Shown: piece by piece, positions 1 through 64,000 of the stretch
How positions within the stretch are numbered: the first letter of the stretch is position 1
How the letters are laid out: each line of letters opens with the position of its first letter
From: Salinibacterium xinjiangense
Lineage (GTDB): Bacteria > Actinomycetota > Actinomycetes > Actinomycetales > Microbacteriaceae
Length of the DNA: 64,000 nucleotides
Assembly: GCF_014645015.1 (NCBI RefSeq)
Contig: NZ_BMLC01000005.1
Location: forward strand, 62,001 to 126,000
Direction of reading: 5' to 3'
Position numbers and translations under genes: made by a program
The notes under the pieces: generated by a model
Told to the model about the DNA's origin: nothing
Database searches by the model: none
What the model saw: the letters and a program-made list of their open reading frames with translations, nothing else

Positions 1-602
1 GGGCGGTTCTGGCCCTCGGCGGCGACCACACCGTCGCCCTCCCGGCGCTCCGCGCTGTTCACGCTCAACACGGCCCGGTCGCCCTGGTGCATTTTGATGC
101 GCACCTGGATACGTGGGACACCTATTTCGGAGCTCCATACACGCACGGCACCCCGTTCCGCCGTGCCTCGGAGGAAGGCCTGATCCGCAAAGACCGTTCG
201 GCTCACGTCGGAATCCGAGGGTCGCTCTACGACCCGGCGGATCTCGCCGATGACGAGAAGCTGGGCTTCACGATTGTTCACTGCCGCGACTTTGACCGCA
301 TCGGAGTCGATGGCATTCTCGAGCGGGTTCTACAGCGGGTCGGCGACGCTCCGCTCTATATCTCCATCGACATCGATGTTCTTGATCCGGCGTTCGCGCC
401 CGCCACCGGAACTCCAGAAGCCGGTGGTATGACAAGCCGCGAGCTCCTCGAGGTACTGAGAGGATTCCGTCATCACCGGATCGTCGGCGCCGACATCGTC
501 GAGGTGTCCCCGGCTTACGATCACGCGGCCATCACGGCCGTGGCGGCCGCCAATCTCGCCTACGAATTGATCACGATCATGTCTGCGCAGCGCGGCGAAT
601 GA
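1..602 (+). CDS. Agmatinase/arginase-family ureohydrolase, 5' end outside window
   Basis: The reading frame is open from the first bases of the window, so the true start lies upstream; about 200 residues are visible. Three manganese-binding signatures of ureohydrolases are present: GGDHT near the start, [10 protein letters not shown], and [18 protein letters not shown] followed by EAGG. These enzymes hydrolyse guanidino groups (agmatine, arginine or guanidinobutyrate) to urea plus an amine. The stop overlaps the next gene's ATG by four bases, so the two are translationally coupled. The exact substrate cannot be told from sequence; agmatine or guanidinobutyrate fits the neighbouring amine catabolism genes. 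Confidence 0.88.
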
Positions 603-1465
603 GGGCCGCAGACCCGATCCGCTGGCCGGACGGAAAACAGTCCGCTGCGGCATTCACCTTTGATGTGGACGCAGAGTCGGCGGTGCTCTGGAATGCACCG
701 GAGGACGCGGGCCGAATGAGCGTGATGAGTCATCAGGCTTACGGCCCGCTTGTCGGAGTTCCGCGGTTACTGGCACTGCTCGATCACCATCAGATCCGCT
801 CCACCTTCTTCGTCCCGGGGTATACCGCTCACCGGTATCCGGGAGTTGTGCGCGACATCGCCCGCGCCGGCCATGAAATCGCACATCACGGCTACCTGCA
901 CGAGCAGCCAAGCGCCATCGATCTTGCGGGCCAGATCGCCAACCTCGACCGGGGGCTGGAGGCTCTTGCCGAGGTCGCCGGTGTGCGGCCGGTTGGCTAC
1001 CGCGCCCCGATGTGGGACCTCTCCTGGGAGACCCCGGCACTCTTGTCAGAACGGGGATTTCTCTACGATTCGAGCCTGATGGACGCGGACGTTCCCTACG
1101 AGCTCTCGATCGTGCCGGGCTCCGAGAAGTCAATCGTCGAAATCCCTATCCAGTGGGCACTTGACGATTGGGAACAGTACTGCTTCCTCCCCGACATTTC
1201 TGGCAGCGGTCTGATCGAGACGCCCGCCAAGGCACGTGAACTCTGGACCAGCGAGTTCGAGGGGCTCCACGAGGAGGGTGGATGCTGGGTGCTCACGAAT
1301 CATCCCTTCCTTTCGGGCCGCCCGGGAAGAGCCAAGCACCTGGGCGAGCTCATGGCTGAGGTCATGGCAACCAAGGGAGTCTGGGTAGCCTCCCTCGAGG
1401 AAATCGCCATGCACACCCGAAGCCTGGACCTCACCCCGCGGTCGATCGTCCGCCCGGAACTCTGA
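599..1465 (+). CDS. Polysaccharide deacetylase family protein (PuuE-like)
   Basis: A 288-residue NodB-homology protein. TFDVDAES at residues 20-27 supplies the catalytic and metal aspartates, and [11 protein letters not shown] near residue 92 is the metal-binding histidine motif. There is no signal peptide, so it is probably cytosolic. That favours the subgroup acting on small amide or ureide substrates (allantoinase PuuE-like) over cell-wall deacetylases, but this is inference. Its ATG overlaps the stop of the ureohydrolase gene, so both probably serve one nitrogen-scavenging route. Confidence 0.82.
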
Positions 1466-1689
1466 CCGCCCGAAGCCACGGGTTCACGACCGCCTCGGGT
1501 AGCCCTCCATCAAAAAAATCTGATGTTCGTGAATAGCAACACCGTCACGTCTCGGCAGCGATGGGGCCCGACCAGCGCACGGGTCTGCTGCACGGTCGAA
1601 CTCGACCGTGCCTTCGTGCTCCATGGGAGATCCGCGTAGGGCGCCCCCGAGCCGCTCGTGATTTCCGGCCGACTGGGCTCGCGGGCGTG

Positions 1690-2105
1690 CGGATGCGATC
1701 GAGAATCCGATCCGGATGGCCGGGTTGCAGACCGGGCGGGACGGGGTTCTATCGGCTTACCGTTCCCACCATGCCAACACCGGTGCCGAGGTCGTGGCGA
1801 CCGGCGAGGCCGCCGCATCCCGAGCGAATATTCACGCGGCCCCGTGCACTTCTTTGCCCCTACCTCTACCGCACCGAGTTCTGGGCGGCCACACCCGAAT
1901 AGGAAGGCGAATGTGTGTTGCGCCACCTCGGGCGCATGACCCAGAGCGAGGGCTCTCCTCGATCGCGTCCGTGCTGCTCGAGTCGGCACCCGGCACGACT
2001 GCCATCCTCATTCGCCCACCAAGCTACCTGGCGGGGTGCGGGCCCTCTGCGACCGATACGGCATTCTGCTGATAACGGGCGAGGTGATGGCTGGCTTCGG
2101 TAGCG
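1690..2105 (+). pseudogene. Class III aminotransferase relic, truncated by an IS
   Basis: No single frame is open, but successive frames spell an ordered class III (PLP) aminotransferase segment. It reads ENPIRMAGLQTGRDGVLSAY, then HHANTGAEVVATGE, PYLYRTEFWAATPE, EGECVLRHLGRMTQSEG, SIASVLLESAPGTTAILI, and finally RALCDRYGILL with GEVMAGFG. At least four frame changes separate these pieces. The homology stops at GFG, about 15 bases before the left end of the IS256-type element, and does not resume on the other side, so the rest of the gene was lost. The identification rests on recognising family motifs by eye. Confidence 0.75.
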
Positions 2106-2154
2106 TCTCGCTGAGTGGTGGAGTTTCTCAACACCGTGCGGGTCAGTGGTTTTA

Positions 2155-3266
2155 GTTTCGGCGGCGGGGTTGGGGAACGCACCGACGTCGTCGGTGCGGC
2201 GTTTGATCTGCTTGTTCACCCGTTCCAGCGGGTTCGTGCACCAGATCTGGCGCCAATGTCGTTGCGGGAAGCAGGCGAACCCGAGGAGGTCATTGCGGGC
2301 GTCGTCGAGCATCGTGACGACCTTCTGATGGGAGCGGGCCAGCATCCTGGTGACCTCGTCGAACTGGGCGTGGATGTGTTCCCGGTCGGGCTGGGCGTGG
2401 ATGTGTTCCCGGTCGGGCTGGGCAAAGACGGTCCGGATGATCGAGGCGACCATGTCCGGGCTGCCCTTTGATACGACACAGAGGACGTTGCGCATGGAGT
2501 GATCGCGGCATCGCTCCCAACTCGCTCCCTGGAACACGGTGCTGATGGCTTTCTTCAACCCGGAGTGGGCGTCCGACATGACCAGCTTCAGCCCGTCCAA
2601 TCCGCGGACCTTCAGCGACCGCAGAAATGCGGTCCAGAAGCCTTCGTTCTCGGTGTCTCCGTCGTCGAAGCCGAGCATTTCGCGGCGCCCGTCGGCGGCA
2701 ACTCCGACGGCGACGACGATCGCCTGGGACACGATGCGGTGGTTCACTCGGGCTTTGACATAGGTCGCGTCGAGGAACACATACGGGTAGTCCAGGGTCG
2801 AGAGGGTCCGGTCACGGAACTGGGCCACCTCCGCGTCCAAACCGGCGCAGATCCTCGACACCTCGAACTTCGATATTCCGGTATCGGCACCCAGCTCTTT
2901 TACGAGGTCGTCGACCTTGCGGGTCGAGACGCCGTCAAGGTAAGCCTCCATCACCACGGCGAACAGGCCCTGGTCGATACATCTGCGTCGTTCTAGTAGC
3001 GCGGGGAAGAAGCTCCCCGCGCGCAGCTTCGGGATCCGCAGATCAAGTTCTCCGGCGGTGGTCGTCAAGGTCCTCGGACGAGTTCCATTGCGATGGGTGG
3101 TGCGTTCGCTCGTCCGTTCGAACGTGCTCGCGCCGATGAACGCGGTCGCTTCCGCGTCGATCAGCTCCTGATAGAGCGTCTCCGTCGCGACCCGAATCCG
3201 GTCGGTGACATCGGTGAGTTTCGGTTGGGCGAGCAGTTCAAACAGGGCACACTCGTCTAGAGCCAT
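2155..3266 (-). pseudogene. IS256-family transposase, C-terminally truncated
   Basis: Translation from ATG at 3266 gives about 370 native residues of a mutator-type (IS256) transposase. The catalytic triad is visible: FLDATYVK, VMSDAHSGLK and NPLERVNK. The family's usual C-terminal 50-60 residues after FPNPAA are missing; the frame instead runs through the inverted repeat into flanking DNA and stops near 1866. A 27-bp direct duplication (2364-2390 and 2391-2417) adds nine residues, repeating QPDREHIHA. Both changes suggest loss of activity, although all three acidic residues remain. Confidence 0.8.
2364..2417. repeat. 27-bp tandem duplication inside the transposase
   Basis: Two identical adjacent 27-base units (2364-2390, 2391-2417), each beginning CTGGGCGTGGATG on the plus strand. 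The length is a multiple of three, so the transposase frame is kept and nine residues are repeated. Confidence 0.95.
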
Positions 3267-3345
3267 CGTGTGTTGAGTCCTTGTCGTGAGATCTTTAGTC
3301 GGTTTTAACTGACCATCACACGGTGGTTCCTCACGTCGACGATCG

Positions 3346-3657
3346 TATGCTCGAAACCCGGAAATCACACCACCACCCGGGACGCAACCCTTTGGCTGCT
3401 CACAGCGACCGCCGCCACACGGCTGCGGCTTAAAAGAAAAAACCATCAGAGTGTCTCAAAAGCTTGACGGGCGCAGGCCTCTCGCGGATAAAGACGCATT
3501 TGTGACGTGAAGCAATCCAGAAAATCCACGGTAGTGAACGGCCCGCGAATTCAACCGAGTTCATTGCCGACGTCGGCTTCAGCGGCCACTAGTTTCGGCC
3601 AGTGGGCGGCCACTAGAACTCATGGTCGCTTGCCTCCGGACTCCTACAATGAAAAGC
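3346..3657. other. Intergenic DNA between IS and amidase
   Basis: About 310 bases with no recognisable gene. A decamer CGGCCACTAG occurs twice (around 3580-3620). No continuation of the aminotransferase relic could be found here. Confidence 0.5.
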
Positions 3658-5043
3658 ATGGCCCTCTCCACCGCTGTAGATCTGTCGGCTCATGTGCGCT
3701 CCGGCACCCTCAGCGCCGTCGATGTGACCCGTGCTGCCCTCGACCGGATCGATCGGTATGACGCACGACTGGGCGCCTTTCAGCTGGTGCGCCAGGATAT
3801 GGCGCTTGCCGAAGCCGCCGCCGTTGACGCACGACCGGATCGGGCATACCTTGCCCTCGCCGGTATTCCGGTGGCGATCAAGGACAACATCCCGGTCGCG
3901 GGCGAGCCGATGCGGGACGGCTCCGCGGCAACAAGCGCAGATGTGCAGGTACGCGACCACCCCATCGTGACGCGACTGCGCGATGCGGGCGCAATCATCA
4001 TTGGCATCACCCGGGCTCCGGAGTTGTGCGTGTTCGGCACAACCGACTCCGTCTTTGGCACGACCCGAAACCCTTGGAATCTTTTCCGAACCCTCGGCGG
4101 TTCGTCTGGCGGCTCAGCAGCGGCGGTCGCCGCCGGCTTGGTGCCCATCGCCCACGGAAACGACGGAATGGGCTCGATTCGCGGACCGGCAGGCAACTGC
4201 GACCTGGTCGGCATCAAACCTGGGCCCGGTGTGGTTCCGCAAGAGATCGGCGTTGATGCCTGGGGCGGAATGAGCGAAAACGGGCCGCTGGCCACGACGG
4301 TAATGGATGCCGCCCTGCTTCTCTCCGTCATGTCCGGACGCCCCGAACTCGCTGCCACGACAGAGCCCACTGAGGCGCTACGGATCGCCATCGCACCGGG
4401 ATGCCCCTCCGCGCTCGTGAGAGTCGACCCGGAGTGGGCACGCGCAGTGCATGAGACTGGGAAGGCGCTGCGCTCGGCCGGCCACCATGTCACCGAGGTC
4501 GCATTCCCTTACGACGCCAATCCGCTGCCGCTGCTGATGCGGTGGTTCGCAGGCACCCACAGCGACGCGATTGGACTGGACCTCGCCGCACTTGATCGTC
4601 GTGTGCGCACCCATGTGCGTCTCGGTGGTTTTGTGAAACGCCGAGGGATGCTGCGATCGGAGCCCGTCGATCGCCACCGCGCCGTTGTAGAGGCCTTCTT
4701 CGGCGATTACGACCTGCTCATCACGCCGACCCTTGCAACGCCGGGCCCGAAAGCCATCGAATGGCACCGCAAAAGCTGGTAAGCAAACATCTGGTCGAAC
4801 ATCCGCTATGCGCCCTATCAGGCCACCTGGAACCTGCTCGGCTGGCCAGCGGCAAGTGTGCCGGCCGGATGGCACGCTACCGCAGGCGTTCCGCTCGGCG
4901 TTCAACTGGTCGCGCCACCACGTGAGAATGCCGCCAGCGAAGCGCTGATTCTCAGCGTCGCGCTGCAGCTGGAACGGCTTCGGCCGTGGCAGCGCGTCGC
5001 TACCGAGTTCGACGATGATGCGGTTGGAAGCCGCCGAGCCTGA
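3658..5043 (+). pseudogene. Amidase-signature hydrolase with in-frame stop
   Basis: The frame encodes an amidase-signature enzyme from ATG 3658. The catalytic lysine sits in VAIKDN, the glycine/serine-rich signature is GGSSGGSAAAVAAG, and the nucleophile serine region reads GMGSIRGPAG. At 4780-4782 a TAA interrupts the frame, yet downstream codons continue the protein in the same frame (ATWNLLGWPAASVPAGWH, then GVPLGVQLVAPP) to TGA at 5041-5043. The missing 87 residues form the conserved C-terminus of this fold, so the product is probably inactive unless the stop is read through or is a sequencing error. All catalytic residues lie before the stop. Confidence 0.85.
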
Positions 5044-5064
5044 GCCGGTCTGGCAAAAAGAAAA

Positions 5065-5104
5065 GGCCCCCTGCCGCCCCGCCGAAGAGGAGAGACTAGG
5101 GGCC
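5065..5104 (-). terminator. Probable terminator of the permease gene
   Basis: GGCCCC (5065-5070) can pair with GGGGCC (5099-5104) across a long loop. On the minus strand the stem is followed by TTTTCTTTTT. It lies just past the permease stop and just past the amidase frame. Confidence 0.5.
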
Positions 5105-5119
5105 GATTTTCTGTTCGGA

Positions 5120-6634
5120 TTACACCTGGGTGGTTATCTTCGCGGCGTGCGCGCGCAGCTTCGCCGCGACCTCAATCGCGTCTCCGGATGGCGCATCCGA
5201 CTTGCGGTCGGGGCGCGCCACCAGCAGGTAGATCAGGCCAGTGCCGAACACCACGCCGAGACCCAGAAGCACCACCCAGTCAGCAGCGAAGTCCCCGCTC
5301 GACCCGGGAATGGCAAGCAGGATGACAGCGAACACACCCCACGCGAGGGCGGCAACGTTGATGACGTATCCCGCGGTTCCGAGGTTGAACGGCCCGGCGG
5401 GACGCCACCCCTTGATGCGTTGACGGAGGGCAGCGAGCACCACCATCTGGAACGCGATATAGATACCGATGATCGCAAATGCCGTGACCGGAACGAGCAG
5501 GTTTCCGTTGAAATACACAAGCAACGCGAAGGTGGCGGGCACGCTGCACGCAACGATGAGCGCGTTGGTTGGAACTTTCGTGCTTGGCGAGACCCTGGAC
5601 AGCCACCGGTGTCCTGGCAGCATTCCGTCACGGCCGAAGGAGAACAGCAGCCGGCTTGCGGCGGCCTGCAAACTCAGCACACAGGAAAGGAATGCGGTGA
5701 GGGCGACAACAAGGAAGATCTTGCCACCGACGATACCGAGGCTCGCGTTGAGGATCCCGGGAATAGGGTCGCCATCTTTGCCAGACACGATGTCGGCCAG
5801 GTTCGGAGCCGCAAGTACGTAACCGCCGAAGGCGAACAGCGCAGAGACGCCACCGACGAGAATCGTCATCATCATGGCCAACGGGATCCGCTTGGCAGGG
5901 CTCTCGACTTCCTCAGCCACGTCTCCGCAGGCTTCGAAGCCATAGAAAAGGAACAGGCCCGCGAGCGCCGCACCGAGGAACGCCGTGGCGTAGTTGCCAG
6001 CGTTCTCGGTACCCATTGAATCGAAAAACACAGCAAAGCTCTGATGGCGCTGGAAGATGAGCAGGTACAGCCCCACTCCGATTACACCGATCAGTTCAGA
6101 GGCGAGGCCAATACGCGCCACGCGAGCGAGAGACTTCGTGCCCGAGAAGTTGATCGCGAAGGCGACCAGCAAAAACGCAAGAGTGATGAGGAACGTTGAC
6201 GTGCTGGTCACCTCGATGCCAAAGAGGCTCGCGGCAAAGCCGGACCCGTACTCGGCAACAGCGGTGATGGTGACGATCATTGCCCAGATGTAAACCCACG
6301 CGGCCATCCATCCATAGCGTCGGCCCCAGAGGCGACGCGTCCACGGGTAGATGCCGCCGTGGATCGGGTACTGCGAAACTACTTCGCCGAAGACGAAGGA
6401 GACGAGCAGTTGACCAGCGCCGACAAGCACGATCCACCAGATCGACGGCGGGCCGCCGATCGTGAGCACGACGGCGAAGAGCGAGTACACGCCGACGAGG
6501 GGAGACAGGTAGGTGAACCCGAGAGCAAAGTTAGACCACAGAGACATTGAGCGGTGGAAGGAGTCCTCGTAGCCGAGAACACTGAGGTGTTCCTTATCGC
6601 TGATGTCCCGTGTTGAGCTGGATTGTGAAGACAA
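5120..6634 (-). CDS. APC-superfamily amino acid/amine permease
   Basis: A 504-residue, very hydrophobic protein with about twelve membrane segments. The N-terminal part (GYEDSFHRSMSLWSNFALGF with SPLVGVYSLF) is typical of the APC family that includes GABA, choline and polyamine permeases. The start is a TTG with AAAGG just upstream. It lies downstream of the aldehyde dehydrogenase gene in the same direction, and the permease/semialdehyde dehydrogenase/aminotransferase order matches gab-type loci. Import of GABA, 5-aminovalerate or a related amine is inferred from context only. Confidence 0.88.
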   Translation of the reverse strand: MSSQSSSTRDISDKEHLSVLGYEDSFHRSMSLWSNFALGFTYLSPLVGVYSLFAVVLTIGGPPSIWWIVLVGAGQLLVSFVFGEVVSQYPIHGGIYPWTRRLWGRRYGWMAAWVYIWAMIVTITAVAEYGSGFAASLFGIEVTSTSTFLITLAFLLVAFAINFSGTKSLARVARIGLASELIGVIGVGLYLLIFQRHQSFAVFFDSMGTENAGNYATAFLGAALAGLFLFYGFEACGDVAEEVESPAKRIPLAMMMTILVGGVSALFAFGGYVLAAPNLADIVSGKDGDPIPGILNASLGIVGGKIFLVVALTAFLSCVLSLQAAASRLLFSFGRDGMLPGHRWLSRVSPSTKVPTNALIVACSVPATFALLVYFNGNLLVPVTAFAIIGIYIAFQMVVLAALRQRIKGWRPAGPFNLGTAGYVINVAALAWGVFAVILLAIPGSSGDFAADWVVLLGLGVVFGTGLIYLLVARPDRKSDAPSGDAIEVAAKLRAHAAKITTQV

Positions 6635-6702
6635 TTCGAGCCTTTCTTATAGATGCCGAGTGCGTACAGCGTTGTGCGCACTGTGGTGCTGACCACGCGC
6701 CC

Positions 6703-8073
6703 CTAGGGGAGCACGCGGATCATCTTGCGGTTCACGAACTCCTCCATGCCAAAGCGGCCGAGTTCGCGCCCAAAGCCGGATCTCTTGATCCCCCCGAAGG
6801 GAAGCTCCGGGCTGTCGAGACCAACGCCGTTCACGAAGACCATCCCGGCCTCGATCTGATCCGCGACGCGCAGCGCCTGCTCCGGGTCGGTCGTGAATAC
6901 GTAGGAGCCAAGTCCGAATGGGGTGTCATTGGCGATCTCGATCGCCTGCGCCTCATCTGCCGCCCGATAGACGATGGCGACCGGTCCGAAGAACTCCTCG
7001 GCGTGGGCTGGGTTCTCGGGGGTGACGTGGGTGAGCACGGCGGTCGAGAACCACGCACCGTCTTGAATGCCGGTGCCAGACATCGTCGCGCCATGAGCCA
7101 CGGCCCGAGCGAGCTGTTCGGTGAGGGTGTCGGCCGCGGACACGGACGAGAGCGGCCCGAGTTCGGTTACCGAGAGAGTAGGGTCACCGGCAACGGTGCC
7201 GAGAACGGCGGTCGTGAACTTGTCCAGGAAGTCGTCGTAGAGCGCGTCAGCGACGATAAACCGCTTCGCCGCGTTGCACGCCTGGCCACTGTTGTCCAGG
7301 CGACCGGCCGCGGCGGCGGCGACCGCAGCATCCAAATCATCGGTGCTCAGCAAGATGAATGGGTCGGAGCCACCGAGCTCAAGCACGACCTTCTTGAGGT
7401 TGCGTCCGGCAACCTCGGCGACCGCCGCCCCCGCGCGCTCTGAACCGGTGAGAGAGACACCGACAATGCGGGGGTCGGCGATGAGCCCGGAGACCTGCTC
7501 GGTCGATGCGAAGATATTGCGATACGCGCCATCCGGGAATCCGGCCTCGCGGAAGATCGTCTCGATCGCGGCGGCTGACTCGGGGCACTGCGATGAGTGC
7601 TTGAGCAGGATCGTGTTGCCGAGCACGAGGTTCGGACCGGCGAAACGGGCGACCTGATAGTAGGGGAAATTCCACGGCATAATGCCGAGCAGTGTGCCGA
7701 GGGAGGAGCGACGGATGAACGCCGAGCCCTCACCGTCGAGCAGCTCGATCTGCTCGTCAGCGAGGAATTTCTCGCCGTTGTCCGCGTAGTAGGAATAGAT
7801 CGCCGCGCTGAAGTCAACCTCGCCGAGCGCTTGCTCGACAGGCTTGCCCATCTCACGCACGATGATGTCGGCGAGCGACTCACGGCGCTCCAGGTGCAGC
7901 TCAGCGACACGTTGCAGTAGCGCAGAGCGTTCCGCGATGGAGGTGGAGTGCGACCAGGTGCGGTGCGTGGCATCCGCGCTGGCAAGATACTCGCTCAGTT
8001 CGGCGTCAGTGGTGGCGGCCGGGTGGAAGCCGGTGCCTCCCGTTGCGGGATTGGTCACGATGTAGGTGCTCAT
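6703..8073 (-). CDS. NAD(P)-dependent semialdehyde dehydrogenase (GabD/DavD-like)
   Basis: A 456-residue aldehyde dehydrogenase starting MSTYIVTNPATG at 8073, behind a good ribosome site (ACAGGAGT). ALDH landmarks are present: MPWNFPYYQV, the NAD-site glutamate in VVLELGGSDPF, the catalytic cysteine in NSGQACNAAKRF and EEFFGPVA. Length and motifs fit the succinate- or glutarate-semialdehyde dehydrogenase group. The upstream aminotransferase that would supply its substrate is broken, so this enzyme may now be orphaned. Which semialdehyde it uses cannot be decided from sequence. Confidence 0.9.
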   Translation of the reverse strand: MSTYIVTNPATGGTGFHPAATTDAELSEYLASADATHRTWSHSTSIAERSALLQRVAELHLERRESLADIIVREMGKPVEQALGEVDFSAAIYSYYADNGEKFLADEQIELLDGEGSAFIRRSSLGTLLGIMPWNFPYYQVARFAGPNLVLGNTILLKHSSQCPESAAAIETIFREAGFPDGAYRNIFASTEQVSGLIADPRIVGVSLTGSERAGAAVAEVAGRNLKKVVLELGGSDPFILLSTDDLDAAVAAAAAGRLDNSGQACNAAKRFIVADALYDDFLDKFTTAVLGTVAGDPTLSVTELGPLSSVSAADTLTEQLARAVAHGATMSGTGIQDGAWFSTAVLTHVTPENPAHAEEFFGPVAIVYRAADEAQAIEIANDTPFGLGSYVFTTDPEQALRVADQIEAGMVFVNGVGLDSPELPFGGIKRSGFGRELGRFGMEEFVNRKMIRVLP

Positions 8074-8123
8074 GAGTACTCCTGTCAGGATGGGTAGAGA
8101 GTCGTGCGGGCCGAATGCGGGGG

Positions 8124-8221
8124 TCATCGGGAAGCGGGAATACCGGTGATGTTATTTCCGGTGACTAGGGTGTGCACCTCATCGGTGCCTTCATAGGTGC
8201 GAACGCTCTCAAGATTGTTCG
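8124..8221 (-). pseudogene. Acyl-CoA (glutaryl-CoA-type) dehydrogenase C-terminal remnant
   Basis: On the minus strand about 32 codons read NLESVRTYEGTDEVHTLVTG followed by NNITGIPASR and TGA (8124-8126). This is the C-terminal tail typical of glutaryl-CoA dehydrogenase-like acyl-CoA dehydrogenases (TYEGT, then HxL, then G-I-ITGI). No other part of the gene is nearby. It is joined directly to the gabT-like remnant, as expected from a deletion that fused the ends of two genes. Confidence 0.72.
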
Positions 8222-8580
8222 ATCGCCATCATCGCGCCACGACCGCGCACCTCAGCGACGGCATCGACTGTGTGCACAGGAGGCTCTAGCATCTCGCGGA
8301 TGGTCGCCTCGATACCGCATGCCTGCACCAAAGGGTTGGTGGCGCCGACACTCGTTACCGCTATGCCGGAAGCGAAGTCGATGACGCGGTTGCCGTCAAC
8401 GTCCTGAAGAATGCCGCCTTCGGCTCGCTCGACGAAGATCGGCAGGGTCACGCCGAAGCCGGCGCTGACATTGGCGACCCGCTCCGCGTGAAGTGCGACC
8501 GAGCGCGGGCCGGGGAACGGCGTCGTGATGGAGCGGGATTGGAGCACACGCACAGCGCTATTGATCACAAAGTTAAAATA
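8195..8580 (-). pseudogene. Class III (GabT-like) aminotransferase, internally deleted
   Basis: The minus-strand frame begins like 4-aminobutyrate aminotransferases: SRSITTPFPGPRSVALHAER, GFGVTLPIFVERAEGG and ILQDVDGNRVIDFASGIAVT. After about 75 residues it jumps to a near-C-terminal family segment (VAEVRGRGAMMAIE) and stops. The PLP lysine region and most of the enzyme are absent. Gene order (permease, dehydrogenase, aminotransferase, PucR regulator) supports an original gab/dav role. Confidence 0.78.
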
Positions 8581-8649
8581 TCGACGTGACCGGCACTCCT
8601 TAAAAGATGTTTTGCACAATAGTTTACCCGTGAGGATATTCTGTCTAAT

Positions 8650-10137
8650 ATGGTGACTCTGAAGCAGCTGTGCAACCGTCTCGCGGGCGAGCTGCGGCTC
8701 ACGCGCGACGACATTGCCGTACCGGCAACGCCGCTCTCGGGCGTGCACATCTCGGAGTTGACCGACCCGACTCCCTATCTCGAGGGCGGTGAGTTGCTGC
8801 TGACCACGGGCATACCCATCACGGGCGCACCGCTGGAGGCAGTCGATGCCTACGTCGAGAGGCTTGTCGATAAAAAGATCGCGGCGCTCGGTCTCGGTCT
8901 CGGTGAGGGGGCCGACGAGGTAAGCCCTGCGCTGCTGGAGGCGTGTGAGCGCCGCGGACTCCCGCTCCTGCTCGTGCCCCGCGCCGTGCCGTTCATGCAC
9001 GTTTCCCGCGGGTACTGGGAGCTGGTCGGTAAAACAGAACAGAGCGAGATCGCGTCACGGGTCGGCCTGCAGCTTGCCCTGTCCACCGCGGCAACACGAG
9101 CACATCCGACCGAGGCCATCCTCGGCTCTCTCGCGCAGGGACTCGGTGGATGGGCAGCGTACGTTCCTGCCGACGGGTCGACCGAAACGGTCTGGCCGGT
9201 CGGCGCTCGCGAACTGATGCCGCAACTTCGACTAGAGATGGCTCGCTTTTCTCGTGTGGAGACTATCTCGTCGGCGACTTTCCCCCTCAACGGCGCCGAT
9301 GTCGTTGAGCATTCGATCATGGTCGGACGCCGCCGCGTGGGCTATCTCGCGGTCGGTTCCGGTCGGCGCCTGCAGAAGGCGGATCGGCAGCTCATCCTCA
9401 CCTCCTGCATGTTGCTCTCGCTCACCGTCCAGCGTGCCCAAGACGGATCGCGGGCCGAGGCAAAGCTCGCCGCGACGGTTGCCACGCTGCTGTTCACTGG
9501 CCACATCGCCGCCGCGCGAGTCGTGCTCACCGAACTGCCCGCGCTGCGCGTTGGGGCGTTTGCCCGGGTTCTCGCTGTGCGTGGCGAGGGCACCGCCGGG
9601 CTGAATGCGAGCGAATTGGCGCTAGCCGTCGCCGCGCTGGCCGGGGTGCCGCAGTGGCTCGAGCTCAGTGTGGCGCGGTCGCCGATTCGGTGCGTGATCG
9701 ACGGCACGATCTTTGTGGTGCTGGATGACGGCGAGAGTGCGCGCAAAGGCGAGAGCGGCAGCGTCGATATCGGGCGACCCACCACGACTGCGGCGCTGGG
9801 CACCGCCGTGCCCCTCGAGCGGTTGTCCGTCGTGCTCGCCGATCTCGACCGTGCGTGCCGCGGTGGGACGCCGGGATCCCTCACCGTCCTCGCCGCCGCT
9901 GACGTCCAGGCGACCGGGTGGATCGAGACGCTCGCCGCCCAGCCCCGTGGTGACCTCGTAGAGACGGTGCGCGTCTACCTTGCGCACCGCGGCAACTGGG
10001 AGCGTGCGGCACGCCAACTCGGCATCCATCGCAACTCGCTGCGCAACCGAATCGCGCTCGCCAGCGAACTTATTGGCGCCGACCTCGATGACCCAGACTC
10101 TGCCGCGCACCTCTGGCTCGCGCTGCGGGCCGACTAA
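8650..10137 (+). CDS. PucR-family transcriptional regulator
   Basis: A 495-residue regulator. The N-terminal PucR domain opens MVTLKQLCNRLAG with HISELTDPTPYLEGGELLLTT. A variable central region follows, and a C-terminal helix-turn-helix of the PucR/CdaR type (YLAHRGNWERAARQLGIHRN, with LRNRI) occupies roughly residues 440-485. PucR-type GabR activates gab genes in Corynebacterium, and this gene is divergent from the gab-like remnant, so control of this locus is a reasonable inference. Its stop codon overlaps the convergent CoA-transferase relic's stop. Confidence 0.88.
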   Translation: MVTLKQLCNRLAGELRLTRDDIAVPATPLSGVHISELTDPTPYLEGGELLLTTGIPITGAPLEAVDAYVERLVDKKIAALGLGLGEGADEVSPALLEACERRGLPLLLVPRAVPFMHVSRGYWELVGKTEQSEIASRVGLQLALSTAATRAHPTEAILGSLAQGLGGWAAYVPADGSTETVWPVGARELMPQLRLEMARFSRVETISSATFPLNGADVVEHSIMVGRRRVGYLAVGSGRRLQKADRQLILTSCMLLSLTVQRAQDGSRAEAKLAATVATLLFTGHIAAARVVLTELPALRVGAFARVLAVRGEGTAGLNASELALAVAALAGVPQWLELSVARSPIRCVIDGTIFVVLDDGESARKGESGSVDIGRPTTTAALGTAVPLERLSVVLADLDRACRGGTPGSLTVLAAADVQATGWIETLAAQPRGDLVETVRVYLAHRGNWERAARQLGIHRNSLRNRIALASELIGADLDDPDSAAHLWLALRAD

Positions 10138-11353
10138 GAGTCGAACCACTCCAGAACATTCGCACTGTGCTCGCCGAGCTCGGGCGGCGGAAGGTTGTGG
10201 CGGGCGAGCGGCGGTGTCCACTCGAAGGGGTGACGAATCTGCGCACCCAGCACGTCGCCCACGCATCGTGCACCTCGATGGTCGGGTCGAGCCCGAGTTT
10301 GATGGCGAGGGCGAGTCCGTCGGCGATCGTGCCGATGATACCCGATGGCACGCCACCCGCCGCAAATAGCGGATGCCAGGCACCCGCTGTTCGTGTGCGG
10401 CGCGGCAGTTCGAGCGCCGGTACAAGCAGGACCCGATTGCTCCTCTGTGCATTCGTGGCGAAGCGGGTATCGCTCGCAAGCTCAGGCACACCGATGATCT
10501 GTACGAAGCGGGCGAACTGCTCGTTGTTGCCGCATGCGACGATGATCCGCGCATCCGCACAGTGCAGGCTCTCATAGGGGCGGATCGAGGGATGCGCGTT
10601 GCCGAGCCGCCGCGGAATGACGCCGGCTCCGAGCACCGCCTACCCTTGGTTGGCAAGCACGCCCTGCAGGCTTGAGAGCAGATTGAGCTCGAGCAGACTG
10701 CCTGCGCCTGTGCGCTCTCGGGCGAAGAGCGCTGCGCTGATGCAAGCAATCGTGTCTTTCGCGACCAGGACGTCGACGAGCACGACGCCTACCTTCTGGG
10801 CATCGCCGTCCACAGGTCCGGTGATGCTCATCAGGCCACCGAGTGCGTGCATGATGAAGTCGTAACCGAGCAATGCTTGTCCGAAACCGAAACCGAAACC
10901 GAAACCGAAACCGAAACCGAAACCGAAACCGAAACCGAAACCGAAACCGGAGATCGACGCATAGATGAGCCGGGGGTTGGCCTTACTGACCGTTTCGTAG
11001 TCCAGACCTATGGATGCCATCATCCCGGGCTTGAAATTCTCGACAACGACATCGCTGCGCGCGATGAGGGTGGTGGCACGGACGATGTCGGCAGGGTCGG
11101 CGAGGTTGAGGCAGGCCGATTCCTTATTGCGATTGACGGACTCGAAGTAGGTCGAGCCGGTCGCCGAATATGGCAGACCCCATTCGCGGGTATCGTCGCC
11201 ACGCTCGGGGCGTTCGACCTTGATGACCCGGGCGCCGAGGTCGGCGAGCGTCATGGTGGCCAGCGGGCCGGCGAGCACACGTGTGAAGTCTGCGACGACG
11301 ACACCACTCAGCGGGCCTGCTGGCGTCGCATCGGCGTCGGGGCTCGAGGTCAC
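10134..11353 (-). pseudogene. CaiB/BaiF-type CoA-transferase, nonsense and frameshift
   Basis: From GTG 11353 the minus strand encodes a class III CoA-transferase: GVVVADFTRVLAGPLATMTL, LGARVIKVERPERGDDTR, NRNKESACLNL and VVENFKPG. An in-frame TAG lies at 10640-10642 after SLQGVLANQG, and the family sequence resumes at once (RRLGNAHPSIRPYESL). A second break near 10262 shifts the frame; the other frame then reads VGDVLGAQIRHPFEWTPPL and ends in EWFDS at TAG 10134-10136. A long FG repeat also disturbs the protein. Such enzymes often pair with glutaryl-CoA dehydrogenase in glutarate use, matching the acyl-CoA dehydrogenase remnant nearby. Confidence 0.88.
10881..10949. repeat. Hexanucleotide CCGAAA microsatellite, about 11 units
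   Basis: Uninterrupted CCGAAA units from 10881 to 10946 plus CCG. On the minus strand it encodes alternating Phe-Gly inside the CoA-transferase relic, where the family normally has a single GFGQ-type motif. Confidence 0.97.
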
Positions 11354-12477
11354 GGGAAATCCTCCATCGGGGTTGGCGGCATGCGCGTTCGAATCGATGC
11401 CGCACAGTTGCCGTGGCGCCAACATAGCTGGCGGTTCGTGCTGGCCGGGGGGAAGCTGGGCTGCGTCCGCTCGCCCAGGACGTTTAGTGTGACGCGTATG
11501 GCCTTCGCGACCCTGGTCTAGCTCGCTGGAGGCGGCCCTGCCTCGTTGCCCCTTGCGAAACATTCGGTCGAAGAGGGCACTCGGGAGTCGTGGGAATCGT
11601 GAACTTGGGTGGTGACTCACCCCAGCGCAGCCCCGGACAGGCGAGGAACCGGACGAGGGTGCTGTTATGGCGAGACTCATCGGCGAGACATGGCACCAGT
11701 GCACTTCCCTGCCAGCGGCAACGGTTGATTCAGCCTTCGAAGGCGAGAAGAACCAGGTGCTCACGAACTGCAGGACGACCAGTCTTGACCCCCGACACCG
11801 TAGCGTCCGCATACTTAGTCAGGAACTCATCGAGGAGCTTCAGTTCCTTCTGCAGACGATCGGGTTCCGCCCATTGTCCAAGGAGGCGATGAAGGGACCG
11901 GGCGCATTCGAGGAGTTTCTCGTGCGCACCAGCAACATACAGATCAAGCGTGTTGACGCCTCAGCTCAGCTGTTTCTCCTATGGCTCGGCGAGTACCGGC
12001 TCGCGGTCACGAGATATCGGATCCTCGTCGATAACTGCAGGCGGGTTCAGCCCGCGGACGACCCCAAGAGTATTCCCGCGCGGGCGCTCCGACCTCGCGC
12101 GTCCCGGCCGGCCATCGGGGCATCCGGGCTCGGTACAACCGAGTACCGCAAATGTCGATAATCGCCACGGCAAGCAAGTGAGCTTGCGATTTCCGGAGCT
12201 TCGAAATCTGGTTAATACCAGCGACCAAAGAAACCTTTTCGCATTACGACTTGGCGTTTCAGAACAACTGAACAGATAGCTTTTCCGTTCGCTGATCTTC
12301 CGTGTTGAGGGATCAAATGTCAACGTCAATGTCCACATCGACGGGACGTGATAGACCTGAAGTAAGCGAAATCCCGGGCAACCCCAGGGTGTCCGGGCAT
12401 TAATCCTTCGCACGCCTCAGACGATACAGACGGACCTTCCGTCGATATTGTCATGATCTTTTAAGGAGTGAAGAGAA
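11354..12477. other. Long region without a supported intact gene
   Basis: About 1.1 kb between the CoA-transferase relic and the alcohol dehydrogenase. Several frames are open on both strands but none resembles a known family. The only protein-like stretch is the minus-strand fragment at 11730-11960. The 3' part (12180-12300) is more AT-rich than its surroundings, and the sequence just before 12478 contains the ribosome site and probably the promoter of the dehydrogenase. Confidence 0.5.
11730..11960 (-). pseudogene. Unidentified gene fragment, no start codon
   Basis: This minus-strand frame is open for 76 codons to TGA and looks like real protein: helical, charged, no low complexity (VAGAHEKLLECARSLHRLLG, then RLQKELKLLDEFLTKYADA). 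Upstream in the same frame are stop codons and no ATG/GTG in a sensible place. It may be the tail of a lost gene. No family was recognised. Confidence 0.35.
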
Positions 12478-13620
12478 ATGAAAGCAGTCGTCTATAAGGG
12501 CCCCAATGAGGTCAGCGTTGAAGAGGTTCCGGATGCCAAGATCGAGCGTCCTACTGACGTTCTCGTGCGTATAACCACAACCAACATTTGCGGTTCCGAC
12601 TTGCACATGTACGAGGGACGCACCAATTTCGAGGTCGGACGCACGTTCGGTCACGAAAACATGGGCGAGGTCATCGAGATTGGTAACGGTGTCGACGCGG
12701 TGAAGGTCGGCGATCAGGTTGTGCTGCCTTTCAATATTTCCTGCGGGTTCTGTAAGAACTGCGAGCGAGGTTTTACCAACTACTGCACGACCACACAGCC
12801 GGCCCCGGGTGCCGCGGGCGCCGCCTATGGCTTCGCTGGTATGGGTCCGTACTCCGGGGGGCAGGCCGAAATGCTGCGTGTACCCTACGGCGACAACAAC
12901 TGCTTGCGTTTGGGCGAAGACGCAGTAGAGAAGCAAAACGATTACGTGATGCTTTCGGACATATTCCCGACGGGCTACCATGCGACCGAGATGGCAGGCG
13001 TGATCCCCGGTGACACTGTGGTGATTTACGGTGCGGGCCCGGTCGGGCTGATGGCTGCACTGTCTGCCATCATCAAGGGCGCGAGTAAGGTCATGGTCGT
13101 GGATCGGCGTCCCGACAGGCTGGCTCTCGCCGAGCAGATCGGCGCGATCGCCGTCGACGATTCCAAAACCGATCCGGTTCAGTTCGTACTGGACCAGACG
13201 CATGGCGTGGGCGCCGACCGGGGTTGTGAATGTGTGGGCTATCAGGCTCACGACCCACAGGGCACCGAGGATCCGGCCCTGACACTGAACCGGTTGATCC
13301 AGTCCGTGCGTTTCACTGGCGGCATCGGTGTTGTCGGTGTCTTCCTGCCGGCAGATCCCGGTGGCATCGACGCGAACGCGAAGCAGGGCAAGATCGCCAT
13401 CGACTACGGTCTTCAATGGCTCAAGGGCCAGAATGTCGGCAGCGGGCAGTGCCCGGTGAAGAAATATAATCGGCAATTGCGAGATCTGATTGCCGTGGGT
13501 AAGGCCAAGCCGTCGTGGATCATTTCTCACGAGCTTCCCCTCAGCAAGGCTGTGGATGCCTATAAGAACTTCGGAGATCGCGTTGACGGTTGGACCAAGG
13601 TAATCCTCAAGCCCGAATAG
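12478..13620 (+). CDS. Zinc-dependent alcohol dehydrogenase, formaldehyde dehydrogenase-like
   Basis: A 380-residue medium-chain dehydrogenase preceded by AAGGAG ten bases before the ATG. Catalytic zinc ligands are Cys38, His59 and Glu60 (ICGSDLH, FGHEN). The structural zinc cysteines are 89, 92, 95 and 103. The Rossmann motif is YGAGPVGLMA near residue 175. The C-terminal part (HDPQGTEDPALTLNRLI, PVKKYNRQL) matches the glutathione-independent formaldehyde dehydrogenase group, which uses tightly bound NAD. It appears intact and monocistronic; the physiological alcohol or aldehyde is not evident from its decayed neighbours. Confidence 0.88.
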   Translation: MKAVVYKGPNEVSVEEVPDAKIERPTDVLVRITTTNICGSDLHMYEGRTNFEVGRTFGHENMGEVIEIGNGVDAVKVGDQVVLPFNISCGFCKNCERGFTNYCTTTQPAPGAAGAAYGFAGMGPYSGGQAEMLRVPYGDNNCLRLGEDAVEKQNDYVMLSDIFPTGYHATEMAGVIPGDTVVIYGAGPVGLMAALSAIIKGASKVMVVDRRPDRLALAEQIGAIAVDDSKTDPVQFVLDQTHGVGADRGCECVGYQAHDPQGTEDPALTLNRLIQSVRFTGGIGVVGVFLPADPGGIDANAKQGKIAIDYGLQWLKGQNVGSGQCPVKKYNRQLRDLIAVGKAKPSWIISHELPLSKAVDAYKNFGDRVDGWTKVILKPE

Positions 13621-13730
13621 GCCTATCTCGAAAGACCGCGCGGATGCGCAGTCACCGCACCGCCTCGACCGCACCGCACCGCGCTCCGGGTGTGATGCCG
13701 CATTCCCTCGAGTCGTATGGATGTGTCTCC

Positions 13731-14400
13731 GTGCCGAAGAATATCGATCCAGGTGTTCGTGACCGAGCAGTGCGGCGTATAGGAACATCGGTCGCAAGGC
13801 CCGCGTTGACGTCAGCGGCCGTCGCTCGACAGGTTTGAGTCGGCCATAAATCCGTGCGGCAGCATGTGCGGCAAGCCAATAGCGATGACGGGACTCGCGA
13901 GCAGCTGGCTTCGGTCAAGCATGCGGAAACCAAACGGTTGAAAACAGAGGACGCGCGTTTCAGTGGGACGTTGTGATCTCGCGCGCGGCGACGAGTTTCT
14001 TCGTGGGGGAGGCTCGTCGCCGCAACCGTCGATGATGGGTTTCATCGACACGATGAGGGCCGGAGGACACGTGCATTGATCGGCCTGTCGGATTCTGGTC
14101 GAGCTGTGTCACCAAGTCGCCGTGCGCACTTATCGAGCACGGACCGGTGGTGTCGTGGTGGTCCCAATAGGCATCGAGAAACAAATCCTGGGCGTGATCA
14201 GCGACCCGCGCTGGACGAGTGTCGTGGAAACCGCACACAGGAGACGACGCAGACGGGAAATGACGCAGACGGGAAATGACGCAGACGGGAAATGACGCAG
14301 ACGGGAAATGACGCAGACGGGAGACGACGCAGACGGGAGACGACGCAGACTCATTCCTGAGGGGCCCTGTGGGCGACGGGAGACGGCTGCGATGGTCGGT
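13731..14400 (+). pseudogene. IS3-family element relic (OrfA and OrfB remnants)
   Basis: Shifting frames spell an IS3-type transposase pair. OrfA remnants include VPKNIDPGVRDRAVRR, EHRSQGPR, LTSAAVARQV, VRQANSDDGTREQL, HAETKRLKTEDARF and AATSFFVGE. OrfB starts at 14032-14035 as MMGFIDTMRAGGH, continues CRILVELCHQVAVRTYRA, and near its end has RRRRLIPEGPCGRRETAAMV, the usual RLTPEGLYGRRK region. Several stops and shifts, plus a 16-bp tandem array, interrupt it. The catalytic DDE domain is missing, so the element is dead. Confidence 0.8.
14246..14350. repeat. 16-bp minisatellite, about 7 units
   Basis: Tandem 16-base units GACGCAGACGGGAAAT start at 14246, 14262, 14278, 14294, 14310, 14326 and 14342. 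The fifth and sixth units end GAGAC instead of GAAAT, and the last is partial. The array lies inside the IS3 OrfB relic. There are no spacers, so it is not a CRISPR. Confidence 0.95.
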
Positions 14401-14591
14401 CGCACCGCAGGCCCACGACGCGGCCCTCAGCAGAGAGCCGCGACCGGCATAGGAGCAGCAAGAAACCTGGGGCGCTTCCGCGCAGCATCAGGCGGGCGGC
14501 TGAGTCGAATCTCGATTGGGTCGGGAATTTCGCTCGACTGAGGACGACTGGGATCGACTGAGATCGAAGAACTCCACGGAGATCGAAAGAG

Positions 14592-15812
14592 TTATGGGGC
14601 AAAGAGCAGAATGGCGAACATGCCGAACAGCACCAGGTGGACAGCTCCATGGAGGGCTGTGGTGCGCGGCGAGAAGTAGGTGATGATGCTCGTTACCAGT
14701 GTCACTCCGATGAGCACCATGTTTGCGCTCGATTCCCCGAGGATGACCTCCTGGCCCGTCGATAGACCGATGATGAGCACTGTCGGGATGGTGAGCCCGA
14801 CCGTGGACACGAATGCTCCGAGCCCGAGATTGAGGGTGCGTTGGCCTTCGTCAGCGAGGGACGCCCGAACCGCGGTAATCGCCTCTGGTGTGAAGACGAT
14901 GATCGCGATGATCACCCCGCCCAACGCGACTGGGGCACCCGTGGCGGTGATACCAGCGTCGACCAGGATCCCAAGGTCGTGGGAGAGCAGTACGATCGGC
15001 AGGATAGTGCCGACCAGCAGCAGCACCCGCCGGACAAGCTCGCCTCTGCCGATGCTGGCCACAGCGGCCGTGCCAGAGTCAGGGCGGGTTTCGGGAGTAT
15101 TGGCGGTAGTGACGCTTCCGAAGATCGCCTGGGCATGGCTCGGCTGGGTGAACAATGCCCGGTTCTTGCCTGTTTGCAGGTAGATGAAGAACCCGTAGAG
15201 TGTCGCCGCCAGTACCGAGATGGTGATGGCCTGCGCGGGCACCAGGCTCCCGTTGGAGGTAGACACCGTGAAATTTGGCAGCACGAGTGTGCACAGCGAC
15301 AATACGGCGATCATCGCAACATAGACCGATGCGCCCTCCATGTTGTAGCGCTGCGGGCCGTGTTTCATACCGCCGAAGAGGAGGGACACACCCATGACCC
15401 CGTTGATGATGATCATCATCACGGCAAAGACTGAGTCGCGCGCGATCGTCGACGATCCAGACGGCCCAAGCATGACCGAGGAAATGAGGACCACCTCAAT
15501 GATGACGACGGTCAACGTCAGAATCAGCGTACCGAACGGTTCTCCCAGTTTGTGGGCCAGATTCTCTGCCTGGTGAACGACTCCGAACGCGGCGACCATG
15601 ATCGCCGCGAGCACGATCAGGAACACACCCACCGCGACTGCCACATTCGGCGGGTGCGCGATAAGGTCACGGCCGAAGGTCAGGACACCGATCGAGACTA
15701 GCCATACGATCGCAAGGGTCATCGTCGTTGATCGACTCAGTAACGCCCGCCAGCTGTCGTTCGAGCGGGCCTCGGTGGGAGTTCGAGAATCCGCGTGGTG
15801 CTCTGTGGACAT
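14592..15812 (-). CDS. chaA: Calcium/proton antiporter ChaA
   Basis: A 406-residue membrane protein of the CaCA exchanger superfamily with about eleven membrane segments. Two acidic alpha-repeat motifs are visible: GEPFGTLILTLTVVIIEVVL near residue 92, and the matching C-terminal VFTPEAITAVRASLADEGQR followed by NLGLGAFVSTVGLTIPTVL. It exports Ca2+ (and possibly Na+ or K+) in exchange for protons at the cytoplasmic membrane. It stands alone, flanked by an IS relic and the catabolic cluster promoter region. Confidence 0.88.
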   Translation of the reverse strand: MSTEHHADSRTPTEARSNDSWRALLSRSTTMTLAIVWLVSIGVLTFGRDLIAHPPNVAVAVGVFLIVLAAIMVAAFGVVHQAENLAHKLGEPFGTLILTLTVVIIEVVLISSVMLGPSGSSTIARDSVFAVMMIIINGVMGVSLLFGGMKHGPQRYNMEGASVYVAMIAVLSLCTLVLPNFTVSTSNGSLVPAQAITISVLAATLYGFFIYLQTGKNRALFTQPSHAQAIFGSVTTANTPETRPDSGTAAVASIGRGELVRRVLLLVGTILPIVLLSHDLGILVDAGITATGAPVALGGVIIAIIVFTPEAITAVRASLADEGQRTLNLGLGAFVSTVGLTIPTVLIIGLSTGQEVILGESSANMVLIGVTLVTSIITYFSPRTTALHGAVHLVLFGMFAILLFAP

Positions 15813-16213
15813 GAGCCTGCCTTTATCGGAGGTCGTCCCCCTCTAAACCGCAGCATCCGAGGTCGTCCCGTGGCGCATGAACGCAGCACGCATCCACGAA
15901 ATGAACGATACCCGATGTTGTAGTGGGGGAGCAGTGCGGTGATGAAGACCTGCGCGCTCAGTGCTGGCAGGATCAACATCCTTCGTTGGATCAACCGTCC
16001 TACTTTATTCTGGGCGATTCTGGGCGCTGGATGTTCGCCAATAACCGCCTCGCAAGACTCCGGAGTAGCGGCCTGCGGTTCATCTGCGTCCCCTGCAGCA
16101 GGAACATCCGCCAACAACCCTGTCGGTCATGGGGCATGACGGCTCCACTTCCACGCTTCGATTCCCCACCCCAAACGAGGCAAAAGACCAAGACATAAAT
16201 TGGCCGCCGATGC
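15813..16213. other. Intergenic region with a small lipobox-like frame
   Basis: About 400 bases upstream of the catabolic cluster. One plus-strand frame (15939-16139, 66 codons) reads like a truncated lipoprotein start: a hydrophobic stretch, a lipobox-like LFWAILGAGCSP, then a Ser/Ala/Gly-rich tail ending at a stop. There is no clear ribosome site and no family was recognised; it may be a gene remnant. Confidence 0.3.
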
Positions 16214-16242
16214 TTGACATTTGCAAGGCACGGGCCTACCTT
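16214..16242 (+). promoter_or_regulatory. Likely sigma-70-type promoter of the catabolic cluster
   Basis: A consensus -35 TTGACA at 16214-16219 is separated by 17 bases from TACCTT at 16237-16242, an acceptable -10. It precedes the operator palindrome and lies about 195 bases upstream of the transporter ATPase gene. Confidence 0.55.
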
Positions 16243-16260
16243 CACATTTATGACCAAACT

Positions 16261-16280
16261 CACATAAGTGAACTTATGTG
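16261..16280. promoter_or_regulatory. Perfect 9+2+9 palindrome, probable operator
   Basis: CACATAAGT and ACTTATGTG flank a central GA, forming a perfect inverted repeat just downstream of the predicted -10. A related direct half-site (TTCACATTTATGA) occurs at 16241-16253. The position, overlapping the expected start region, suits repression. The SorC regulator at 29289-30254 is the obvious candidate to bind it, by inference from location. Confidence 0.65.
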
Positions 16281-16436
16281 TCATGCGGTGCGACTAGCTC
16301 GACAATCACCACGTCGTATCGAAGAGAAGCAGCTGCCCGTCAGCAGTGGATTACGGAACGCGCACGCAGCGTCTCGCCTCGCAGAATTTCCAGCACGTGT
16401 TTCGAATCAACCGTTTCGAAGGAGAAACGAGCCATC

Positions 16437-18104
16437 ATGGACGAAGTTCATCGCCTTGATATTTCCCCCGTTGACAGTGCGGGGATCGGAACCTTCGCGG
16501 GGGAAGCCGCGGGCGCTCGACCGCTCGATGCGGGTGATCCAGCGGTCTTGATCGACGTTCAAGGGCTGGAGAAGACTTACGCCGGGAGCTACGCGCTGGC
16601 CGGCGTGGATTTCCAGCTCCTGCGCGGAGAGGTGCATGCACTGCTCGGTCAGAACGGCGCAGGAAAATCGACCTTCATAAAGGTGCTCGCCGGGATCGAG
16701 CGGCCCAGCGCCGGCCGCATCCAGGTGTTGGGCCAGGAGAGGTCATTCCATTCCGCTCACGACTCGCGGTCTGCGGGCATCGCCATCGTCTACCAGGAGC
16801 TCAGCCTCATCCCAACGATGAGAGTGGTCGACAATCTTTTTCTTGGACGGGAACCCCGTAAGGGGTTCGGCGTCGTCGACAGGAAGAAAATGCTGGCTCA
16901 GGCACGTGCGTTTCTGAAGGAGTACGACTTCCCTCTCGACCCGCGCGCACTCGTCTCCGAGCTTCCCTTCGCGTATCGGCAGATGACCGAAATCGCCAAG
17001 GCGCTCATGGGCAACGTTCGCATACTGGTGCTCGATGAGCCGACATCCGCGCTATCCGAGCACGAGGAGGAGGTGCTGTTCAGCGCCGTGCGGAAGGTCG
17101 TCGCCCGTGGTGTCGGAGTCATTTATGTCACCCACCGCCTCAGCGAGGTCTTTGCTATGTGCGACCGCGTCACGGTTCTCCGAGACGGTTCCAACGTGGG
17201 GTCGTTCCCGACTGCCGAGATTGACATGCCTGGGCTGGTCTCGGCAATCGTCGGCCCGAGTGAGCCGATCGCAGCCGAGTTGATGGCGACGGAAGCCACC
17301 GACCACGTCAGCAACCACCAGGTGAAAAGCCCTGACACGCAGTCACCTGTCATATCGAGGGTGACCCCGTTCCTGGAGTTGACGGATGTCAAAAACGACG
17401 CGCTCAACGGCGTGTCTATCACCGTCCGGCCGGGAGAGATCGTCGGTTTGGCCGGAGTGATCGGAAGCGGTCGCACGGAGATCCTTGAAACGATATTCGG
17501 ACTCCGGAGCGTCGCCGAAGGTGCGCTGATGATCGGGGGCCAGCATCGGCGGCTGAAATCACCCACCGATGCGATTCGTCTCGGCATCGGCCTCGTCCCG
17601 GAAGACCGTCACGAGCAGGGGTTGGTGCTCGAGCACACGATCGACCGAAATCTGTCACTCCCGCTGCTGAAGCGGCTTACCCGCTTTGGACGGTTTCGTA
17701 CGCGCGCCTCGATGAGGCGCTCCCAACTCGTCATGACTGCGCTTTCGGTCAAGGCTCCGAACCAGCTGGCCACCCTGATGACGCTCTCCGGCGGAAACCA
17801 GCAAAAGGTTGTGTTTGGTAAGTGGCTGGAGCCCCGATGCGAACTTCTGCTCCTGGATGAGCCGACCGTTGGCGTCGACGTCGGCGCGCGCGAAGAGATT
17901 TACCAGGTGATTAGACAGGCCGCTGCTGAGGGGACGAGCACGCTCGTCGTGTCGAGTGATCTCAGTGAACTCCTCTTGCTCTGCGACCGCATTTACGTCG
18001 TACGTGACGGCAAGACGCATCAATCGATGGCGCGAAACGAGATTTCCAACGTGGAGGAATTCCACCATCTCGTTGCCGCTGAGCGTCTGACGCCCGACGT
18101 TTAG
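16437..18104 (+). CDS. Ribose-type ABC transporter ATPase (RbsA/MglA family)
   Basis: The start at ATG 16437 is chosen because GGAG lies just upstream; the open frame extends further back without support. The 555-residue product has two fused nucleotide-binding domains. The first has Walker A GQNGAGKST (residues 71-79) and Walker B ILVLDEPTSAL. The second has a degenerate Walker A (GVIGSGRTE), signature LSGGNQQKV and Walker B LLLLDEPTVGVDVGA. This is the standard RbsA layout. It energises uptake of a sugar or polyol through the permease and lipoprotein encoded next, and is the first gene after the predicted promoter and operator. Confidence 0.92.
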   Translation: MDEVHRLDISPVDSAGIGTFAGEAAGARPLDAGDPAVLIDVQGLEKTYAGSYALAGVDFQLLRGEVHALLGQNGAGKSTFIKVLAGIERPSAGRIQVLGQERSFHSAHDSRSAGIAIVYQELSLIPTMRVVDNLFLGREPRKGFGVVDRKKMLAQARAFLKEYDFPLDPRALVSELPFAYRQMTEIAKALMGNVRILVLDEPTSALSEHEEEVLFSAVRKVVARGVGVIYVTHRLSEVFAMCDRVTVLRDGSNVGSFPTAEIDMPGLVSAIVGPSEPIAAELMATEATDHVSNHQVKSPDTQSPVISRVTPFLELTDVKNDALNGVSITVRPGEIVGLAGVIGSGRTEILETIFGLRSVAEGALMIGGQHRRLKSPTDAIRLGIGLVPEDRHEQGLVLEHTIDRNLSLPLLKRLTRFGRFRTRASMRRSQLVMTALSVKAPNQLATLMTLSGGNQQKVVFGKWLEPRCELLLLDEPTVGVDVGAREEIYQVIRQAAAEGTSTLVVSSDLSELLLLCDRIYVVRDGKTHQSMARNEISNVEEFHHLVAAERLTPDV

Positions 18105-18195
18105 GCTCCGCAACCATCTTCCCGGAATTGACCTGGCATCCGAGAAACCGAACTTCCCGTGCCGCGCCGCGGAAAAACAGAAAGGAAAGACCGTT

Positions 18196-19194
18196 ATGTC
18201 CACGAAAGTAGCAATCGCTCCCACTGGGACGACCGAGATAACCTCGAGCAAGGCACTGCAGAAGAATTTTTCTCGCGCCGCAGCCCCGTACCTGATGTAC
18301 GGCGTCTTCGTCGCATTGATCGTATTCTTCTCGCTGCAATCCCCGGTGTTCTTTACCGCGTCCAATTTTCTGAACATCGGACAGCAGACAGCACTGGTCA
18401 CGATCATCGCGGTCGGGATGACCTTCGTCATCATCTCGGGGGAGATTGATCTCTCAGTCGGCGCATCGCTGGCACTGTCGGGAGTGGCGGCAGCACTCGC
18501 TATGGAGTCCACGGGTGGCAACCTCCTCGTCGGCGTCGTTGTCGGGCTTTCGGTCGGCGCACTCATCGGCCTGGTCAACGGACTTATCACCACGGGTCTG
18601 GGGATACCGTCCTTTCTTGTCACCCTCGCAACGCTCGGCATCGCGCGGGGGCTCGCGTTGATGATCAGTCAGGGGCAGCCTGTGCTCATCGCGAACAGCG
18701 ATTACTGGAATCTCTTCAATAGTGCCCGCGTCTTCGGTATTCCGGTGCCGATGCTGTGGACGGTTTTCGTGTTGTTGATCGGCGTATATCTTCTGCATGT
18801 AAGCGCCTATGGTCGGCGAGTTTATGCGGTGGGGGGCAACCGGAAGGCGGCGCTCTACTCAGGAATTATGGTGAACCGGGTCAAGATCTGGGCGTTCGTG
18901 CTTACGGGTGCCGCCGCTGGCTTTGCTGGCCTGATCTGGACGGCACGAGCCCAGGCTGCCCGCCCCGATACGGGCAACGGCATGGAACTCGACGTGATCG
19001 CTGCCGTGATCCTCGGGGGAACCAACCTCTTCGGCGGCAAGGGGATGATTCTCGGCACGCTCGTGGGGAGCCTCATAATCGGCGTCATCAACAACGGTCT
19101 GACCCTGATGGGTGTCAGTTCATCGGCGCAAATGATAGTGAAGGGGGCAATCATCATCGTCGCTGTTGCGCTGTCGACCCTGCGACGACGCTGA
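18196..19194 (+). CDS. Ribose-type ABC transporter permease (RbsC family)
   Basis: A 332-residue integral membrane protein with about ten membrane helices. Family motifs are present: GEIDLSVGASLALSG, GLITTGLGIPSFLVTLATLG, VYAVGGNRKAALYSGI and AAVILGGTNLFGGKGMI. A ribosome site (GAAAGGAAAG) precedes the ATG. A homodimer of this protein would form the channel. It is separated from the ATPase by 91 bases and from the lipoprotein gene by about 140, all co-directional. Confidence 0.92.
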   Translation: MSTKVAIAPTGTTEITSSKALQKNFSRAAAPYLMYGVFVALIVFFSLQSPVFFTASNFLNIGQQTALVTIIAVGMTFVIISGEIDLSVGASLALSGVAAALAMESTGGNLLVGVVVGLSVGALIGLVNGLITTGLGIPSFLVTLATLGIARGLALMISQGQPVLIANSDYWNLFNSARVFGIPVPMLWTVFVLLIGVYLLHVSAYGRRVYAVGGNRKAALYSGIMVNRVKIWAFVLTGAAAGFAGLIWTARAQAARPDTGNGMELDVIAAVILGGTNLFGGKGMILGTLVGSLIIGVINNGLTLMGVSSSAQMIVKGAIIIVAVALSTLRRR

Positions 19195-19334
19195 GAATTC
19201 GGCGGCCCAGGACGGTGAGTGGAGATTCCTTACCTCGACGGGCGCAACCGTCAGCATTTGCAAACTGGAGTTTCTGAAGAAGGCTCGCGGCAACCCTTGC
19301 AGCAGAGCAGCCTTACTAATCAATGGAGATGGAA

Positions 19335-20513
19335 ATGAAGAAGACCTATAGCAGGACTGCCCTTATGGGTTTGCTTGTGGCTGGCCTCGTGGCGACCACG
19401 GGATGTAGCGCCGTGACCACCGCGGATGGCACGACCGCTGGTGGGGCGGCGTCGATATCCGGTTGTCCGGAGAAGATCGATTCAGCGGCGCTTCAGCCGC
19501 CAACTCCGGTCGGCCTGAGTCCTCGTGGTAACGCCCCGGCTTCCCCCGACGTCGCGGAACTCACCGACGCAGACATTGCCAAGTTGAAGACGAGCAAGTT
19601 CAAGGTCGGCATCGCGATGCAGACCGCGGACATCGACTACACCACAATCCTCGTCCGGGCCATGAAGCGCACGTTTGCCGAGAACAACGTTGAAGTCGTC
19701 GCGGTCACTGACGGTGGCTGGAACGTAACCAAGCAGCAGACCGACATTCAAAACATGATCCAGTTGAAACCGGATGGCATCCTGTCGGTTCCGACCGACA
19801 GCGTCGGCATGGCCTCGACCTACCGCACGGTCAGCCAGGCCGGAATCAAGCTCATCACACTCGACGACATGCCGCCCGGCCTCGAATGGCCGAACGAAGT
19901 TGCCACCTCGAGCGGCATGGATCAGAAGGGTATGGGCCAGATCGCTATGGCGGTGCTCGCGCAGTGTATCCCCAAGGGCGGAACGGTCGGCATGGTCAAA
20001 ATCGACATCGTGCTCTGGGCCGCCAACCAGCGTGACGAGGGTGCCATCGAGTGGCTCAAGCGCGAGCGCCCGGACATCAAGCTCAAGACGGTCGGTGTAG
20101 CCAACCCGAAGGATGTTGAGCAGAAGGCATCCGACTTCGTGACGGCGAATCCTGATCTACAGGGACTCTGGACTCCGTGGGACGGCCCGGGTCTGCAGGC
20201 TCTCGCCGGCCTGCGAGGAAACGGGAGCAACATCCCCGTGACAACCCAGGACCTCGGAACCGAGTTCGCGATGAACGTTGCTCAGGGTACACAGCTCATT
20301 GGAGGCGGCGCCCAGGAACTCGATGCGCAGGGTCGCACTCATGCGCTCGCCATGATCAAGGTGCTTCTCGGCGACGAAATGCCGGAATACATCGCCCATC
20401 CTGCCCTCGTGGTGACCAAGGACAACCTGACCGCCGCGTGGAAGCAGGTGTGGGGATCTGCCCCGCCAGCAGACCTCGTGAAAGCATGTAAAGCAACGGC
20501 GGGTTGCAACTAG
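19335..20513 (+). CDS. Sugar-type ABC transporter substrate-binding lipoprotein
   Basis: Starting at MKKTYSRTAL (ATG 19335, GGAG just upstream) gives 392 residues with a type II signal peptide and the lipobox VATTGCSAV. The mature part is a periplasmic-binding protein type 1 fold: FKVGIAMQTADIDYTTILVR, QQTDIQNMIQLKPDGILSVP, WTPWDGPGLQALAGLRGNG and DEMPEYIAHPALVVTKDNL. It is anchored outside the membrane and delivers ligand to the permease. The ligand cannot be read from sequence; a sugar, polyol or sugar acid is expected from the family. Confidence 0.9.
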   Translation: MKKTYSRTALMGLLVAGLVATTGCSAVTTADGTTAGGAASISGCPEKIDSAALQPPTPVGLSPRGNAPASPDVAELTDADIAKLKTSKFKVGIAMQTADIDYTTILVRAMKRTFAENNVEVVAVTDGGWNVTKQQTDIQNMIQLKPDGILSVPTDSVGMASTYRTVSQAGIKLITLDDMPPGLEWPNEVATSSGMDQKGMGQIAMAVLAQCIPKGGTVGMVKIDIVLWAANQRDEGAIEWLKRERPDIKLKTVGVANPKDVEQKASDFVTANPDLQGLWTPWDGPGLQALAGLRGNGSNIPVTTQDLGTEFAMNVAQGTQLIGGGAQELDAQGRTHALAMIKVLLGDEMPEYIAHPALVVTKDNLTAAWKQVWGSAPPADLVKACKATAGCN

Positions 20514-20541
20514 TCACTTCCACAGTTCCATAACCGACCCG

Positions 20542-20580
20542 GCCCCGGTCTCAAGCGTGTGCACCATGTGAGACCGGGGC
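20542..20580 (+). terminator. Stem-loop after the lipoprotein gene
   Basis: CCCCGGTCTCA (20543-20553) pairs perfectly with TGAGACCGGGG (20569-20579) around a 15-base loop. There is no strong T-run, so it may act as an attenuator or mRNA-stabilising hairpin, favouring transporter messages over the enzymes downstream. Confidence 0.6.
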
Positions 20581-20718
20581 TGGTTCGGCCTATTCCAGCT
20601 TCAGGGTCGTTTTCAGTTCGGATCTGAAGCTTTGTGATCCGGCGCTACCAAGCGGGTCGGCAACAAGATTGTCTCGTTTACCACCAGTCATCCAACTCAA
20701 CCTTTTGGAGAAAACACC

Positions 20719-21666
20719 ATGGCTACAGCTCTCGATAAATATGCGGATATGAAGCCCAACTGGGACTATCCGGTCATCATCGAGTCCCACATCAACGGCG
20801 TTCGATCAAAGGCGATGAACCCCAACACCCCCATCTCCTACGACGAAATCGCCGAGGACGCCATCCGCTGTTGGGAGGCGGGGGCAACGGCGATTCACGC
20901 CCACAACACCAGTTTTGACCTTCTCGGGAAGGATGCGTACAAGGACTACATGCGCAGTTGGGACAAGGTACTGGAGAAGCACCCCAACATCACCTGGTAT
21001 CCGACCACCTGCAACAACCTTCGGTTGACCTCGGATCAGCATGGGCTGGAGCATGTGCCCTTCCTCGCTGCGGACGCCAACGTGAAAATCGCTTGTATAG
21101 ATACGGGGATTTCTCTCTTCTCTGCGGGCCTCGACGAGGAGGGCTACATCGTGGGGCGCGAGTATGGCTTCAACTATGATCGCGTCGCTGGCCAGGTGAA
21201 GATGTGCCGCGAGCGCGATATGCCGATTGTTTGGGGAGTCTACGAGCCCGGGTACCTTCGCCACGCGATGCACTACGTCAACCAGGGCATGTCCACCAAG
21301 GGCTCGATGTGGGACTTTTACCTGATCGGCGACTACGGACTCACTGCACTGGAGCCGATCGGTACCTGCGGCATGAAGCCCAGCTTTGAGAGCCTGTACT
21401 ACTACCTGATGATGATTGAAGAGGCTAAGGTCAAGCACCCCTGGTTTGTTTCAATTTGGGGACAGGGCGCTTTCGACGACACCGCCCTGTTGCGTCGAGT
21501 GATCGAACTGGGCGGGCACGTGAAGACCGGGTTGGAGTTGTTCTACGACCCGGCTCGTAACCCCACCAACCTCGAGTTGCTTCAGCAGGTTCAGGAAATC
21601 GCCCGGGAAGTGGGCAGGCCCATTGCCACTCACGAGGAAGCAAGGAAGCTTTACAACATCTCGTAG
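20719..21666 (+). CDS. BKACE family (DUF849) beta-keto acid cleavage enzyme
   Basis: A 315-residue TIM-barrel protein. SHINGVRSKAMNPNTPISYD with EIAEDAIRCWEAGATAIHAH matches the 3-keto-5-aminohexanoate cleavage enzyme family, in which the two histidines of HAH bind zinc. Family members convert a beta-keto acid plus acetyl-CoA into acetoacetate and a new acyl-CoA, with specificity set by pocket residues. The ribosome site TTTTGGAG precedes the ATG. The protein is on the long side and diverges after the HAH motif (NTS instead of the common R), so it may be a distinct subgroup. Substrate unknown. Confidence 0.82.
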   Translation: MATALDKYADMKPNWDYPVIIESHINGVRSKAMNPNTPISYDEIAEDAIRCWEAGATAIHAHNTSFDLLGKDAYKDYMRSWDKVLEKHPNITWYPTTCNNLRLTSDQHGLEHVPFLAADANVKIACIDTGISLFSAGLDEEGYIVGREYGFNYDRVAGQVKMCRERDMPIVWGVYEPGYLRHAMHYVNQGMSTKGSMWDFYLIGDYGLTALEPIGTCGMKPSFESLYYYLMMIEEAKVKHPWFVSIWGQGAFDDTALLRRVIELGGHVKTGLELFYDPARNPTNLELLQQVQEIAREVGRPIATHEEARKLYNIS

Positions 21667-21680
21667 GGACGCCCGAACGT

Positions 21681-21722
21681 CGAAAACGGGAGCACGCTGA
21701 TGGAAGCGTGCTCCCGTTTTCG
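21681..21722 (+). terminator. Strong stem-loop after the BKACE gene
   Basis: An 18-base perfect stem (CGAAAACGGGAGCACGCT and its complement) around a 6-base loop, with a T-run in the descending arm. It would terminate in either direction and splits the cluster into two likely transcripts. Confidence 0.9.
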
Positions 21723-22210
21723 CTCGAAGTTATCTCTGCGTTGGCCAGCGAATTCCCTTCGTCGAATTCGTTTGGTGTCAATTAGCGGGATGGCTTGGGA
21801 TCGTTGGCGTCCGGTACGACGGTCCACTCCATTGCTGGCGGCCACGCTGAACCTGGCGCGGCGGGGATTATCACTGCGATCGAGGCACGCCCCGGTCTGG
21901 CCTCCGTCGCAGACGGGGGAAAGCCCAACGTCATCATGCTCGAAACGGTCACGGCAGCCCCATGACGGGCGGTCAGCTCTGGACAGATATGAAGATGGCG
22001 GCGGATGCATAGGTAAGTTCCGTCCCGATACATTCGTGACTGAGCGGCCTCCGTGGTTCCGTAGACTCACGCCATCATTCTGGTTGGTTTGTCGTCCCGT
22101 CAAAATTGGCTTGCGGTGGGTCCAACTAGTGCATAGCATAGGGTTTCATATTGCGAATGAATATTCACAAGCAAACGTAGACGACGACGTCGATAGGAAG
22201 GCGGTTCCCC
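21723..22210. other. Intergenic region upstream of the E1 genes
   Basis: About 490 bases. One plus-strand frame (about 21808-21965) reads like the tail of a protein (HSIAGGHAEPGAAGIITAIE, then GGKPNVIMLETVTAAP and stop) but has no start and no family could be assigned. TGAATATTCA at 22158-22167 is a palindrome close to the E1 alpha start and may be a regulatory site. GGAAGG before 22211 is the ribosome site. Confidence 0.4.
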
Positions 22211-23194
22211 ATGGCCGAACTGGCACGCGACACGCTGCGCGAAATGCAGCTTCGGATGTTGAGAATCCGAGCGTTCGACGAGCGCGCGTCCAAGATGGTC
22301 AAACGAGGCCACATTCCCGGCACGGTTCACACCAGCATCGGGCAGGAGGCGCAGGTAGTCGGCGCCACCATGGCCCTCGGCACGGGTGACTACATGAGTG
22401 GAAACCACCGCAGCCATGGGCACCCCATCGGAAAAGGTTCACCACTCGGCCCGCTCATGGCGGAGCTCGTGGGCAAGGCGACGGGCGTCTGCAAGGGCAA
22501 GGGCGGCTCGCTGCACCTCGCTGACTTCGCCGTCGGAAGCCTTGGCGAGTCCGGCATCGTCGGGTCGTCCATTCCGATCGCCAATGGAGCAGCCCTCTCG
22601 TCGAAAGTGCTCAACAATGGCAAAGTCGCGCTCGCCTTTTTCGGCGACGGGGCCGCCAATCAGGGTGTTCTCTATGAGTCGATGAATATGGCAGGCGTGT
22701 GGGACCTCCCTATGATCTTTCTGTGCGAGAACAACCAGTACGCGCTGAGCACGCCCGCTCACACTGTGACATCGGGCATCATCTCCGAACGTGCCGCTGG
22801 ATTCGGGATGCCCGGAATCAGAGTTGAAGAAGGACAAGACGTGCTGGCTGTGTATGACGCGGTCTCAGCGGCAGTGGCTCGGGCGCGAGCGGGAGATGGA
22901 CCCACGTTGGTGGAGGTCATCACGTATCGCTACAACGAACATTCCGAAGGCCTGAAGCTGGGCACAGATTACCGAAACGCCGATGAGCGCGAAGCCTGGC
23001 TGAAGAAGGATCCGATCGTGCTCTTCCGCCAGTATCTGGCATCACAGGGGTTCTCCGAAGAAGAGCTCGATGGCCTTCAGGCCACTGCCCTCGCGGAAGT
23101 TGACGCGGCGGTTGCATTTTCGGACGCGAGCCCCTACCCCGATCTCTCGGTCGCCTTCGACGACCTCTACACCGACAAGGAATCCGTCGCATGA
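22211..23194 (+). CDS. TPP-dependent 2-oxo acid/acetoin dehydrogenase E1 alpha
   Basis: A 327-residue E1 alpha subunit. The thiamine diphosphate motif starts with GDG at residues 145-147 (FFGDGAANQG) and ends with ENN at 173-175. GHIPGTVHTSIGQEA and GNHRSHGHPIGKG are typical of acetoin dehydrogenase and pyruvate dehydrogenase alpha chains. Together with the beta chain it would decarboxylate or cleave an alpha-keto compound and pass the acyl group to a lipoyl domain. The stop overlaps the beta-chain ATG by four bases. The acetoin type is the closest by feel, but the substrate here is unknown. Confidence 0.9.
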   Translation: MAELARDTLREMQLRMLRIRAFDERASKMVKRGHIPGTVHTSIGQEAQVVGATMALGTGDYMSGNHRSHGHPIGKGSPLGPLMAELVGKATGVCKGKGGSLHLADFAVGSLGESGIVGSSIPIANGAALSSKVLNNGKVALAFFGDGAANQGVLYESMNMAGVWDLPMIFLCENNQYALSTPAHTVTSGIISERAAGFGMPGIRVEEGQDVLAVYDAVSAAVARARAGDGPTLVEVITYRYNEHSEGLKLGTDYRNADEREAWLKKDPIVLFRQYLASQGFSEEELDGLQATALAEVDAAVAFSDASPYPDLSVAFDDLYTDKESVA

Positions 23195-24219
23195 CTGTGA
23201 TGAGCTATCTCAGCGCTATTGGCGCAGCCCAGCGCGAGGCGATGGACGCAGATGATCGCGTCATCATCATCGGCGAAGACGTCGAAGCCAATGTCTACGG
23301 CACCACCGGCGGCGGCAAATCCCGCAGCATCGAGGGTGATTTTCTCCAGCGGTACGGCAAGAACCGCATCCGCAACACCCCGATCTCCGAGGAGGGCATC
23401 GTCGGCGCCGCCGCCGGTGCTGCAATGACCGGACTGCGCCCGATCGTGGATCTTTCCTACTCGAGCTTCCTTTATATGGCTATGGATCAGTTCGTGAACC
23501 AGGTTGCGAAAAACCGGTACATGTTCGGCGGCCAGGCTTCAATGCCCGTGGTCTTCCGCTCTGCGATGTTCTACGGACTGAATACCGGCGCACATCACTC
23601 TGACCGACCGTATCCGATGTTCATGAACGTGCCGGGCCTGAAAATCATCGCGCCCGCCACGCCCGCAGACGCCAAAGGGCTGCTCCGATCCGCAGTCGAT
23701 TCCGACGACCCGGTGCTCAGCTTCGAGGCCTGCCTGCTGTGGAGTACGAAAGAAGACGTCGACGAGGATGAGTTCTGGGTGCCGCTGGGTGTTGCCCGTA
23801 CTGCGCGCGAAGGAACAGACGTCACCGTCGTTGCAATCTCGAGCTCAGTTCCCGAAGCCGTAGCGGCCGCAGAAGAGTTAGCGAAGGAAGGAGTGTCCGT
23901 GGAGGTCATCGACCCCCGCACCCTCGTTCCTCTCGATCGCAATGCCATTCTGCGATCCGTGGCAAAAACGGGTCGACTCGTCGTAGCGGAACCGGCGCAC
24001 CGCACCTGCGGGGCAGCCGCGGAAATCAGTGCGCTCGTGGCCGAAGAAATCTTCGATTCTCTCAGGGCGCCGATCATTCGAGTGACGGCACCGGATATGC
24101 AAATCCCATTCAGCCCGTCGCTGGAAAAGCAGATGTACCCGACGAAGGCCAGTATTGCGGCCGCCATCCGTCGTGTAGTTGACCTACCGGCGCTTGAGCC
24201 GGTCGCAGCCGCAGTCTGA
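23191..24219 (+). CDS. TPP-dependent 2-oxo acid/acetoin dehydrogenase E1 beta
   Basis: A 342-residue E1 beta subunit. Visible motifs are IIIGEDVEANVYGTTGGGKS, NTPISEEGIVGAAAGAAMTG, QASMPVVFRSAMFYG with HHSDRPYPMFMNVPGLKIIA, and the C-terminal transketolase domain (VIDPRTLVPLD). It forms the alpha2beta2 E1 with the preceding gene. Overlap with the upstream gene and 18-base spacing to the lipoyl gene indicate one operon. Confidence 0.92.
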   Translation: MTVMSYLSAIGAAQREAMDADDRVIIIGEDVEANVYGTTGGGKSRSIEGDFLQRYGKNRIRNTPISEEGIVGAAAGAAMTGLRPIVDLSYSSFLYMAMDQFVNQVAKNRYMFGGQASMPVVFRSAMFYGLNTGAHHSDRPYPMFMNVPGLKIIAPATPADAKGLLRSAVDSDDPVLSFEACLLWSTKEDVDEDEFWVPLGVARTAREGTDVTVVAISSSVPEAVAAAEELAKEGVSVEVIDPRTLVPLDRNAILRSVAKTGRLVVAEPAHRTCGAAAEISALVAEEIFDSLRAPIIRVTAPDMQIPFSPSLEKQMYPTKASIAAAIRRVVDLPALEPVAAAV

Positions 24220-24237
24220 TAACGAAAGAGAAATCAC

Positions 24238-24480
24238 ATGGCGCGTATAGATGTGTTGCTTCCCCAGTGGGGAATGGGCATGAGCGAAGGAGCAATCGTC
24301 GAGTGGCTCAAGAAGGTGGGCGACCACGTCGACGAAGACGAACCTCTGGCGGAAATTGAGGCGGAGAAAGTCGAGGAAACCCTCGAGTCGCCAGCCACGG
24401 GGACCCTGGTTGAGATCCTGGTTCAGGCAGGCGCCTCAGTCGAGGTCCGCACCGTTATTGCCGTGATCGAAACCGAATAA
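24238..24480 (+). CDS. Free-standing lipoyl-domain protein
   Basis: An 80-residue protein that is nothing but a biotinyl/lipoyl domain: LLPQWGMGMSEGAIVEWLKK, then EIEAEKVEETLESPATGTLV. Lys44 in EAEKVEE is the predicted lipoylation site. In ordinary complexes this domain is the N-terminus of the E2 acyltransferase; here the frame stops after the domain and no intact E2 follows. A decayed E2 catalytic domain lies 4.3 kb downstream. The protein probably serves as acyl carrier for the E1 encoded just upstream. Confidence 0.88.
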   Translation: MARIDVLLPQWGMGMSEGAIVEWLKKVGDHVDEDEPLAEIEAEKVEETLESPATGTLVEILVQAGASVEVRTVIAVIETE

Positions 24481-24518
24481 ACGCGAGCCTCAGAGAAAAC
24501 AATGAAGCAGGAGCAGCC

Positions 24519-26246
24519 ATGAGCACATCTTCGGTGAACGCGCACGACACCCGCCTTCCTTACGACCTGGTCGTCGTGGGTGCCGGCATCAACGGACTGG
24601 GCATAGCCCGCGATGCGGCAGCGCGGGGATTGCGAACGATTGTCATCGACCAGGAAGATATTTGCAGTGGAGTATCGGCCTGGTCGGGGCGACTTATTCA
24701 CGGCGGGCTCCGATACCTGGAGCACAAGGACTTTGCCCTGGTCCGTGAATCCCTGAAGGAGCGCGAGCGCCTCTTCAAGCTTGCTCCGCACCTCGTGAAG
24801 CCTGTGCCGCTCCTCATGCCGTTCTACGCCCGCAACAAGCGGCCGTCGTGGTTGATCCGACTCGGTATGATCGCCTACGACGTGCTGTCATGGGATAAGA
24901 AGCAGCCCAACCACACGATTTTGACGAAACGCGCGGTGCTATCCCGCTTCACCGGGATGGAGCCGGCCGGCCTCAGCGGTTCGGCGGTCTTCATTGACGG
25001 ACAGGTCGAATACGCAGAGCGGCTCTGTGTCGAACTCGCGGTAGCCGCACAGGCTGACGGAGCCGACGTCGTCACCCACTCCCGAGTCGATGGGTTGCTC
25101 AGGAACGGTTCCCGAGTGACCGGCGTGCAGTACACCGACTCCATCACGGGAGAGCGGCATTCCGTGCACGGGCGCGTGGTCATGAATGCCGCCGGCCCAT
25201 GGATCGACCGCCTGCTTACTGATGTCGGGGGAGTCGAGGCGCCCCGATTCATCGGTGGCTCCAAAGGCAGCCACATTATCGTGGCTCCCTTCCCCGGAGC
25301 ACCGCACGACGTCGTGTACTACGAGTCGCAGGCCGATGGCCGCCTGGTTCTGGTCATACCGTGGATGGACAGGTACCTCATCGGGTGCACCGACAACCTC
25401 TATGACGAGGAACCGGATTCCGCCCGCGCAGAACAGTCGGAGATCGACTACCTCCTGCACGAGGTGAACACTCTCGTGCCGGGAGCGAAACTCACCACCG
25501 GCGACGTTCTGTACACCTACAGCGGAGTGCGGCCATTGCCCTACGCGCCCGGGGTGCCTGAATGGAAGATTCCACGAAGCCACATCATCCACGACCACGC
25601 TGACGAGGGCGTCGAGGGCCTCTTCACCGTCATCGGTGGCAAGCTCACGACATTTCGGCAGCTCTCTGAGGATGCCGTCGACCTCACGCTTCGCAGCCTC
25701 GGTCTCAAGAAAACAAAAACGATCACGCTGACAAGCCCACTTCCCGGTGCTCGCGTAGCGAACTATGAGGCGTTCTCGAAGGCGTTCATCTCGACCGGCG
25801 GTGTGCCACCGTTGTCGGCGAAGCGGCTCCTCGCTCTGTACGGAGTGCGAGCAGCAGATATAGCAGCCCTGGCGAATGACGATGCCGGTCTGCTCGAGGT
25901 CGTCGACGAAAAGTCGGGGGCGCTAGCCGCTGAAGTGGTCTTCGCCATAGATAAAGAGTTCGCCCGAACCCTCACTGATGTCATGGCGAGACGCCTCCTG
26001 CTGGCGTTCGAACCGGGTCACGGCATCGAGGGCGCCCGGCGGATCGCGACGATAATGGGGGCCATCAACGGCTGGAATGAAGCCCGCATCCAGAATGAAC
26101 TCGACGGCTACGTCGAGTGGCTCGACCACCTTGCCGTCCCTGGCCGACCCGCGGTGCAAATTCCCGGTCACGCGACATCCGGTGAACGTGAAAATGGGTT
26201 GCCCGTCGTCGGCGTCGGCCTCCAGGGCGGCCGGGCAGAGCTGTGA
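24519..26246 (+). CDS. GlpD-like FAD-dependent polyol-phosphate dehydrogenase
   Basis: A 575-residue flavoprotein. The FAD motif GAGINGLG is at residues 21-28. GLRYLEHKDFALVRESLKER, GSKGSHIIVAPFPGAP and YTYSGVRPLPYAPGV, with GGKLTTFRQL, are hallmarks of the glycerol-3-phosphate dehydrogenase GlpD family. It is expected to oxidise a polyol phosphate to a ketose phosphate at the membrane, passing electrons to quinone. The directly following FGGY kinase overlaps it. The pair could process glycerol, but erythritol-type loci (EryA kinase, EryB GlpD-like oxidase) have the same architecture together with an ABC importer and a SorC regulator. Confidence 0.87.
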   Translation: MSTSSVNAHDTRLPYDLVVVGAGINGLGIARDAAARGLRTIVIDQEDICSGVSAWSGRLIHGGLRYLEHKDFALVRESLKERERLFKLAPHLVKPVPLLMPFYARNKRPSWLIRLGMIAYDVLSWDKKQPNHTILTKRAVLSRFTGMEPAGLSGSAVFIDGQVEYAERLCVELAVAAQADGADVVTHSRVDGLLRNGSRVTGVQYTDSITGERHSVHGRVVMNAAGPWIDRLLTDVGGVEAPRFIGGSKGSHIIVAPFPGAPHDVVYYESQADGRLVLVIPWMDRYLIGCTDNLYDEEPDSARAEQSEIDYLLHEVNTLVPGAKLTTGDVLYTYSGVRPLPYAPGVPEWKIPRSHIIHDHADEGVEGLFTVIGGKLTTFRQLSEDAVDLTLRSLGLKKTKTITLTSPLPGARVANYEAFSKAFISTGGVPPLSAKRLLALYGVRAADIAALANDDAGLLEVVDEKSGALAAEVVFAIDKEFARTLTDVMARRLLLAFEPGHGIEGARRIATIMGAINGWNEARIQNELDGYVEWLDHLAVPGRPAVQIPGHATSGERENGLPVVGVGLQGGRAEL

Positions 26247-27802
26247 CGGGCCGCTATGTCCTTGCGCTCGATGAGGGGTCGAGCAGCGCGAGGGCGGTTC
26301 TCGTCGATGCGGACGGGCGGATCGTCGCCGAGGCCTCAAATCCGCTCACGCCCCTCTTCCCTAACCACGGCTGGGTCGAGCTTGACCCCGCCCAGCTGTG
26401 GACAGCGATGCGGGCAGCGATCGACGAGGTAATGGATCGGACGGGGCTGACGGCGCGTGATATCGCCGCCGTCGGGGTGACAAGTCACCGTGAGACCTGT
26501 CTGATCTGGGACCGATCAAACTCCGTCCCCGTGCACAACGCAATTATGTGGTCTTCACACCAGACTGATGAGATCGTCCAGCGTTGGTCTGAGATGGGTC
26601 TCGATGCCGAGGTCCGCACCCGCACCGGGCTTCGAAACGACTCCTTTTTTTCGGCCGCAAAACTGGCCTGGTTCATCGAGAACGTCCCGGGACTCAAAGC
26701 GCTTGCAGGCACGGGCGCTTACGCTGCCGGAACAGTCGACACCTGGCTTGTGTGGAACCTTACCGGCGGGCGTGAGCACGTCACCGATGCGACATCGGCG
26801 TCGCGAACGGCATTGCTCAACATCGACGGGCTCGTGTGGGACGAACGACTCTGCGACGCATATGGAATCCCGCAGGATCTCCTCCCCGAGGTGCGCGCTT
26901 CCAATGCGCACTTCGGCTACCTCGACCCCAGCATTCTGCTCGGTGGCGCCGGCCACCGCATACCCATCCACGCGATCGTTGCTGATCAACAGGCCGGACT
27001 GTTCGGTCAGGGCTGTTTCGATGAGGGGTCAGTCAAGAACACCTTTGGGACCGCCGGCGTGCTCGTCGCTAACGTCGGGAGCAGCCCACTGTTCCTCCCC
27101 GGAATGACCACCAGCGTCGCGATGAACATCCCCGGGCTCACCAGCTACGAGGTCGAGGGGGTGGTGTTCCACAGTGGGCAGACACTTCATTGGCTGCGTG
27201 ACAAGATGCGGGCAGTTGGATCTGTTGCGGAGATGGAGCGCATCGCGGAACGAGTCGTCGACACCCAGGGGGTCTACTTTGTTCCTGCGTTCGCCGGGCT
27301 CTGCGACCCCTACTGGGACAAAGACGTTCGAGCATCGATTTTCGGGTTGACCCTTGACACGGGCATCGACCAGATTGTTCGCGCGGCGCTCGAAGCCATG
27401 GCCTACCAGACGCGTGACAACCTCGACGCTTTGCGCGCTGGCGGTATGAGCGTGACGTCGCTGAAGGTAGATGGCAAGGCAGTCTGCAACAACTTCCTGT
27501 GCCAGTTCCAGGCAGATATCCTCGACATGCCGGTCATCCGGCCGGAGGGCCTCGAACGCACCGCCCTCGGAGTTGCCTACATCGCCGGGGCAGAAGTGGG
27601 TCTGTGGAACGCGCAGGACCTCGTGCGCGAAACGTGGCGTGTGGAGCGAGTATTCGAGCCCCGCATGACTAGCGATCGTCGCGACCAGCTCTATGGCGGT
27701 TGGCAGGCCGCCGTGCGATCCGCCCGCATGATGCCGCCCGCACCACCTCACCCGACGAGCGGGACGGCTCTCGGACCCATCCCGGAACTGGCCGCACACT
27801 GA
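26243..27802 (+). CDS. FGGY-family polyol/carbohydrate kinase
   Basis: A 519-residue kinase of the hexokinase/Hsp70-fold FGGY family. LALDEGSSSARAVLVDADGR is the first phosphate loop, followed by GWVELDPAQLWTAMR and VGVTSHRETCLIWD. The C-terminal domain has YFVPAFAGLCDPYWD and ALEAMAYQTRDNLDALRAGG. The layout is glycerol kinase-like. The GTG start overlaps the TGA of the GlpD-like gene. It should phosphorylate the polyol imported by the cluster's transporter. Glycerol, erythritol/threitol or another short polyol are all possible; no residue pattern visible by eye decides it. Confidence 0.87.
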   Translation: MTGRYVLALDEGSSSARAVLVDADGRIVAEASNPLTPLFPNHGWVELDPAQLWTAMRAAIDEVMDRTGLTARDIAAVGVTSHRETCLIWDRSNSVPVHNAIMWSSHQTDEIVQRWSEMGLDAEVRTRTGLRNDSFFSAAKLAWFIENVPGLKALAGTGAYAAGTVDTWLVWNLTGGREHVTDATSASRTALLNIDGLVWDERLCDAYGIPQDLLPEVRASNAHFGYLDPSILLGGAGHRIPIHAIVADQQAGLFGQGCFDEGSVKNTFGTAGVLVANVGSSPLFLPGMTTSVAMNIPGLTSYEVEGVVFHSGQTLHWLRDKMRAVGSVAEMERIAERVVDTQGVYFVPAFAGLCDPYWDKDVRASIFGLTLDTGIDQIVRAALEAMAYQTRDNLDALRAGGMSVTSLKVDGKAVCNNFLCQFQADILDMPVIRPEGLERTALGVAYIAGAEVGLWNAQDLVRETWRVERVFEPRMTSDRRDQLYGGWQAAVRSARMMPPAPPHPTSGTALGPIPELAAH

Positions 27803-27838
27803 CGTGCAGGTCCCCAAACTGAACCAATCGAAAGGATC

Positions 27839-28711
27839 ATGATGACTACGAACACAGCCGAAAACTACGTCGCCCGCGCCAGAGCGGGCGGCTACGCAGT
27901 AGGCGGTTTCAACATGCACAACCCTGAGACCACGCAAGCGCTGATCGAAGCGTCAATTCGCGCTGAATCACCAGTTTTCCTGCAGGTTGGACGGGCGATC
28001 GTTCCTCACATGGGCCTCGAGGCCGCGTATCGCATGACCCGTCGTGAACTCGACGGCACGGGAGCGGATGCGGTCATCCACCTCGACCACGGCACCTACG
28101 ACGAAGTCTTCGAAGCCCTGCGCCTCGGATTCGACTCGATCATGTTTGACGGTTCCCACCTGCAGTTCGAAGAAAATTTGAAAGCTACCCGCTACATCGT
28201 TCAGGTCGCACACTCATTCGGCGTTCCTGTGGAGGCCGAACTGGGCAGCATTCCCGATGCGTCCGACGGGATCGACTGGTCAGCGCACTACACGAACGTC
28301 GACGAAGCCGAACGTTTCGTCGCGGAGACCGGCGTCGACTTCCTGGCGATCTCGGCAGGCGTAATGCACGGCCTCACCTCCGGCGACCCCCTGCCCCTGG
28401 ATATCGAACGGATCCAGCGCATTCGCGATGTTACGGGCGTTCCCCTCGTTTTGCACGGGGCGTCGGGTGTGCCTGGGTCGGATATCAGCGCGGCGATCGC
28501 CGCTGGTGTGCACAAGCTGAACGCCGATACCGATCTCCGCCATGCCTTTCGGCGCGGTATCGAAGAGACCTGGGCCAGGGGTGATCGCCAGCTCGAGGAT
28601 GCTATGTCTGTGGGAAAGAGCATGATGATCGAAGCGACGATAGCAAAAATGCGTGAGTACGGGTGTGCGGGCGCCTCGACGGCTGCCGTTTTGACTGAAG
28701 CCCGGGTGTGA
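27839..28711 (+). CDS. Class II (zinc) ketose-bisphosphate aldolase
   Basis: A 290-residue class II aldolase. VIHLDHGTYDEVFEALRLGF contains the catalytic aspartate and zinc histidine (Asp83, His84). FDSIMFDGSHLQFEENLKAT, GVPVEAELGSIP and VLHGASGVPGSDISAAIAAG complete the family pattern. AAGGATC precedes two adjacent ATGs. It probably cleaves a ketose phosphate to DHAP and an aldehyde, following the kinase and the dehydrogenase. Fructose-1,6-bisphosphate, tagatose-bisphosphate and other ketose phosphates are possible substrates. Confidence 0.9.
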   Translation: MMTTNTAENYVARARAGGYAVGGFNMHNPETTQALIEASIRAESPVFLQVGRAIVPHMGLEAAYRMTRRELDGTGADAVIHLDHGTYDEVFEALRLGFDSIMFDGSHLQFEENLKATRYIVQVAHSFGVPVEAELGSIPDASDGIDWSAHYTNVDEAERFVAETGVDFLAISAGVMHGLTSGDPLPLDIERIQRIRDVTGVPLVLHGASGVPGSDISAAIAAGVHKLNADTDLRHAFRRGIEETWARGDRQLEDAMSVGKSMMIEATIAKMREYGCAGASTAAVLTEARV

Positions 28712-28774
28712 CGACGCGACATCAGAATTGGGCGAGGGCCATCGCATCGAGCTGAATGAGCTGGGTCGAACCAA

Positions 28775-29216
28775 AGCGCGGCCCACGTTCAGGTCGACGG
28801 CGAAGCGGTCGTCTCGTTCTTACGGGCTCGGGTCGGGGTAGCTGTCTCGATTGGGAAGCGTCTGACAGTACCCACCTGGTATCAACATCGATCGGCTGGA
28901 TCTCGAAGAGGCCGCTCAGCGCGGGCGCGACGTCGTCGGTGGTACTCGTTCCGGTGGACTGCGGCGCGACGACATCGCTGGGGAACGTTCACGGTGTCGG
29001 ATCTCGGCGTGCTCGGTGTGAGGCGCTTCGGCGCTATCGTGAGCGGGCCCTGGGCTGCGATTCTGGCGGTGGAGCCATAATCCGCCGGGGTGCCTGCGTC
29101 GAGGATGGTGGGAGTCGCGAGCCATCGCCGAACTGGCACTGGCGTGGGAATGCCGCGCTCTCGATGGAGCAGGTGCGGCTGGGTTTCTCGCGGGCGTGAA
29201 ATCGACACCGGGCGCC
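28775..29216 (+). pseudogene. Dihydrolipoyl acyltransferase (E2) catalytic-domain relic
   Basis: Three frames spell the end of an E2 catalytic domain in order: HVQVDGEAVVSF with RVGVAVSIGKRLTVP; IDRLDLEEAAQRGRDVVGG with LRRDDIAG; then GTFTVSDLGVLGVRRFGAIV with GPWAAILAVEP; then LALAWECRALDGAGAAGFLA with GVKST. The catalytic HxxxDG motif has become ECRALDG, losing the histidine. There are at least three frame breaks. The domain's N-terminal part and any lipoyl/linker region are absent. This is likely what is left of the E2 that once partnered the E1 and lipoyl genes upstream. Confidence 0.75.
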
Positions 29217-29288
29217 ACACGAACAACGTGCATTCCGTGGCAGCAGGCTGCTGTGTTGACCGCTGTGCGTGCCGCCGCGTGCCACCCA

Positions 29289-30254
29289 TCACTCCCGCAG
29301 GAGTCGCTCTGCCGTTTCCATATCCGTCACCAGGGTGTCGATCCAATGGCCGCGAAGGGCGGCCCGCACGGCCTCGTATTTCGATCTTCCACCAGCGACG
29401 GCAAATCGTCCGCCCGCGGCGGGAAGCTGCGCCAGGGTCACGCCGATCACGAGGGAGTCAAGTTCGCTCTGGATCGGAGTTCCCTCCGCATCGATGAACC
29501 TCAGGTTGATCTGCCCCACGGCGCCGAGCGATTTTGCCCTGTCGAATTGCTCCACTGTGAAAAAGTTGCCGCCTGGCTCCAATGGTGCATCGATATTGCA
29601 GGCACCAATACCGACAAGGGCAACGTCCAGCTCATCCAGGGCCGCGATCGCTTCGCGGGTGTGCACGTCGTAGTTGATCATTGCCTCACGAGCTTCCGCA
29701 GAAGCCAGAACCCCGGGAGCTCGGATAAACAGCGGTGACCCTCCAATCAGGTCAGCAAAACGCTGCGTGGAACGGGTGGAATCATGCTGAAGCTGTGGCG
29801 GGCCGACGTCCCCGAGCATTTCGACGACGCGGGTGAGGTCGGACCTCTTTCTCGACGGTTCGAGGGCATTCACGAGTGAACGCAGCGAACGGCTCCACGA
29901 AGTGAAGCCAATAGTTTTCCCCGACAATTGCATTGCCGAGAGGATCAAGGCGGCGGCCTCACCGAGGTCGCGATTGATGGCGGCCTCGTCATTCAGATCC
30001 AGCGACTCCACTATGTGAACCTGGGACAACCCGTAGCGTTCCTGGAGATTCTCCTCGACCTCCGCGTGCAGGCCCTCTGGAATGACGACAACCGTTCTGA
30101 CGATGTTCGCCTGCTCGGCGGCCTGGAGCAGCCGAGAAACGCGGGCCTGCGATATTCCCAGGCTCGACGCAATCTCGACCTGCCGGATACCGTGGGTGTA
30201 GTACATACGCGCCACCTTCGTCATGAAGCGGCGCGGTTCGGGATCAGCAGCCAC
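29289..30254 (-). CDS. SorC-family sugar-responsive transcriptional regulator
   Basis: The start is placed at GTG 30254 because AAGGAG lies five bases upstream; the frame extends five codons further. The N-terminal helix-turn-helix reads YYTHGIRQVEIASSLGISQA, with RVSRLL. The remainder is the SorC sugar-binding domain: GKTIGFTSWSRSLRSLVNAL, VALVGIGACNID and IGVTLAQLPAAGGRFAVAGG. Such regulators bind phosphorylated sugars or polyols and often repress catabolic operons; EryD is an example. It faces the cluster on the opposite strand and is the likely controller of the operator at 16261. Confidence 0.88.
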   Translation of the reverse strand: MAADPEPRRFMTKVARMYYTHGIRQVEIASSLGISQARVSRLLQAAEQANIVRTVVVIPEGLHAEVEENLQERYGLSQVHIVESLDLNDEAAINRDLGEAAALILSAMQLSGKTIGFTSWSRSLRSLVNALEPSRKRSDLTRVVEMLGDVGPPQLQHDSTRSTQRFADLIGGSPLFIRAPGVLASAEAREAMINYDVHTREAIAALDELDVALVGIGACNIDAPLEPGGNFFTVEQFDRAKSLGAVGQINLRFIDAEGTPIQSELDSLVIGVTLAQLPAAGGRFAVAGGRSKYEAVRAALRGHWIDTLVTDMETAERLLRE

Positions 30255-30353
30255 AGCTGCTCCTTCCACTGAAGATTCTCAGCGCATTGAGATTCGTTAA
30301 CGGCAAGAATATCCAAAACGATTTAGGTTAAGCCAGTGGGTGTTCCGTGAGGA

Positions 30354-30986
30354 TTACTGGTGCGAGGAGGCCGACGGATGGCGATCCCACGGAGTGTCCG
30401 CACTTGTCGCGTGAGGCCAGCCTCGGGTCTTCGCCGCGAAGGCAGCCATCACCGCAATCGCGAGAGTCCCGTTCTGCATTCTGCGGTTCAGAATCGCTGT
30501 GACGGCATCGTCGAGCGGCACCCAGCGCAGTTCGATATCCACTTCCTCTTCAGTGGGACGAAAATCGGACGCTCCTGCCAGCAGGTCGCGTGCAAGGAAG
30601 ACCCGGATTGCTTCGTTGCTGCCGCCGGGGGTGGGAAAGAAATCCACCAGCACTTGCCAATTCGCGGCGGTAAGTCCAGTTTCTTCCAGGAGTTCTCTTC
30701 GGGCAGCAGATACAGGGTCTTCGCTCACGTTGTCGAGGATGCCAGCCGGCAGCTCCCACTCACGTGCACGTACGGGATGGCGATATTGCTGAATCAGCAG
30801 GATACGATCATCATCGTCCATTGCAATGACCGCAACCGCACCGCGATGAGACAGATATTGCCGGGTCAGGATTGCGTCGCCGTACACGACCTCATCGGAT
30901 CGAATATCCCAAACAAGCCCCTCGAGGTCGGTCGTGGTAGAACGAACCTCGTGGTGGGCACGCACATCCGCCAGCTGATCAGACAA
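30354..30986 (-). CDS. Nudix hydrolase, ADP-ribose pyrophosphatase type
   Basis: A 210-residue Nudix protein, TTG start with AGGAG nine bases upstream. The Nudix box spans residues 82-104 (GILDNVSEDP, then RELLEETG) and EWELPAG precedes it, as in NudF-type ADP-ribose pyrophosphatases. A downstream PGGSNEAIRVFLA motif supports this class. It hydrolyses ADP-ribose or a similar nucleoside diphosphate to AMP and a sugar phosphate in the cytosol. It is divergent from the lipoate-ligase gene with 47 bases between. Confidence 0.9.
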   Translation of the reverse strand: MSDQLADVRAHHEVRSTTTDLEGLVWDIRSDEVVYGDAILTRQYLSHRGAVAVIAMDDDDRILLIQQYRHPVRAREWELPAGILDNVSEDPVSAARRELLEETGLTAANWQVLVDFFPTPGGSNEAIRVFLARDLLAGASDFRPTEEEVDIELRWVPLDDAVTAILNRRMQNGTLAIAVMAAFAAKTRGWPHATSADTPWDRHPSASSHQ

Positions 30987-31033
30987 TCGATCGGTCTCCT
31001 GCTCATAATTTCAGAAACTGAGTACTGCACGTC

Positions 31034-31783
31034 ATGAGTGAGGCCACACCGCAGTCGCCGACCCCTATCCCTAAATTATCACTTGGCCGGGTCGGCTCCA
31101 CAGCGCAAGACGACATCGATGAAAGTTTGCGCCTGCTCCGCAGCATGCAGGAAGACGAACACCCTCATGCTCGAATCCGAGCTTATCGCCCGGTTCCAAC
31201 CATGGCGTTCAGTCGACGTGAGAGCTTGATGCCCGAATTTGCGGCCGCGTCGGATGCGGCTCGTCGGCTTGGCTTTGATCCAGTGATTCGCCTCGCGGGC
31301 GGCCGGGCGGTGGCCTATGACCAGACGTGCCTGATCGTCGATCTCATGGCTCCTTTGGGGCTCTTCGGCAATCACCTGGCGGCCTTCGACGCTGGCGCGC
31401 GTTGTTTTCGGGACGTGCTGCGAGATCTGGGCCTCGACGCTCGAGTCGGTCCAGTCGCGGGCGAATACTGCGCGGGGGAGCACAGCGTCAACGCGCGGGG
31501 GCAGGTGAAGGTCGTGGGAATCGCTCAGCGCGCGATGCGCCGGGCGAGGCTTCTCACCGCGTGCATCGTGCTGGAAAAGCCCGACCGATTGCGACCAGTC
31601 GTGGACGCGGTTTACGGGGCGATGATGCTCGAGTGGTCGCCAGAGACCCTGGGGAGCGTGCGTGACGAGGGGGCGCAGGGAACACTCGACGACATCGTGC
31701 ACGAGCTCGTGACCGGGCTCCAATATCGACACTCTGCGTGGGCGCTCCCGCAGACAACCTCCATTCGCAGTGCGCTTGCGTAA
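31034..31783 (+). CDS. Lipoate-protein ligase/octanoyltransferase family protein
   Basis: A 249-residue BPL/LPL-fold protein. RLAGGRAVAYD (from residue 86) resembles the RRxGGGAVxHD loop of lipoate ligases. GEYCAGEHSVNARGQVKVVG with IAQR (143-166) contains the conserved lysine region, and the cysteine in GEYC could serve as in LipM-type octanoyltransferases. It attaches lipoate or octanoate to lipoyl domains. Proximity to a lipoyl protein and E1 genes suggests it modifies that carrier, but it might equally serve the whole cell. No clear ribosome site. Confidence 0.8.
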   Translation: MSEATPQSPTPIPKLSLGRVGSTAQDDIDESLRLLRSMQEDEHPHARIRAYRPVPTMAFSRRESLMPEFAAASDAARRLGFDPVIRLAGGRAVAYDQTCLIVDLMAPLGLFGNHLAAFDAGARCFRDVLRDLGLDARVGPVAGEYCAGEHSVNARGQVKVVGIAQRAMRRARLLTACIVLEKPDRLRPVVDAVYGAMMLEWSPETLGSVRDEGAQGTLDDIVHELVTGLQYRHSAWALPQTTSIRSALA

Positions 31784-31798
31784 ATAATCTCCCAGTCG

Positions 31799-31823
31799 AT
31801 TGCCGATGACTCCGGCAATTTTT
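31799..31823 (+). terminator. Rho-independent terminator of the lipoate-ligase gene
   Basis: ATTGCCG (31799-31805) pairs with CGGCAAT (31813-31819), followed by TTTTC. It sits 15 bases past the stop. Confidence 0.8.
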
Positions 31824-32413
31824 CGCGGTCGGAGCGCGCGCCTTACGTGCAGTTTCAGATCAGCCGGGAGCCTGTCGCGACAATGGCGTCAGCCGATGAC
31901 TTGGGGTGTCACCTGGAGCCCCACAAACAACCCAACTGGAGTACAACGTGAAGAAGACGGTGTCGAGAAGACGGGCACTGGTGACGTCGAGCTTCACGAG
32001 GCATCGGCCGTGGCGGGGATTGGATGTCACATCCCAGATATGCACGACATGATGGATCGGCTGGGACGAACACCATTCGCCCGAGGCTTTGGAACAGAAG
32101 ATTGGCGCTAATGTGCTCATGCAACGGATTATCGGGAACGACCGTCACGTCACAGCAACGATGGCCACAGCGCTCTTGGTGAGGAACCGGAAATCTCTGT
32201 AAACGACGTCCGGGATCACTTTCGAGCTCTGCGCTGAAGTGCGATCCTTCGGGACCTGATCGTAACGAATCGGTCACGAGTGGACTATCTGGCGAAATCC
32301 TCTTGTGGGCACACGTAAGATGCCTCTAACCTCATAGTGAATCAAATCCGGTTCATTGAATAAAAATGCAGTAGATCCCAGTCCCAGCCTTACCCATCTT
32401 CAAGGAGTCAAAG
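31824..32413. other. Intergenic region upstream of the second ABC operon
   Basis: About 590 bases without a recognisable gene; open frames on both strands show no family motif. The last 60 bases are AT-rich and probably hold the promoter of the lipoprotein gene, with a weak TGAA...TTCA inverted repeat at about 32337-32356. Confidence 0.45.
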
Positions 32414-33568
32414 ATGTCTCTCAAAAATAAGCGCAGCGTGTTTCGCCTCGCCGCATTCGCGGCTGTTGCCACGCTCGCACTCGCAGGGTGCACGTCGACC
32501 GCGGGTGGAGTCGCCGCAGGCTCCACTGGGCCGATCGCCAAAGAGGACCTAGTCCTCGTCGCATCCGTCATCAACACCACCAACCCCTACTTCATCGCCA
32601 ACATCGAGGGGGCGAAGGCTCTCTCCAAAAAGCTTGATATTCCGCTTGAGATCATCGACTCGCAGGGCTCGTCGCAGACTGAGATCTCAAAGATCCAGGC
32701 AATCCTCGCGCAGGGTAAGAAGGTCGTCATGTTCGTCAACACGGTGGCGAGTTCAGACACCCCGACGATCGTGGATGCCGTGAAGCGCGCCGGAGGCTAC
32801 GTATCGATCTGGTGGAACAAGCCGGACAACTTCGAGCCCTGGGATTCGGGCGACAACTTCGTGGCCTTCCAGAAGCACCCCGGTGTGGACTCCGGCCGTT
32901 GCAACGCCAAGGCGATCGGTGACGCGCTCGGCGGCAAGGGTAACGTCATCATGTTCCCCGGGGTTCAGGACAGCACGACGAGCCAGACGCGTGTCGCCGG
33001 CTTCGAGGCTGAAATGCGTGAAAACTACCCAGGGATTAAGATCCTCGAGAACCAGCCTTCGAACTGGGACCCGCAGCTGGCCAACCAAAATGCGAAAGAC
33101 CTGATCGCGAAGTACGGCGATGAGATCAATGGCGTCTGGAGCGCCGATGACGGCATGCAGCTCGGTGCGATTCAGGCCTTCGACGACGCTGGCCTGCTCG
33201 ACAAGGTGAAGTTCGCTTCCGACGGTCTCTACCCCGACACGGTGGAACTCATGAAGAAGGGCTACGGCAACAACGCTATTGTCGGGGAAACCTTCCACCG
33301 CGGCTACATGGCCTCCGCCATCGGTCTGTACACGGCCTACCTGGCAGCGACCGGAGAGATCGTTCCGTCCGAACTGCCAAAAGAAAAGCGCACGAGCTTC
33401 TTCGACATCAAGTGCGTAACGCCCGACACTCTCGACGAGTACCTCAAGTACGACACCCCGACGGCCGCAGCCGACTTCGTTGACAAGCTTGTCGAAACGG
33501 GTCCGTGGGACACCGAGCCGGCGACCCTCATCGGCGGTGGCGGACCCGAGGTTCTGCCCAAGCCGTAG
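32414..33568 (+). CDS. Sugar-type ABC transporter substrate-binding lipoprotein
   Basis: A 384-residue lipoprotein: basic N-terminus, hydrophobic stretch and lipobox ALAGCTST. The mature fold is periplasmic-binding type 1: VLVASVINTTNPYFIANIEG, SQTEISKIQAILAQGKKVV, MFPGVQDSTTSQTRVAGFEA and WSADDGMQLGAIQAFDDAG. AAGGAG precedes the ATG. It feeds the two permeases and the ATPase encoded downstream. The hairpin right after it would allow higher expression of this protein than of the membrane parts. Ligand unknown. Confidence 0.9.
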   Translation: MSLKNKRSVFRLAAFAAVATLALAGCTSTAGGVAAGSTGPIAKEDLVLVASVINTTNPYFIANIEGAKALSKKLDIPLEIIDSQGSSQTEISKIQAILAQGKKVVMFVNTVASSDTPTIVDAVKRAGGYVSIWWNKPDNFEPWDSGDNFVAFQKHPGVDSGRCNAKAIGDALGGKGNVIMFPGVQDSTTSQTRVAGFEAEMRENYPGIKILENQPSNWDPQLANQNAKDLIAKYGDEINGVWSADDGMQLGAIQAFDDAGLLDKVKFASDGLYPDTVELMKKGYGNNAIVGETFHRGYMASAIGLYTAYLAATGEIVPSELPKEKRTSFFDIKCVTPDTLDEYLKYDTPTAAADFVDKLVETGPWDTEPATLIGGGGPEVLPKP

Positions 33569-33580
33569 CTCTTCGGTCAG

Positions 33581-33623
33581 CCTGTTCCCGGCCCTCGTCG
33601 CTCAGACCAGGGCCGGGAACAGG
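33581..33623 (+). terminator. Intercistronic hairpin after lipoprotein gene
   Basis: CCTGTTCCCGGCCCT (33581-33595) pairs perfectly with AGGGCCGGGAACAGG (33609-33623). No T-run of note. Such hairpins often raise the message level of the upstream binding protein while letting some transcription continue. Confidence 0.8.
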
Positions 33624-33665
33624 CGCCTTATCATAATGTGATCGGTTTCTGCGAGGAGAGTTCTC

Positions 33666-34715
33666 ATGGTTCACAATGCTTTATCGAAACAGAGCGCGGT
33701 TGGTATTGACACCACCGCGATCAGGATCCGCGAATCCGTCATCGAGCGCCGTGCGCGGTTCCGTGGTCTCGCCGAGCCGTTGAGTCTGCTGATGGCTCTG
33801 GCCGTCCTCATCGTTGTGTTCTCCCTCCTGAACGAACGTTTTCTGACTACGTCCAACTTCCAGAACGTTCTCACCCAGTCGGCCATCCCCTTGATCGTCG
33901 CCGTGGGAGCGACCCTGGTCATTCTTCTCGGATCCATCGACTTGTCCGTGGAGGGGGTCATGGGGGCAACCGGCATGACCTGGATCCTCCTCAGCGCCAA
34001 CTCGCGCGGAGGTGTGGATCTGGGGCCATGGGCCTGGGTTATCGCGCTCGGCGTCGCCCTCGTCCTGGGAGTCGCCAGCGGCCTCATTTTCACCGCACTG
34101 AAGGTCCCTTCCTTCATCGTCACCCTGGGGATGTGGTACGTCGGGCTTGGAATTGCCACCATGCTCTACGGGACCGATCTTCTCCCTCGCCTCGAGGACG
34201 AAGGGCTGAAGGGCTGGACGTCCCGAATCAGTTTCGGACTCCCCAACTCGTTCTGGGTGGCGTTGCTCGTCATCGGCCTCGGCATCCTGGTTCTCCGCAG
34301 TACCCGGATCGGTCGTGTGACTCTTGCCATCGGAAACAGTGAGACCATCGTGCGCTCGGCAGGCCTTCCCGCTTTTCGTGTGAAGGTCGCTGTCTTTGCC
34401 ATCGCCGCTCTGCTGAGTGGACTCGGTGGCATCCTGGCCACTGTCCAACTCGACATCGGGTCGCCCACCGTAGGCTCCGGCGTGCTCTTCATCGTCATCC
34501 CTGCTGTCGTCATCGGAGGAACTCACCTCGGCGGCGGAAAAGGAGGGATCCTGCGCACCGTGTTGGGCGTGTTCCTGCTGACGATTCTCAATAACGGACT
34601 CATACTCTCCGGCGTTGAGTCGAGTTACCAGTCGGCCGTTACCGGCGCGATCCTCGTCGCCGCCATCGTGTTCGCCGCGTGGTCGCAGCGCGACAGATTG
34701 CGGGTGGCAAAATGA
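33666..34715 (+). CDS. Ribose-type ABC transporter permease, first of two
   Basis: A 349-residue membrane protein with about ten helices and RbsC-type motifs: GSIDLSVEGVMGATGM, LKVPSFIVTLGMWYVGLGIA and VIGGTHLGGGKGGILRTVLG. GAGGAG precedes the ATG. Its stop overlaps the ATPase start by four bases. With the second permease it probably forms a heterodimeric channel, unlike the single-permease system at 18196. Confidence 0.9.
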   Translation: MVHNALSKQSAVGIDTTAIRIRESVIERRARFRGLAEPLSLLMALAVLIVVFSLLNERFLTTSNFQNVLTQSAIPLIVAVGATLVILLGSIDLSVEGVMGATGMTWILLSANSRGGVDLGPWAWVIALGVALVLGVASGLIFTALKVPSFIVTLGMWYVGLGIATMLYGTDLLPRLEDEGLKGWTSRISFGLPNSFWVALLVIGLGILVLRSTRIGRVTLAIGNSETIVRSAGLPAFRVKVAVFAIAALLSGLGGILATVQLDIGSPTVGSGVLFIVIPAVVIGGTHLGGGKGGILRTVLGVFLLTILNNGLILSGVESSYQSAVTGAILVAAIVFAAWSQRDRLRVAK

Positions 34716-36244
34716 GCGACGTGACCACACCACCCGCGGTGCTTCGCCTGGACGCGGTCTCGAAAAGCTTTGGATCAAATCGTGCCGTTCGCGGGGTGTC
34801 CCTCAGCATCCAACCGGGTCAGGTCATCGGCCTCATTGGCGAGAACGGCGCGGGCAAGTCCACCTTGCTGAAGATCCTTTCGGGCAACTATCGGCACGAT
34901 GAGGGAACAATCGCGGTAAATGGACGGGAAGTCCAGTTCCGCGGGCCAGCCGACGCCCTGCGCGCGGGGATCGGGGTCGTTCATCAGGAGCAGTCGCTGT
35001 TCACGAACCTGACCATCGCCGAAAACATCGAGGTCAACACGCCCATCGGCCGGGGCGGCGTCAACCGGCTTGGGCTGTACAACTGGCGTCGCCTCTACGC
35101 GGACGCAGCTCAGGCCCTTGACCTCATCGGATCGCACTTGAATCCGAAGACGCGGGTCAGCGACCTGTCGTTTGTTGATCGGCAAATGGTCGAAATCGCA
35201 CGGGCGATCCGGGTGAGTGCCGCCAGTCACACGACTCCGCTGGTAATCCTCGATGAACCGACTGCGATCCTGGAGAGGACGGAGACCGCGATCCTGGAGA
35301 GGGAAATTTCCAAGCTTCGCGACATCGGCTCGGTCATCTTCGTCTCCCACCGACTCGACGAGGTCATGCGTATTTGCGATCGCGTCGTCGTCATGCGCGA
35401 TGGCGAGCTGATCGCCGACCGCTCTGTCGATGACGTGACAGAGGAGGAACTATTCCGCCTCATGGTCGGTCGCGAGACTCACGCTGCCGTTCGAAATCGT
35501 CGCAGTATTGAGCCGGCGACCAAGCCAGTCATCTCCATTCAGGACCTCACCCGGGCAGGCTCCTACACGGATGTGTCGATCGATGCCTACCCCGGCCGTG
35601 TCCTGGCCATTCTGGGTACCAGCGGCTCCGGCCGCGAGGCGGTGGCGCGAGCGATATTCGGAGCCGAGGGTTTCGATTCCGGGTCGGTCTCGATCGCGGG
35701 CTACTCCGGGCGGCCGTCAATCAAGAAGGCCGTTGCTCTCGGTGTGGGATACGTTCCCGCGGAACGCAAGACTGAGGGAATGGTGGGGGAGATGCCAGCG
35801 GACCAGAACATCACGCTCACGCATCCCGGCTCCGCGGCCATTGGGCCGTTCGAGCTTCCCCGACGCAGGTTGTCTCTGGCACGCCTGTGGTTCGAGAAGC
35901 TGGATATCCGGCCGCGGGAGCCCGAGCACATGCTGCAGGACTTCTCTGGCGGTAATCAGCAGAAGGTCGTCCTCGCCAAGTGGTTGAACTCTTCGGATCT
36001 GAAGGCGCTCGTGCTCGACCACCCACTCCGAGGCCTCGACCCGGGTGCGGCCGAAACCGTCAATGCGCAAATCCGGTCGGTATGCGATGACGGAACCGCC
36101 ATCATCCTTATTCCCGACACGATCGATGAGGCTCTCGATATTGCCGACGACATCGTGGTGATGCGAGATGGGCGGATCTCAGGCGTCTTCGACCTCGGGC
36201 ACGACAATCCCGCGACCCTGGATCTGCTTGAAAGGATGCTGTGA
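34712..36244 (+). CDS. Ribose-type ABC ATPase with degenerate second domain
   Basis: The start at ATG 34712 overlaps the permease stop. 510 residues, two nucleotide-binding halves. The first is complete: Walker A GENGAGKST, Walker B LVILDEPTAIL, and FVSHRL. The second lacks key residues. Its Walker A is GTSGSGREA and its Walker B reads LVLDHPLRGLDPGA, where the usual catalytic Glu is His; the switch histidine region reads IPDTIDEAL. The LSGGNQQKV-type signature is FSGGNQQKV. Asymmetric sites are known in this family, but loss of Walker B Glu and the switch His is stronger than in the other ATPase of this window. Confidence 0.9.
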   Translation: MSDVTTPPAVLRLDAVSKSFGSNRAVRGVSLSIQPGQVIGLIGENGAGKSTLLKILSGNYRHDEGTIAVNGREVQFRGPADALRAGIGVVHQEQSLFTNLTIAENIEVNTPIGRGGVNRLGLYNWRRLYADAAQALDLIGSHLNPKTRVSDLSFVDRQMVEIARAIRVSAASHTTPLVILDEPTAILERTETAILEREISKLRDIGSVIFVSHRLDEVMRICDRVVVMRDGELIADRSVDDVTEEELFRLMVGRETHAAVRNRRSIEPATKPVISIQDLTRAGSYTDVSIDAYPGRVLAILGTSGSGREAVARAIFGAEGFDSGSVSIAGYSGRPSIKKAVALGVGYVPAERKTEGMVGEMPADQNITLTHPGSAAIGPFELPRRRLSLARLWFEKLDIRPREPEHMLQDFSGGNQQKVVLAKWLNSSDLKALVLDHPLRGLDPGAAETVNAQIRSVCDDGTAIILIPDTIDEALDIADDIVVMRDGRISGVFDLGHDNPATLDLLERML

Positions 36245-37272
36245 TGACCAAGATCGAGAGCGAGACAACGAAGATTGACCGCGAGACAACGAAGCTCGCC
36301 GTCCCTGTTCGCGCGAAGTTCCAGTCCGTGAAGCGCATCGGAGGCTGGCATGCGATTGGCCCGATCGTCATCTTCGTGGCGATACTCGTCGTCGTCGCGA
36401 TCCTCACTCCAGCCTTCATAGGGGGAGGAGGGCTGGCGATAATCGCATCGTCGTCCGCCCCCATCCTTCTGCTGGCACTCGGACAGGCAATGGTGCTCAA
36501 CGTCGGGTCGATCGACTTGTCGAACGCCGCGATTGGCCTGTTGGGAGCTATCCTGCTCGCGCTCACGCTCGGCCCGGTGGCAGGCCTGTCGCCGCTGATC
36601 GTGCTGCTCGCCACCACCGCCTTCGGAGCCGTGAACGGTCTGATTGTGGCCTACGCGCAGGTACCGTCCTTCGCGCTGACGCTCGGCACGCTGGGAATTT
36701 TCCAGGCAGTCGCGCTCGTGGCCAGCGGCCGCACGACCGTGTATGTCTCCAGCAACGGGGAAGGCATTCACGCGCTGTACGAAAGCGGAATCGCGAATGT
36801 GCCGCTGACATTCTGGATGGGCGTGCTTGTTGCGGTCTCTCTCTGGGTGCTTCTGCGGTACACCCGCATCGGCCGAGGGATGACGGCCATCGGGAAGAAC
36901 GAGTCTGCCGCGATCTTCTCTGCGGTTCGAACGCGCTCGCTCAAGGTGCTGGCTTTCGCTCTCTCGGGGTTCTGCGCCGGACTGGCCGGCATCGCGATCA
37001 TCGCGCAGGCGGGGTCTGCGTCGCCCACCGGCCTGGGAAGCGACCTGTTGCTTCCCGCCATCGCCGCAGCGCTGATCGGAGGAACGTCGATTTCCGGTGG
37101 TGTAGTCAATCCGCTCACCGTGATCTTCGGAGCTCTGACCGTTGCACTTGTTCCCATCGCTACGACCGCAGTCGGTATCGACGCCCAGGCGCAGAGCCTG
37201 GTCTACGGCGCGGTCATCATTGCGGTGGTTGCGCTCACCATGTCGCGCAACAAAGCAAGCATTGTCAAATAA
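36244..37272 (+). CDS. Ribose-type ABC transporter permease, second of two
   Basis: A 342-residue permease from ATG 36244 (GTG 36241 is an alternative start three bases earlier). RbsC-like motifs: AMVLNVGSIDLSNAAIGLLG, QVPSFALTLGTLGIFQAVAL and PAIAAALIGGTSISGGVVNP. The start overlaps the ATPase stop, so translation is coupled. The hydrophilic N-terminal tail holds a repeated ETTK motif. Confidence 0.9.
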   Translation: MTKIESETTKIDRETTKLAVPVRAKFQSVKRIGGWHAIGPIVIFVAILVVVAILTPAFIGGGGLAIIASSSAPILLLALGQAMVLNVGSIDLSNAAIGLLGAILLALTLGPVAGLSPLIVLLATTAFGAVNGLIVAYAQVPSFALTLGTLGIFQAVALVASGRTTVYVSSNGEGIHALYESGIANVPLTFWMGVLVAVSLWVLLRYTRIGRGMTAIGKNESAAIFSAVRTRSLKVLAFALSGFCAGLAGIAIIAQAGSASPTGLGSDLLLPAIAAALIGGTSISGGVVNPLTVIFGALTVALVPIATTAVGIDAQAQSLVYGAVIIAVVALTMSRNKASIVK

Positions 37273-37288
37273 GAAACGAGACGGTCAC

Positions 37289-38785
37289 ATGATTGCTGCG
37301 GACATCCTGGACGCGACCAGTTCCGGCGTGCTCAAAGACCTTGAGCCCCGCGAGGTTTTCCGATTCTTCGAGGTGCTCTCAAGCATCCCAAGAGGTTCGG
37401 GTAACGAGAAACAGGTCGCTGACTGGATCGTGGATTTCGCGCGCTCCTGTGGGCTCGAGGCGACGAAGGATGACCTGCAGTGCGTTCTCGTGCGCAAGCC
37501 CGGACAGGGGGGACTTGAGGATGCAGCTCCGCTGATCCTGCACGGCCACCTTGATATGGTCTGCGAAAAGGCAGAGGGAGTCGAGTTCGACTTCGTGAAC
37601 CAACCGCTGAGCCTCGTGGTCGACGGCGATTACATCTCGGCGAAGGGGACGTCCCTGGGGGCGGACAACGGAATTGGAGTGTCGTACATTCTCGCCCTGC
37701 TTGAATCCAAGGACATCCCGCATCCGCCGCTGGAGGCAGTCCTCACAGCCATGGAGGAGAGAGGGAAGGTAGGGGCCGGACAGTTCGACGTCGCTCAGCT
37801 TGCCGGGCGTCGCATGATCGACTTCAACTGGATCACGGACGAAGAGATCCTGGCCGGTTGCAGTGGGGACGTGACGTTCACGGTCGATGTCCCAGGCGAG
37901 TTCGAGCCAGTGCCGGCAGAGTTGACCACGGCGCGCTCACTGGAGGTGCGCGGGCTCAATGGCGGTCACTGCGAATTCGACATCCAGTTGGAGCGGGCGA
38001 ACGCTCTGCAGGTGCTGTCCCGCGCGGTCCAGAGGTTGGCTCGGGCCCACGAATTGCGCATCGCCGATCCTTTCGGAGGCGCCCAAAATAGTGCGATCCC
38101 TGCCGATGCATCTGCCGTCATAGTGTTCAATGACAGTGACCTTGATTCGATCGAGGCTCTCATCGCCGGGCTGGGCGCCGAGCTCAAACAGGAGTACGAG
38201 ATTTCTGACCCCGGGATTCGCGTCGAGCTCAAGAGTTCGACACGTCCCCATAGCGCGTTTTCGCGCGACGCCGGGATCCGGCTCATGTCCATTTTGCGTC
38301 TCATCCCTCATGGGGTGCTGAGTTGGAATCTTCACGTTCCCGGTCGCGTAGAGACGTCGAACAATCTCGGAACCGTACGGCCGACTCCTCAGGGAGCACG
38401 CGTCATGTCCACCATCACCTCCGCCCTCACGTCGCGAAAGCACGAGCTGATCGAGCGAGTACAGGCGCTCGTCGCTCTCGCGGGAGGCGGGGTCGTGTGC
38501 GAACTCTACGGACTCGATGCTCCTGAGTTCCCCTATCGTCCTGATTCCCAGCTGCTTGCAACCGCATCTGCGGCGTATCGTGACGTGTTTGGTAGGGAGC
38601 CCAGCGTCGAAGTATCTCAGTGCTCCCTCGAGCTCGGGATGTTCAGCAGACGTGTGCCGGTCGCCGACATTATCTCTATTGGTACCGAACTTCAGGGCCT
38701 GCATTCCCCGGCAGAGAAGGTGAACCACAAATCCGTGGAACGTGTCTGGCCGCTGATCAAGAGCGTCATGTCGCGGCTCGGATAA
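37289..38785 (+). CDS. pepD: PepD-like aminoacyl-histidine dipeptidase (M20)
   Basis: A 498-residue M20-type metallopeptidase starting at ATG 37289. Zinc motifs: LILHGHLDMV (His85/87, Asp89), TSLGADNGIGVS (Asp126) and TAMEERGKVGA (Glu156/157). Internal GLNGGHCEFDIQLERANALQ and LHSPAEKVNHKSVER are typical of cytosolic non-specific dipeptidase PepD. It hydrolyses small dipeptides such as aminoacyl-histidines. It lies 16 bases after the second permease and appears to be the last gene of the transporter operon, an unusual partner for a sugar-type importer. Confidence 0.9.
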   Translation: MIAADILDATSSGVLKDLEPREVFRFFEVLSSIPRGSGNEKQVADWIVDFARSCGLEATKDDLQCVLVRKPGQGGLEDAAPLILHGHLDMVCEKAEGVEFDFVNQPLSLVVDGDYISAKGTSLGADNGIGVSYILALLESKDIPHPPLEAVLTAMEERGKVGAGQFDVAQLAGRRMIDFNWITDEEILAGCSGDVTFTVDVPGEFEPVPAELTTARSLEVRGLNGGHCEFDIQLERANALQVLSRAVQRLARAHELRIADPFGGAQNSAIPADASAVIVFNDSDLDSIEALIAGLGAELKQEYEISDPGIRVELKSSTRPHSAFSRDAGIRLMSILRLIPHGVLSWNLHVPGRVETSNNLGTVRPTPQGARVMSTITSALTSRKHELIERVQALVALAGGGVVCELYGLDAPEFPYRPDSQLLATASAAYRDVFGREPSVEVSQCSLELGMFSRRVPVADIISIGTELQGLHSPAEKVNHKSVERVWPLIKSVMSRLG

Positions 38786-39155
38786 TCCGGTCCGGCTGAC
38801 GCCGTCCGCGCGGAGCGGTCTGTGGGCAATGAGATTCTCCTGAGGATCATCTGCTGAGGATCATCTGCTGTCGGCGGATGTACCCGCCTGGGATCACGGA
38901 TGCCCGAGCGGGAGATCTGAAGGCCCCTCGACCAAGGCCCCCGACCGGGGCTCGGACGCGACCGGGACGACGCTACTGTCGCCGCAATTCCCCGACCGCA
39001 GTACCCCGACCGAGAGGGCACGTCCTTCGCTGCACCGAGGCGGCCATGACGGACGGAACCGTCCCACTGGTTCGACCACGATCCTGCTCGTGGGGCCCGC
39101 TGCATTCAGATTCCGGATCCAGCGTTCTGCCCATAAAACAACGTTCCGCTCGGGA
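38786..39155. other. Intergenic region with a 14-bp duplication
   Basis: About 370 bases with no supported gene. TGAGGATCATCTGC occurs twice in tandem around 38839-38866. It lies between convergent operons. Confidence 0.5.
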
Positions 39156-40127
39156 TCAATCGTGACGGTAGCTTGCCTTCAGCCTCCGCAGTCCTTCATC
39201 GAGTGTCACGGTCGGCGACCAGGCGAGCGCTTTGCGTATGTCACGTTGGTCGAACCAGTGCGCAGTGGAAAGCTGCTCGGCGAGAAATCGCGTCATGGGG
39301 GGCTCGTCCGCACCGGGCCGAGCGGCCCATACTCGCTCTACCACCGAGCCCGCCGCGCGTCCCAGCCCGGCGGGGATACTCCACCGCGGGGGCCGCACTC
39401 CCGCGGCGAGGCAGATGGACGCCAAAATGTCACCGACCGGGCGCGGCTCACCGTTGGTGAGAACGTACGCCCTGCCATGCGCGACGTCGGCGCGGTGCAG
39501 CGCTGCGACGATTCCGGATGCCGCGTTATCGATGTAGGTCGTGTCGATGAGGGCGGTTCCACCATTGAGCAGGGGCAGGCGTCCGCGGCGAGCTCGGTCG
39601 ACGATCCGGTCGACGAGCTGGGTGTCGCCCGGACCCCAGACGAGGTGCGGGCGGATGGCGATGACGCTCATCTTGACGGAATCACTCGCCAGCGCGAGCA
39701 GCTCCGCTTTCGCCTTCGTGCGCGCGTATTCGCCTCTGGCCTGTTCGGGCGATGCGGATTCCGCGCCGACACCCTCCAGCGCGGAGCCGGCGTGCGCGAC
39801 CGACGGTGACGACACGTGAACCAGCCGCGACACGCCCGCGGCCTCGGCGGCAGCCAACACTGTTCGCGTTCCTTCGACGTTGACAGTGTGGAACTCGCGC
39901 GCGTCGCCGGCGAGCGACACTTTCGCGGCGAGGTGGATGACGCCCTCAGCGCTATGGATGGCGCGGGCCACCTGACCTGGGTCTGTGATCGAGCCGAGGA
40001 TGTCGGTCGCGCCGTGCAGCCCAGATGGTCGTCGTTGGAGGGTGCGCACCTCGTGTCCGGTGGCGATCAGTTCTGCGGCGACGGCACGACCGAGGAAACC
40101 GGATGCCCCGGTGACGAGCACGATCAT
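39156..40127 (-). CDS. oleD: OleD-type NAD(P)-dependent beta-keto acid reductase
   Basis: A 323-residue extended short-chain dehydrogenase. The nucleotide motif VTGASGFLGRAV is at the N-terminus and the catalytic set is Ser-Ser (VHVSSPS) with YARTK, giving the YxxxK pair. In olefin synthesis OleD reduces the 2-alkyl-3-keto acid made by OleA to the beta-hydroxy acid. It is the last gene of the operon and its ATG overlaps the end of oleBC by four bases. Alone it would be called a steroid dehydrogenase-like epimerase; the context decides the name. Confidence 0.88.
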   Translation of the reverse strand: MIVLVTGASGFLGRAVAAELIATGHEVRTLQRRPSGLHGATDILGSITDPGQVARAIHSAEGVIHLAAKVSLAGDAREFHTVNVEGTRTVLAAAEAAGVSRLVHVSSPSVAHAGSALEGVGAESASPEQARGEYARTKAKAELLALASDSVKMSVIAIRPHLVWGPGDTQLVDRIVDRARRGRLPLLNGGTALIDTTYIDNAASGIVAALHRADVAHGRAYVLTNGEPRPVGDILASICLAAGVRPPRWSIPAGLGRAAGSVVERVWAARPGADEPPMTRFLAEQLSTAHWFDQRDIRKALAWSPTVTLDEGLRRLKASYRHD

Positions 40128-42808
40128 GGTGCGGTCGGTTTCCCGCCGGCAAGCACACAGTCAGCCCACTGGGATAATCGTGACCGGTCGATCTTGGAGT
40201 TGTGGCGGATGTCGGTCGGAAGTTGCGGCACGGCGAGCACGGCAACGAGTGGGAGCGTGGTGCTGGCGCGCACCGCCGCCGTCACCTCTGGACTCGCAAG
40301 CCCGGGTCGTTTAGTCGGCCGGACAGTTTCGACGACCGCGACAGCCTGCCGCAGCCCGTGTGGCCCGACTCCGACGACCGCGGCACGGCGCACGGCGGAG
40401 ACTTGCTCCACGTCCTGCTCCGCACCGACGGGCGCGATTGGACCTGTCGGCGTCACGATGACGTGGGGCAGCCGCCCTTCGACCCACAGGCGGCCGAGAT
40501 GATCGAGGTGCCCGACATCGCCAGTGCGGTGCCAGCGCTCCCCGGGCGAATCGGTGTCGAGACCGGTCTCGCGGACAGCAGCGCGATCCGTCAGCCACAG
40601 CCGATCGTAGTGATCCTTCAGATGCGGCGCAGAGACCACGATCTCCCCGAGAACACCGGCCTGGAAACTCGGTGCACCCGCCGCCCGTCCCTCGGCGTCG
40701 AGGGCGCTGATAAGCACGCGGTTCGAGCCGATGGGCGCACCCACGCACACGCCGCTGTCACCGTCATCGGCTGCGGCGCGAACCCCGTCGAGCGTGATGT
40801 CGGTCACCAGGAGGCATTCGGTCATGCCGTAGGGCGCATGTGGGTTCGCGTTGGGCATGAGCGCACCCGCCGATGCGAGCAGTTCTGCGCTGATCGGCGC
40901 GCCGGTTGACAGGAAGGTGCGCACGCGTTCTAGCTCAACGAGGTCCTGTTGGGTGAGATCGCCGGCCGTCGCGACGACGTTGAGGATGGCGGCGGGGGAA
41001 AGGAAGACGATGCCGGCCCGGGAGTCTCGCACTGCTGCCGCGACAGCTGCGGCAGTCAGGGTGCGGGGTGCAGAAACATCCATCTCGGGTGTTATCGACC
41101 GCGTGCCGAGCGCCGGGCCCAACAGGGCGAACGGCGCGAACCCTGTCACGATTCCGGTGTCCGCGGTTATGTCGAAGTGGCTGGCGAGCACATCACGGAG
41201 CGCGGAGAGTTGCCTGTGGCGATAGACGACACCCTTTGCGGGACCTGTCGACCCCGAGGTGAAGAGGATCGCGGCCTCATCGTCTGGCAGTGGTGGTGCC
41301 GGGAGGAGCGTATCGGCGCCGATCGCAACGAGGTCACCGAGGCTGTGGGAGACGCCCAGGGCCGCGGCCGCGATCTTTGACAGTCGCGCGGCGGAGATTC
41401 GCACTCCGGGCCACCCGAGGGTGCGCGCGGCGATGAGGCCGGGTGACTCTGCGATGACGACGTCTGGCCACGACCCACGCACTGCACGCGTGAGACCTTT
41501 GACCCCGAGACCGGCGTCGGCGACGACCACGACGGCGCCGATCCGCAGGCAGGCGTAAACCACGGCCGTCAGGGTCGGTCCCGGCGGAATGAGCAGTGAG
41601 ACACGCTGGCCTTTGTGAACGCCGATGGCGGTGAGACCGGACGCAATCCGGTCCACCCTGTCGCTCAGTTGTCGCCAGCTCACCTGTCGAGGGCTTCGTC
41701 GTCCTCGAGTCGACATATCGATGACGGCAGTCGAATCATCGTCGCGTCGCTCGTCGAGCCTGTGCCAGAGCGGCGTGAAGAGCGGATCCTCCACCCCCGA
41801 GCGCGCCAGTGCATACGATGCGCGAGGCGAGGTCGAGGCAGGGTTCGTGAGTCGATCGATGTTGTCGCCCAGCCAGGCCAGCACGGCGTCGGCATAGGGG
41901 CTGTCCTCGGCGACGAGATGGCCAGCGCCCTCAAATCGGTGCACATCGGCATGGGGAAGTCGCTCGACGAGGTCATCGAGGTAGAAGTCGCTGAAGATCG
42001 GATCGCGTGGACCCCAGAGCATGAGCGCCGGAACATCGAGCTCCGCAACACCCGCGGCGATCCGCTCGAGTTCGCTGAAGCTTTGGTGCTGCGAATCGGC
42101 CGGGATATCGGCCACGAATCCGCCGATACCCTTGCGACGGTCCGCCGAGCGGTACGGCGCGCGATACGCATCCTTCACTGCTGAATCGAGCGCGGGTGAG
42201 GCGAGCGCCAGCGTCGTATCGATGAAAGCGGTGGTGTGGACAGTGGATGCTGCGAGCACCCCCCTCGCGCTTGCGAGCCGCAGCGGTGCGGGGATCGGTG
42301 TGCCCTCGGGATGGTGGATTGCCGTGTTCAACAGCATGACGCCGACAAGCTGCGCCGGGCGGTCAACCGCCCAGCCGAGCGAGACGACGCCACCCCAGTC
42401 GTGACCGAGCGTCACGACAGGACCGGTGAGCGAGAGGGTGTCGGTGAACGACGCCAGGTCGACGACCCGCTGCGCGAGCGGACGATGTATGCCGGTGCGC
42501 TCAGAGAAACCCATGTCGACCTGGTCCACTGCAACGACCCGCCAGGCGGGCGATCCGGACTGCGCGGCCTGCACCGAGCGCGTGACCAGGTCGCGCCATA
42601 GGTAGCACCAGGTCGGGTTGCCGTGGACGGCAAGAATCGTGCCCACGACGGGTACGCCTAGACGAGCCAGTTCATCCCCGGTGTCGAGATAGTGCCAGTC
42701 ACGATGCACACCCTCGTCCAAACCTCTACCCGGTACAGCGATGGTGTGACTGAAGCGACGGTCGAGTCCGGGCAGGTTGAGAGGGAGAGGAGAGGCCGAT
42801 CCAGTCAT
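40124..42808 (-). CDS. oleBC: OleBC fusion: beta-lactone decarboxylase plus beta-lactone synthetase
   Basis: An 894-residue fusion. The N-terminal third is an alpha/beta hydrolase of the haloalkane dehalogenase group with nucleophile Asp137 (VTLGHDWGGVVSLGW), matching OleB, which decarboxylates beta-lactones to cis-alkenes. The remainder is an AMP-binding enzyme (LFTSGSTGPAKGVVYRH, with ERWHRTGDVGHLDHLGR), matching OleC, which closes the beta-lactone with ATP. Fused OleBC is characteristic of Actinobacteria such as Micrococcus. It lies 24 bases after oleA and overlaps oleD. Confidence 0.92.
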   Translation of the reverse strand: MTGSASPLPLNLPGLDRRFSHTIAVPGRGLDEGVHRDWHYLDTGDELARLGVPVVGTILAVHGNPTWCYLWRDLVTRSVQAAQSGSPAWRVVAVDQVDMGFSERTGIHRPLAQRVVDLASFTDTLSLTGPVVTLGHDWGGVVSLGWAVDRPAQLVGVMLLNTAIHHPEGTPIPAPLRLASARGVLAASTVHTTAFIDTTLALASPALDSAVKDAYRAPYRSADRRKGIGGFVADIPADSQHQSFSELERIAAGVAELDVPALMLWGPRDPIFSDFYLDDLVERLPHADVHRFEGAGHLVAEDSPYADAVLAWLGDNIDRLTNPASTSPRASYALARSGVEDPLFTPLWHRLDERRDDDSTAVIDMSTRGRRSPRQVSWRQLSDRVDRIASGLTAIGVHKGQRVSLLIPPGPTLTAVVYACLRIGAVVVVADAGLGVKGLTRAVRGSWPDVVIAESPGLIAARTLGWPGVRISAARLSKIAAAALGVSHSLGDLVAIGADTLLPAPPLPDDEAAILFTSGSTGPAKGVVYRHRQLSALRDVLASHFDITADTGIVTGFAPFALLGPALGTRSITPEMDVSAPRTLTAAAVAAAVRDSRAGIVFLSPAAILNVVATAGDLTQQDLVELERVRTFLSTGAPISAELLASAGALMPNANPHAPYGMTECLLVTDITLDGVRAAADDGDSGVCVGAPIGSNRVLISALDAEGRAAGAPSFQAGVLGEIVVSAPHLKDHYDRLWLTDRAAVRETGLDTDSPGERWHRTGDVGHLDHLGRLWVEGRLPHVIVTPTGPIAPVGAEQDVEQVSAVRRAAVVGVGPHGLRQAVAVVETVRPTKRPGLASPEVTAAVRASTTLPLVAVLAVPQLPTDIRHNSKIDRSRLSQWADCVLAGGKPTAP

Positions 42809-42832
42809 GATGCGGTCGCTCTCAGGATGCCG

Positions 42833-43855
42833 TTACCACGCGAGTTCCATCATCGCGGTGTTGAGACCTGAGCCCACGCCCATCAGGAGAACGCGGTCGC
42901 CCTTATTGAGCGTGTCCTGTGCTTCGACGAGCGTGATGGGAATCGATGCCGGACCGACGTTGCCGAATCGGGGGAACGTCGTCGGGACGCGATGGCGGTC
43001 GAGTTTTGCTGCTTTGATGATGGCATTCGTGTGCACGGACGAGACCTGGTGGGTGATGTACATGTCCATCGTCGACCAGTTCCATTCGACGGATGCCTCT
43101 TTCCATGCCGAGACGACGAGATCGAGACCCCCTTTCAGAAGCGCCTTCGCATCGGTGAACATGCCGTCGACGCTGCCGACACACAGGTCGTGGAATTGCG
43201 TTGCAGCACGCGTGACACCACCGAGGATTTGGTGGCCGGCGGGATTCTCGTCAGTGCGTCCAAGCACTGCCGCTGCCGATCCGGAGCCGAGCGTGAGCGA
43301 CGCGAATTCGCTCATAAAACCTTCGCGATCGCTGTCTGACTTGAGCAACCGGTCGATGGTATTCACCTGGATCTCGTCAGCATCCTCGCCATTGACGACG
43401 ATGGCGTACTTGATCTGGCCCGATTCGATCATGCTTGCCGCGAGGTTCATCCCGCTCACGAAGCCAAGACACGCATTTGCGACATCGAAGTTGATCGCGG
43501 AGCTCGGTAGCCCGAGCCCGTGATGCAGGCGCACGGCCACTGACGGCTCCAGATGCTGGCGGGTGACAGAGGTGTTGATGAGCAGTCCCACTTCGGACGG
43601 TTCGACTCCCGCCTGCGCGAGGGCACGCACTCCTGCCGACACCGTCGCATCATCGGACGTTTCGCCCGAAGCCCAGTTGCGTCGTTCGAGCACTCCGGCG
43701 ACACGCTGTAGGAGCCCTCGAGGCAGATCGAGACGCGAGAGAGCTGCTTCAAGTCGAGTTTCGATGTCGATAGACGTCGTCACCCGACTGGGAAGAGTAC
43801 TCGCGACCGACAACAGCGAAACGTTGCTGAAGCGGGTGGTCGCATTTCCTGCCAC
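42833..43855 (-). CDS. oleA: OleA thiolase-fold acyl condensing enzyme
   Basis: A 340-residue ketoacyl synthase III-like protein, GTG start behind GGAGG. The catalytic cysteine is Cys129 in FDVANACLGFVSGMNLA; the histidine lies in YITHQVSSVHTN and the asparagine in RFGNVGPASIPI. OleA joins two fatty acyl-CoA chains head to head into a 2-alkyl-3-keto acid. It heads the oleA-oleBC-oleD operon. Confidence 0.92.
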   Translation of the reverse strand: MAGNATTRFSNVSLLSVASTLPSRVTTSIDIETRLEAALSRLDLPRGLLQRVAGVLERRNWASGETSDDATVSAGVRALAQAGVEPSEVGLLINTSVTRQHLEPSVAVRLHHGLGLPSSAINFDVANACLGFVSGMNLAASMIESGQIKYAIVVNGEDADEIQVNTIDRLLKSDSDREGFMSEFASLTLGSGSAAAVLGRTDENPAGHQILGGVTRAATQFHDLCVGSVDGMFTDAKALLKGGLDLVVSAWKEASVEWNWSTMDMYITHQVSSVHTNAIIKAAKLDRHRVPTTFPRFGNVGPASIPITLVEAQDTLNKGDRVLLMGVGSGLNTAMMELAW

Positions 43856-44041
43856 GAAACCTCCGTCGAACGAGCCCGGGCGGCCCTCTGGTCAAGAAAG
43901 CCAGTTTACCGCAGCGAGTACAGCTCCCCGGGACAGTGGCCGGCATCAGCCATGATGGGTTATTATTCGCTTTTGGCAGAGCCTCGAGCCAGTCACAGCC
44001 CCAGCCCCAGCCGCAGTCCCGCTGTAGGTAGCATCGTGCTC

Positions 44042-44326
44042 ATGGGGAGACGAGCGGCGCCCACGCGGCGAATCGAGTCGGCCGGGCAGGTGTCCACCAT
44101 CATCGGTGGCGTCCTTCTGATCGTGGTCGGCGTGCTCTGGATGCTGTTCTTCTTGCTCATGCTGATTTTCGGTGGCCTGGATCTCTTCGCGCCGGTCGCT
44201 AACGGCATGAACTTCCAGGGTCCGGTGATTCTCGGCCTTGCCTCCGTCGGATTCATGGTCGCTATCACCGGCCGAATTGTCGCTGACAGTGCCCGTCGGT
44301 CCCGGACGCCCCAGCGCCGGTCGTGA
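44042..44326 (+). CDS. Small two-helix membrane protein, unknown function
   Basis: From ATG 44042 the product is 94 residues with two membrane segments (VSTIIGGVLLIVVGVLWMLF and VILGLASVGFMVAITGRIV) and basic ends. No clear ribosome site; GTG 44036 is an alternative start. No family recognised. Codon use is like the neighbours, so it is probably a real gene. Confidence 0.6.
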   Translation: MGRRAAPTRRIESAGQVSTIIGGVLLIVVGVLWMLFFLLMLIFGGLDLFAPVANGMNFQGPVILGLASVGFMVAITGRIVADSARRSRTPQRRS

Positions 44327-44364
44327 CAGTAAATATGAGGGGGGGTGCTGGCTAAACTGCTCCC

Positions 44365-44523
44365 ATGGACGACACGGCACCGAGAGCGGTCGAACACACC
44401 GATGGCGTCGCCGCCAATCCGCCATGCCCAACGTGCGGAGCCGCTCGCGAGCTGGTGATGCTCGAGCGTTTCACGGGCTGGTGGTGCCGGGAGTGCGCTG
44501 ACGCTGGTCGCCGTCCCTCATGA
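44365..44523 (+). CDS. Small zinc-ribbon-like protein
   Basis: A 52-residue frame from ATG 44365 with two CxxC pairs, PPCPTCGAA and WWCRECADA, the pattern of a zinc ribbon. The stop overlaps the ATG of the phosphoesterase gene, which argues that it is translated and coupled to it. Function unknown. Confidence 0.65.
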   Translation: MDDTAPRAVEHTDGVAANPPCPTCGAARELVMLERFTGWWCRECADAGRRPS

Positions 44524-45014
44524 CGACCAGGCTGCTCATCGTCTCCGACACCCATGTGCCGACGCGGGCCCGGCAGCTCCCCTCCGCAGTGATCGAGGCG
44601 GCGGATGCCGTTGACCTCGTGATCCATGCCGGCGACTGGATCGTGGCATCCGTTCTCGACGAGCTCGAATCACATGCCGAGGTGCTGGGCGTCTGGGGAA
44701 ACAACGATCCGGCCGACCTGTGTGCACGGCTTCCGGAGGTCGCGAGGCGCGCCATCGACGGCGTGCGGTTCGCCGTCGTACACGAGACCGGCCAGGCGAC
44801 AGGTCGTGAGGTTCGGATGGATGCCGCGTTCCCCGACATCGACGTGCTCGTGTTCGGTCACAGCCACATCCCGTGGGATTCGACCACACCGGCGGGGCTT
44901 CGGCTGCTGAACCCCGGATCCCCGACCGACCGCCGTCGCCAGGCGACGTGCACCTACCTCACCGCGGTCGCCGATGACGGCGCCCTGCGGGAGGTCGCAC
45001 TGGTGCACCTGTAG
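44520..45014 (+). CDS. YfcE/MJ0936-type metallophosphoesterase
   Basis: A 164-residue calcineurin-like phosphoesterase with the full metal set: IVSDTHVP, IHAGDW, VWGNNDP, VHETG and VFGHSHIP. Enzymes of this small family hydrolyse phosphodiesters with Mn2+ or other metals in the cytosol; natural substrates are mostly unknown. It is coupled to the zinc-ribbon gene upstream. Confidence 0.9.
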   Translation: MTTRLLIVSDTHVPTRARQLPSAVIEAADAVDLVIHAGDWIVASVLDELESHAEVLGVWGNNDPADLCARLPEVARRAIDGVRFAVVHETGQATGREVRMDAAFPDIDVLVFGHSHIPWDSTTPAGLRLLNPGSPTDRRRQATCTYLTAVADDGALREVALVHL

Positions 45015-45067
45015 AGGGCGCGACGACCACCGGAGTCCGAGCATCCGGTGCCGTCCCGTGGTGATCC

Positions 45068-46849
45068 TCAGCTTCTGGTGCGCGCAGGCCGCTCGCCGCG
45101 ATCATTCGAGCGAGCTCCGCCGCGCACATCCGGGCGGATCTCGATCAGCTTGCCGCTGATGCGGGTGTCCTTCAGCTTCGAGAGCACCTGGGCAGGGAGA
45201 TCTGCCGGCAGCTCGACGATCGAGAAATCGGGGCGGATCTGGATGTGACCGAAGTCATCCCTGCTCAGGCCGCCCTCATTCGCAAGTGCCCCGACGATCT
45301 GCCGCGGCTCGACGCGGTGACGCTTGCCGACCTCGATGCGATACGGGGACATCGCCTTGTTCGAACGCGGACGACGCTCGGGACGCTCGCCGCGATCATC
45401 CCGGTCTCCTCGGTCGTCCCGGTCTCCTCGGTCTGGACGGTCGGTGCGCTCCTCGCGGTCGAACCGCTGCGGGCGCTCGTCCGCCGGGTTGAGCAGGAGG
45501 GGAGTATCGCCCTGGGCGACCACGGCGAGAGCGGCGGCGACGTCAGCCTCTGGCACGTCATGGTTCTTGATGTAGTGGCCGACGATGTCGCGGAATGCCG
45601 CGATACGCGACTGTTGGTTGAGCGCCTCGGTGATGGCGTCGTCGAAACGGGCCAGTCGGGTGACGTTGACGTCTTCCACCGACGGCAGCTGCATCTGGGT
45701 CAGCGGCTGGCGGGTCGCCTTCTCGATGGCAGCCAGCAGCCTCCGCTCACGTGGCGTGACGAAGCTGATGGCGGCTCCACTGCGTCCCGCACGCCCGGTA
45801 CGGCCGATGCGGTGCACGTATGATTCGGTGTCGATCGGGATGTCGAAGTTGACCACGTGGCTGATCCGGTCGACGTCGAGGCCTCGGGCCGCGACATCCG
45901 TTGCCACGAGGATGTCGAGCTTGCCCGACTTCAACTGGGCGACGGTGCGTTCGCGCTGGGCCTGGGCGACATCCCCGCTGATGGCAGCAGCAGAATAGCC
46001 GCGCGCGCGCAACTTCTCGGCGAGAGTCTCGGTCTCGTTCTTGGTGCGGACAAACACGATCATGCCCTCGAAGTTCTCCACCTCGAGAATGCGCGTGAGC
46101 GCGTCGACTTTTTGCGGATACGAGACCATCAGGTATCGCTGTGTCGTGTTCGCCGAGGTCGTCGTCTTGTTCTTGACGGTGATCTCTTCGGCGTCATGAA
46201 GGTACTTCTGAGAGATACGACGGATCTGCGGCGGCATCGTCGCCGAAAAGAGCGCGACCTGCTTATCTTCGGGAGTGTCGGCGAGAATCGTCTCAACATC
46301 CTCTGCGAAGCCCATCTTGAGCATCTCATCGGCCTCATCGAGCACAAGGTACTTGAGCTCTGAAAGGTCGAGGGTACCCTTCGCGAGGTGATCCATGATG
46401 CGACCGGGCGTGCCGACAACCACGTGCACGCCGCGGCGCAACGCCGACAGTTGAACACCGTAGGCCTGCCCGCCATAGACGGGAAGCACGTGCACGCCCT
46501 TCATGTGTGAGGCGTACTGCTCGAATGCCTCGCACACCTGTAGCGCGAGCTCGCGCGTCGGCGAGAGCACGAGCGCCTGCGGCTTCTTCTGCGAGACATC
46601 GAGCCTCGAGAGGATCGGGAGCGCGAATGCCGCGGTCTTCCCCGTTCCGGTCTGGGCGAGGCCCACGACATCGCGACCCTCGAGCAGCGGCGGTATCGTG
46701 GCGGCCTGGATCGCTGACGGAGTCTCGTACCCTACGTCGCGCACGGCCTTCAGGACGGCGTCACTCAGCCCGAGGTCGGCGAATCCGGTCGTCTCGCTTT
46801 GCGCGTCGAGGTCGGCTTCGATGTCTTCGGTCGTATCGTGTGACGTCAT
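45068..46849 (-). CDS. DEAD-box RNA helicase (DeaD/CsdA-like)
   Basis: A 593-residue helicase. The start MTSHDTTED at 46849 follows the Q motif context (TTGFADLGLSDAVLKAV, with TPSAIQ) better than the much longer open frame. Motifs: AQTGTGKTAAFALP, PTRELALQ, LDEADEML, SAT and HRIGRTGRAGR. After the core come an acidic/basic RDDRGDR-rich linker and a DbpA-type RNA-binding domain (PYRIEVGKRHRVEPRQIVGA). It remodels RNA in ribosome assembly or cold adaptation. Confidence 0.92.
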   Translation of the reverse strand: MTSHDTTEDIEADLDAQSETTGFADLGLSDAVLKAVRDVGYETPSAIQAATIPPLLEGRDVVGLAQTGTGKTAAFALPILSRLDVSQKKPQALVLSPTRELALQVCEAFEQYASHMKGVHVLPVYGGQAYGVQLSALRRGVHVVVGTPGRIMDHLAKGTLDLSELKYLVLDEADEMLKMGFAEDVETILADTPEDKQVALFSATMPPQIRRISQKYLHDAEEITVKNKTTTSANTTQRYLMVSYPQKVDALTRILEVENFEGMIVFVRTKNETETLAEKLRARGYSAAAISGDVAQAQRERTVAQLKSGKLDILVATDVAARGLDVDRISHVVNFDIPIDTESYVHRIGRTGRAGRSGAAISFVTPRERRLLAAIEKATRQPLTQMQLPSVEDVNVTRLARFDDAITEALNQQSRIAAFRDIVGHYIKNHDVPEADVAAALAVVAQGDTPLLLNPADERPQRFDREERTDRPDRGDRDDRGDRDDRGERPERRPRSNKAMSPYRIEVGKRHRVEPRQIVGALANEGGLSRDDFGHIQIRPDFSIVELPADLPAQVLSKLKDTRISGKLIEIRPDVRGGARSNDRGERPARTRS

Positions 46850-46877
46850 TCCTACAACGGTAGTGCCCGGTGCGCCT

Positions 46878-47390
46878 TCACGCTTGCGTTCGACCGAGGC
46901 TGAGGGCGTGCAGTTCGCGCAGCGCGGCGGTGAACTCCGCGAACGGACCGCGGGTCGGGGTGGCAGGCGCGATTCGGTCGATACCGAGAGCTGCGACAGC
47001 ACCCGGCCCCTGTCCCCATTCCGACCGCCAGCCGTCGAGTTGCGCGCCGCTGGCCGCGAACACGATGGTGCCGAGACCCACCCAGGCGTGTGCGGCGCTG
47101 CACATCGGGCAGTGCTCACCCGAGGTGTAGACGACACAGGAGCGGCGTTCATCGGGAGTCAGGTTGGCAGCAGCCCAGCGAGCGATCTCGAATTCAGGAT
47201 GCTGCGTCTCGTCACCACCGCCGACCCGGTTGCGCTCCTCGAGCCTCACCACCCCCGCGGCATCGACGAGCAGCGAGCCGAACGGCTCATCCCCGGCGTC
47301 GAGGGCCTCTTGTGCGAGCTCGACGCAGCGCCGCAGGTGCACCTGGTCGACCGGCGTTGCCGTCGTGGTCGGGTTTGCTTCCGTCATCAT
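46878..47390 (-). CDS. Cytidine/deoxycytidylate-type nucleoside deaminase
   Basis: A 170-residue zinc deaminase. The catalytic HPE (residues 64-66, QHPEFEIA) and the zinc cysteines 94 and 97 (EHCPMCSAA) are in place. The spacing and length fit the guanine deaminase/tRNA adenosine deaminase-like group. The exact base is not clear. It is upstream of the helicase on the same strand with 28 bases between. Confidence 0.88.
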   Translation of the reverse strand: MMTEANPTTTATPVDQVHLRRCVELAQEALDAGDEPFGSLLVDAAGVVRLEERNRVGGGDETQHPEFEIARWAAANLTPDERRSCVVYTSGEHCPMCSAAHAWVGLGTIVFAASGAQLDGWRSEWGQGPGAVAALGIDRIAPATPTRGPFAEFTAALRELHALSLGRTQA

Positions 47391-47436
47391 CGAACGGTAT
47401 CCCAGACGGCCGTGCCGCCGCGCCTAGAATGACGGG

Positions 47437-48207
47437 ATGACCGACCTCAGCCTGCGGATGCCCAACACGCGACTGCGAGCGGTTCTCAACCTCGGGGTGA
47501 AGCACGCGGCATCCTTCCCCCTCCCGACACACCTGTCATCTCCCGAGCTCTATGCCGACTGGGATGATGACGCACAGTTGAGCGACCTGCACGTGGAGTT
47601 CGACAGCGGCCAGCTTCATGTCGAAACCACGGGCGGCGGAACCGACCATCACTTCCACACCGGGGCCGGCGAGCACCGCGCTTCGAGCCCGTGGCCCGAC
47701 GCCGACACCGCAGCCCTGCTGCGGTGGAGCTCGGCTCTGGCCGGTGATCTGCATGCTCTCATGCCGGGCCTGCTCGACGACATCACCCAGGCCGCGGCGT
47801 GGCACGATTCAGGCTTCGACCTCTATATCTGCGAGGTGGATGAGCCCGGCCAGCTCGACCTGATCGAAATCGAGGTCGAGGGTGAACTGATGACGCTGCC
47901 CTGGCTGGGTGCCGGCACCGTGACTCATGACCACATCGATGGGGAGAATCATCCGATTGCCCTGGCGTGGGGGCCGGGCGAGACCGAAGCCGATCAGCCG
48001 ATTGCGCAGGCCTGGACCGATGCCGCCACCGGAGTTCCGCGATCCAGGGCCTTGCCAGGTGTCGACTGGGATGTGATCGGCCTTCCCGCGGTCGAGGTAC
48101 TCCCGTGGCTTGAGGGGATCTACCTCAATCACCACATGATCCCCGATGCTGAAGGCACCCTCCTGAACGCCGTCCTTCGCCGCCTCGGAGGTCTCGACCT
48201 GTCCTGA
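47437..48207 (+). CDS. Conserved-looking protein of unknown function
   Basis: A 256-residue soluble, acidic protein without signal peptide or membrane segment. Histidine-rich spots (TDHHFH, THDHIDGENH, LNHHM) could bind metal. No family was recognised. Codon use and frame length support a real gene; it is divergent from the deaminase with 46 bases between. Confidence 0.7.
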   Translation: MTDLSLRMPNTRLRAVLNLGVKHAASFPLPTHLSSPELYADWDDDAQLSDLHVEFDSGQLHVETTGGGTDHHFHTGAGEHRASSPWPDADTAALLRWSSALAGDLHALMPGLLDDITQAAAWHDSGFDLYICEVDEPGQLDLIEIEVEGELMTLPWLGAGTVTHDHIDGENHPIALAWGPGETEADQPIAQAWTDAATGVPRSRALPGVDWDVIGLPAVEVLPWLEGIYLNHHMIPDAEGTLLNAVLRRLGGLDLS

Positions 48208-48458
48208 AGCCGGCCGTCAGAACGTCAGAACGTCACTCTCGGCGCGATCACCGCCGTCCTTTGCTCGGAGACGAATAGGAAGATCCTGTTTCCGGCATCC
48301 GCCCAGGGAGGAGCAGACTCGGCGAGCATCGAGGCGGATCCGGTTATCGCCGTAGCCACGGATCCTGCAGTTCGGCCCCGCTTCGAGCAAGAATCGGAAC
48401 GGCGAAGGCAGGCGATAGGCTCGTTGCGACCATTGCCAACGCTGGAGGGCCCGCCGCT

Positions 48459-50003
48459 ATGTTCCCGACCGATCTACCGTCCACAGTAATCATCGTCGGG
48501 GCAGTCGTTGTCCTCGCCTTGATCGTGATCATCGTGCTGCTGCGCGGAATAAAGGTGGCGAAGCCTGACGAGGCGATCATCGTGACATCCCGCCAGAAGG
48601 CGCTCAGGTTGGGGGAGGCCGAGACCGAGAATGCAGGCCAGAAGGTCGTCTTCGGGTCGCGGGTATTCGTCAAACCCATCATCGAAGCCCACTTCAAACT
48701 CAGCCTCCGCAGCCGCCAGCTCAATGTGCAGGCCACGGCCCAGACGCGGGACGCGATCACGATCCGCGTCAACGCCGTCGCCGTCGTCAAGGTCGGCGGC
48801 TCCGAGTCGATGGTGCGAGCGGCCGCGCAACGGTTTCTGAACCAGCAGGACCAGATCGAGACATCCACCGAAGAAGTGCTCAGTGGCTCGGTGCGATCGA
48901 TCGTCGGCCAGCTGACGGTTACCGAGATCATCACCAATCGTTCAGCGCTGCAGGGCCAGGTGCTCGAAGCTGTGCGCGAATCCCTCGACGTGCAGGGACT
49001 GACCATCGACACCCTCCAGATTAAGGAGATCGACGACGACAACGGATACATCCGCGACCTCGGTCGAGGTGAGGCAGCGCGCGTGAAGCAGGTTGCCGAG
49101 ATTGCCGAGTCCGTGTCGCGCCAAGCGTCGGAAGAAGCAAGGATCTCGGCCGACCAGGCCGTCGCCGAATCGCAGCGCAAGCTCGATCTGCGCAACGCCG
49201 AAATCCAGAAGGAGACCGACAAAGCTCGGGCCGAAGCGGCGGCGGCAGCTCCGCTCGCCGAAGCCATTGCCCAGCAGGAGGTCGTTGCCCAGCAGGAGGT
49301 GACGGCCGGAAAGCGCGTCGGTCTGCGCAAGCAGGAACTCGACGCCGAAATCCGTGCGGTCGCCGATGCTGAAGCGTACGCGATCTCCAAGAAAGCCGAA
49401 GCGGATGCGACCGCAGCGGTCGCCGCAGCAAACGCCGACCGCGACTCCCGACGATCGAGTGCCGAGGCGATCGAGGCTGAGGGTGTGGCCGAGCGTAACC
49501 GCCGCCGCAGCGCGGCCGAAGCCGTCGAGGCCGAAGGCCTCTCAGAGCGAAGCCGCCGAATCGCGGCCGCCGAAGCACTCCAGGCCGAGGGTGAGGCCGA
49601 GGCTGCCTCGATCCGCGCCAGGGGCAACGCCGAGGCCGACGCCACCAAGGCACGTGCTGAGGCTCTCGAGCAGGGTGCCGGTGACCTGCTGCGCCAGCAG
49701 ATCATCGCCCAGCTTCCCGAGATCGTGCGAGCGGCATCGGAGCCTCTCTCCTCGATCTCGAACATGACGGTGATCTCGTCCGACGGCAAAGGTTCAGAGC
49801 AGGTGGGCCAGAACGTGGCAACCCAGCTCACGACGGTGAACCAGATCCTGAAAGACCTGGTCGGCATCGACATCTCCGACATCATCACCGGCCGAATGAC
49901 GGGCGAGGCGATCGGCAGGGGCGTCGCTGGCTCCCAGCAGGCAGCTCCGAAAGCCGCGGCCCCGAAGTCGGCACCGCCCAGATTCGCGCCGCCGAAATCC
50001 TAG
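48459..50003 (+). CDS. Flotillin-family SPFH protein
   Basis: A 514-residue protein with one N-terminal membrane helix (residues 8-29), an SPFH domain (roughly 30-210) and a long alanine/glutamate-rich coiled coil (210-420). The coil has repeats of the type SAEAIEAEGVAERNRR / SAAEAVEAEGLSERSRR. The tail is Pro/Ala/Lys-rich (APKAAAPKSAPPRFAPPKS). Flotillins oligomerise at the inner membrane leaflet and organise lipid microdomains. GGAGGG precedes the ATG. Confidence 0.9.
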   Translation: MFPTDLPSTVIIVGAVVVLALIVIIVLLRGIKVAKPDEAIIVTSRQKALRLGEAETENAGQKVVFGSRVFVKPIIEAHFKLSLRSRQLNVQATAQTRDAITIRVNAVAVVKVGGSESMVRAAAQRFLNQQDQIETSTEEVLSGSVRSIVGQLTVTEIITNRSALQGQVLEAVRESLDVQGLTIDTLQIKEIDDDNGYIRDLGRGEAARVKQVAEIAESVSRQASEEARISADQAVAESQRKLDLRNAEIQKETDKARAEAAAAAPLAEAIAQQEVVAQQEVTAGKRVGLRKQELDAEIRAVADAEAYAISKKAEADATAAVAAANADRDSRRSSAEAIEAEGVAERNRRRSAAEAVEAEGLSERSRRIAAAEALQAEGEAEAASIRARGNAEADATKARAEALEQGAGDLLRQQIIAQLPEIVRAASEPLSSISNMTVISSDGKGSEQVGQNVATQLTTVNQILKDLVGIDISDIITGRMTGEAIGRGVAGSQQAAPKAAAPKSAPPRFAPPKS

Positions 50004-50013
50004 AACGCCGCGG

Positions 50014-50334
50014 TCAGCTGCTGCGTGGGGGAGTGCGAGTCGGGGAAGGCGCAGGATGTTCCTGCTGCACCCTCTCGACGAGCAACTTCCACGGGCCTGT
50101 CAGGGACGCCTCCGGCACCCTCGCCGTGCGATGTTTGCGGGGCGCGCGCACGGTGATCAGGTAGACGAAGCGATCACGGGATACCGCATCCGACTGAACG
50201 CGACGCCAGGGGCACGCATTCACGAGGTCGAGCAGCTCTCCGGAGTCGTCGAGCGCCGCTGACAACGACCACGTACGGGTGAGCCCGGCGAACCCTCCGG
50301 AGCGGGCAACGGTGATCGTGAGTTCAGCGGGCAT
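50014..50334 (-). CDS. Emfourin-type protealysin inhibitor
   Basis: A 106-residue protein starting MPAELTITVARSGGFAGLTR at 50334. The pattern matches the small inhibitor encoded next to protealysin-like metalloproteases. It lies five bases after the protease stop, so both are made from one message. It probably binds and silences the protease in the cytosol. Confidence 0.75.
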   Translation of the reverse strand: MPAELTITVARSGGFAGLTRTWSLSAALDDSGELLDLVNACPWRRVQSDAVSRDRFVYLITVRAPRKHRTARVPEASLTGPWKLLVERVQQEHPAPSPTRTPPRSS

Positions 50335-50339
50335 CCTGA

Positions 50340-51410
50340 TCAGGTGCTTCCGGCGACCTGTGGCGGCAGGGGCGGGATCCCCACGCCAGTCCAACCATCG
50401 ATGACGGCCGCGACCTCGGCTGACTGTGCGCCGTACCGCTCCAAGGCGGCGGCAACCGTGGCCGCAGCGAACTGTGCGAAATCGGCCCTGGCCGTGAGAG
50501 TAGGGCCGTTTATGGCGTCGTACCAGATCTGGCCGGCGTGCTCCCAGGCGTTGCCACCGAGCGACTCGGCGACGAGATAGAACGCCCTGTTCGGGATGCC
50601 CGAGTTCAGGTGCACGCCTCCGCCGTCTTCATCCGTCTGGATGTAGTCGTCGAAGTGGGCAGGCTGGGGGTCTTTGCCGAGCACGTCGTCGTCGTATGCG
50701 GTGCCGGGTGCCCGTAGTGAGCGCAGGGCAGAACCCTCGACCTCGGCGGTGAAGATGCCTTCGCCGATGAGCCAGGTGGCGTCGGCCACGGTTTGCCCCC
50801 TCGAATACTGTTCGACGAGCGCGCCGAAGACGTCGGAGATCGATTCGTTGAGTGCACCGGACTGGTCGCGGTAGACGAGCCCGGCCGTGTACTGGGTCAC
50901 CCCGTGTGCGAGCTCGTGCCCGATAACCGAGAGTGAGGCGGTGAACCTCGTGAAGATCTCTCCGTCACCGTCGCCGAACACCATGCGTTCGCCATCCCAG
51001 AACGCGTTGTCGTACAGGTCTCCGTAGTGGACCGTCGCATCGAGGGGGAGGCCCGCGCCGTCGATGGAATTCCTGCCGTACACCTCCGAGTACAGCGCAA
51101 AAGTGGCACCGAGCCCGTCGTATGCCTCGTCTGCGGCGGGGTCACCCGTCGGATCGTTGCCCTCGCGACGCACAGGCGAACCGGGGATTGTCATCGTGCC
51201 AGCCGCATCGCTAATGGTGCGATCGGGTGCATCGACCAGGGTCGCGACGAGATCATTATTCTCGTCGAAACCGAGGTCGAAGCGCACCGAGCGGAATCGC
51301 TTGTCGTGCTCGAGCGCTACTCGGGCCGCATGAGCAGCCACGGCGTACTTCGCGTCATCGAGTCGGGCTATGCGCCTCAAGAGGTACGGGGGAATGATTC
51401 CGTGAGTCAT
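50340..51410 (-). CDS. Protealysin-like M4 zinc metalloprotease
   Basis: A 356-residue thermolysin-family protease. Zinc ligands His165, His169 (VIGHELAHGVT) and Glu189 (ALNESISDVFG) are present. The start MTHGIIPPYLL carries the PPL motif of the short protealysin-type propeptide and there is no signal peptide, unlike secreted thermolysins. It is followed by its likely inhibitor. Confidence 0.92.
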   Translation of the reverse strand: MTHGIIPPYLLRRIARLDDAKYAVAAHAARVALEHDKRFRSVRFDLGFDENNDLVATLVDAPDRTISDAAGTMTIPGSPVRREGNDPTGDPAADEAYDGLGATFALYSEVYGRNSIDGAGLPLDATVHYGDLYDNAFWDGERMVFGDGDGEIFTRFTASLSVIGHELAHGVTQYTAGLVYRDQSGALNESISDVFGALVEQYSRGQTVADATWLIGEGIFTAEVEGSALRSLRAPGTAYDDDVLGKDPQPAHFDDYIQTDEDGGGVHLNSGIPNRAFYLVAESLGGNAWEHAGQIWYDAINGPTLTARADFAQFAAATVAAALERYGAQSAEVAAVIDGWTGVGIPPLPPQVAGST

Positions 51411-51442
51411 GATTCGAGCATGCCCTGTGCCACCGACGGAGG

Positions 51443-51553
51443 CTAGTCCTTGCGCTTGCTGGCGGCTTTGTCTTTCTTGTCAGCCCGCTTCTCCTTCAGA
51501 GACTTGCTGGCTACAGTCTTGGCTGTGGTTTTCTTCGGTGACTTATCGGCCAT
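51443..51553 (-). CDS. Small basic lysine-rich protein
   Basis: A 36-residue frame MADKSPKKTTAKTVASKSLK, continuing with more Lys, Ala and Arg, ending at TAG 51443-51445. AGGAGG lies about seven bases upstream of the ATG. Similar short lysine-rich proteins occur widely in Microbacteriaceae, as I recall. Function unknown; nucleic-acid binding is plausible. Confidence 0.7.
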   Translation of the reverse strand: MADKSPKKTTAKTVASKSLKEKRADKKDKAASKRKD

Positions 51554-51616
51554 GACGTTATCCTCCTGTGAGCCGGGCGGCTCGTCCCCCGAGCGTACCC
51601 CGCTCGCGGGGCCAGG

Positions 51617-52504
51617 TCACGCCTGGCGAATGCGGGCTATGCGCTTGCGGGCGGCATCCTCGCTCGTGGATGACCTACCGAGAACGCGACCAACACCTCG
51701 CAACACCACTCCCGTTGCCCAGATCACGGGAAGGCGCGACCGGCGCAAGCCCAGCAGCACGCGGTGCTCCTCGGGCAGCGACGCAACTGCGCCGGCAAAC
51801 AACACCCGGTACGCGGGCAACATCGATCGTCTGAGCGGGGGATTCCGGATGAACCGCACAGCCTCGCGCACCCGTTCGTCGCTCTTGAGCGCAGGCCGGA
51901 AGCCGTCGATCTGCGCTTTCAATTCTGCCCGTGAACGCGGCGGATGCTGCACCCCCACGAGTTCGCCAGCCACCGCCCACTCGCTCACGTACTGGTCAGC
52001 GCCCCCGGGGATGGGGTCACCCCATAGTTCGTGGCAGCCGAGGAATGCATCGGTGAAGACCGCATGGACCCAGGTGAGCAGTTCCTGGTCGCCGGCGGTG
52101 TACGGGCGTTCGACTCCCTGCGCATCGCTGTACGTCCCGGCAACCCTGTCGTGGTACTTACCGACCCTGGATGACTCGAGCCTCGCCTGCTCGGTGCCCG
52201 CGAAAGTCACCGTGATCAGCCACTGGATCGTGCCGGAAAGCCTGCCGAGAGGGTCTTCCTTATATCGGGACCAATCGTGCACCCCTGCCATCGCGCCGGG
52301 GTGGAGCGTCTGCATGAGCAGCGCCCTTATCCCGGCCACGAGCGTTCCCATGCCTCCGTGCACGGCCCACGACGCTGAATCGGGGCCGAAGAATCCCTCG
52401 TCATCGCCGAGTTCCATCCGGCTCACCCACTGTGGGCGACCCGAGCTCTCACCCGAAAAAGTGGTAAGGAGGTGCGAACGCCAGGAGTCCGAAATTCTGC
52501 CCAT
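51617..52504 (-). CDS. Oxygenase MpaB-like (DUF2236) protein
   Basis: A 295-residue protein with SWAVHGGMGTLVAGIRALLM, LHPGAMAGVHDWSRYKEDPLG, LLTWVHAVFTDAFL and IRNPPLRRSMLPAYRVLFAG. These are the landmarks of the DUF2236/MpaB family of haem-dependent oxygenases or latex-clearing-like enzymes; the conserved histidines (LHPG, WVHA) are present. Physiological substrate unknown. Confidence 0.85.
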   Translation of the reverse strand: MGRISDSWRSHLLTTFSGESSGRPQWVSRMELGDDEGFFGPDSASWAVHGGMGTLVAGIRALLMQTLHPGAMAGVHDWSRYKEDPLGRLSGTIQWLITVTFAGTEQARLESSRVGKYHDRVAGTYSDAQGVERPYTAGDQELLTWVHAVFTDAFLGCHELWGDPIPGGADQYVSEWAVAGELVGVQHPPRSRAELKAQIDGFRPALKSDERVREAVRFIRNPPLRRSMLPAYRVLFAGAVASLPEEHRVLLGLRRSRLPVIWATGVVLRGVGRVLGRSSTSEDAARKRIARIRQA

Positions 52505-52534
52505 ATCCCGACAGTAACGCGACTCGCTGGGAGC

Positions 52535-52921
52535 TCAGTCGAGAGGGTCGGACACCCTGCCGCGCAGCTTCTCCATGTCGCGCCGTTCCCGCTTGGTCGG
52601 CCGACCGGCCCCACGATCCCGTTGAGGGAGCAATGCCACTTCTTCCGGGGCGGGAAGTGGGGGACTGATATCCGTGAAGGCTTCGACCGCGACGACCGCC
52701 CCAACCCGTTTGGACAGGATCTCGCGCACTACCAGGATGCGATCGAATCCCGCGATCCGCACCCTCACCTCGTCACCGGTCTTCACCTGCTGGGCGGCCT
52801 TGGCCCGGTCGCCGTTGACCCGGATGTGTCCCGATCGGGTCGCGGCGGTGGCTGCCGACCGGGTCTTGAAGACTCTGACCGCCCAGAGCCAGCTATCGAC
52901 GCGTGCTGACAGGGTTGCCAT
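52535..52921 (-). CDS. S4-domain RNA-binding protein, Hsp15-like
   Basis: A 128-residue protein with an S4 domain at its N-terminus (RVDSWLWAVRVFKTRSAATA, RSGHIRVNGDRAK). The tail RGAGRPTKRERRDMEKL is typical of Hsp15/HslR, which rescues 50S subunits with attached peptidyl-tRNA. ATG 52921 is preferred to the adjoining GTG. Confidence 0.87.
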   Translation of the reverse strand: MATLSARVDSWLWAVRVFKTRSAATAATRSGHIRVNGDRAKAAQQVKTGDEVRVRIAGFDRILVVREILSKRVGAVVAVEAFTDISPPLPAPEEVALLPQRDRGAGRPTKRERRDMEKLRGRVSDPLD

Positions 52922-52960
52922 CACCGGTGTCCGGTGCTTCCGACCGGGGCCGCGCGGTGG

Positions 52961-53404
52961 TCACTGGGTTGCAACATCCGTTTTCCACCGCACAAGGCTT
53001 CGAACGGTCGCGTTGTCGTCCACGGATAATTGCGCGATGGTGTCATCGGGAACGGAAGGGTTCAGTGCGAGGAATCCGCGCACTCGCATGGAGGAGTCGT
53101 CGACGAGAGATCGAAGCACATCACGCGGTGCCGTTTCGTTGCGTGCGACGCAGGCCCGTACTCCTTCGTGTTCATCGGTGACGAGGGTGGTGAACAGGTC
53201 GCCCGGCGTGTTGAAGCTGCTCGCGACGCTCTCGCGGATCTTCGGATTCGGGTGCGTCGCCAGCAGTCGAAGCCTGGTGATCTTGCTGTGGGTGACCAGG
53301 GGAGCCGGATGCAACTCCTCCGCCTGCTCAGCAGTCAACATCGCCGGCGCCATCGCCTTCATCTGCTTCCGTTGGGCTGGGGTGTTGAACCTGATGCACG
53401 ACAT
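52961..53404 (-). CDS. LRV/HEAT-like repeat protein
   Basis: From ATG 53404 (MSCIRFNTPAQRKQM) the product is 147 residues. It consists of repeated helical units with the pattern L-x-x-L-A-x-x-P-x-x-x-V-R, for example RLRLLATHPNPKIRESVASS, LVTDEHEGVRACVARN and LVDDSSMRVRGFLALNPSVP. This resembles the leucine-rich-repeat variant fold. Probably a protein-protein interaction module; partner unknown. Confidence 0.7.
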   Translation of the reverse strand: MSCIRFNTPAQRKQMKAMAPAMLTAEQAEELHPAPLVTHSKITRLRLLATHPNPKIRESVASSFNTPGDLFTTLVTDEHEGVRACVARNETAPRDVLRSLVDDSSMRVRGFLALNPSVPDDTIAQLSVDDNATVRSLVRWKTDVATQ

Positions 53405-53545
53405 GTCATGAACGCTAGCCTGTCGACGGCGGAACGGCCGGGCTGCACGACGGGTGGATCGGTGGAGAATTTGCGTCGGAGAGCAGAAATCGACGGGGCG
53501 AGCGACACTCGTCATCAGTTACTGTGGTCTAACGGGAGGGCCGCA

Positions 53546-54079
53546 ATGGCTGGAAACGACAATACATTTGACGGCACTGGCGCCCCCGAGGGCGTGACGC
53601 CTGACAACGCTGAACTGGGAGAAGCTGTGCCGGAAGAGACTTCAACGCCGCGCGATGATACGACAGTCACGTACGGGAATGAGTTCGCGGCCCAGCTGGC
53701 GGCAATGGATGGTTCGACATCCCCCGAAGAGCAGGACGCAATTTCTGCACTGCCATCGGGTTCTGCACTGCTGGTCGTTCGTCGGGGGCCCAATGTCGGC
53801 GCGCGCTTCCTGCTCGATGCTGACCTGACCACCGTCGGCCGTCATCCCGAGGCAGACATTTTCCTGGACGACGTGACCGTGTCACGCCGTCATGCGGAGT
53901 TCCTGCGCAGCGGCACCGCGTTCAGGGTTAAGGATCTCGGTTCGCTCAACGGCACGTACTTCGACGGCGTTCGTATCGACACCGCTCTCCTCAGCGATGG
54001 TGCCGAGGTTCAGGTCGGTAAGTTTCGCCTGACGTTCTACGCATCGCGACTCGACCTTGCACACCTGGCCGGACGGTAG
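53546..54079 (+). CDS. garA: FHA-domain regulator GarA/OdhI-type
   Basis: A 177-residue protein. The N-terminal acidic tail holds Thr-rich STPRDDTTVTYGNEF, the place of the phosphorylation switch in GarA/OdhI. The C-terminal FHA domain has VGRHPEADIFLDDVTVSRRH and SLNGTYFDGVRI. GarA/OdhI inhibits 2-oxoglutarate dehydrogenase until phosphorylated by Ser/Thr kinases. GGGAGGG precedes the ATG. It heads the garA-ftsR-merR block usual in Actinobacteria. Confidence 0.9.
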   Translation: MAGNDNTFDGTGAPEGVTPDNAELGEAVPEETSTPRDDTTVTYGNEFAAQLAAMDGSTSPEEQDAISALPSGSALLVVRRGPNVGARFLLDADLTTVGRHPEADIFLDDVTVSRRHAEFLRSGTAFRVKDLGSLNGTYFDGVRIDTALLSDGAEVQVGKFRLTFYASRLDLAHLAGR

Positions 54080-54777
54080 TGGCGGGCACTGCCGCCCAGC
54101 CACGGACGTCTGGGAGCCAAAGTCTCCTGAGCATCGGGCAGGTGCTCTCCAAGCTGAGTCCTGAGTTTCCCGATCTCACCCCATCGAAACTTCGCTTCCT
54201 CGAGGAGCGCCAGCTCGTCTCTCCCGCACGAACTGAATCCGGCTATCGCAAATTCTCGTCGTCGGACATGGATCGGCTGCGCTTTGTGCTGACGATGCAG
54301 CGGGACCACTATCTGCCGCTGAAGATCATCCGGGGGTACCTGACCGAACTGGATGCGGGCCGGTCTCCGGAGTTGCCGGGCGGCGTGATCCCCGGCGCAT
54401 CGATGCTATCGACTGAACGGAAGTTCAGCCGCGATGAATTGATTCGTGAGGCTGGCGCCAACTCGATGTTGCTGGGGGATGCCATCTCGGCTTCCCTCAT
54501 TGTGCCAGCCGATCTTTTCGGTGACGATGCGGTCGCGGTGCTGAAGTCGCTCGTGGAATTGCAGCGCTCAGGCATCGAACCGCGGCACCTCAGGGGGTTT
54601 CGCGCTGCCGCGGAGCGCGAGCTCGGGCTCATCGAGAATGCGCTGATGCCGGTAGCGAGGCGGAAGGACGCGTCGAGCCGGGCGCGGGCCGCAGAGATGG
54701 CGCGCGAGATCGCTGGCCAGCTCGAAATTGTCCGCAGCAGTCTGATCAGATCCGCCCTCACGAGACTCGATTCGTAG
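54079..54777 (+). CDS. ftsR: MerR-family regulator FtsR
   Basis: A 232-residue regulator; the GTG start overlaps the garA stop by one base. The winged HTH reads LSIGQVLSKLSPEFPDLTPS with KLRFLEERQLVSPARTESGY. This is the FtsR type known to activate ftsZ in Corynebacterium. Its C-terminal half is a helical dimer domain. Confidence 0.88.
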   Translation: MAGTAAQPRTSGSQSLLSIGQVLSKLSPEFPDLTPSKLRFLEERQLVSPARTESGYRKFSSSDMDRLRFVLTMQRDHYLPLKIIRGYLTELDAGRSPELPGGVIPGASMLSTERKFSRDELIREAGANSMLLGDAISASLIVPADLFGDDAVAVLKSLVELQRSGIEPRHLRGFRAAAERELGLIENALMPVARRKDASSRARAAEMAREIAGQLEIVRSSLIRSALTRLDS

Positions 54778-54922
54778 TACGTTCGAGTCACCCCCGTTTC
54801 GACACGCCTGCCGAATGTCGTCGTCCGAACTGCGGGGCGTGAGTACCTTGGAGTCAGACGGAACGTTAAGTGTCAACTGCAAGATGAATGTTTGTACTCT
54901 CCAGCAATAAGGGGCATGTGCC

Positions 54923-55471
54923 ATGAGTGAACTTAGCCGTAGCGAGTCATCCCGCTACGATCTCGGCCTGCTCTTTACCGACGGGATGGTCGAACTCGAT
55001 TCAGACGCTGGCTACCGTGGTGCGATTGCCGCCCGCGCGGCGGGGATCAGCTACCGCCAGTTGGATTACTGGGCTCGCACCCAGCTCGTCGAACCGACCG
55101 TTCGCGGTGCTGCGGGTTCCGGTTCGCAGAGGCTGTACGGATTCCGCGACATCCTCGTGCTCAAGCTCGTCAAGCGACTTCTCGATACCGGGATCTCCCT
55201 GCAGCAGATTCGGGTTGCCGTGAACCAGTTGCGTGAATCCGGAATCAGTGACCTCGCCCAGACGACCCTCATGAGCGATGGCGCGAGCGTCTACCTGTGC
55301 ACCTCGAACGACGAGGTCATCGACCTCGTGAGCCGCGGCCAGGGCGTTTTCGGCATCGCCGTCGGCAAGGTGCTGCGAGAAGTGGAGCACGACCTCGTAG
55401 AGCTCGATTCGGTCAAGGGTGAGGACCCGATGGACGAGCTAGCCAAGCGTCGCTCGGTGCGCGCTTCATAG
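54923..55471 (+). CDS. MerR-family transcriptional regulator (Rv1828-like)
   Basis: A 182-residue MerR-type protein: GYRGAIAARAAGISYRQLDY, WARTQLVEP, then YGFRDILVLKLVKRLLDTGI. It belongs to the second MerR that follows garA-ftsR in most Actinobacteria. The bifunctional nuclease gene often found between them is absent here. Target genes unknown. Confidence 0.88.
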   Translation: MSELSRSESSRYDLGLLFTDGMVELDSDAGYRGAIAARAAGISYRQLDYWARTQLVEPTVRGAAGSGSQRLYGFRDILVLKLVKRLLDTGISLQQIRVAVNQLRESGISDLAQTTLMSDGASVYLCTSNDEVIDLVSRGQGVFGIAVGKVLREVEHDLVELDSVKGEDPMDELAKRRSVRAS

Positions 55472-55619
55472 CCCCTGGTGGGCAACTACTGCGTAACGAA
55501 TATCGTCGTGCCCGAAAGGTCCCAGTTCGTCGTGCCCGACCGGGCTGTCAGCTCCGGAGGTGCGGCGTGGATCTTATAAAGAACTCTCGCGCCCTCACAA
55601 CCGGCGCCTCAGCGGCAGT

Positions 55620-56430
55620 TCAGGCGGGATCGTTGGCGTAGTCGCCGATGCGCGCGGTGCGCATCACCCGCTCGAGCAGCTGGTCGAAGTTGCGCGCCAT
55701 CTCCTGGGCGCTTTCGCCCGGCCATACGTGCAGGGGTTTGGCGGCACCCTGGGCCTGCTGCAGCGACGTACGCTCAGGAAGTTGCGGGCTCAGCACCAGC
55801 GGCCCGAACATGTCGCGCAGCTCCTTGATCCTGAACTGGTGCTCCAGAGACTGCGAGCGAAGCCTGTTGACGATGATTCCGAGGGGCTGGAGCCGCGGTG
55901 ACAGTCCGCGCCGGATCTCCTCGATAGCCCGCAGGGCACGGTCAGCCGCGGCGACGGAAAACAATCCCGGTTCGGTCACGATGGTGACCCTGTCGCTGGC
56001 AGCCCACGCGGTGCGCGTGAGGGCGTTGAGAGAGGGCGCGCAGTCGATGAGCACGAGATCGTAGTCGGCTTCGACATGGGCGAGCGCCTCTTCGAGTTTC
56101 CAGATGTCGCGGATGCTCGGATGCGGCCCATCGAAGTTGATCGCAGACGGGGAACCGATGAGCACGTCCACCGTTCCCGGGCGACCCTTCGTCCACCCAC
56201 TCGGGGCGATCGCCGCTCGGACGATCTTCTCCTTCGGGGATGCGAGGACATCGGCGATGTTCAGATGCCCGCCCACCTCGATATCCATACCTGTGGACAC
56301 ATCGGACTGAGGGTCGAGATCGACGACGAGGGTTCGAACGCCACGGGCGAATGCGGCTGAAGCGAGCCCAAGCGTCACGGTGGTCTTTCCCACGCCCCCT
56401 TTGAGGGAGCTGACGCTGAGTACATGCACG
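55620..56430 (-). CDS. ParA-family ATPase
   Basis: About 270 residues from GTG 56430. The deviant Walker A is SSLKGGVGKTTVTLGLASA, Walker A' VVDLDPQSDVSTGMDI and Walker B VLIDCAPSLNALTR. A solitary ParA without a ParB gene beside it; possibly positions cellular cargo rather than the chromosome. It is divergent from pyruvate carboxylase. Confidence 0.85.
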
Positions 56431-56551
56431 AGTAACGACGATACCTTCACTACTGTTGAAGAACCTAAAACAAGGCCGTTTTTATGGCATCTGCTTGGGC
56501 AATTGCCAGCGTTGTCCTCCCATAGGCTGGGCAACGTCAGGAAAGGACCGG

Positions 56552-59500
56552 ATGTTCACGAAGATTCTCGTAGCGAATCGCGGCGAAATTGCGATCCGCG
56601 CCATGCGCGCAGCATTCGAACTGGGAGCCAGGACGGTGGCGGTGTTCCCCTGGGAAGATCGAAACTCGATGCACCGGCTCAAAGCCGATGAGGCGTACCA
56701 GATCGGCGAGAAGGGTCACCCGGTTCGGGCCTACCTCGACGTGAGCGAGATCATCAGGGTCGCCAGGGAGTGCGGGGCAGACGCGATCTACCCCGGCTAT
56801 GGATTCCTCTCGGAGAATCCGGACCTGGCCCAGGCTGCCGCTGAAGCCGGAATCACGTTCATCGGGCCACAGACGAGCGTGCTCCAAATGGCTGGTAACA
56901 AGGTCACGGCCAAGGAGCACGCGATAGCCGCGGGTGTCCCCGTGCTCAAGTCGACTCCGGCGTCGAAGAACCTCGACGAATTGCTGGCTGGCGCCGACGC
57001 GATCGGCTTCCCGATCTTCGCCAAGGCGGTCGCCGGCGGTGGCGGTCGCGGCATGCGCCGTGTCGAATCGAAGGATGCCCTCCGTGGCGCTCTCGAGGAG
57101 GCTATGCGGGAGGCCGACAGCGCCTTCGGTGACCCGACCATGTTCCTCGAGCAGGCCGTTGTACGCCCGCGTCACATCGAGGTGCAGATCCTCGCAGATT
57201 CACAGGGCAACACCGTGCACCTGTTCGAGCGCGACTGCTCCGTGCAGCGCCGTCACCAGAAGGTGATCGAGATCGCTCCTGCGCCGAACCTGGACGAGAA
57301 CACCCGCCAGGCTATGTACCGCGACGCGATAGCGTTCGCGAAGTCGATCAACTACGCCAATGCCGGGACCGTCGAATTCCTGCTCGACACAGCGGGGGAG
57401 CGCAAGGGCCAGCATTTCTTCATCGAGATGAACCCGCGTATCCAGGTGGAGCACACCGTGACGGAGGAAGTCACCGACGTCGACCTGGTGCAGTCCCAGA
57501 TGCGCATCGCCGCCGGTGAGACTCTCGCCGACCTCGGGCTCGAACAGAAAGACCTTCGACTGCGTGGCGCCGCGCTGCAGTGCCGCATCACGACCGAAGA
57601 TCCCGCGGCCGGTTTCCGGCCGGACACCGGCAAGATCACGACCTACCGTTCGCCCGGCGGCGCGGGCATCCGTCTCGACGGTGGCACGGTCGCCGCCGGC
57701 GCTCAGGTCTCGGCACATTTCGATTCCATGTTGGTAAAGATGACCTGCCGTGGTCGCGATTTCACCGCAGCTGTCACCCGCGCGCGTCGAGGGCTCGCCG
57801 AGTTCCGGCTGCGCGGTGTCACCACCAATATCCCGTTCCTGCAGGCGGTGCTCGACGATCCGGACTTCATCGCGGGCGATCTCAGCACGTCGTTCATCGA
57901 GGAGCGACCGTGGCTCGTGCGGGGGCGCCAGTCGAAAGACCGCGGAACGCGCATCCTGAACTGGCTCGCCGATGTCACGGTCAACCAACCGAACGGAAAC
58001 GGTGACGGTCTCATCGACCCGAAGCTGAAACTTCCGAACGTCGATCTCGACGCACCAGCGCCAGCCGGTTCGCGCCAGAGGCTGCTCGAGCTGGGCCCTG
58101 TCGGATTCGCGAGTGCGCTTCGGGCCCAGTCGCCGCTCGCCGTGACGGACACCACCTTCCGCGACGCCCACCAGTCGCTTCTCGCGACGAGGGTGCGTAC
58201 GCGCGACCTTGCGGCGGTGCTCCCACACGTCGCCCGGCTCACTCCCGGGCTGCTGTCGGTGGAGGCCTGGGGTGGCGCGACCTACGATGTCGCCCTCCGG
58301 TTCCTCGGGGAAGATCCGTGGGAGCGCCTGTCGACCATGCGAGAGGCTCTTCCCAACATCGCGATCCAAATGCTGCTTCGTGGTCGTAATACGGTCGGTT
58401 ATACGCCGTACCCCACCGAGGTCACCGACGCGTTCGTGAATGAGGCGGCGGCCAGCGGCGTCGATATCTTCAGGATCTTCGATGCGCTTAACGATGTCGA
58501 CCAGATGCGGCCGGCGATCGATGCCGTGCTCCAGACCGGCACGGGCGTCGCCGAAGTTGCCATGTGCTACACGGGTGACCTGCTCGACCCCGCGGAGTCG
58601 CTCTACACGCTCAGCTACTACCTGCGCCTCGCAGACAAGATGGTTGCCGCGGGAGCGCACATCCTCGCCGTCAAAGATATGGCGGGGCTGTTGCGAGCGG
58701 ATGCCGCGTTCCGGTTGGTCACAGCACTGCGCGAGCGCTTCGACCTCCCTGTGCATGTACACACTCACGACACCGCCGGTGGGCAGCTCGCGACCCTGCT
58801 CGCGGCGTCCCGCGCCGGAGCGGACGCCGTCGACGTGGCGAGCGCCCCGATGGCCGGAACCACCAGCCAGCCCTCGGCGTCGGCTCTCGTCGCTGCTCTC
58901 GCTCACACCGAACGGGACACGGGGCTCTCCTTGCAGGCGGTATCCGACCTCGAACCGTACTGGGAGGCGGTACGGCACGTGTACAGGCCGTTCGAGTCCG
59001 GATTGTCGGGTCCGACCGGTCGTGTCTACAAGCACGAGATCCCCGGTGGCCAGCTCTCGAATCTTCGCCAGCAGGCAATCGCGCTCGGGCTCGCAGACCA
59101 CTTCGAAAAGATCGAAGACCTCTATGCGGCGGCCAATCGCATGCTCGGGCGACCGCCCAAGGTCACGCCGTCATCCAAGGTCGTGGGTGATCTCGCCCTG
59201 GCCCTCGCGGCCGCGGATGCCGATCCGGATGACTTCGAGCAGAATCCTGACAAATACGATATTCCGGATTCGGTGATCGGATTCATGGCTGGCGAACTCG
59301 GCGAACTCCCCGGCGGATGGCCAGAGCCGTTCCGTTCAAAAGTCCTGAAGGGCCGCACCGTGAAGATCGGTGTCGAGCCGATCAGCGCTGAAGACCAGGC
59401 AGCCCTCGACGGTGACTCGCTCGGACGACGCGCTGCATTGAATCGGCTGCTGTTCGCGGGTCCGGCAAAGATTTTCGAACAGGGTCGCGAGACCTATGGC

Positions 59501-59950
59501 GACCTGTCGGTGCTCGATACCGTCGATTACCTCTACGGGCTGCACCCCGGCACAGAGCACGTCATGGAGATCGAGAAGGGTGTCAGCCTGTACATCGGGC
59601 TCGAGGCGATAGGCGAAGCCGACGAGAAGGGCATGCGCACCGTGATGACCACTCTCAACGGTCAACTGAGGCCTGTCTTCGTGCGCGATACGAGCATCAA
59701 GGTCGACATAAAGTCGGCCGAAAAAGCCGACACGGGCACGCCGGGACAGGTCGCCGCACCCTTCTCGGGGGTTGTCACGCTGCAGGTCGCCGAAGGCGAC
59801 ATCGTCGAGGCCGGTCAGGCCGTGGCATCCATCGAGGCCATGAAGATGGAAGCAGCGATCACCACCAGCGTCGGCGGCCGAGTCGCGAGGCTTGCCGTTC
59901 CGACGACGCAGCAGGTGGACGCTGGCGACCTGCTGGTGGTCATCGAATAG
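56552..59950 (+). CDS. pyc: Pyruvate carboxylase
   Basis: A 1132-residue single-chain pyruvate carboxylase from ATG 56552 (GGAAAGG upstream). Domains in order: biotin carboxylase (VANRGEIAIRAMRAA, KAVAGGGGRGMR, FIEMNPRIQVEHTVTEE), carboxyltransferase (DTTFRDAHQSLLATRVRTRD, HTHDTAGGQ), and biotinyl carrier (VASIEAMKMEAAITT, biotin on Lys in AMKM). It replenishes oxaloacetate from pyruvate and bicarbonate with ATP. Confidence 0.97.
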   Translation: MFTKILVANRGEIAIRAMRAAFELGARTVAVFPWEDRNSMHRLKADEAYQIGEKGHPVRAYLDVSEIIRVARECGADAIYPGYGFLSENPDLAQAAAEAGITFIGPQTSVLQMAGNKVTAKEHAIAAGVPVLKSTPASKNLDELLAGADAIGFPIFAKAVAGGGGRGMRRVESKDALRGALEEAMREADSAFGDPTMFLEQAVVRPRHIEVQILADSQGNTVHLFERDCSVQRRHQKVIEIAPAPNLDENTRQAMYRDAIAFAKSINYANAGTVEFLLDTAGERKGQHFFIEMNPRIQVEHTVTEEVTDVDLVQSQMRIAAGETLADLGLEQKDLRLRGAALQCRITTEDPAAGFRPDTGKITTYRSPGGAGIRLDGGTVAAGAQVSAHFDSMLVKMTCRGRDFTAAVTRARRGLAEFRLRGVTTNIPFLQAVLDDPDFIAGDLSTSFIEERPWLVRGRQSKDRGTRILNWLADVTVNQPNGNGDGLIDPKLKLPNVDLDAPAPAGSRQRLLELGPVGFASALRAQSPLAVTDTTFRDAHQSLLATRVRTRDLAAVLPHVARLTPGLLSVEAWGGATYDVALRFLGEDPWERLSTMREALPNIAIQMLLRGRNTVGYTPYPTEVTDAFVNEAAASGVDIFRIFDALNDVDQMRPAIDAVLQTGTGVAEVAMCYTGDLLDPAESLYTLSYYLRLADKMVAAGAHILAVKDMAGLLRADAAFRLVTALRERFDLPVHVHTHDTAGGQLATLLAASRAGADAVDVASAPMAGTTSQPSASALVAALAHTERDTGLSLQAVSDLEPYWEAVRHVYRPFESGLSGPTGRVYKHEIPGGQLSNLRQQAIALGLADHFEKIEDLYAAANRMLGRPPKVTPSSKVVGDLALALAAADADPDDFEQNPDKYDIPDSVIGFMAGELGELPGGWPEPFRSKVLKGRTVKIGVEPISAEDQAALDGDSLGRRAALNRLLFAGPAKIFEQGRETYGDLSVLDTVDYLYGLHPGTEHVMEIEKGVSLYIGLEAIGEADEKGMRTVMTTLNGQLRPVFVRDTSIKVDIKSAEKADTGTPGQVAAPFSGVVTLQVAEGDIVEAGQAVASIEAMKMEAAITTSVGGRVARLAVPTTQQVDAGDLLVVIE

Positions 59951-60047
59951 TCGGGGTGGACGACTTCCGTCCACAGCCACGAAGCTCGAGGAAAAAACCG
60001 ACGCGTGAACCGGTAAAGTTGAGTGTTTGCACCGAAAGGGAACGACC

Positions 60048-61553
60048 TTGCCTAACAGTCGCACCACGAATGACGACACTGCTGACGCAGAGCCAGAGGA
60101 GACCGCTGCGTCGTCCGAAGCAGCAGGGTCGGAGGACACAGCTGGGTCGTCCGAAGAAGCAGGGTCGGAGGACACCGCTGCGTCGTCCGAAGCAGCAGGG
60201 TCGACCGACGTTGACGCAACGGGCTCGGCGGACGACATGGGTTCTGAGCCGGATCGGGCATACGGCGACGATGCCGACCAGCGGGACGAGCCCGAGCCCG
60301 AGCCGCTCTCGGACCTGGCGCTCATCGAGCCGACTACCGAGAGAATGACGTTCACGGTGGCCCTGCCGGTGCAGGTGCACGTCACCCCCGACGACGAGGC
60401 AGCAATTTCGATCTCCGACATAGCTATCAACCCCGATTACATGGATGTCACCGGACCGGCCACCACGACCGTGACGATGTCGTCCGAACAGGCCATGACA
60501 GTGCCTGAGGTAGTGGAGGAAGAAGAGGTCATCATCCCCGCCCTGCCAGCGCCGGATGATGTCTACACCCGTCGCGGCCGCCAGCGGGGCGAGGTATCGA
60601 CGGCCCCCGAACCGTCAACCATGCTGACCGCCGACCGGCTGATTTCCAACGGTAAGCGCAATCGCAAACCTGAACCAGAGGGCTTCTGGCAGCAGGTGGT
60701 CTACCAGGTCACATTCCACGCAGTTAATATCGGCGATTCCTATGCCGTGCGCAATCGCAAATCCATCGACGCCCGCATCGTCAAGAACTTCGAGGGCGGT
60801 ACAAGATTCGTGGCCGTCCTGACTCGCAAGGGTGGAGTGGGCAAGACGACGATCTCGGCGCTTCTGGGGATGGCCTTGGCCGACGTGCGCGAAGACAGGG
60901 TCATCGCTATCGACGCGAACCCCGACCGAGGTACCCTCGCCGAGCGCATCACGCGCAATACCAGGGCTACCGTGCGAGACGTGATCACGCGGGCTCGTTC
61001 GGTGGGCACCTTCAGCGAGTTCCAGACCCTCATCTCCCGCGACGAGACCCGCATGGACGTGCTGGCGTCAGACGCAGACCCCACGATCTCCGAGGCCTTC
61101 GACGAGGATGATTACAACGTGGTCGCTGACATCGCCGAGCGCTTTTATTCGATTGCCGTTACCGACTGCGGCACCGGGATGCTCCATTCCGCTATGAGTG
61201 CGACGCTGCAGCGTGCAGACTCCGTGATCGTCGTCTCCGGCGGCAGTGTCGACGAGGCGAGGCTCGCCTCTGAGACCCTCACCTGGCTCGAATCCAACGG
61301 GTACCCAGACCTCGTCAGGAACGCCGTTGTCGCCCTCAACACGGCCACACACGGCACCAACCTGGTGAAGCTCGAAGAGATCGAGGCACACTTCCAGTCG
61401 AGGGTGCGCGCGATTGCCCGCATTCCGTATGACCGGTCACTCGCGACCGGGTCGGTGATCAGGTACCACTCGCTCAGGCCCAACACGCGTAATGCAGCTC
61501 GGGAGTTAGCTGCCATCGTCGTCGACGGTCTCAGCGAGTACCGGGCATCCTGA
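60048..61553 (+). CDS. MinD/ParA-like ATPase with acidic repeat N-terminus
   Basis: The start is TTG 60048, seven bases after AAAGGGA. About 500 residues. Residues 1-170 are acidic and disordered, with a 36-bp (12-residue) repeat three times (ASSEAAGSEDTA type). Then comes a MinD-like ATPase: RKGGVGKTTISALLG near residue 260 and IAIDANPDRGTLAER, with SVIVVSGGSVDEARLASETL. Such proteins are found at ESX/type VII secretion loci of Actinobacteria, but no such genes are visible here. Role unknown. Confidence 0.82.
   Translation: MPNSRTTNDDTADAEPEETAASSEAAGSEDTAGSSEEAGSEDTAASSEAAGSTDVDATGSADDMGSEPDRAYGDDADQRDEPEPEPLSDLALIEPTTERMTFTVALPVQVHVTPDDEAAISISDIAINPDYMDVTGPATTTVTMSSEQAMTVPEVVEEEEVIIPALPAPDDVYTRRGRQRGEVSTAPEPSTMLTADRLISNGKRNRKPEPEGFWQQVVYQVTFHAVNIGDSYAVRNRKSIDARIVKNFEGGTRFVAVLTRKGGVGKTTISALLGMALADVREDRVIAIDANPDRGTLAERITRNTRATVRDVITRARSVGTFSEFQTLISRDETRMDVLASDADPTISEAFDEDDYNVVADIAERFYSIAVTDCGTGMLHSAMSATLQRADSVIVVSGGSVDEARLASETLTWLESNGYPDLVRNAVVALNTATHGTNLVKLEEIEAHFQSRVRAIARIPYDRSLATGSVIRYHSLRPNTRNAARELAAIVVDGLSEYRAS
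60108..60215. repeat. 36-bp in-frame tandem repeat, 3 units
   Basis: Units at 60108-60143, 60144-60179 and 60180-60215 encode ASSEAAGSEDTA, GSSEEAGSEDTA and ASSEAAGSTDVD. The first two are nearly identical in DNA. Confidence 0.95.
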
Positions 61554-61557
61554 ACCG

Positions 61558-62049
61558 ATGACGGTACGTGACATTCGAGTATTCGGCGACCCTGTTTTGC
61601 GGTCGGCCTGTGATCCGATCAGGATCGGCGACCCCAGGGCCGCCCTGCTGGTCGACGACCTGCTGGAGACGGTGCGCCTTCCCGGGCGGGCGGGAGTAGC
61701 AGCAAACCAGATCGGTGTCGGCCTGAGGGCTTTCAGCTACAACATCGATGGCGAGGTCGGCTACATCATCAACCCACAGCTCGTCGAAACCTCCGGCGAT
61801 GCCGAACTGGTCGATGAGGGTTGTCTTTCTGTGCCCGGTTTCTACTTCCCGCGACTCAGATTCCCGTCCGCTCGCGTGACAGGCGTCGACCTGGCTGGAA
61901 ATTCCGTCGAACTCAGCGGTGAGGGTCTCATGGCACAGGTCCTCCAGCATGAGACGGATCACCTCGATGGCCACCTTTTCATCGAGGGCCTGGAGCCGGG
62001 AGCAAAGAAAGAGGCCATGCGGTTGATCCGCATGGCCCCCTGGTACTGA
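61558..62049 (+). CDS. def: Peptide deformylase
   Basis: A 163-residue deformylase. Motif 1 GRAGVAANQIGVG, motif 2 DEGCLSVPG (metal Cys89) and motif 3 LQHETDHLDG (His131, Glu132, His135) are all present. It removes the N-formyl group from nascent proteins. It follows the MinD-like gene by four bases, so the two may be co-transcribed. Confidence 0.95.
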   Translation: MTVRDIRVFGDPVLRSACDPIRIGDPRAALLVDDLLETVRLPGRAGVAANQIGVGLRAFSYNIDGEVGYIINPQLVETSGDAELVDEGCLSVPGFYFPRLRFPSARVTGVDLAGNSVELSGEGLMAQVLQHETDHLDGHLFIEGLEPGAKKEAMRLIRMAPWY

Positions 62050-62060
62050 TTTTTCGGCCG

Positions 62061-63893
62061 CTACTGGCTCATCGAGATGCCCTCGGTGGCGGGGGCGCCA
62101 GCACCGGAGTACATCCCTTCGATTGAGTCAGCGAAATCTTTCAGGATCACGTTGCGCTTGATGCTCATCTTCGGAGTGAGGTGCCCACTCTCCTCAGTGA
62201 GCTGGACATCGAGAATGAGGAACTTGCGGATGGATTCGGCTCGGGAGACCTGCGAGTTCGACGCATCGACCGCCGACTGGACCTCGGCGATGACCCTGGG
62301 GTTGCTCGCAGCCTCGGCGATCGTCATCGTCGCATCCAGTCCGTTGTTGTTGAGCCAGACCGGAAGCATCTCATCGTCGAGCGTGATGAGAGCAGCAATG
62401 AACGGTTTCTGGTCACCCACGACGATGACCTGGCTGATGATCGGATTGGCCCGGATCGGGTCCTCGAGCACTGCTGGTGCGACCTTCTTGCCACCGGCTG
62501 TGGCGATGATCTCTTTTTTGCGGCCCGTGATCTCGAGGTATCCATCGTCATCGATGACTCCGATGTCGCCAGTGCGGAACCACTCGCCGTCGAAGGCCTC
62601 CGCCGTGGCAGCCTCGTTGTTCCAGTAGCCTGCGAAAACGTCGACGCCTTTCGCCTGGATCTCACCGTCGTCGGCGATGCGCACAGACACACCCGGCAGT
62701 GGGGGGCCGACCTTGCCGATCTTGAAATTGGATGCGAGGTTGACGGAAATGGGAGCGGTGGTCTCGGTGAGGCCGTATCCCTCGAGGATGGTCATCCCCA
62801 GACTGCGATAGAAGTGACCGAGTCGGAGCCCCAGCGGAGCCGAACCCGAAACTGCGTACACGACGCGACCGCCCAGAGCCGCGCGGATTTTACTCAGGAC
62901 GAGTCTGTCGAGCACCGCGAACTGGAGCTTCAGGCCGAGCGGAACGCTGCCAGCATCGACGGCCTTGGAGTGCGCAATTGCGACCTGAGCGGCTTTGCGG
63001 AAGATCTTGCCCTTACCGCCGCTCTCGGCTTTCTGCTCAGACGAGTTGTAGACCTTCTCGAACACCCGGGGTACGGCGAGCAGGAAGGTTGGTTTGAACG
63101 AGGCCATGGAGGGCAGCAACTGCTTCGTGTCGGCCTGGTGGCCCACCTTCACGCCGCCGTGCACCGACAGCACAGCAATGAACCTGGCGAACACATGAGC
63201 CATGGTGATGAACAGCAGGGTGCTCGATTCCGGGTTCACGACCTCGGGAATGGCCAGGGTTGAGTTGCGGCACGTTTCAACGAAGTTGGAATGGGTCAGG
63301 ATGCACCCCTTGGGCTTGCCTGTCGTCCCCGAGGTGTAGATGAGGGTGGCGAGGTCTGAACCGTTGGCGAGGTTGCGTCGACGCTCGATCTCCTCGCTTG
63401 AGACACCGGCACCGGATGCGGCGAGCTTGGCGAGGTCGCCGGTATCGATCATCCAGGTGTGAGCGACAGCGGGAACATCGGCATGGATCTCGTCGAATCG
63501 GGCGAAGTGGTCTGCCGTCTCCGTGATCATTCCGACTGCCCCGGAATCCGTCAGGTTCCAGAGGATCTGGCTCGGCGCAGACGTGTCGTAGATCGGCACG
63601 AGCACGGCACCGGCGAACCACACGGCGAAGTCGATCAGACTCCACTCGTAGCTGGTCCTGCACATGATGCCGATGCGGTCGCCGGGCTCGATGCCAGCGG
63701 CGACGAGCCCTTTCGATAAGGCCGTCACCTGAGAGAGGAACTCGGCAGCAGTGATGTCCGACCAGCCCCCCTCTGCGGTGGGGATCGAGAACAACGCCCG
63801 ATCGGGAGTCGCTCTGACCCTCTCGATGAGCAGGTCAGTGGCGTTCGCTGACGGGTCGGCTTCAACTAGGGCGGGAACGTCGAACTGTTTCAC
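62061..63893 (-). CDS. Long-chain fatty acid-CoA ligase
   Basis: About 610 residues from GTG 63893, with GGAG five bases upstream. The adenylate-forming core is complete: IYTSGTTGKPKGCILTHSNF, GYGLTETTAP, WFRTGDIG, and GRKKEIIATAGGKKVAP. Length and LTETTAP favour the FadD15/long-chain type. It activates fatty acids for lipid synthesis or degradation and could supply acyl-CoA for the olefin operon. Confidence 0.92.
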   Translation of the reverse strand: MKQFDVPALVEADPSANATDLLIERVRATPDRALFSIPTAEGGWSDITAAEFLSQVTALSKGLVAAGIEPGDRIGIMCRTSYEWSLIDFAVWFAGAVLVPIYDTSAPSQILWNLTDSGAVGMITETADHFARFDEIHADVPAVAHTWMIDTGDLAKLAASGAGVSSEEIERRRNLANGSDLATLIYTSGTTGKPKGCILTHSNFVETCRNSTLAIPEVVNPESSTLLFITMAHVFARFIAVLSVHGGVKVGHQADTKQLLPSMASFKPTFLLAVPRVFEKVYNSSEQKAESGGKGKIFRKAAQVAIAHSKAVDAGSVPLGLKLQFAVLDRLVLSKIRAALGGRVVYAVSGSAPLGLRLGHFYRSLGMTILEGYGLTETTAPISVNLASNFKIGKVGPPLPGVSVRIADDGEIQAKGVDVFAGYWNNEAATAEAFDGEWFRTGDIGVIDDDGYLEITGRKKEIIATAGGKKVAPAVLEDPIRANPIISQVIVVGDQKPFIAALITLDDEMLPVWLNNNGLDATMTIAEAASNPRVIAEVQSAVDASNSQVSRAESIRKFLILDVQLTEESGHLTPKMSIKRNVILKDFADSIEGMYSGAGAPATEGISMSQ

Positions 63894-64000
63894 GGCATCT
63901 CCTTTGGCACCGGGCGGGGCTTTGAAAGCCCAGTCTACGTGGCGATCTGCGGGCAGCACATGAAATCGGAGCCGCGCCAGAGAGCGGTCAAGCGGCGATA

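Follow-up and report, generated by a model that had tools for sequence, protein, structure and literature searches.

Gene content and extent of the cluster

The window analyzed here is a stretch of 64,000 nucleotides from Salinibacterium xinjiangense, and it carries a catabolic gene cluster in which ABC importers are combined with a BKACE-fold enzyme, a TPP-dependent E1, a lipoyl-only protein, a polyol-type kinase and oxidase, and a class II aldolase. The features are as follows.

16437-18104, + strand: ribose-type ABC importer A, ATPase (PF00005; 67% identity with the ATPase that a Propionibacteriaceae MAG carries in its BKACE string)
18196-19194, + strand: importer A permease (PF02653; 66% with the same MAG)
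19323-20513, + strand: importer A substrate-binding lipoprotein, SBP A (PF13407; closest solved chain 4yv7, E 1e-15; 63% with the Propionibacteriaceae MAG)
20719-21666, + strand: BKACE-fold metal enzyme of a divergent clade (PF05853, 147 bits, cut-off 24.8)
22211-23194, + strand: TPP-dependent E1 alpha (PF00676, 258 bits; 72-97% identity to relatives carrying this module)
23191-24219, + strand: E1 beta (PF02779/PF02780; 72-96% identity to relatives carrying this module)
24238-24480, + strand: lipoyl-only protein, the lipoyl half of a split E2 (PF00364, 73 bits)
24519-26246, + strand: GlpD-like FAD polyol-phosphate oxidase (PF01266/PF16901; own clade, support 94/95)
26243-27802, + strand: FGGY kinase, GlpK-derived (PF00370/PF02782; NF000756 passed, TIGR01311 failed; own clade, support 96/99)
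27839-28711, + strand: class II DHAP-type aldolase (PF01116, 260 bits)
28702-29223, + strand: decayed remnant of a separate E2 acyltransferase gene (E2cat), 5' part missing (DNA alignment to the intact Cryobacterium gene; residual PF00198, 30 bits)
29289-30269, - strand: SorC/DeoR-type regulator (PF04198, 169 bits; 89% with a gene in Cryobacterium locus L013)
31034-31783, + strand: lipoate/octanoate ligase-transferase-like (LplA/B-like) protein (PF21948, 27.1 bits, cut-off 27; weak NCBIfam GcvH octanoyl/lipoyl-transferase matches; 82% in L013)
31986-32352, + strand: EHN-type epoxide hydrolase remnant, weak (DNA alignment score; tblastn pieces at 32037-32234 correspond to both protein ends)
32414-33568, + strand: importer C substrate-binding protein, SBP2 (PF13407; closest solved chain 2rjo, E 1e-42)
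33666-34715, + strand: importer C permease (PF02653)
34679-36244, + strand: importer C ATPase, start possibly later (PF00005)
36241-37272, + strand: importer C second permease (PF02653)
37289-38785, + strand: M20 aminoacyl-His-dipeptidase-like hydrolase (TIGR01893, 416 bits, cut-off 343.75; start chosen by codon score)

Pfam confirmed every enzyme and transporter in the gene list of the initial annotation (importer, BKACE, E1 alpha and beta, lipoyl protein, GlpD-like oxidase, FGGY kinase and class II aldolase). The SorC regulator it had named is also present, but on the minus strand and beyond 29216, where the cluster had been thought to end, so the genes named there do not all run in one direction. 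The unit in fact continues to about 38785, taking in the LplA/B-like protein, SBP2, the permeases and ATPase of importer C, and the M20 hydrolase, which was found in 16 of 22 genome groups with the window counted among them.

The segment 28702-29223 aligns with the intact E2 catalytic gene of Cryobacterium, a cold-habitat genus, at 77.6% DNA identity over 499 aligned nucleotides with 20 gaps (score 453; the best of 30 shuffles reached 94), and part of it forms a 106-residue frame matching PF00198. The epoxide hydrolase remnant scored 102 against a shuffled maximum of 72, no EHN family protein was found in the window genome, which also lacks the module B FeADH. With E2cat and the epoxide hydrolase disrupted and FeADH missing, this organism may have a reduced version of the pathway. 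The same losses could be taken to mean that the island is decaying and that its pathway does not work in this organism, which is quite improbable: the genes for BKACE, E1 alpha and beta, the lipoyl protein, the GlpD-like oxidase, the FGGY kinase, the aldolase, SBP2 and M20 all have open reading frames and share 80-96% identity with their Cryobacterium G227 counterparts, and an intact, separate E2cat homologue at 21384-22016 of contig C2, part of a second module, could replace the decayed one.

Conservation, co-occurrence and relatives

The initial annotation had proposed searching other genomes for BKACE, E1, the lipoyl-only protein, the GlpD-like oxidase and the FGGY kinase together, and had regarded the cluster as a chance neighborhood if the gene set were not conserved elsewhere and kinase and dehydrogenase fell inside the GlpK/GlpD clades. 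In that search, E1 alpha, E1 beta, the lipoyl protein, the oxidase and the aldolase formed a single string in the same orientation in all 14 E1-holding genome groups; the kinase lies within this string in 13 of them, and E2cat is intact in 11. The set is thus conserved across genera and in two phyla. Within the order, sampling of genomes turned up window-type E1 in 6 of 396, BKACE in 6 of 248 and FeADH in 5 of 392, and all of these positives are drawn from the same six genomes, four of which carry BKACE and E1 on separate contigs. The window copy itself is a mosaic, with importer A and BKACE resembling a Propionibacteriaceae MAG and the remainder resembling Cryobacterium, which would suit an assembly of unrelated metabolic genes; however, synteny in several genera and both phyla and co-occurrence even across contigs contradict such an assembly and leave it next to no chance. 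Because the string is kept in every E1-holding group and E1 and BKACE share the same six genomes, we regard the cluster as almost certainly a functional unit: some 20 genes, conserved and transferable, that occur in both Actinomycetota and alphaproteobacteria. No described pathway matching the gene set was found, in agreement with the earlier remark on its unusual combination.

Fourteen loci in the genome contigs searched fall into the BKACE clade. In ten (L010-L019), the flanks read contain genes of module A or C like those of the window; L009 has a parallel module and L022 an SBP2-type importer. At four loci from Arthrobacter, Pseudarthrobacter and Sinomonas, kinase and oxidase lie some 11-13 kb from aldolase and E2cat, and no E1 was found within the stretch read. 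Epoxide hydrolases of two unrelated subfamilies accompany BKACE: an EHN-type enzyme in Cryobacterium, Arthrobacter and Sinomonas, and a Cif-like enzyme in Rubrobacter and a Rhodobacteraceae MAG (84% identity between those two). The relatives show the parts that the window lacks, namely an intact separate E2 catalytic protein, an epoxide hydrolase and a second kinase/dehydrogenase module.

Enzyme families of the cluster

Nine cluster kinases and eight cluster oxidases each form a clade of their own, at the supports listed above. The kinase passed the broader subfamily model NF000756 (561 over 498) and failed the glycerol kinase equivalog TIGR01311 (539.8, cut-off 590.35), and the oxidase narrowly failed the GlpD equivalog NF008899 (354, cut-off 360). 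A second GlpK, separate from the cluster kinase, is encoded elsewhere in the genome (C2:455081-456568, 742 bits), and the genome's own GlpD is placed outside the cluster-oxidase clade. By these trees and scores, kinase and oxidase are GlpK/GlpD-derived but distinct from the genome's own GlpK and GlpD, contrary to the placement inside the GlpK/GlpD clades that had been named as grounds for doubting the cluster.

The comparison with an erythritol-type architecture made in the initial annotation was not supported. Rhizobial ery loci (EryABCD-TpiB-RpiB) share with the window an FGGY kinase, a GlpD-family oxidase, SorC and a ribose-type ABC importer, but the kinase and oxidase belong to other clades, and an aldolase, E1, lipoyl protein and E2 are added here. 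The references were one EryA and one EryB from the ery locus of Rhizobium 3841, both on long branches; with that caution, midpoint rooting of the FGGY tree places EryA in the half opposite the cluster kinases, and EryB falls outside the clade of eight oxidases. No EryC-, TpiB- or RpiB-type genes were found among the cluster genes scanned.

E1 alpha and beta, the lipoyl domain and the 2-oxoacid_dh acyltransferase are shared with acetoin and pyruvate dehydrogenase complexes, whereas the E2 is split here into a lipoyl-only and a separate catalytic protein, encoded together with kinase, oxidase and aldolase. The E1 proteins failed the curated PDH cut-offs and reached no curated NCBIfam cut-off, and no model gives a substrate. 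For the lipoyl-only protein the top NCBIfam model is acetoin-dehydrogenase E2, at 70 bits far under the cut-off of 307. Like the glycine cleavage H protein, it carries lipoyl as a free protein and has no catalytic domain, but it belongs to the E2 lipoyl family (PF00364, 73 bits) and not to GCV_H (22 bits). The earlier description as a free lipoyl protein is thus correct as to its domain and can be refined to one half of a split E2, the catalytic partner being separate in relatives and a remnant here; in the Cryobacterium copy of that partner, Pfam found no E3-binding domain.

The BKACE-fold enzyme resembles Kce and cis-epoxysuccinate hydrolase (CESH) in fold (predicted model with pLDDT 81; top Foldseek matches Kce 2y7f and CESH 5zmu) and keeps the H-x-H and Glu positions of Kce, which we take to be metal ligands. 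Identity within its clade is 64-84%, the next plasmid relatives reaching 31.5% at most, and no NCBIfam equivalog cut-off was reached. At the sites that correspond in the alignment to Kce Arg226 and Asp231, whose numbering and catalytic roles we assume, all 12 aligned members of the clade carry Lys and Leu, whereas the Kce-like rows keep Arg and Asp in five of five (two Kce, Massilia, Streptomyces, Sphingomonas). Arg is absent and Asp kept in the CESH and Agrobacterium rows, CESH also differing from Kce in the absence of Glu. The family and fold first assigned therefore stand, but with two catalytic residues of Kce lost, a role as a beta-keto-acid enzyme is doubtful.

The aldolase passed TIGR00167 (220 over 215.6) and missed the FBA equivalog cut-offs. 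Aligned to 8q57, it retains the HLDH, AHG/MHG, LHGxSG and KxNxDT stretches, presumably with their usual roles.

Proposed pathway and candidate substrates

The best explanation is a catabolic system for an uncommon polyol, horizontally shared among bacteria, which probably imports an unusual sugar alcohol and degrades it to common metabolic building blocks; the evidence supports the polyol kinase, GlpD-type oxidase and DHAP-type aldolase logic put forward at first. Uptake would proceed through the ribose-type ABC transporters, clear as to family and presumed as to ligand. Judging by family, the GlpK-derived kinase would phosphorylate a terminal -CH(OH)-CH2OH end, and the GlpD-like enzyme would turn the carbinol next to the phosphate into a ketone (R-CO-CH2-OP). 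In relatives, a second kinase and a glycerol-1-phosphate-dehydrogenase-like enzyme may handle the opposite carbinol configuration, so that epimers would converge on one ketone. The metal-dependent aldolase would then cleave or rearrange the carbon skeleton, which on a branched ketone is paper chemistry. Finally, E1, the lipoyl protein and the separate E2 could act like acetoin dehydrogenase on an alpha-hydroxyketone, so that an acetyl unit passes to lipoyl and then to CoA while a phosphorylated fragment of two or three carbons remains. These steps assign no role to BKACE or M20, which counts against them; as a series, we consider them fairly likely to hold.

A linear tetritol or pentitol could instead be degraded, with kinase and GlpD-like oxidase yielding a ketose 1-phosphate, the aldolase releasing DHAP and formaldehyde or glycolaldehyde, and the E1/lipoyl arm serving a separate C2-C4 metabolite such as acetoin. 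The kinase, oxidase, aldolase, SorC and ribose-type importer all fit, and Shinella carries a glutathione-independent formaldehyde dehydrogenase gene near module A. A distant relative of that enzyme lies in the window at 12478-13620, but its 321 bits are far under the fdhA cut-off of 637. EryA and EryB lie outside the cluster clades, and the presence of E1, lipoyl protein, oxidase and aldolase in one string throughout the E1-holding groups argues for a single pathway; we therefore think a linear substrate unlikely.

The surroundings of BKACE in two genomes suggest that the cluster might instead salvage sugars of the 1-deoxy or 5-deoxy type (1-deoxyxylulose, side products resembling 5-deoxyribose) or fragments derived from nucleosides. 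In G087, Pfam places it between pyrimidine phosphorylase/cytidine deaminase and adenosine deaminase genes, a nucleoside-uptake operon, and G115 has the same arrangement judged by gene layout. A branched-polyol role does not predict this context. Module B also contains a XylB-like kinase (Rubrobacter copy 310 bits, under the XylB cut-off of 380), and E. coli XylB phosphorylates 1-deoxyxylulose according to the accessible part of one report (PMC3424233). However, the GlpD-type oxidase and the G1P-dehydrogenase-like enzyme point to reduced polyols rather than sugars, and the epoxide hydrolases and M20 are left without explanation, making salvage improbable.

Returning to the uncommon polyol, the relatives suggest, by analogy, branched five-carbon polyols linked to isoprene, and their epoxide hydrolases would feed in epoxide precursors of methyl-branched C5 polyols. 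Such polyols (2-C-methyltetrols) are our leading guess for the substrate, a tentative one that is less likely than not to be right; the explanation as a whole, with steps and leading guess together, is plausible rather than probable.

On a Shinella plasmid, the module A string shares one locus of about 40 kb with DXR-II, E1, E2 and E3, and no BKACE was found on that plasmid. This DXR-II aligns with the tested DXR-II 3upl/3upy over 436 residues without gaps (705 bits); the Rubrobacter DRL, only 43% identical to it, may be another branch of the family. In nine of the 11 neighborhoods read, DXR-II-family genes adjoin E1 or share a string with it, and the Phyllobacterium relative has no E1 alongside. 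In two DXR-II cassettes, E2 exceeds the acetoin-dehydrogenase E2 model cut-off (349 and 406 against 307). DXR-II (PF21135) has one or two matches in six of eight genomes searched and none in the window genome (G000) or Cryobacterium G227, so the argument touches the window cluster only via its relatives. By analogy with MEP-pathway entry (DXS/DXR, DXR-II), the sister cassettes, which place DXR-II beside an acetoin-type complex, read as MEP chemistry run backwards, differing from the known route in their catabolic direction. The accessible part of the report cited above describes DXP formation in cells by a mutant E. coli PDH E1 and production of 1-deoxyxylulose by purified PDH (PMC3424233).

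In its most extended form, which we consider rather unlikely, the window cluster would belong to a pool of mobile genes with which bacteria consume C5 polyols and epoxides that stem from isoprene (2-methyltetrols, 2-C-methylerythritol, epoxydiols). Two pairs of kinase and dehydrogenase, opposite in stereochemistry, would lead to one ketone, the aldolase and the split acetoin-dehydrogenase-like complex would give acetyl-CoA and a phosphorylated C2/C3 piece, and DXR-II of the sister cassettes would run in reverse, from MEP through DXP to glyceraldehyde 3-phosphate and acetyl-CoA. If the substrate reading is true, DXR-II gains a catabolic role and enzymes can be named for microbial turnover of 2-methyltetrols, which are isoprene aerosol markers; markers of isoprene oxidation are reported from ice cores, according to the accessible part of the source (PMC11618991).

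Composition and distribution of the gene set

The genes that the initial annotation had assigned to one co-directional catabolic cluster are present where it placed them, but the SorC regulator lies on the minus strand (29289-30269), beyond the range given, and the unit runs on past that range to about 38785. Comparison of loci across genomes revealed three modules, named here A, B and C, and the window genome carries a second, parallel module on another contig (C2):

Module A: TPP-dependent E1 alpha (E1a) and beta (E1b), lipoyl-only protein, GlpD-like oxidase, FGGY kinase, aldolase, separate E2 acyltransferase (E2cat)
Module B: substrate-binding protein, ATPase, permease, glycerol-1-phosphate-dehydrogenase-like enzyme (FeADH; 117.5 bits, below the cut-off of 413), XylB-like FGGY kinase, HAD phosphatase (HAD-IIA, phosphoglycolate-phosphatase-like)
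Module C: importer with the substrate-binding protein SBP2, M20 hydrolase, epoxide hydrolase; BKACE, a PF05853-fold enzyme, often alongside
Window, continuation of the unit: lipoate-ligase-like gene, second ribose-type importer with two permeases, M20 hydrolase
C2:21369-33000 (L104), parallel module: E2cat, GlpD-like, aldolase, fused E1 alpha-beta, lipoyl-only protein, FGGY kinase, SorC, Zn dehydrogenase, ABC importer
Cryobacterium gene order: E1a, E1b, lipoyl-only protein, GlpD-like, FGGY kinase, aldolase, E2cat, SorC, lipoate-ligase-like, BKACE, epoxide hydrolase, SBP2, permease, ATPase, permease, M20

Modules A and C are present in the window and B is absent. The Cryobacterium type (G227) has all three and BKACE on a single contig; G115 and G087 have all three in one region and BKACE on a different contig, and G073 has A, B and the M20 gene. 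The Rubrobacter type (G299) combines A without E2cat, FeADH, the XylB-like kinase, a Cif-like epoxide hydrolase, BKACE, M20 and a cassette with a DRL-domain gene. Shinella pairs B with a kinase-less A string and adds a Cif-like hydrolase as well as a cassette with DXP reductoisomerase type II (DXR-II), with no BKACE on the plasmid that bears the A string. Since importer A and BKACE form a block similar to one in a Propionibacteriaceae MAG (67, 66, 63, and 84% identity), we regard the window locus as a mosaic.

The cluster genes recur together across genera, in keeping with the initial view of them as a catabolic cluster. A scan of genome contigs with the window BKACE protein gave 14 BKACE-clade loci, using exact peptide patterns that miss distant kin. 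In the fetched flanks, 10 of the 14 (L010-L019) have window-type module A or C genes, L009 has a parallel module, L022 has an SBP2-type importer, and L020 and L021 have none of these; L021 has a different ABC importer. In a table of 22 groups, where a dash may mean a stretch not fetched and only L024 stands for the contig it shares with L013, all 14 groups with E1 in the stretch have E1a, E1b, lipoyl-only protein, GlpD-like oxidase, and aldolase as one string in one orientation. The FGGY kinase lies inside this string in 13 of them, Shinella being the exception, and E2cat is intact in 11 and decayed in the window, while the two Rubrobacter groups have none of this type. Identities between Cryobacterium and the window are mostly 77-97% (lower in L011, 49-91%). 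Arthrobacter, Pseudarthrobacter and Sinomonas carry the families at 54-80%, with the lipoate-ligase-like protein at only 33-36%, and in these genera some 11-13 kb separate kinase and oxidase from the aldolase and E2cat genes.

Searches of the window's order were drawn separately, with genomes shared among draws. BKACE was found in 6/248 genomes (E up to 1e-30), window-type E1a in 6/396 (E up to 1e-105; at most 5 candidates scored per genome), and FeADH in 5/392 (E up to 1e-60; at most 3 scored). E1 and BKACE occurred in an identical set of six genomes, which represent four genera and not six independent cases, as G087, G115 and G157 are one genus; the FeADH set is those six minus the window genome. 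BKACE and E1 are on separate contigs in G073, G087, G115 and G157. Contig positions place them far apart in G073 and G115; G157 is a fragmented draft whose short contigs are no proof of distance. A phylum-wide draw found BKACE in 3/396 genomes, namely the window genome and two genomes of one genus. Rubrobacter, Shinella and one Rhodobacteraceae MAG carry portions of the system. The system is real, conserved, mobile and catabolic, and its kind is recognisable as kinase-oxidase-aldolase polyol catabolism with an acetoin-type arm, a combination not found in the literature and data searched. In a Rhodobacteraceae MAG (L045 and L046), two BKACE-clade genes lie about 11 kb apart with ABC importer genes beside each.

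Behind the aldolase, where E2cat is expected, the window holds only a remnant (28702-29223). The intact E2cat at C2:21384-22016 (255-aa frame; 58% identity to Cryobacterium E2cat over 212 residues) could make up for the loss. Between the lipoate-ligase-like gene and SBP2 is a fainter trace of an epoxide hydrolase gene, and no protein of the EHN epoxide hydrolase subfamily was found in the window genome. Pfam recognises no gene between BKACE and E1a in the window, the ORF at 21700-22389 matching no family; an epoxide hydrolase remnant in this gap was rejected, the alignment score of 50 being below the shuffled maximum of 67. The M20 gene (37289-38785, aminoacyl-His-dipeptidase-like) is recurrent in module C, and the pathway proposed below has no peptidase step. 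Upstream of the cluster, 12478-13620 encodes a Zn alcohol dehydrogenase, distant kin of glutathione-independent formaldehyde dehydrogenase. It was left out of the cluster because it scores under the formaldehyde dehydrogenase cut-off (321 against 637 bits) and a Na/Ca exchanger on the opposite strand stands in between.

Kinase, oxidase and a candidate pathway

The FGGY kinase scored above the cut-off of the GlpK subfamily model (561 against 498) and below that of the GlpK equivalog (540 against 590), and the GlpD-like protein narrowly failed NF008899 (354 under 360). The cluster kinases group in their tree as a clade of nine (support 96/99) and the cluster oxidases in theirs as a clade of eight (94/95, just short of the tool's firm-branch mark). 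The genome's own GlpK and GlpD fall outside both clades, which sets the cluster pair apart from these glycerol enzymes, as the proposed phylogeny was to decide. The likening to an erythritol locus was rejected: no ery isomerase was found among the cluster genes scanned, and Rhizobium 3841 EryA and EryB also lie outside both clades. EryA, EryB and the own GlpD have long branches, which leaves their exact placement unsure, but none joins the cluster clades. An E1 tree was discarded, its Priestia row being out of frame and its fused E1 rows cut by eye.

A DRL-domain oxidoreductase adjoins E1 in the Rubrobacter and Rhodobacteraceae loci; DRL (PF21135) is the family domain of DXR-II, and the genomes searched gave eight matches, two of which had their surroundings read. 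The Shinella protein aligns with solved DXR-II over its full length (705 bits); family members at 37-57% to it may represent other branches. E1 alpha is adjacent to the DXR-II-family gene or in its string in 9 of 11 neighbourhoods, hand-picked from 88 plasmid records plus fetched loci and thus not a random sample (Shinella, S. meliloti, Rhizobium K1/93, Aminobacter, Priestia, Pseudoroseomonas, Agrobacterium, Rhodobacteraceae and Rubrobacter). Ligilactobacillus has transketolase and a glucitol-type PTS in place of E1, and Phyllobacterium has neither; a glucitol-type PTS is nearby in 4 of the 11. The Ligilactobacillus salivarius plasmid (L084:8995-16566), with DRL-family gene, glucitol-type PTS, GutM, an annotated fructose-6-phosphate aldolase and transketolase, looks like a fermentative variant.

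DXR-II-family genes stand in catabolic-looking strings with E1/E2 and, for part of the records, a glucitol-type PTS (L058:39152-40477, L059:13887-15212, L060:14894-16219, L082:12001-13326, L085:8992-10317, L086:10001-11326), which suggests a catabolic role for DXR-II. PMC3847144 shows that the family produces MEP from DXP, and PMC3424233 offers a precedent in E1 enzymes producing DXP and 1-deoxyxylulose. The E2 of two DXR-II cassettes passes the acetoin-dehydrogenase E2 model. The simplest reading of these sister cassettes has DXR-II oxidising and rearranging a polyol phosphate to yield DXP, which an acetoin-dehydrogenase-like complex would cleave into acetyl-CoA and glyceraldehyde 3-phosphate. 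Neither a catabolic role of DXR-II nor a catabolic pathway for 2-C-methylerythritol or 2-methyltetrols appeared among the matches listed in the open-access PMC literature, a silence that is weak evidence of novelty.

DXR-II is absent from the window genome and was rejected as part of the window cluster. There, kinase and GlpD-like enzyme would yield R-CO-CH2-OP; were the substrate a 2-methyltetrol, the ketone would be HOCH2-C(CH3)(OH)-CO-CH2-OP. Retro-aldol cleavage at the hydroxymethyl carbon would give formaldehyde and a methyl enediol, and re-addition at the adjoining carbon, a DXR-like rearrangement, CH3-CO-C(OH)(CH2OH)-CH2-OP, from which E1 could remove acetyl to leave DHAP. Alternatively, with formaldehyde lost, E1 could remove acetyl from CH3-CO-CH(OH)-CH2-OP to leave glycolaldehyde phosphate, a product that would give the module B HAD phosphatase a purpose. 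The GlpD-type and G1P-dehydrogenase-like enzymes might form a pair through which epimers converge on a single ketone. Reading ligands off solved relatives of the two substrate-binding proteins (19323-20513 and 32414-33568) was rejected, the structure matches being too distant.

BKACE and the epoxide hydrolases

The BKACE clade is sharply bounded, with 64-84% identity inside it and 31.5% to the next plasmid match. Its model (pLDDT 81) has as best fold matches Kce (2y7f) and cis-epoxysuccinate hydrolase (CESH, 5zmu). In the alignment, the H-x-H and Glu of Kce are kept, and the positions of the Kce catalytic residues Arg226 and Asp231 are Lys and Leu in 12/12 clade members. Arg and Asp are both kept in 5/5 Kce-like rows; the CESH and Agrobacterium rows retain Asp only. 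The replacements at these positions indicate that the clade enzyme may not cleave beta-keto acids. A normal beta-keto-acid role, as in the keto-acid arm proposed initially, is doubtful for it. A role as a 5zmu-like epoxide hydrolase is not supported, the motif KTGLEL differing from AIGLGD of CESH.

Loci of BKACE relatives have nearby either an EHN-type hydrolase, whose closest solved structure is 5f4z (E 7e-75), or a Cif-like hydrolase; the latter is closest to 7ac0, a "soluble epoxide hydrolase" (E 3e-41), with fluoroacetate dehalogenases among its matches too. The occurrence of two unrelated hydrolase subfamilies in one gene setting suggests processing of an epoxide or a related compound. 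In G087 (L027:9956-10903, Pfam), BKACE is flanked by pyrimidine phosphorylase/cytidine deaminase genes on one side and adenosine deaminase on the other, within a Bmp-type nucleoside importer operon, and G115 (L026:9391-10338) has the same gene layout.
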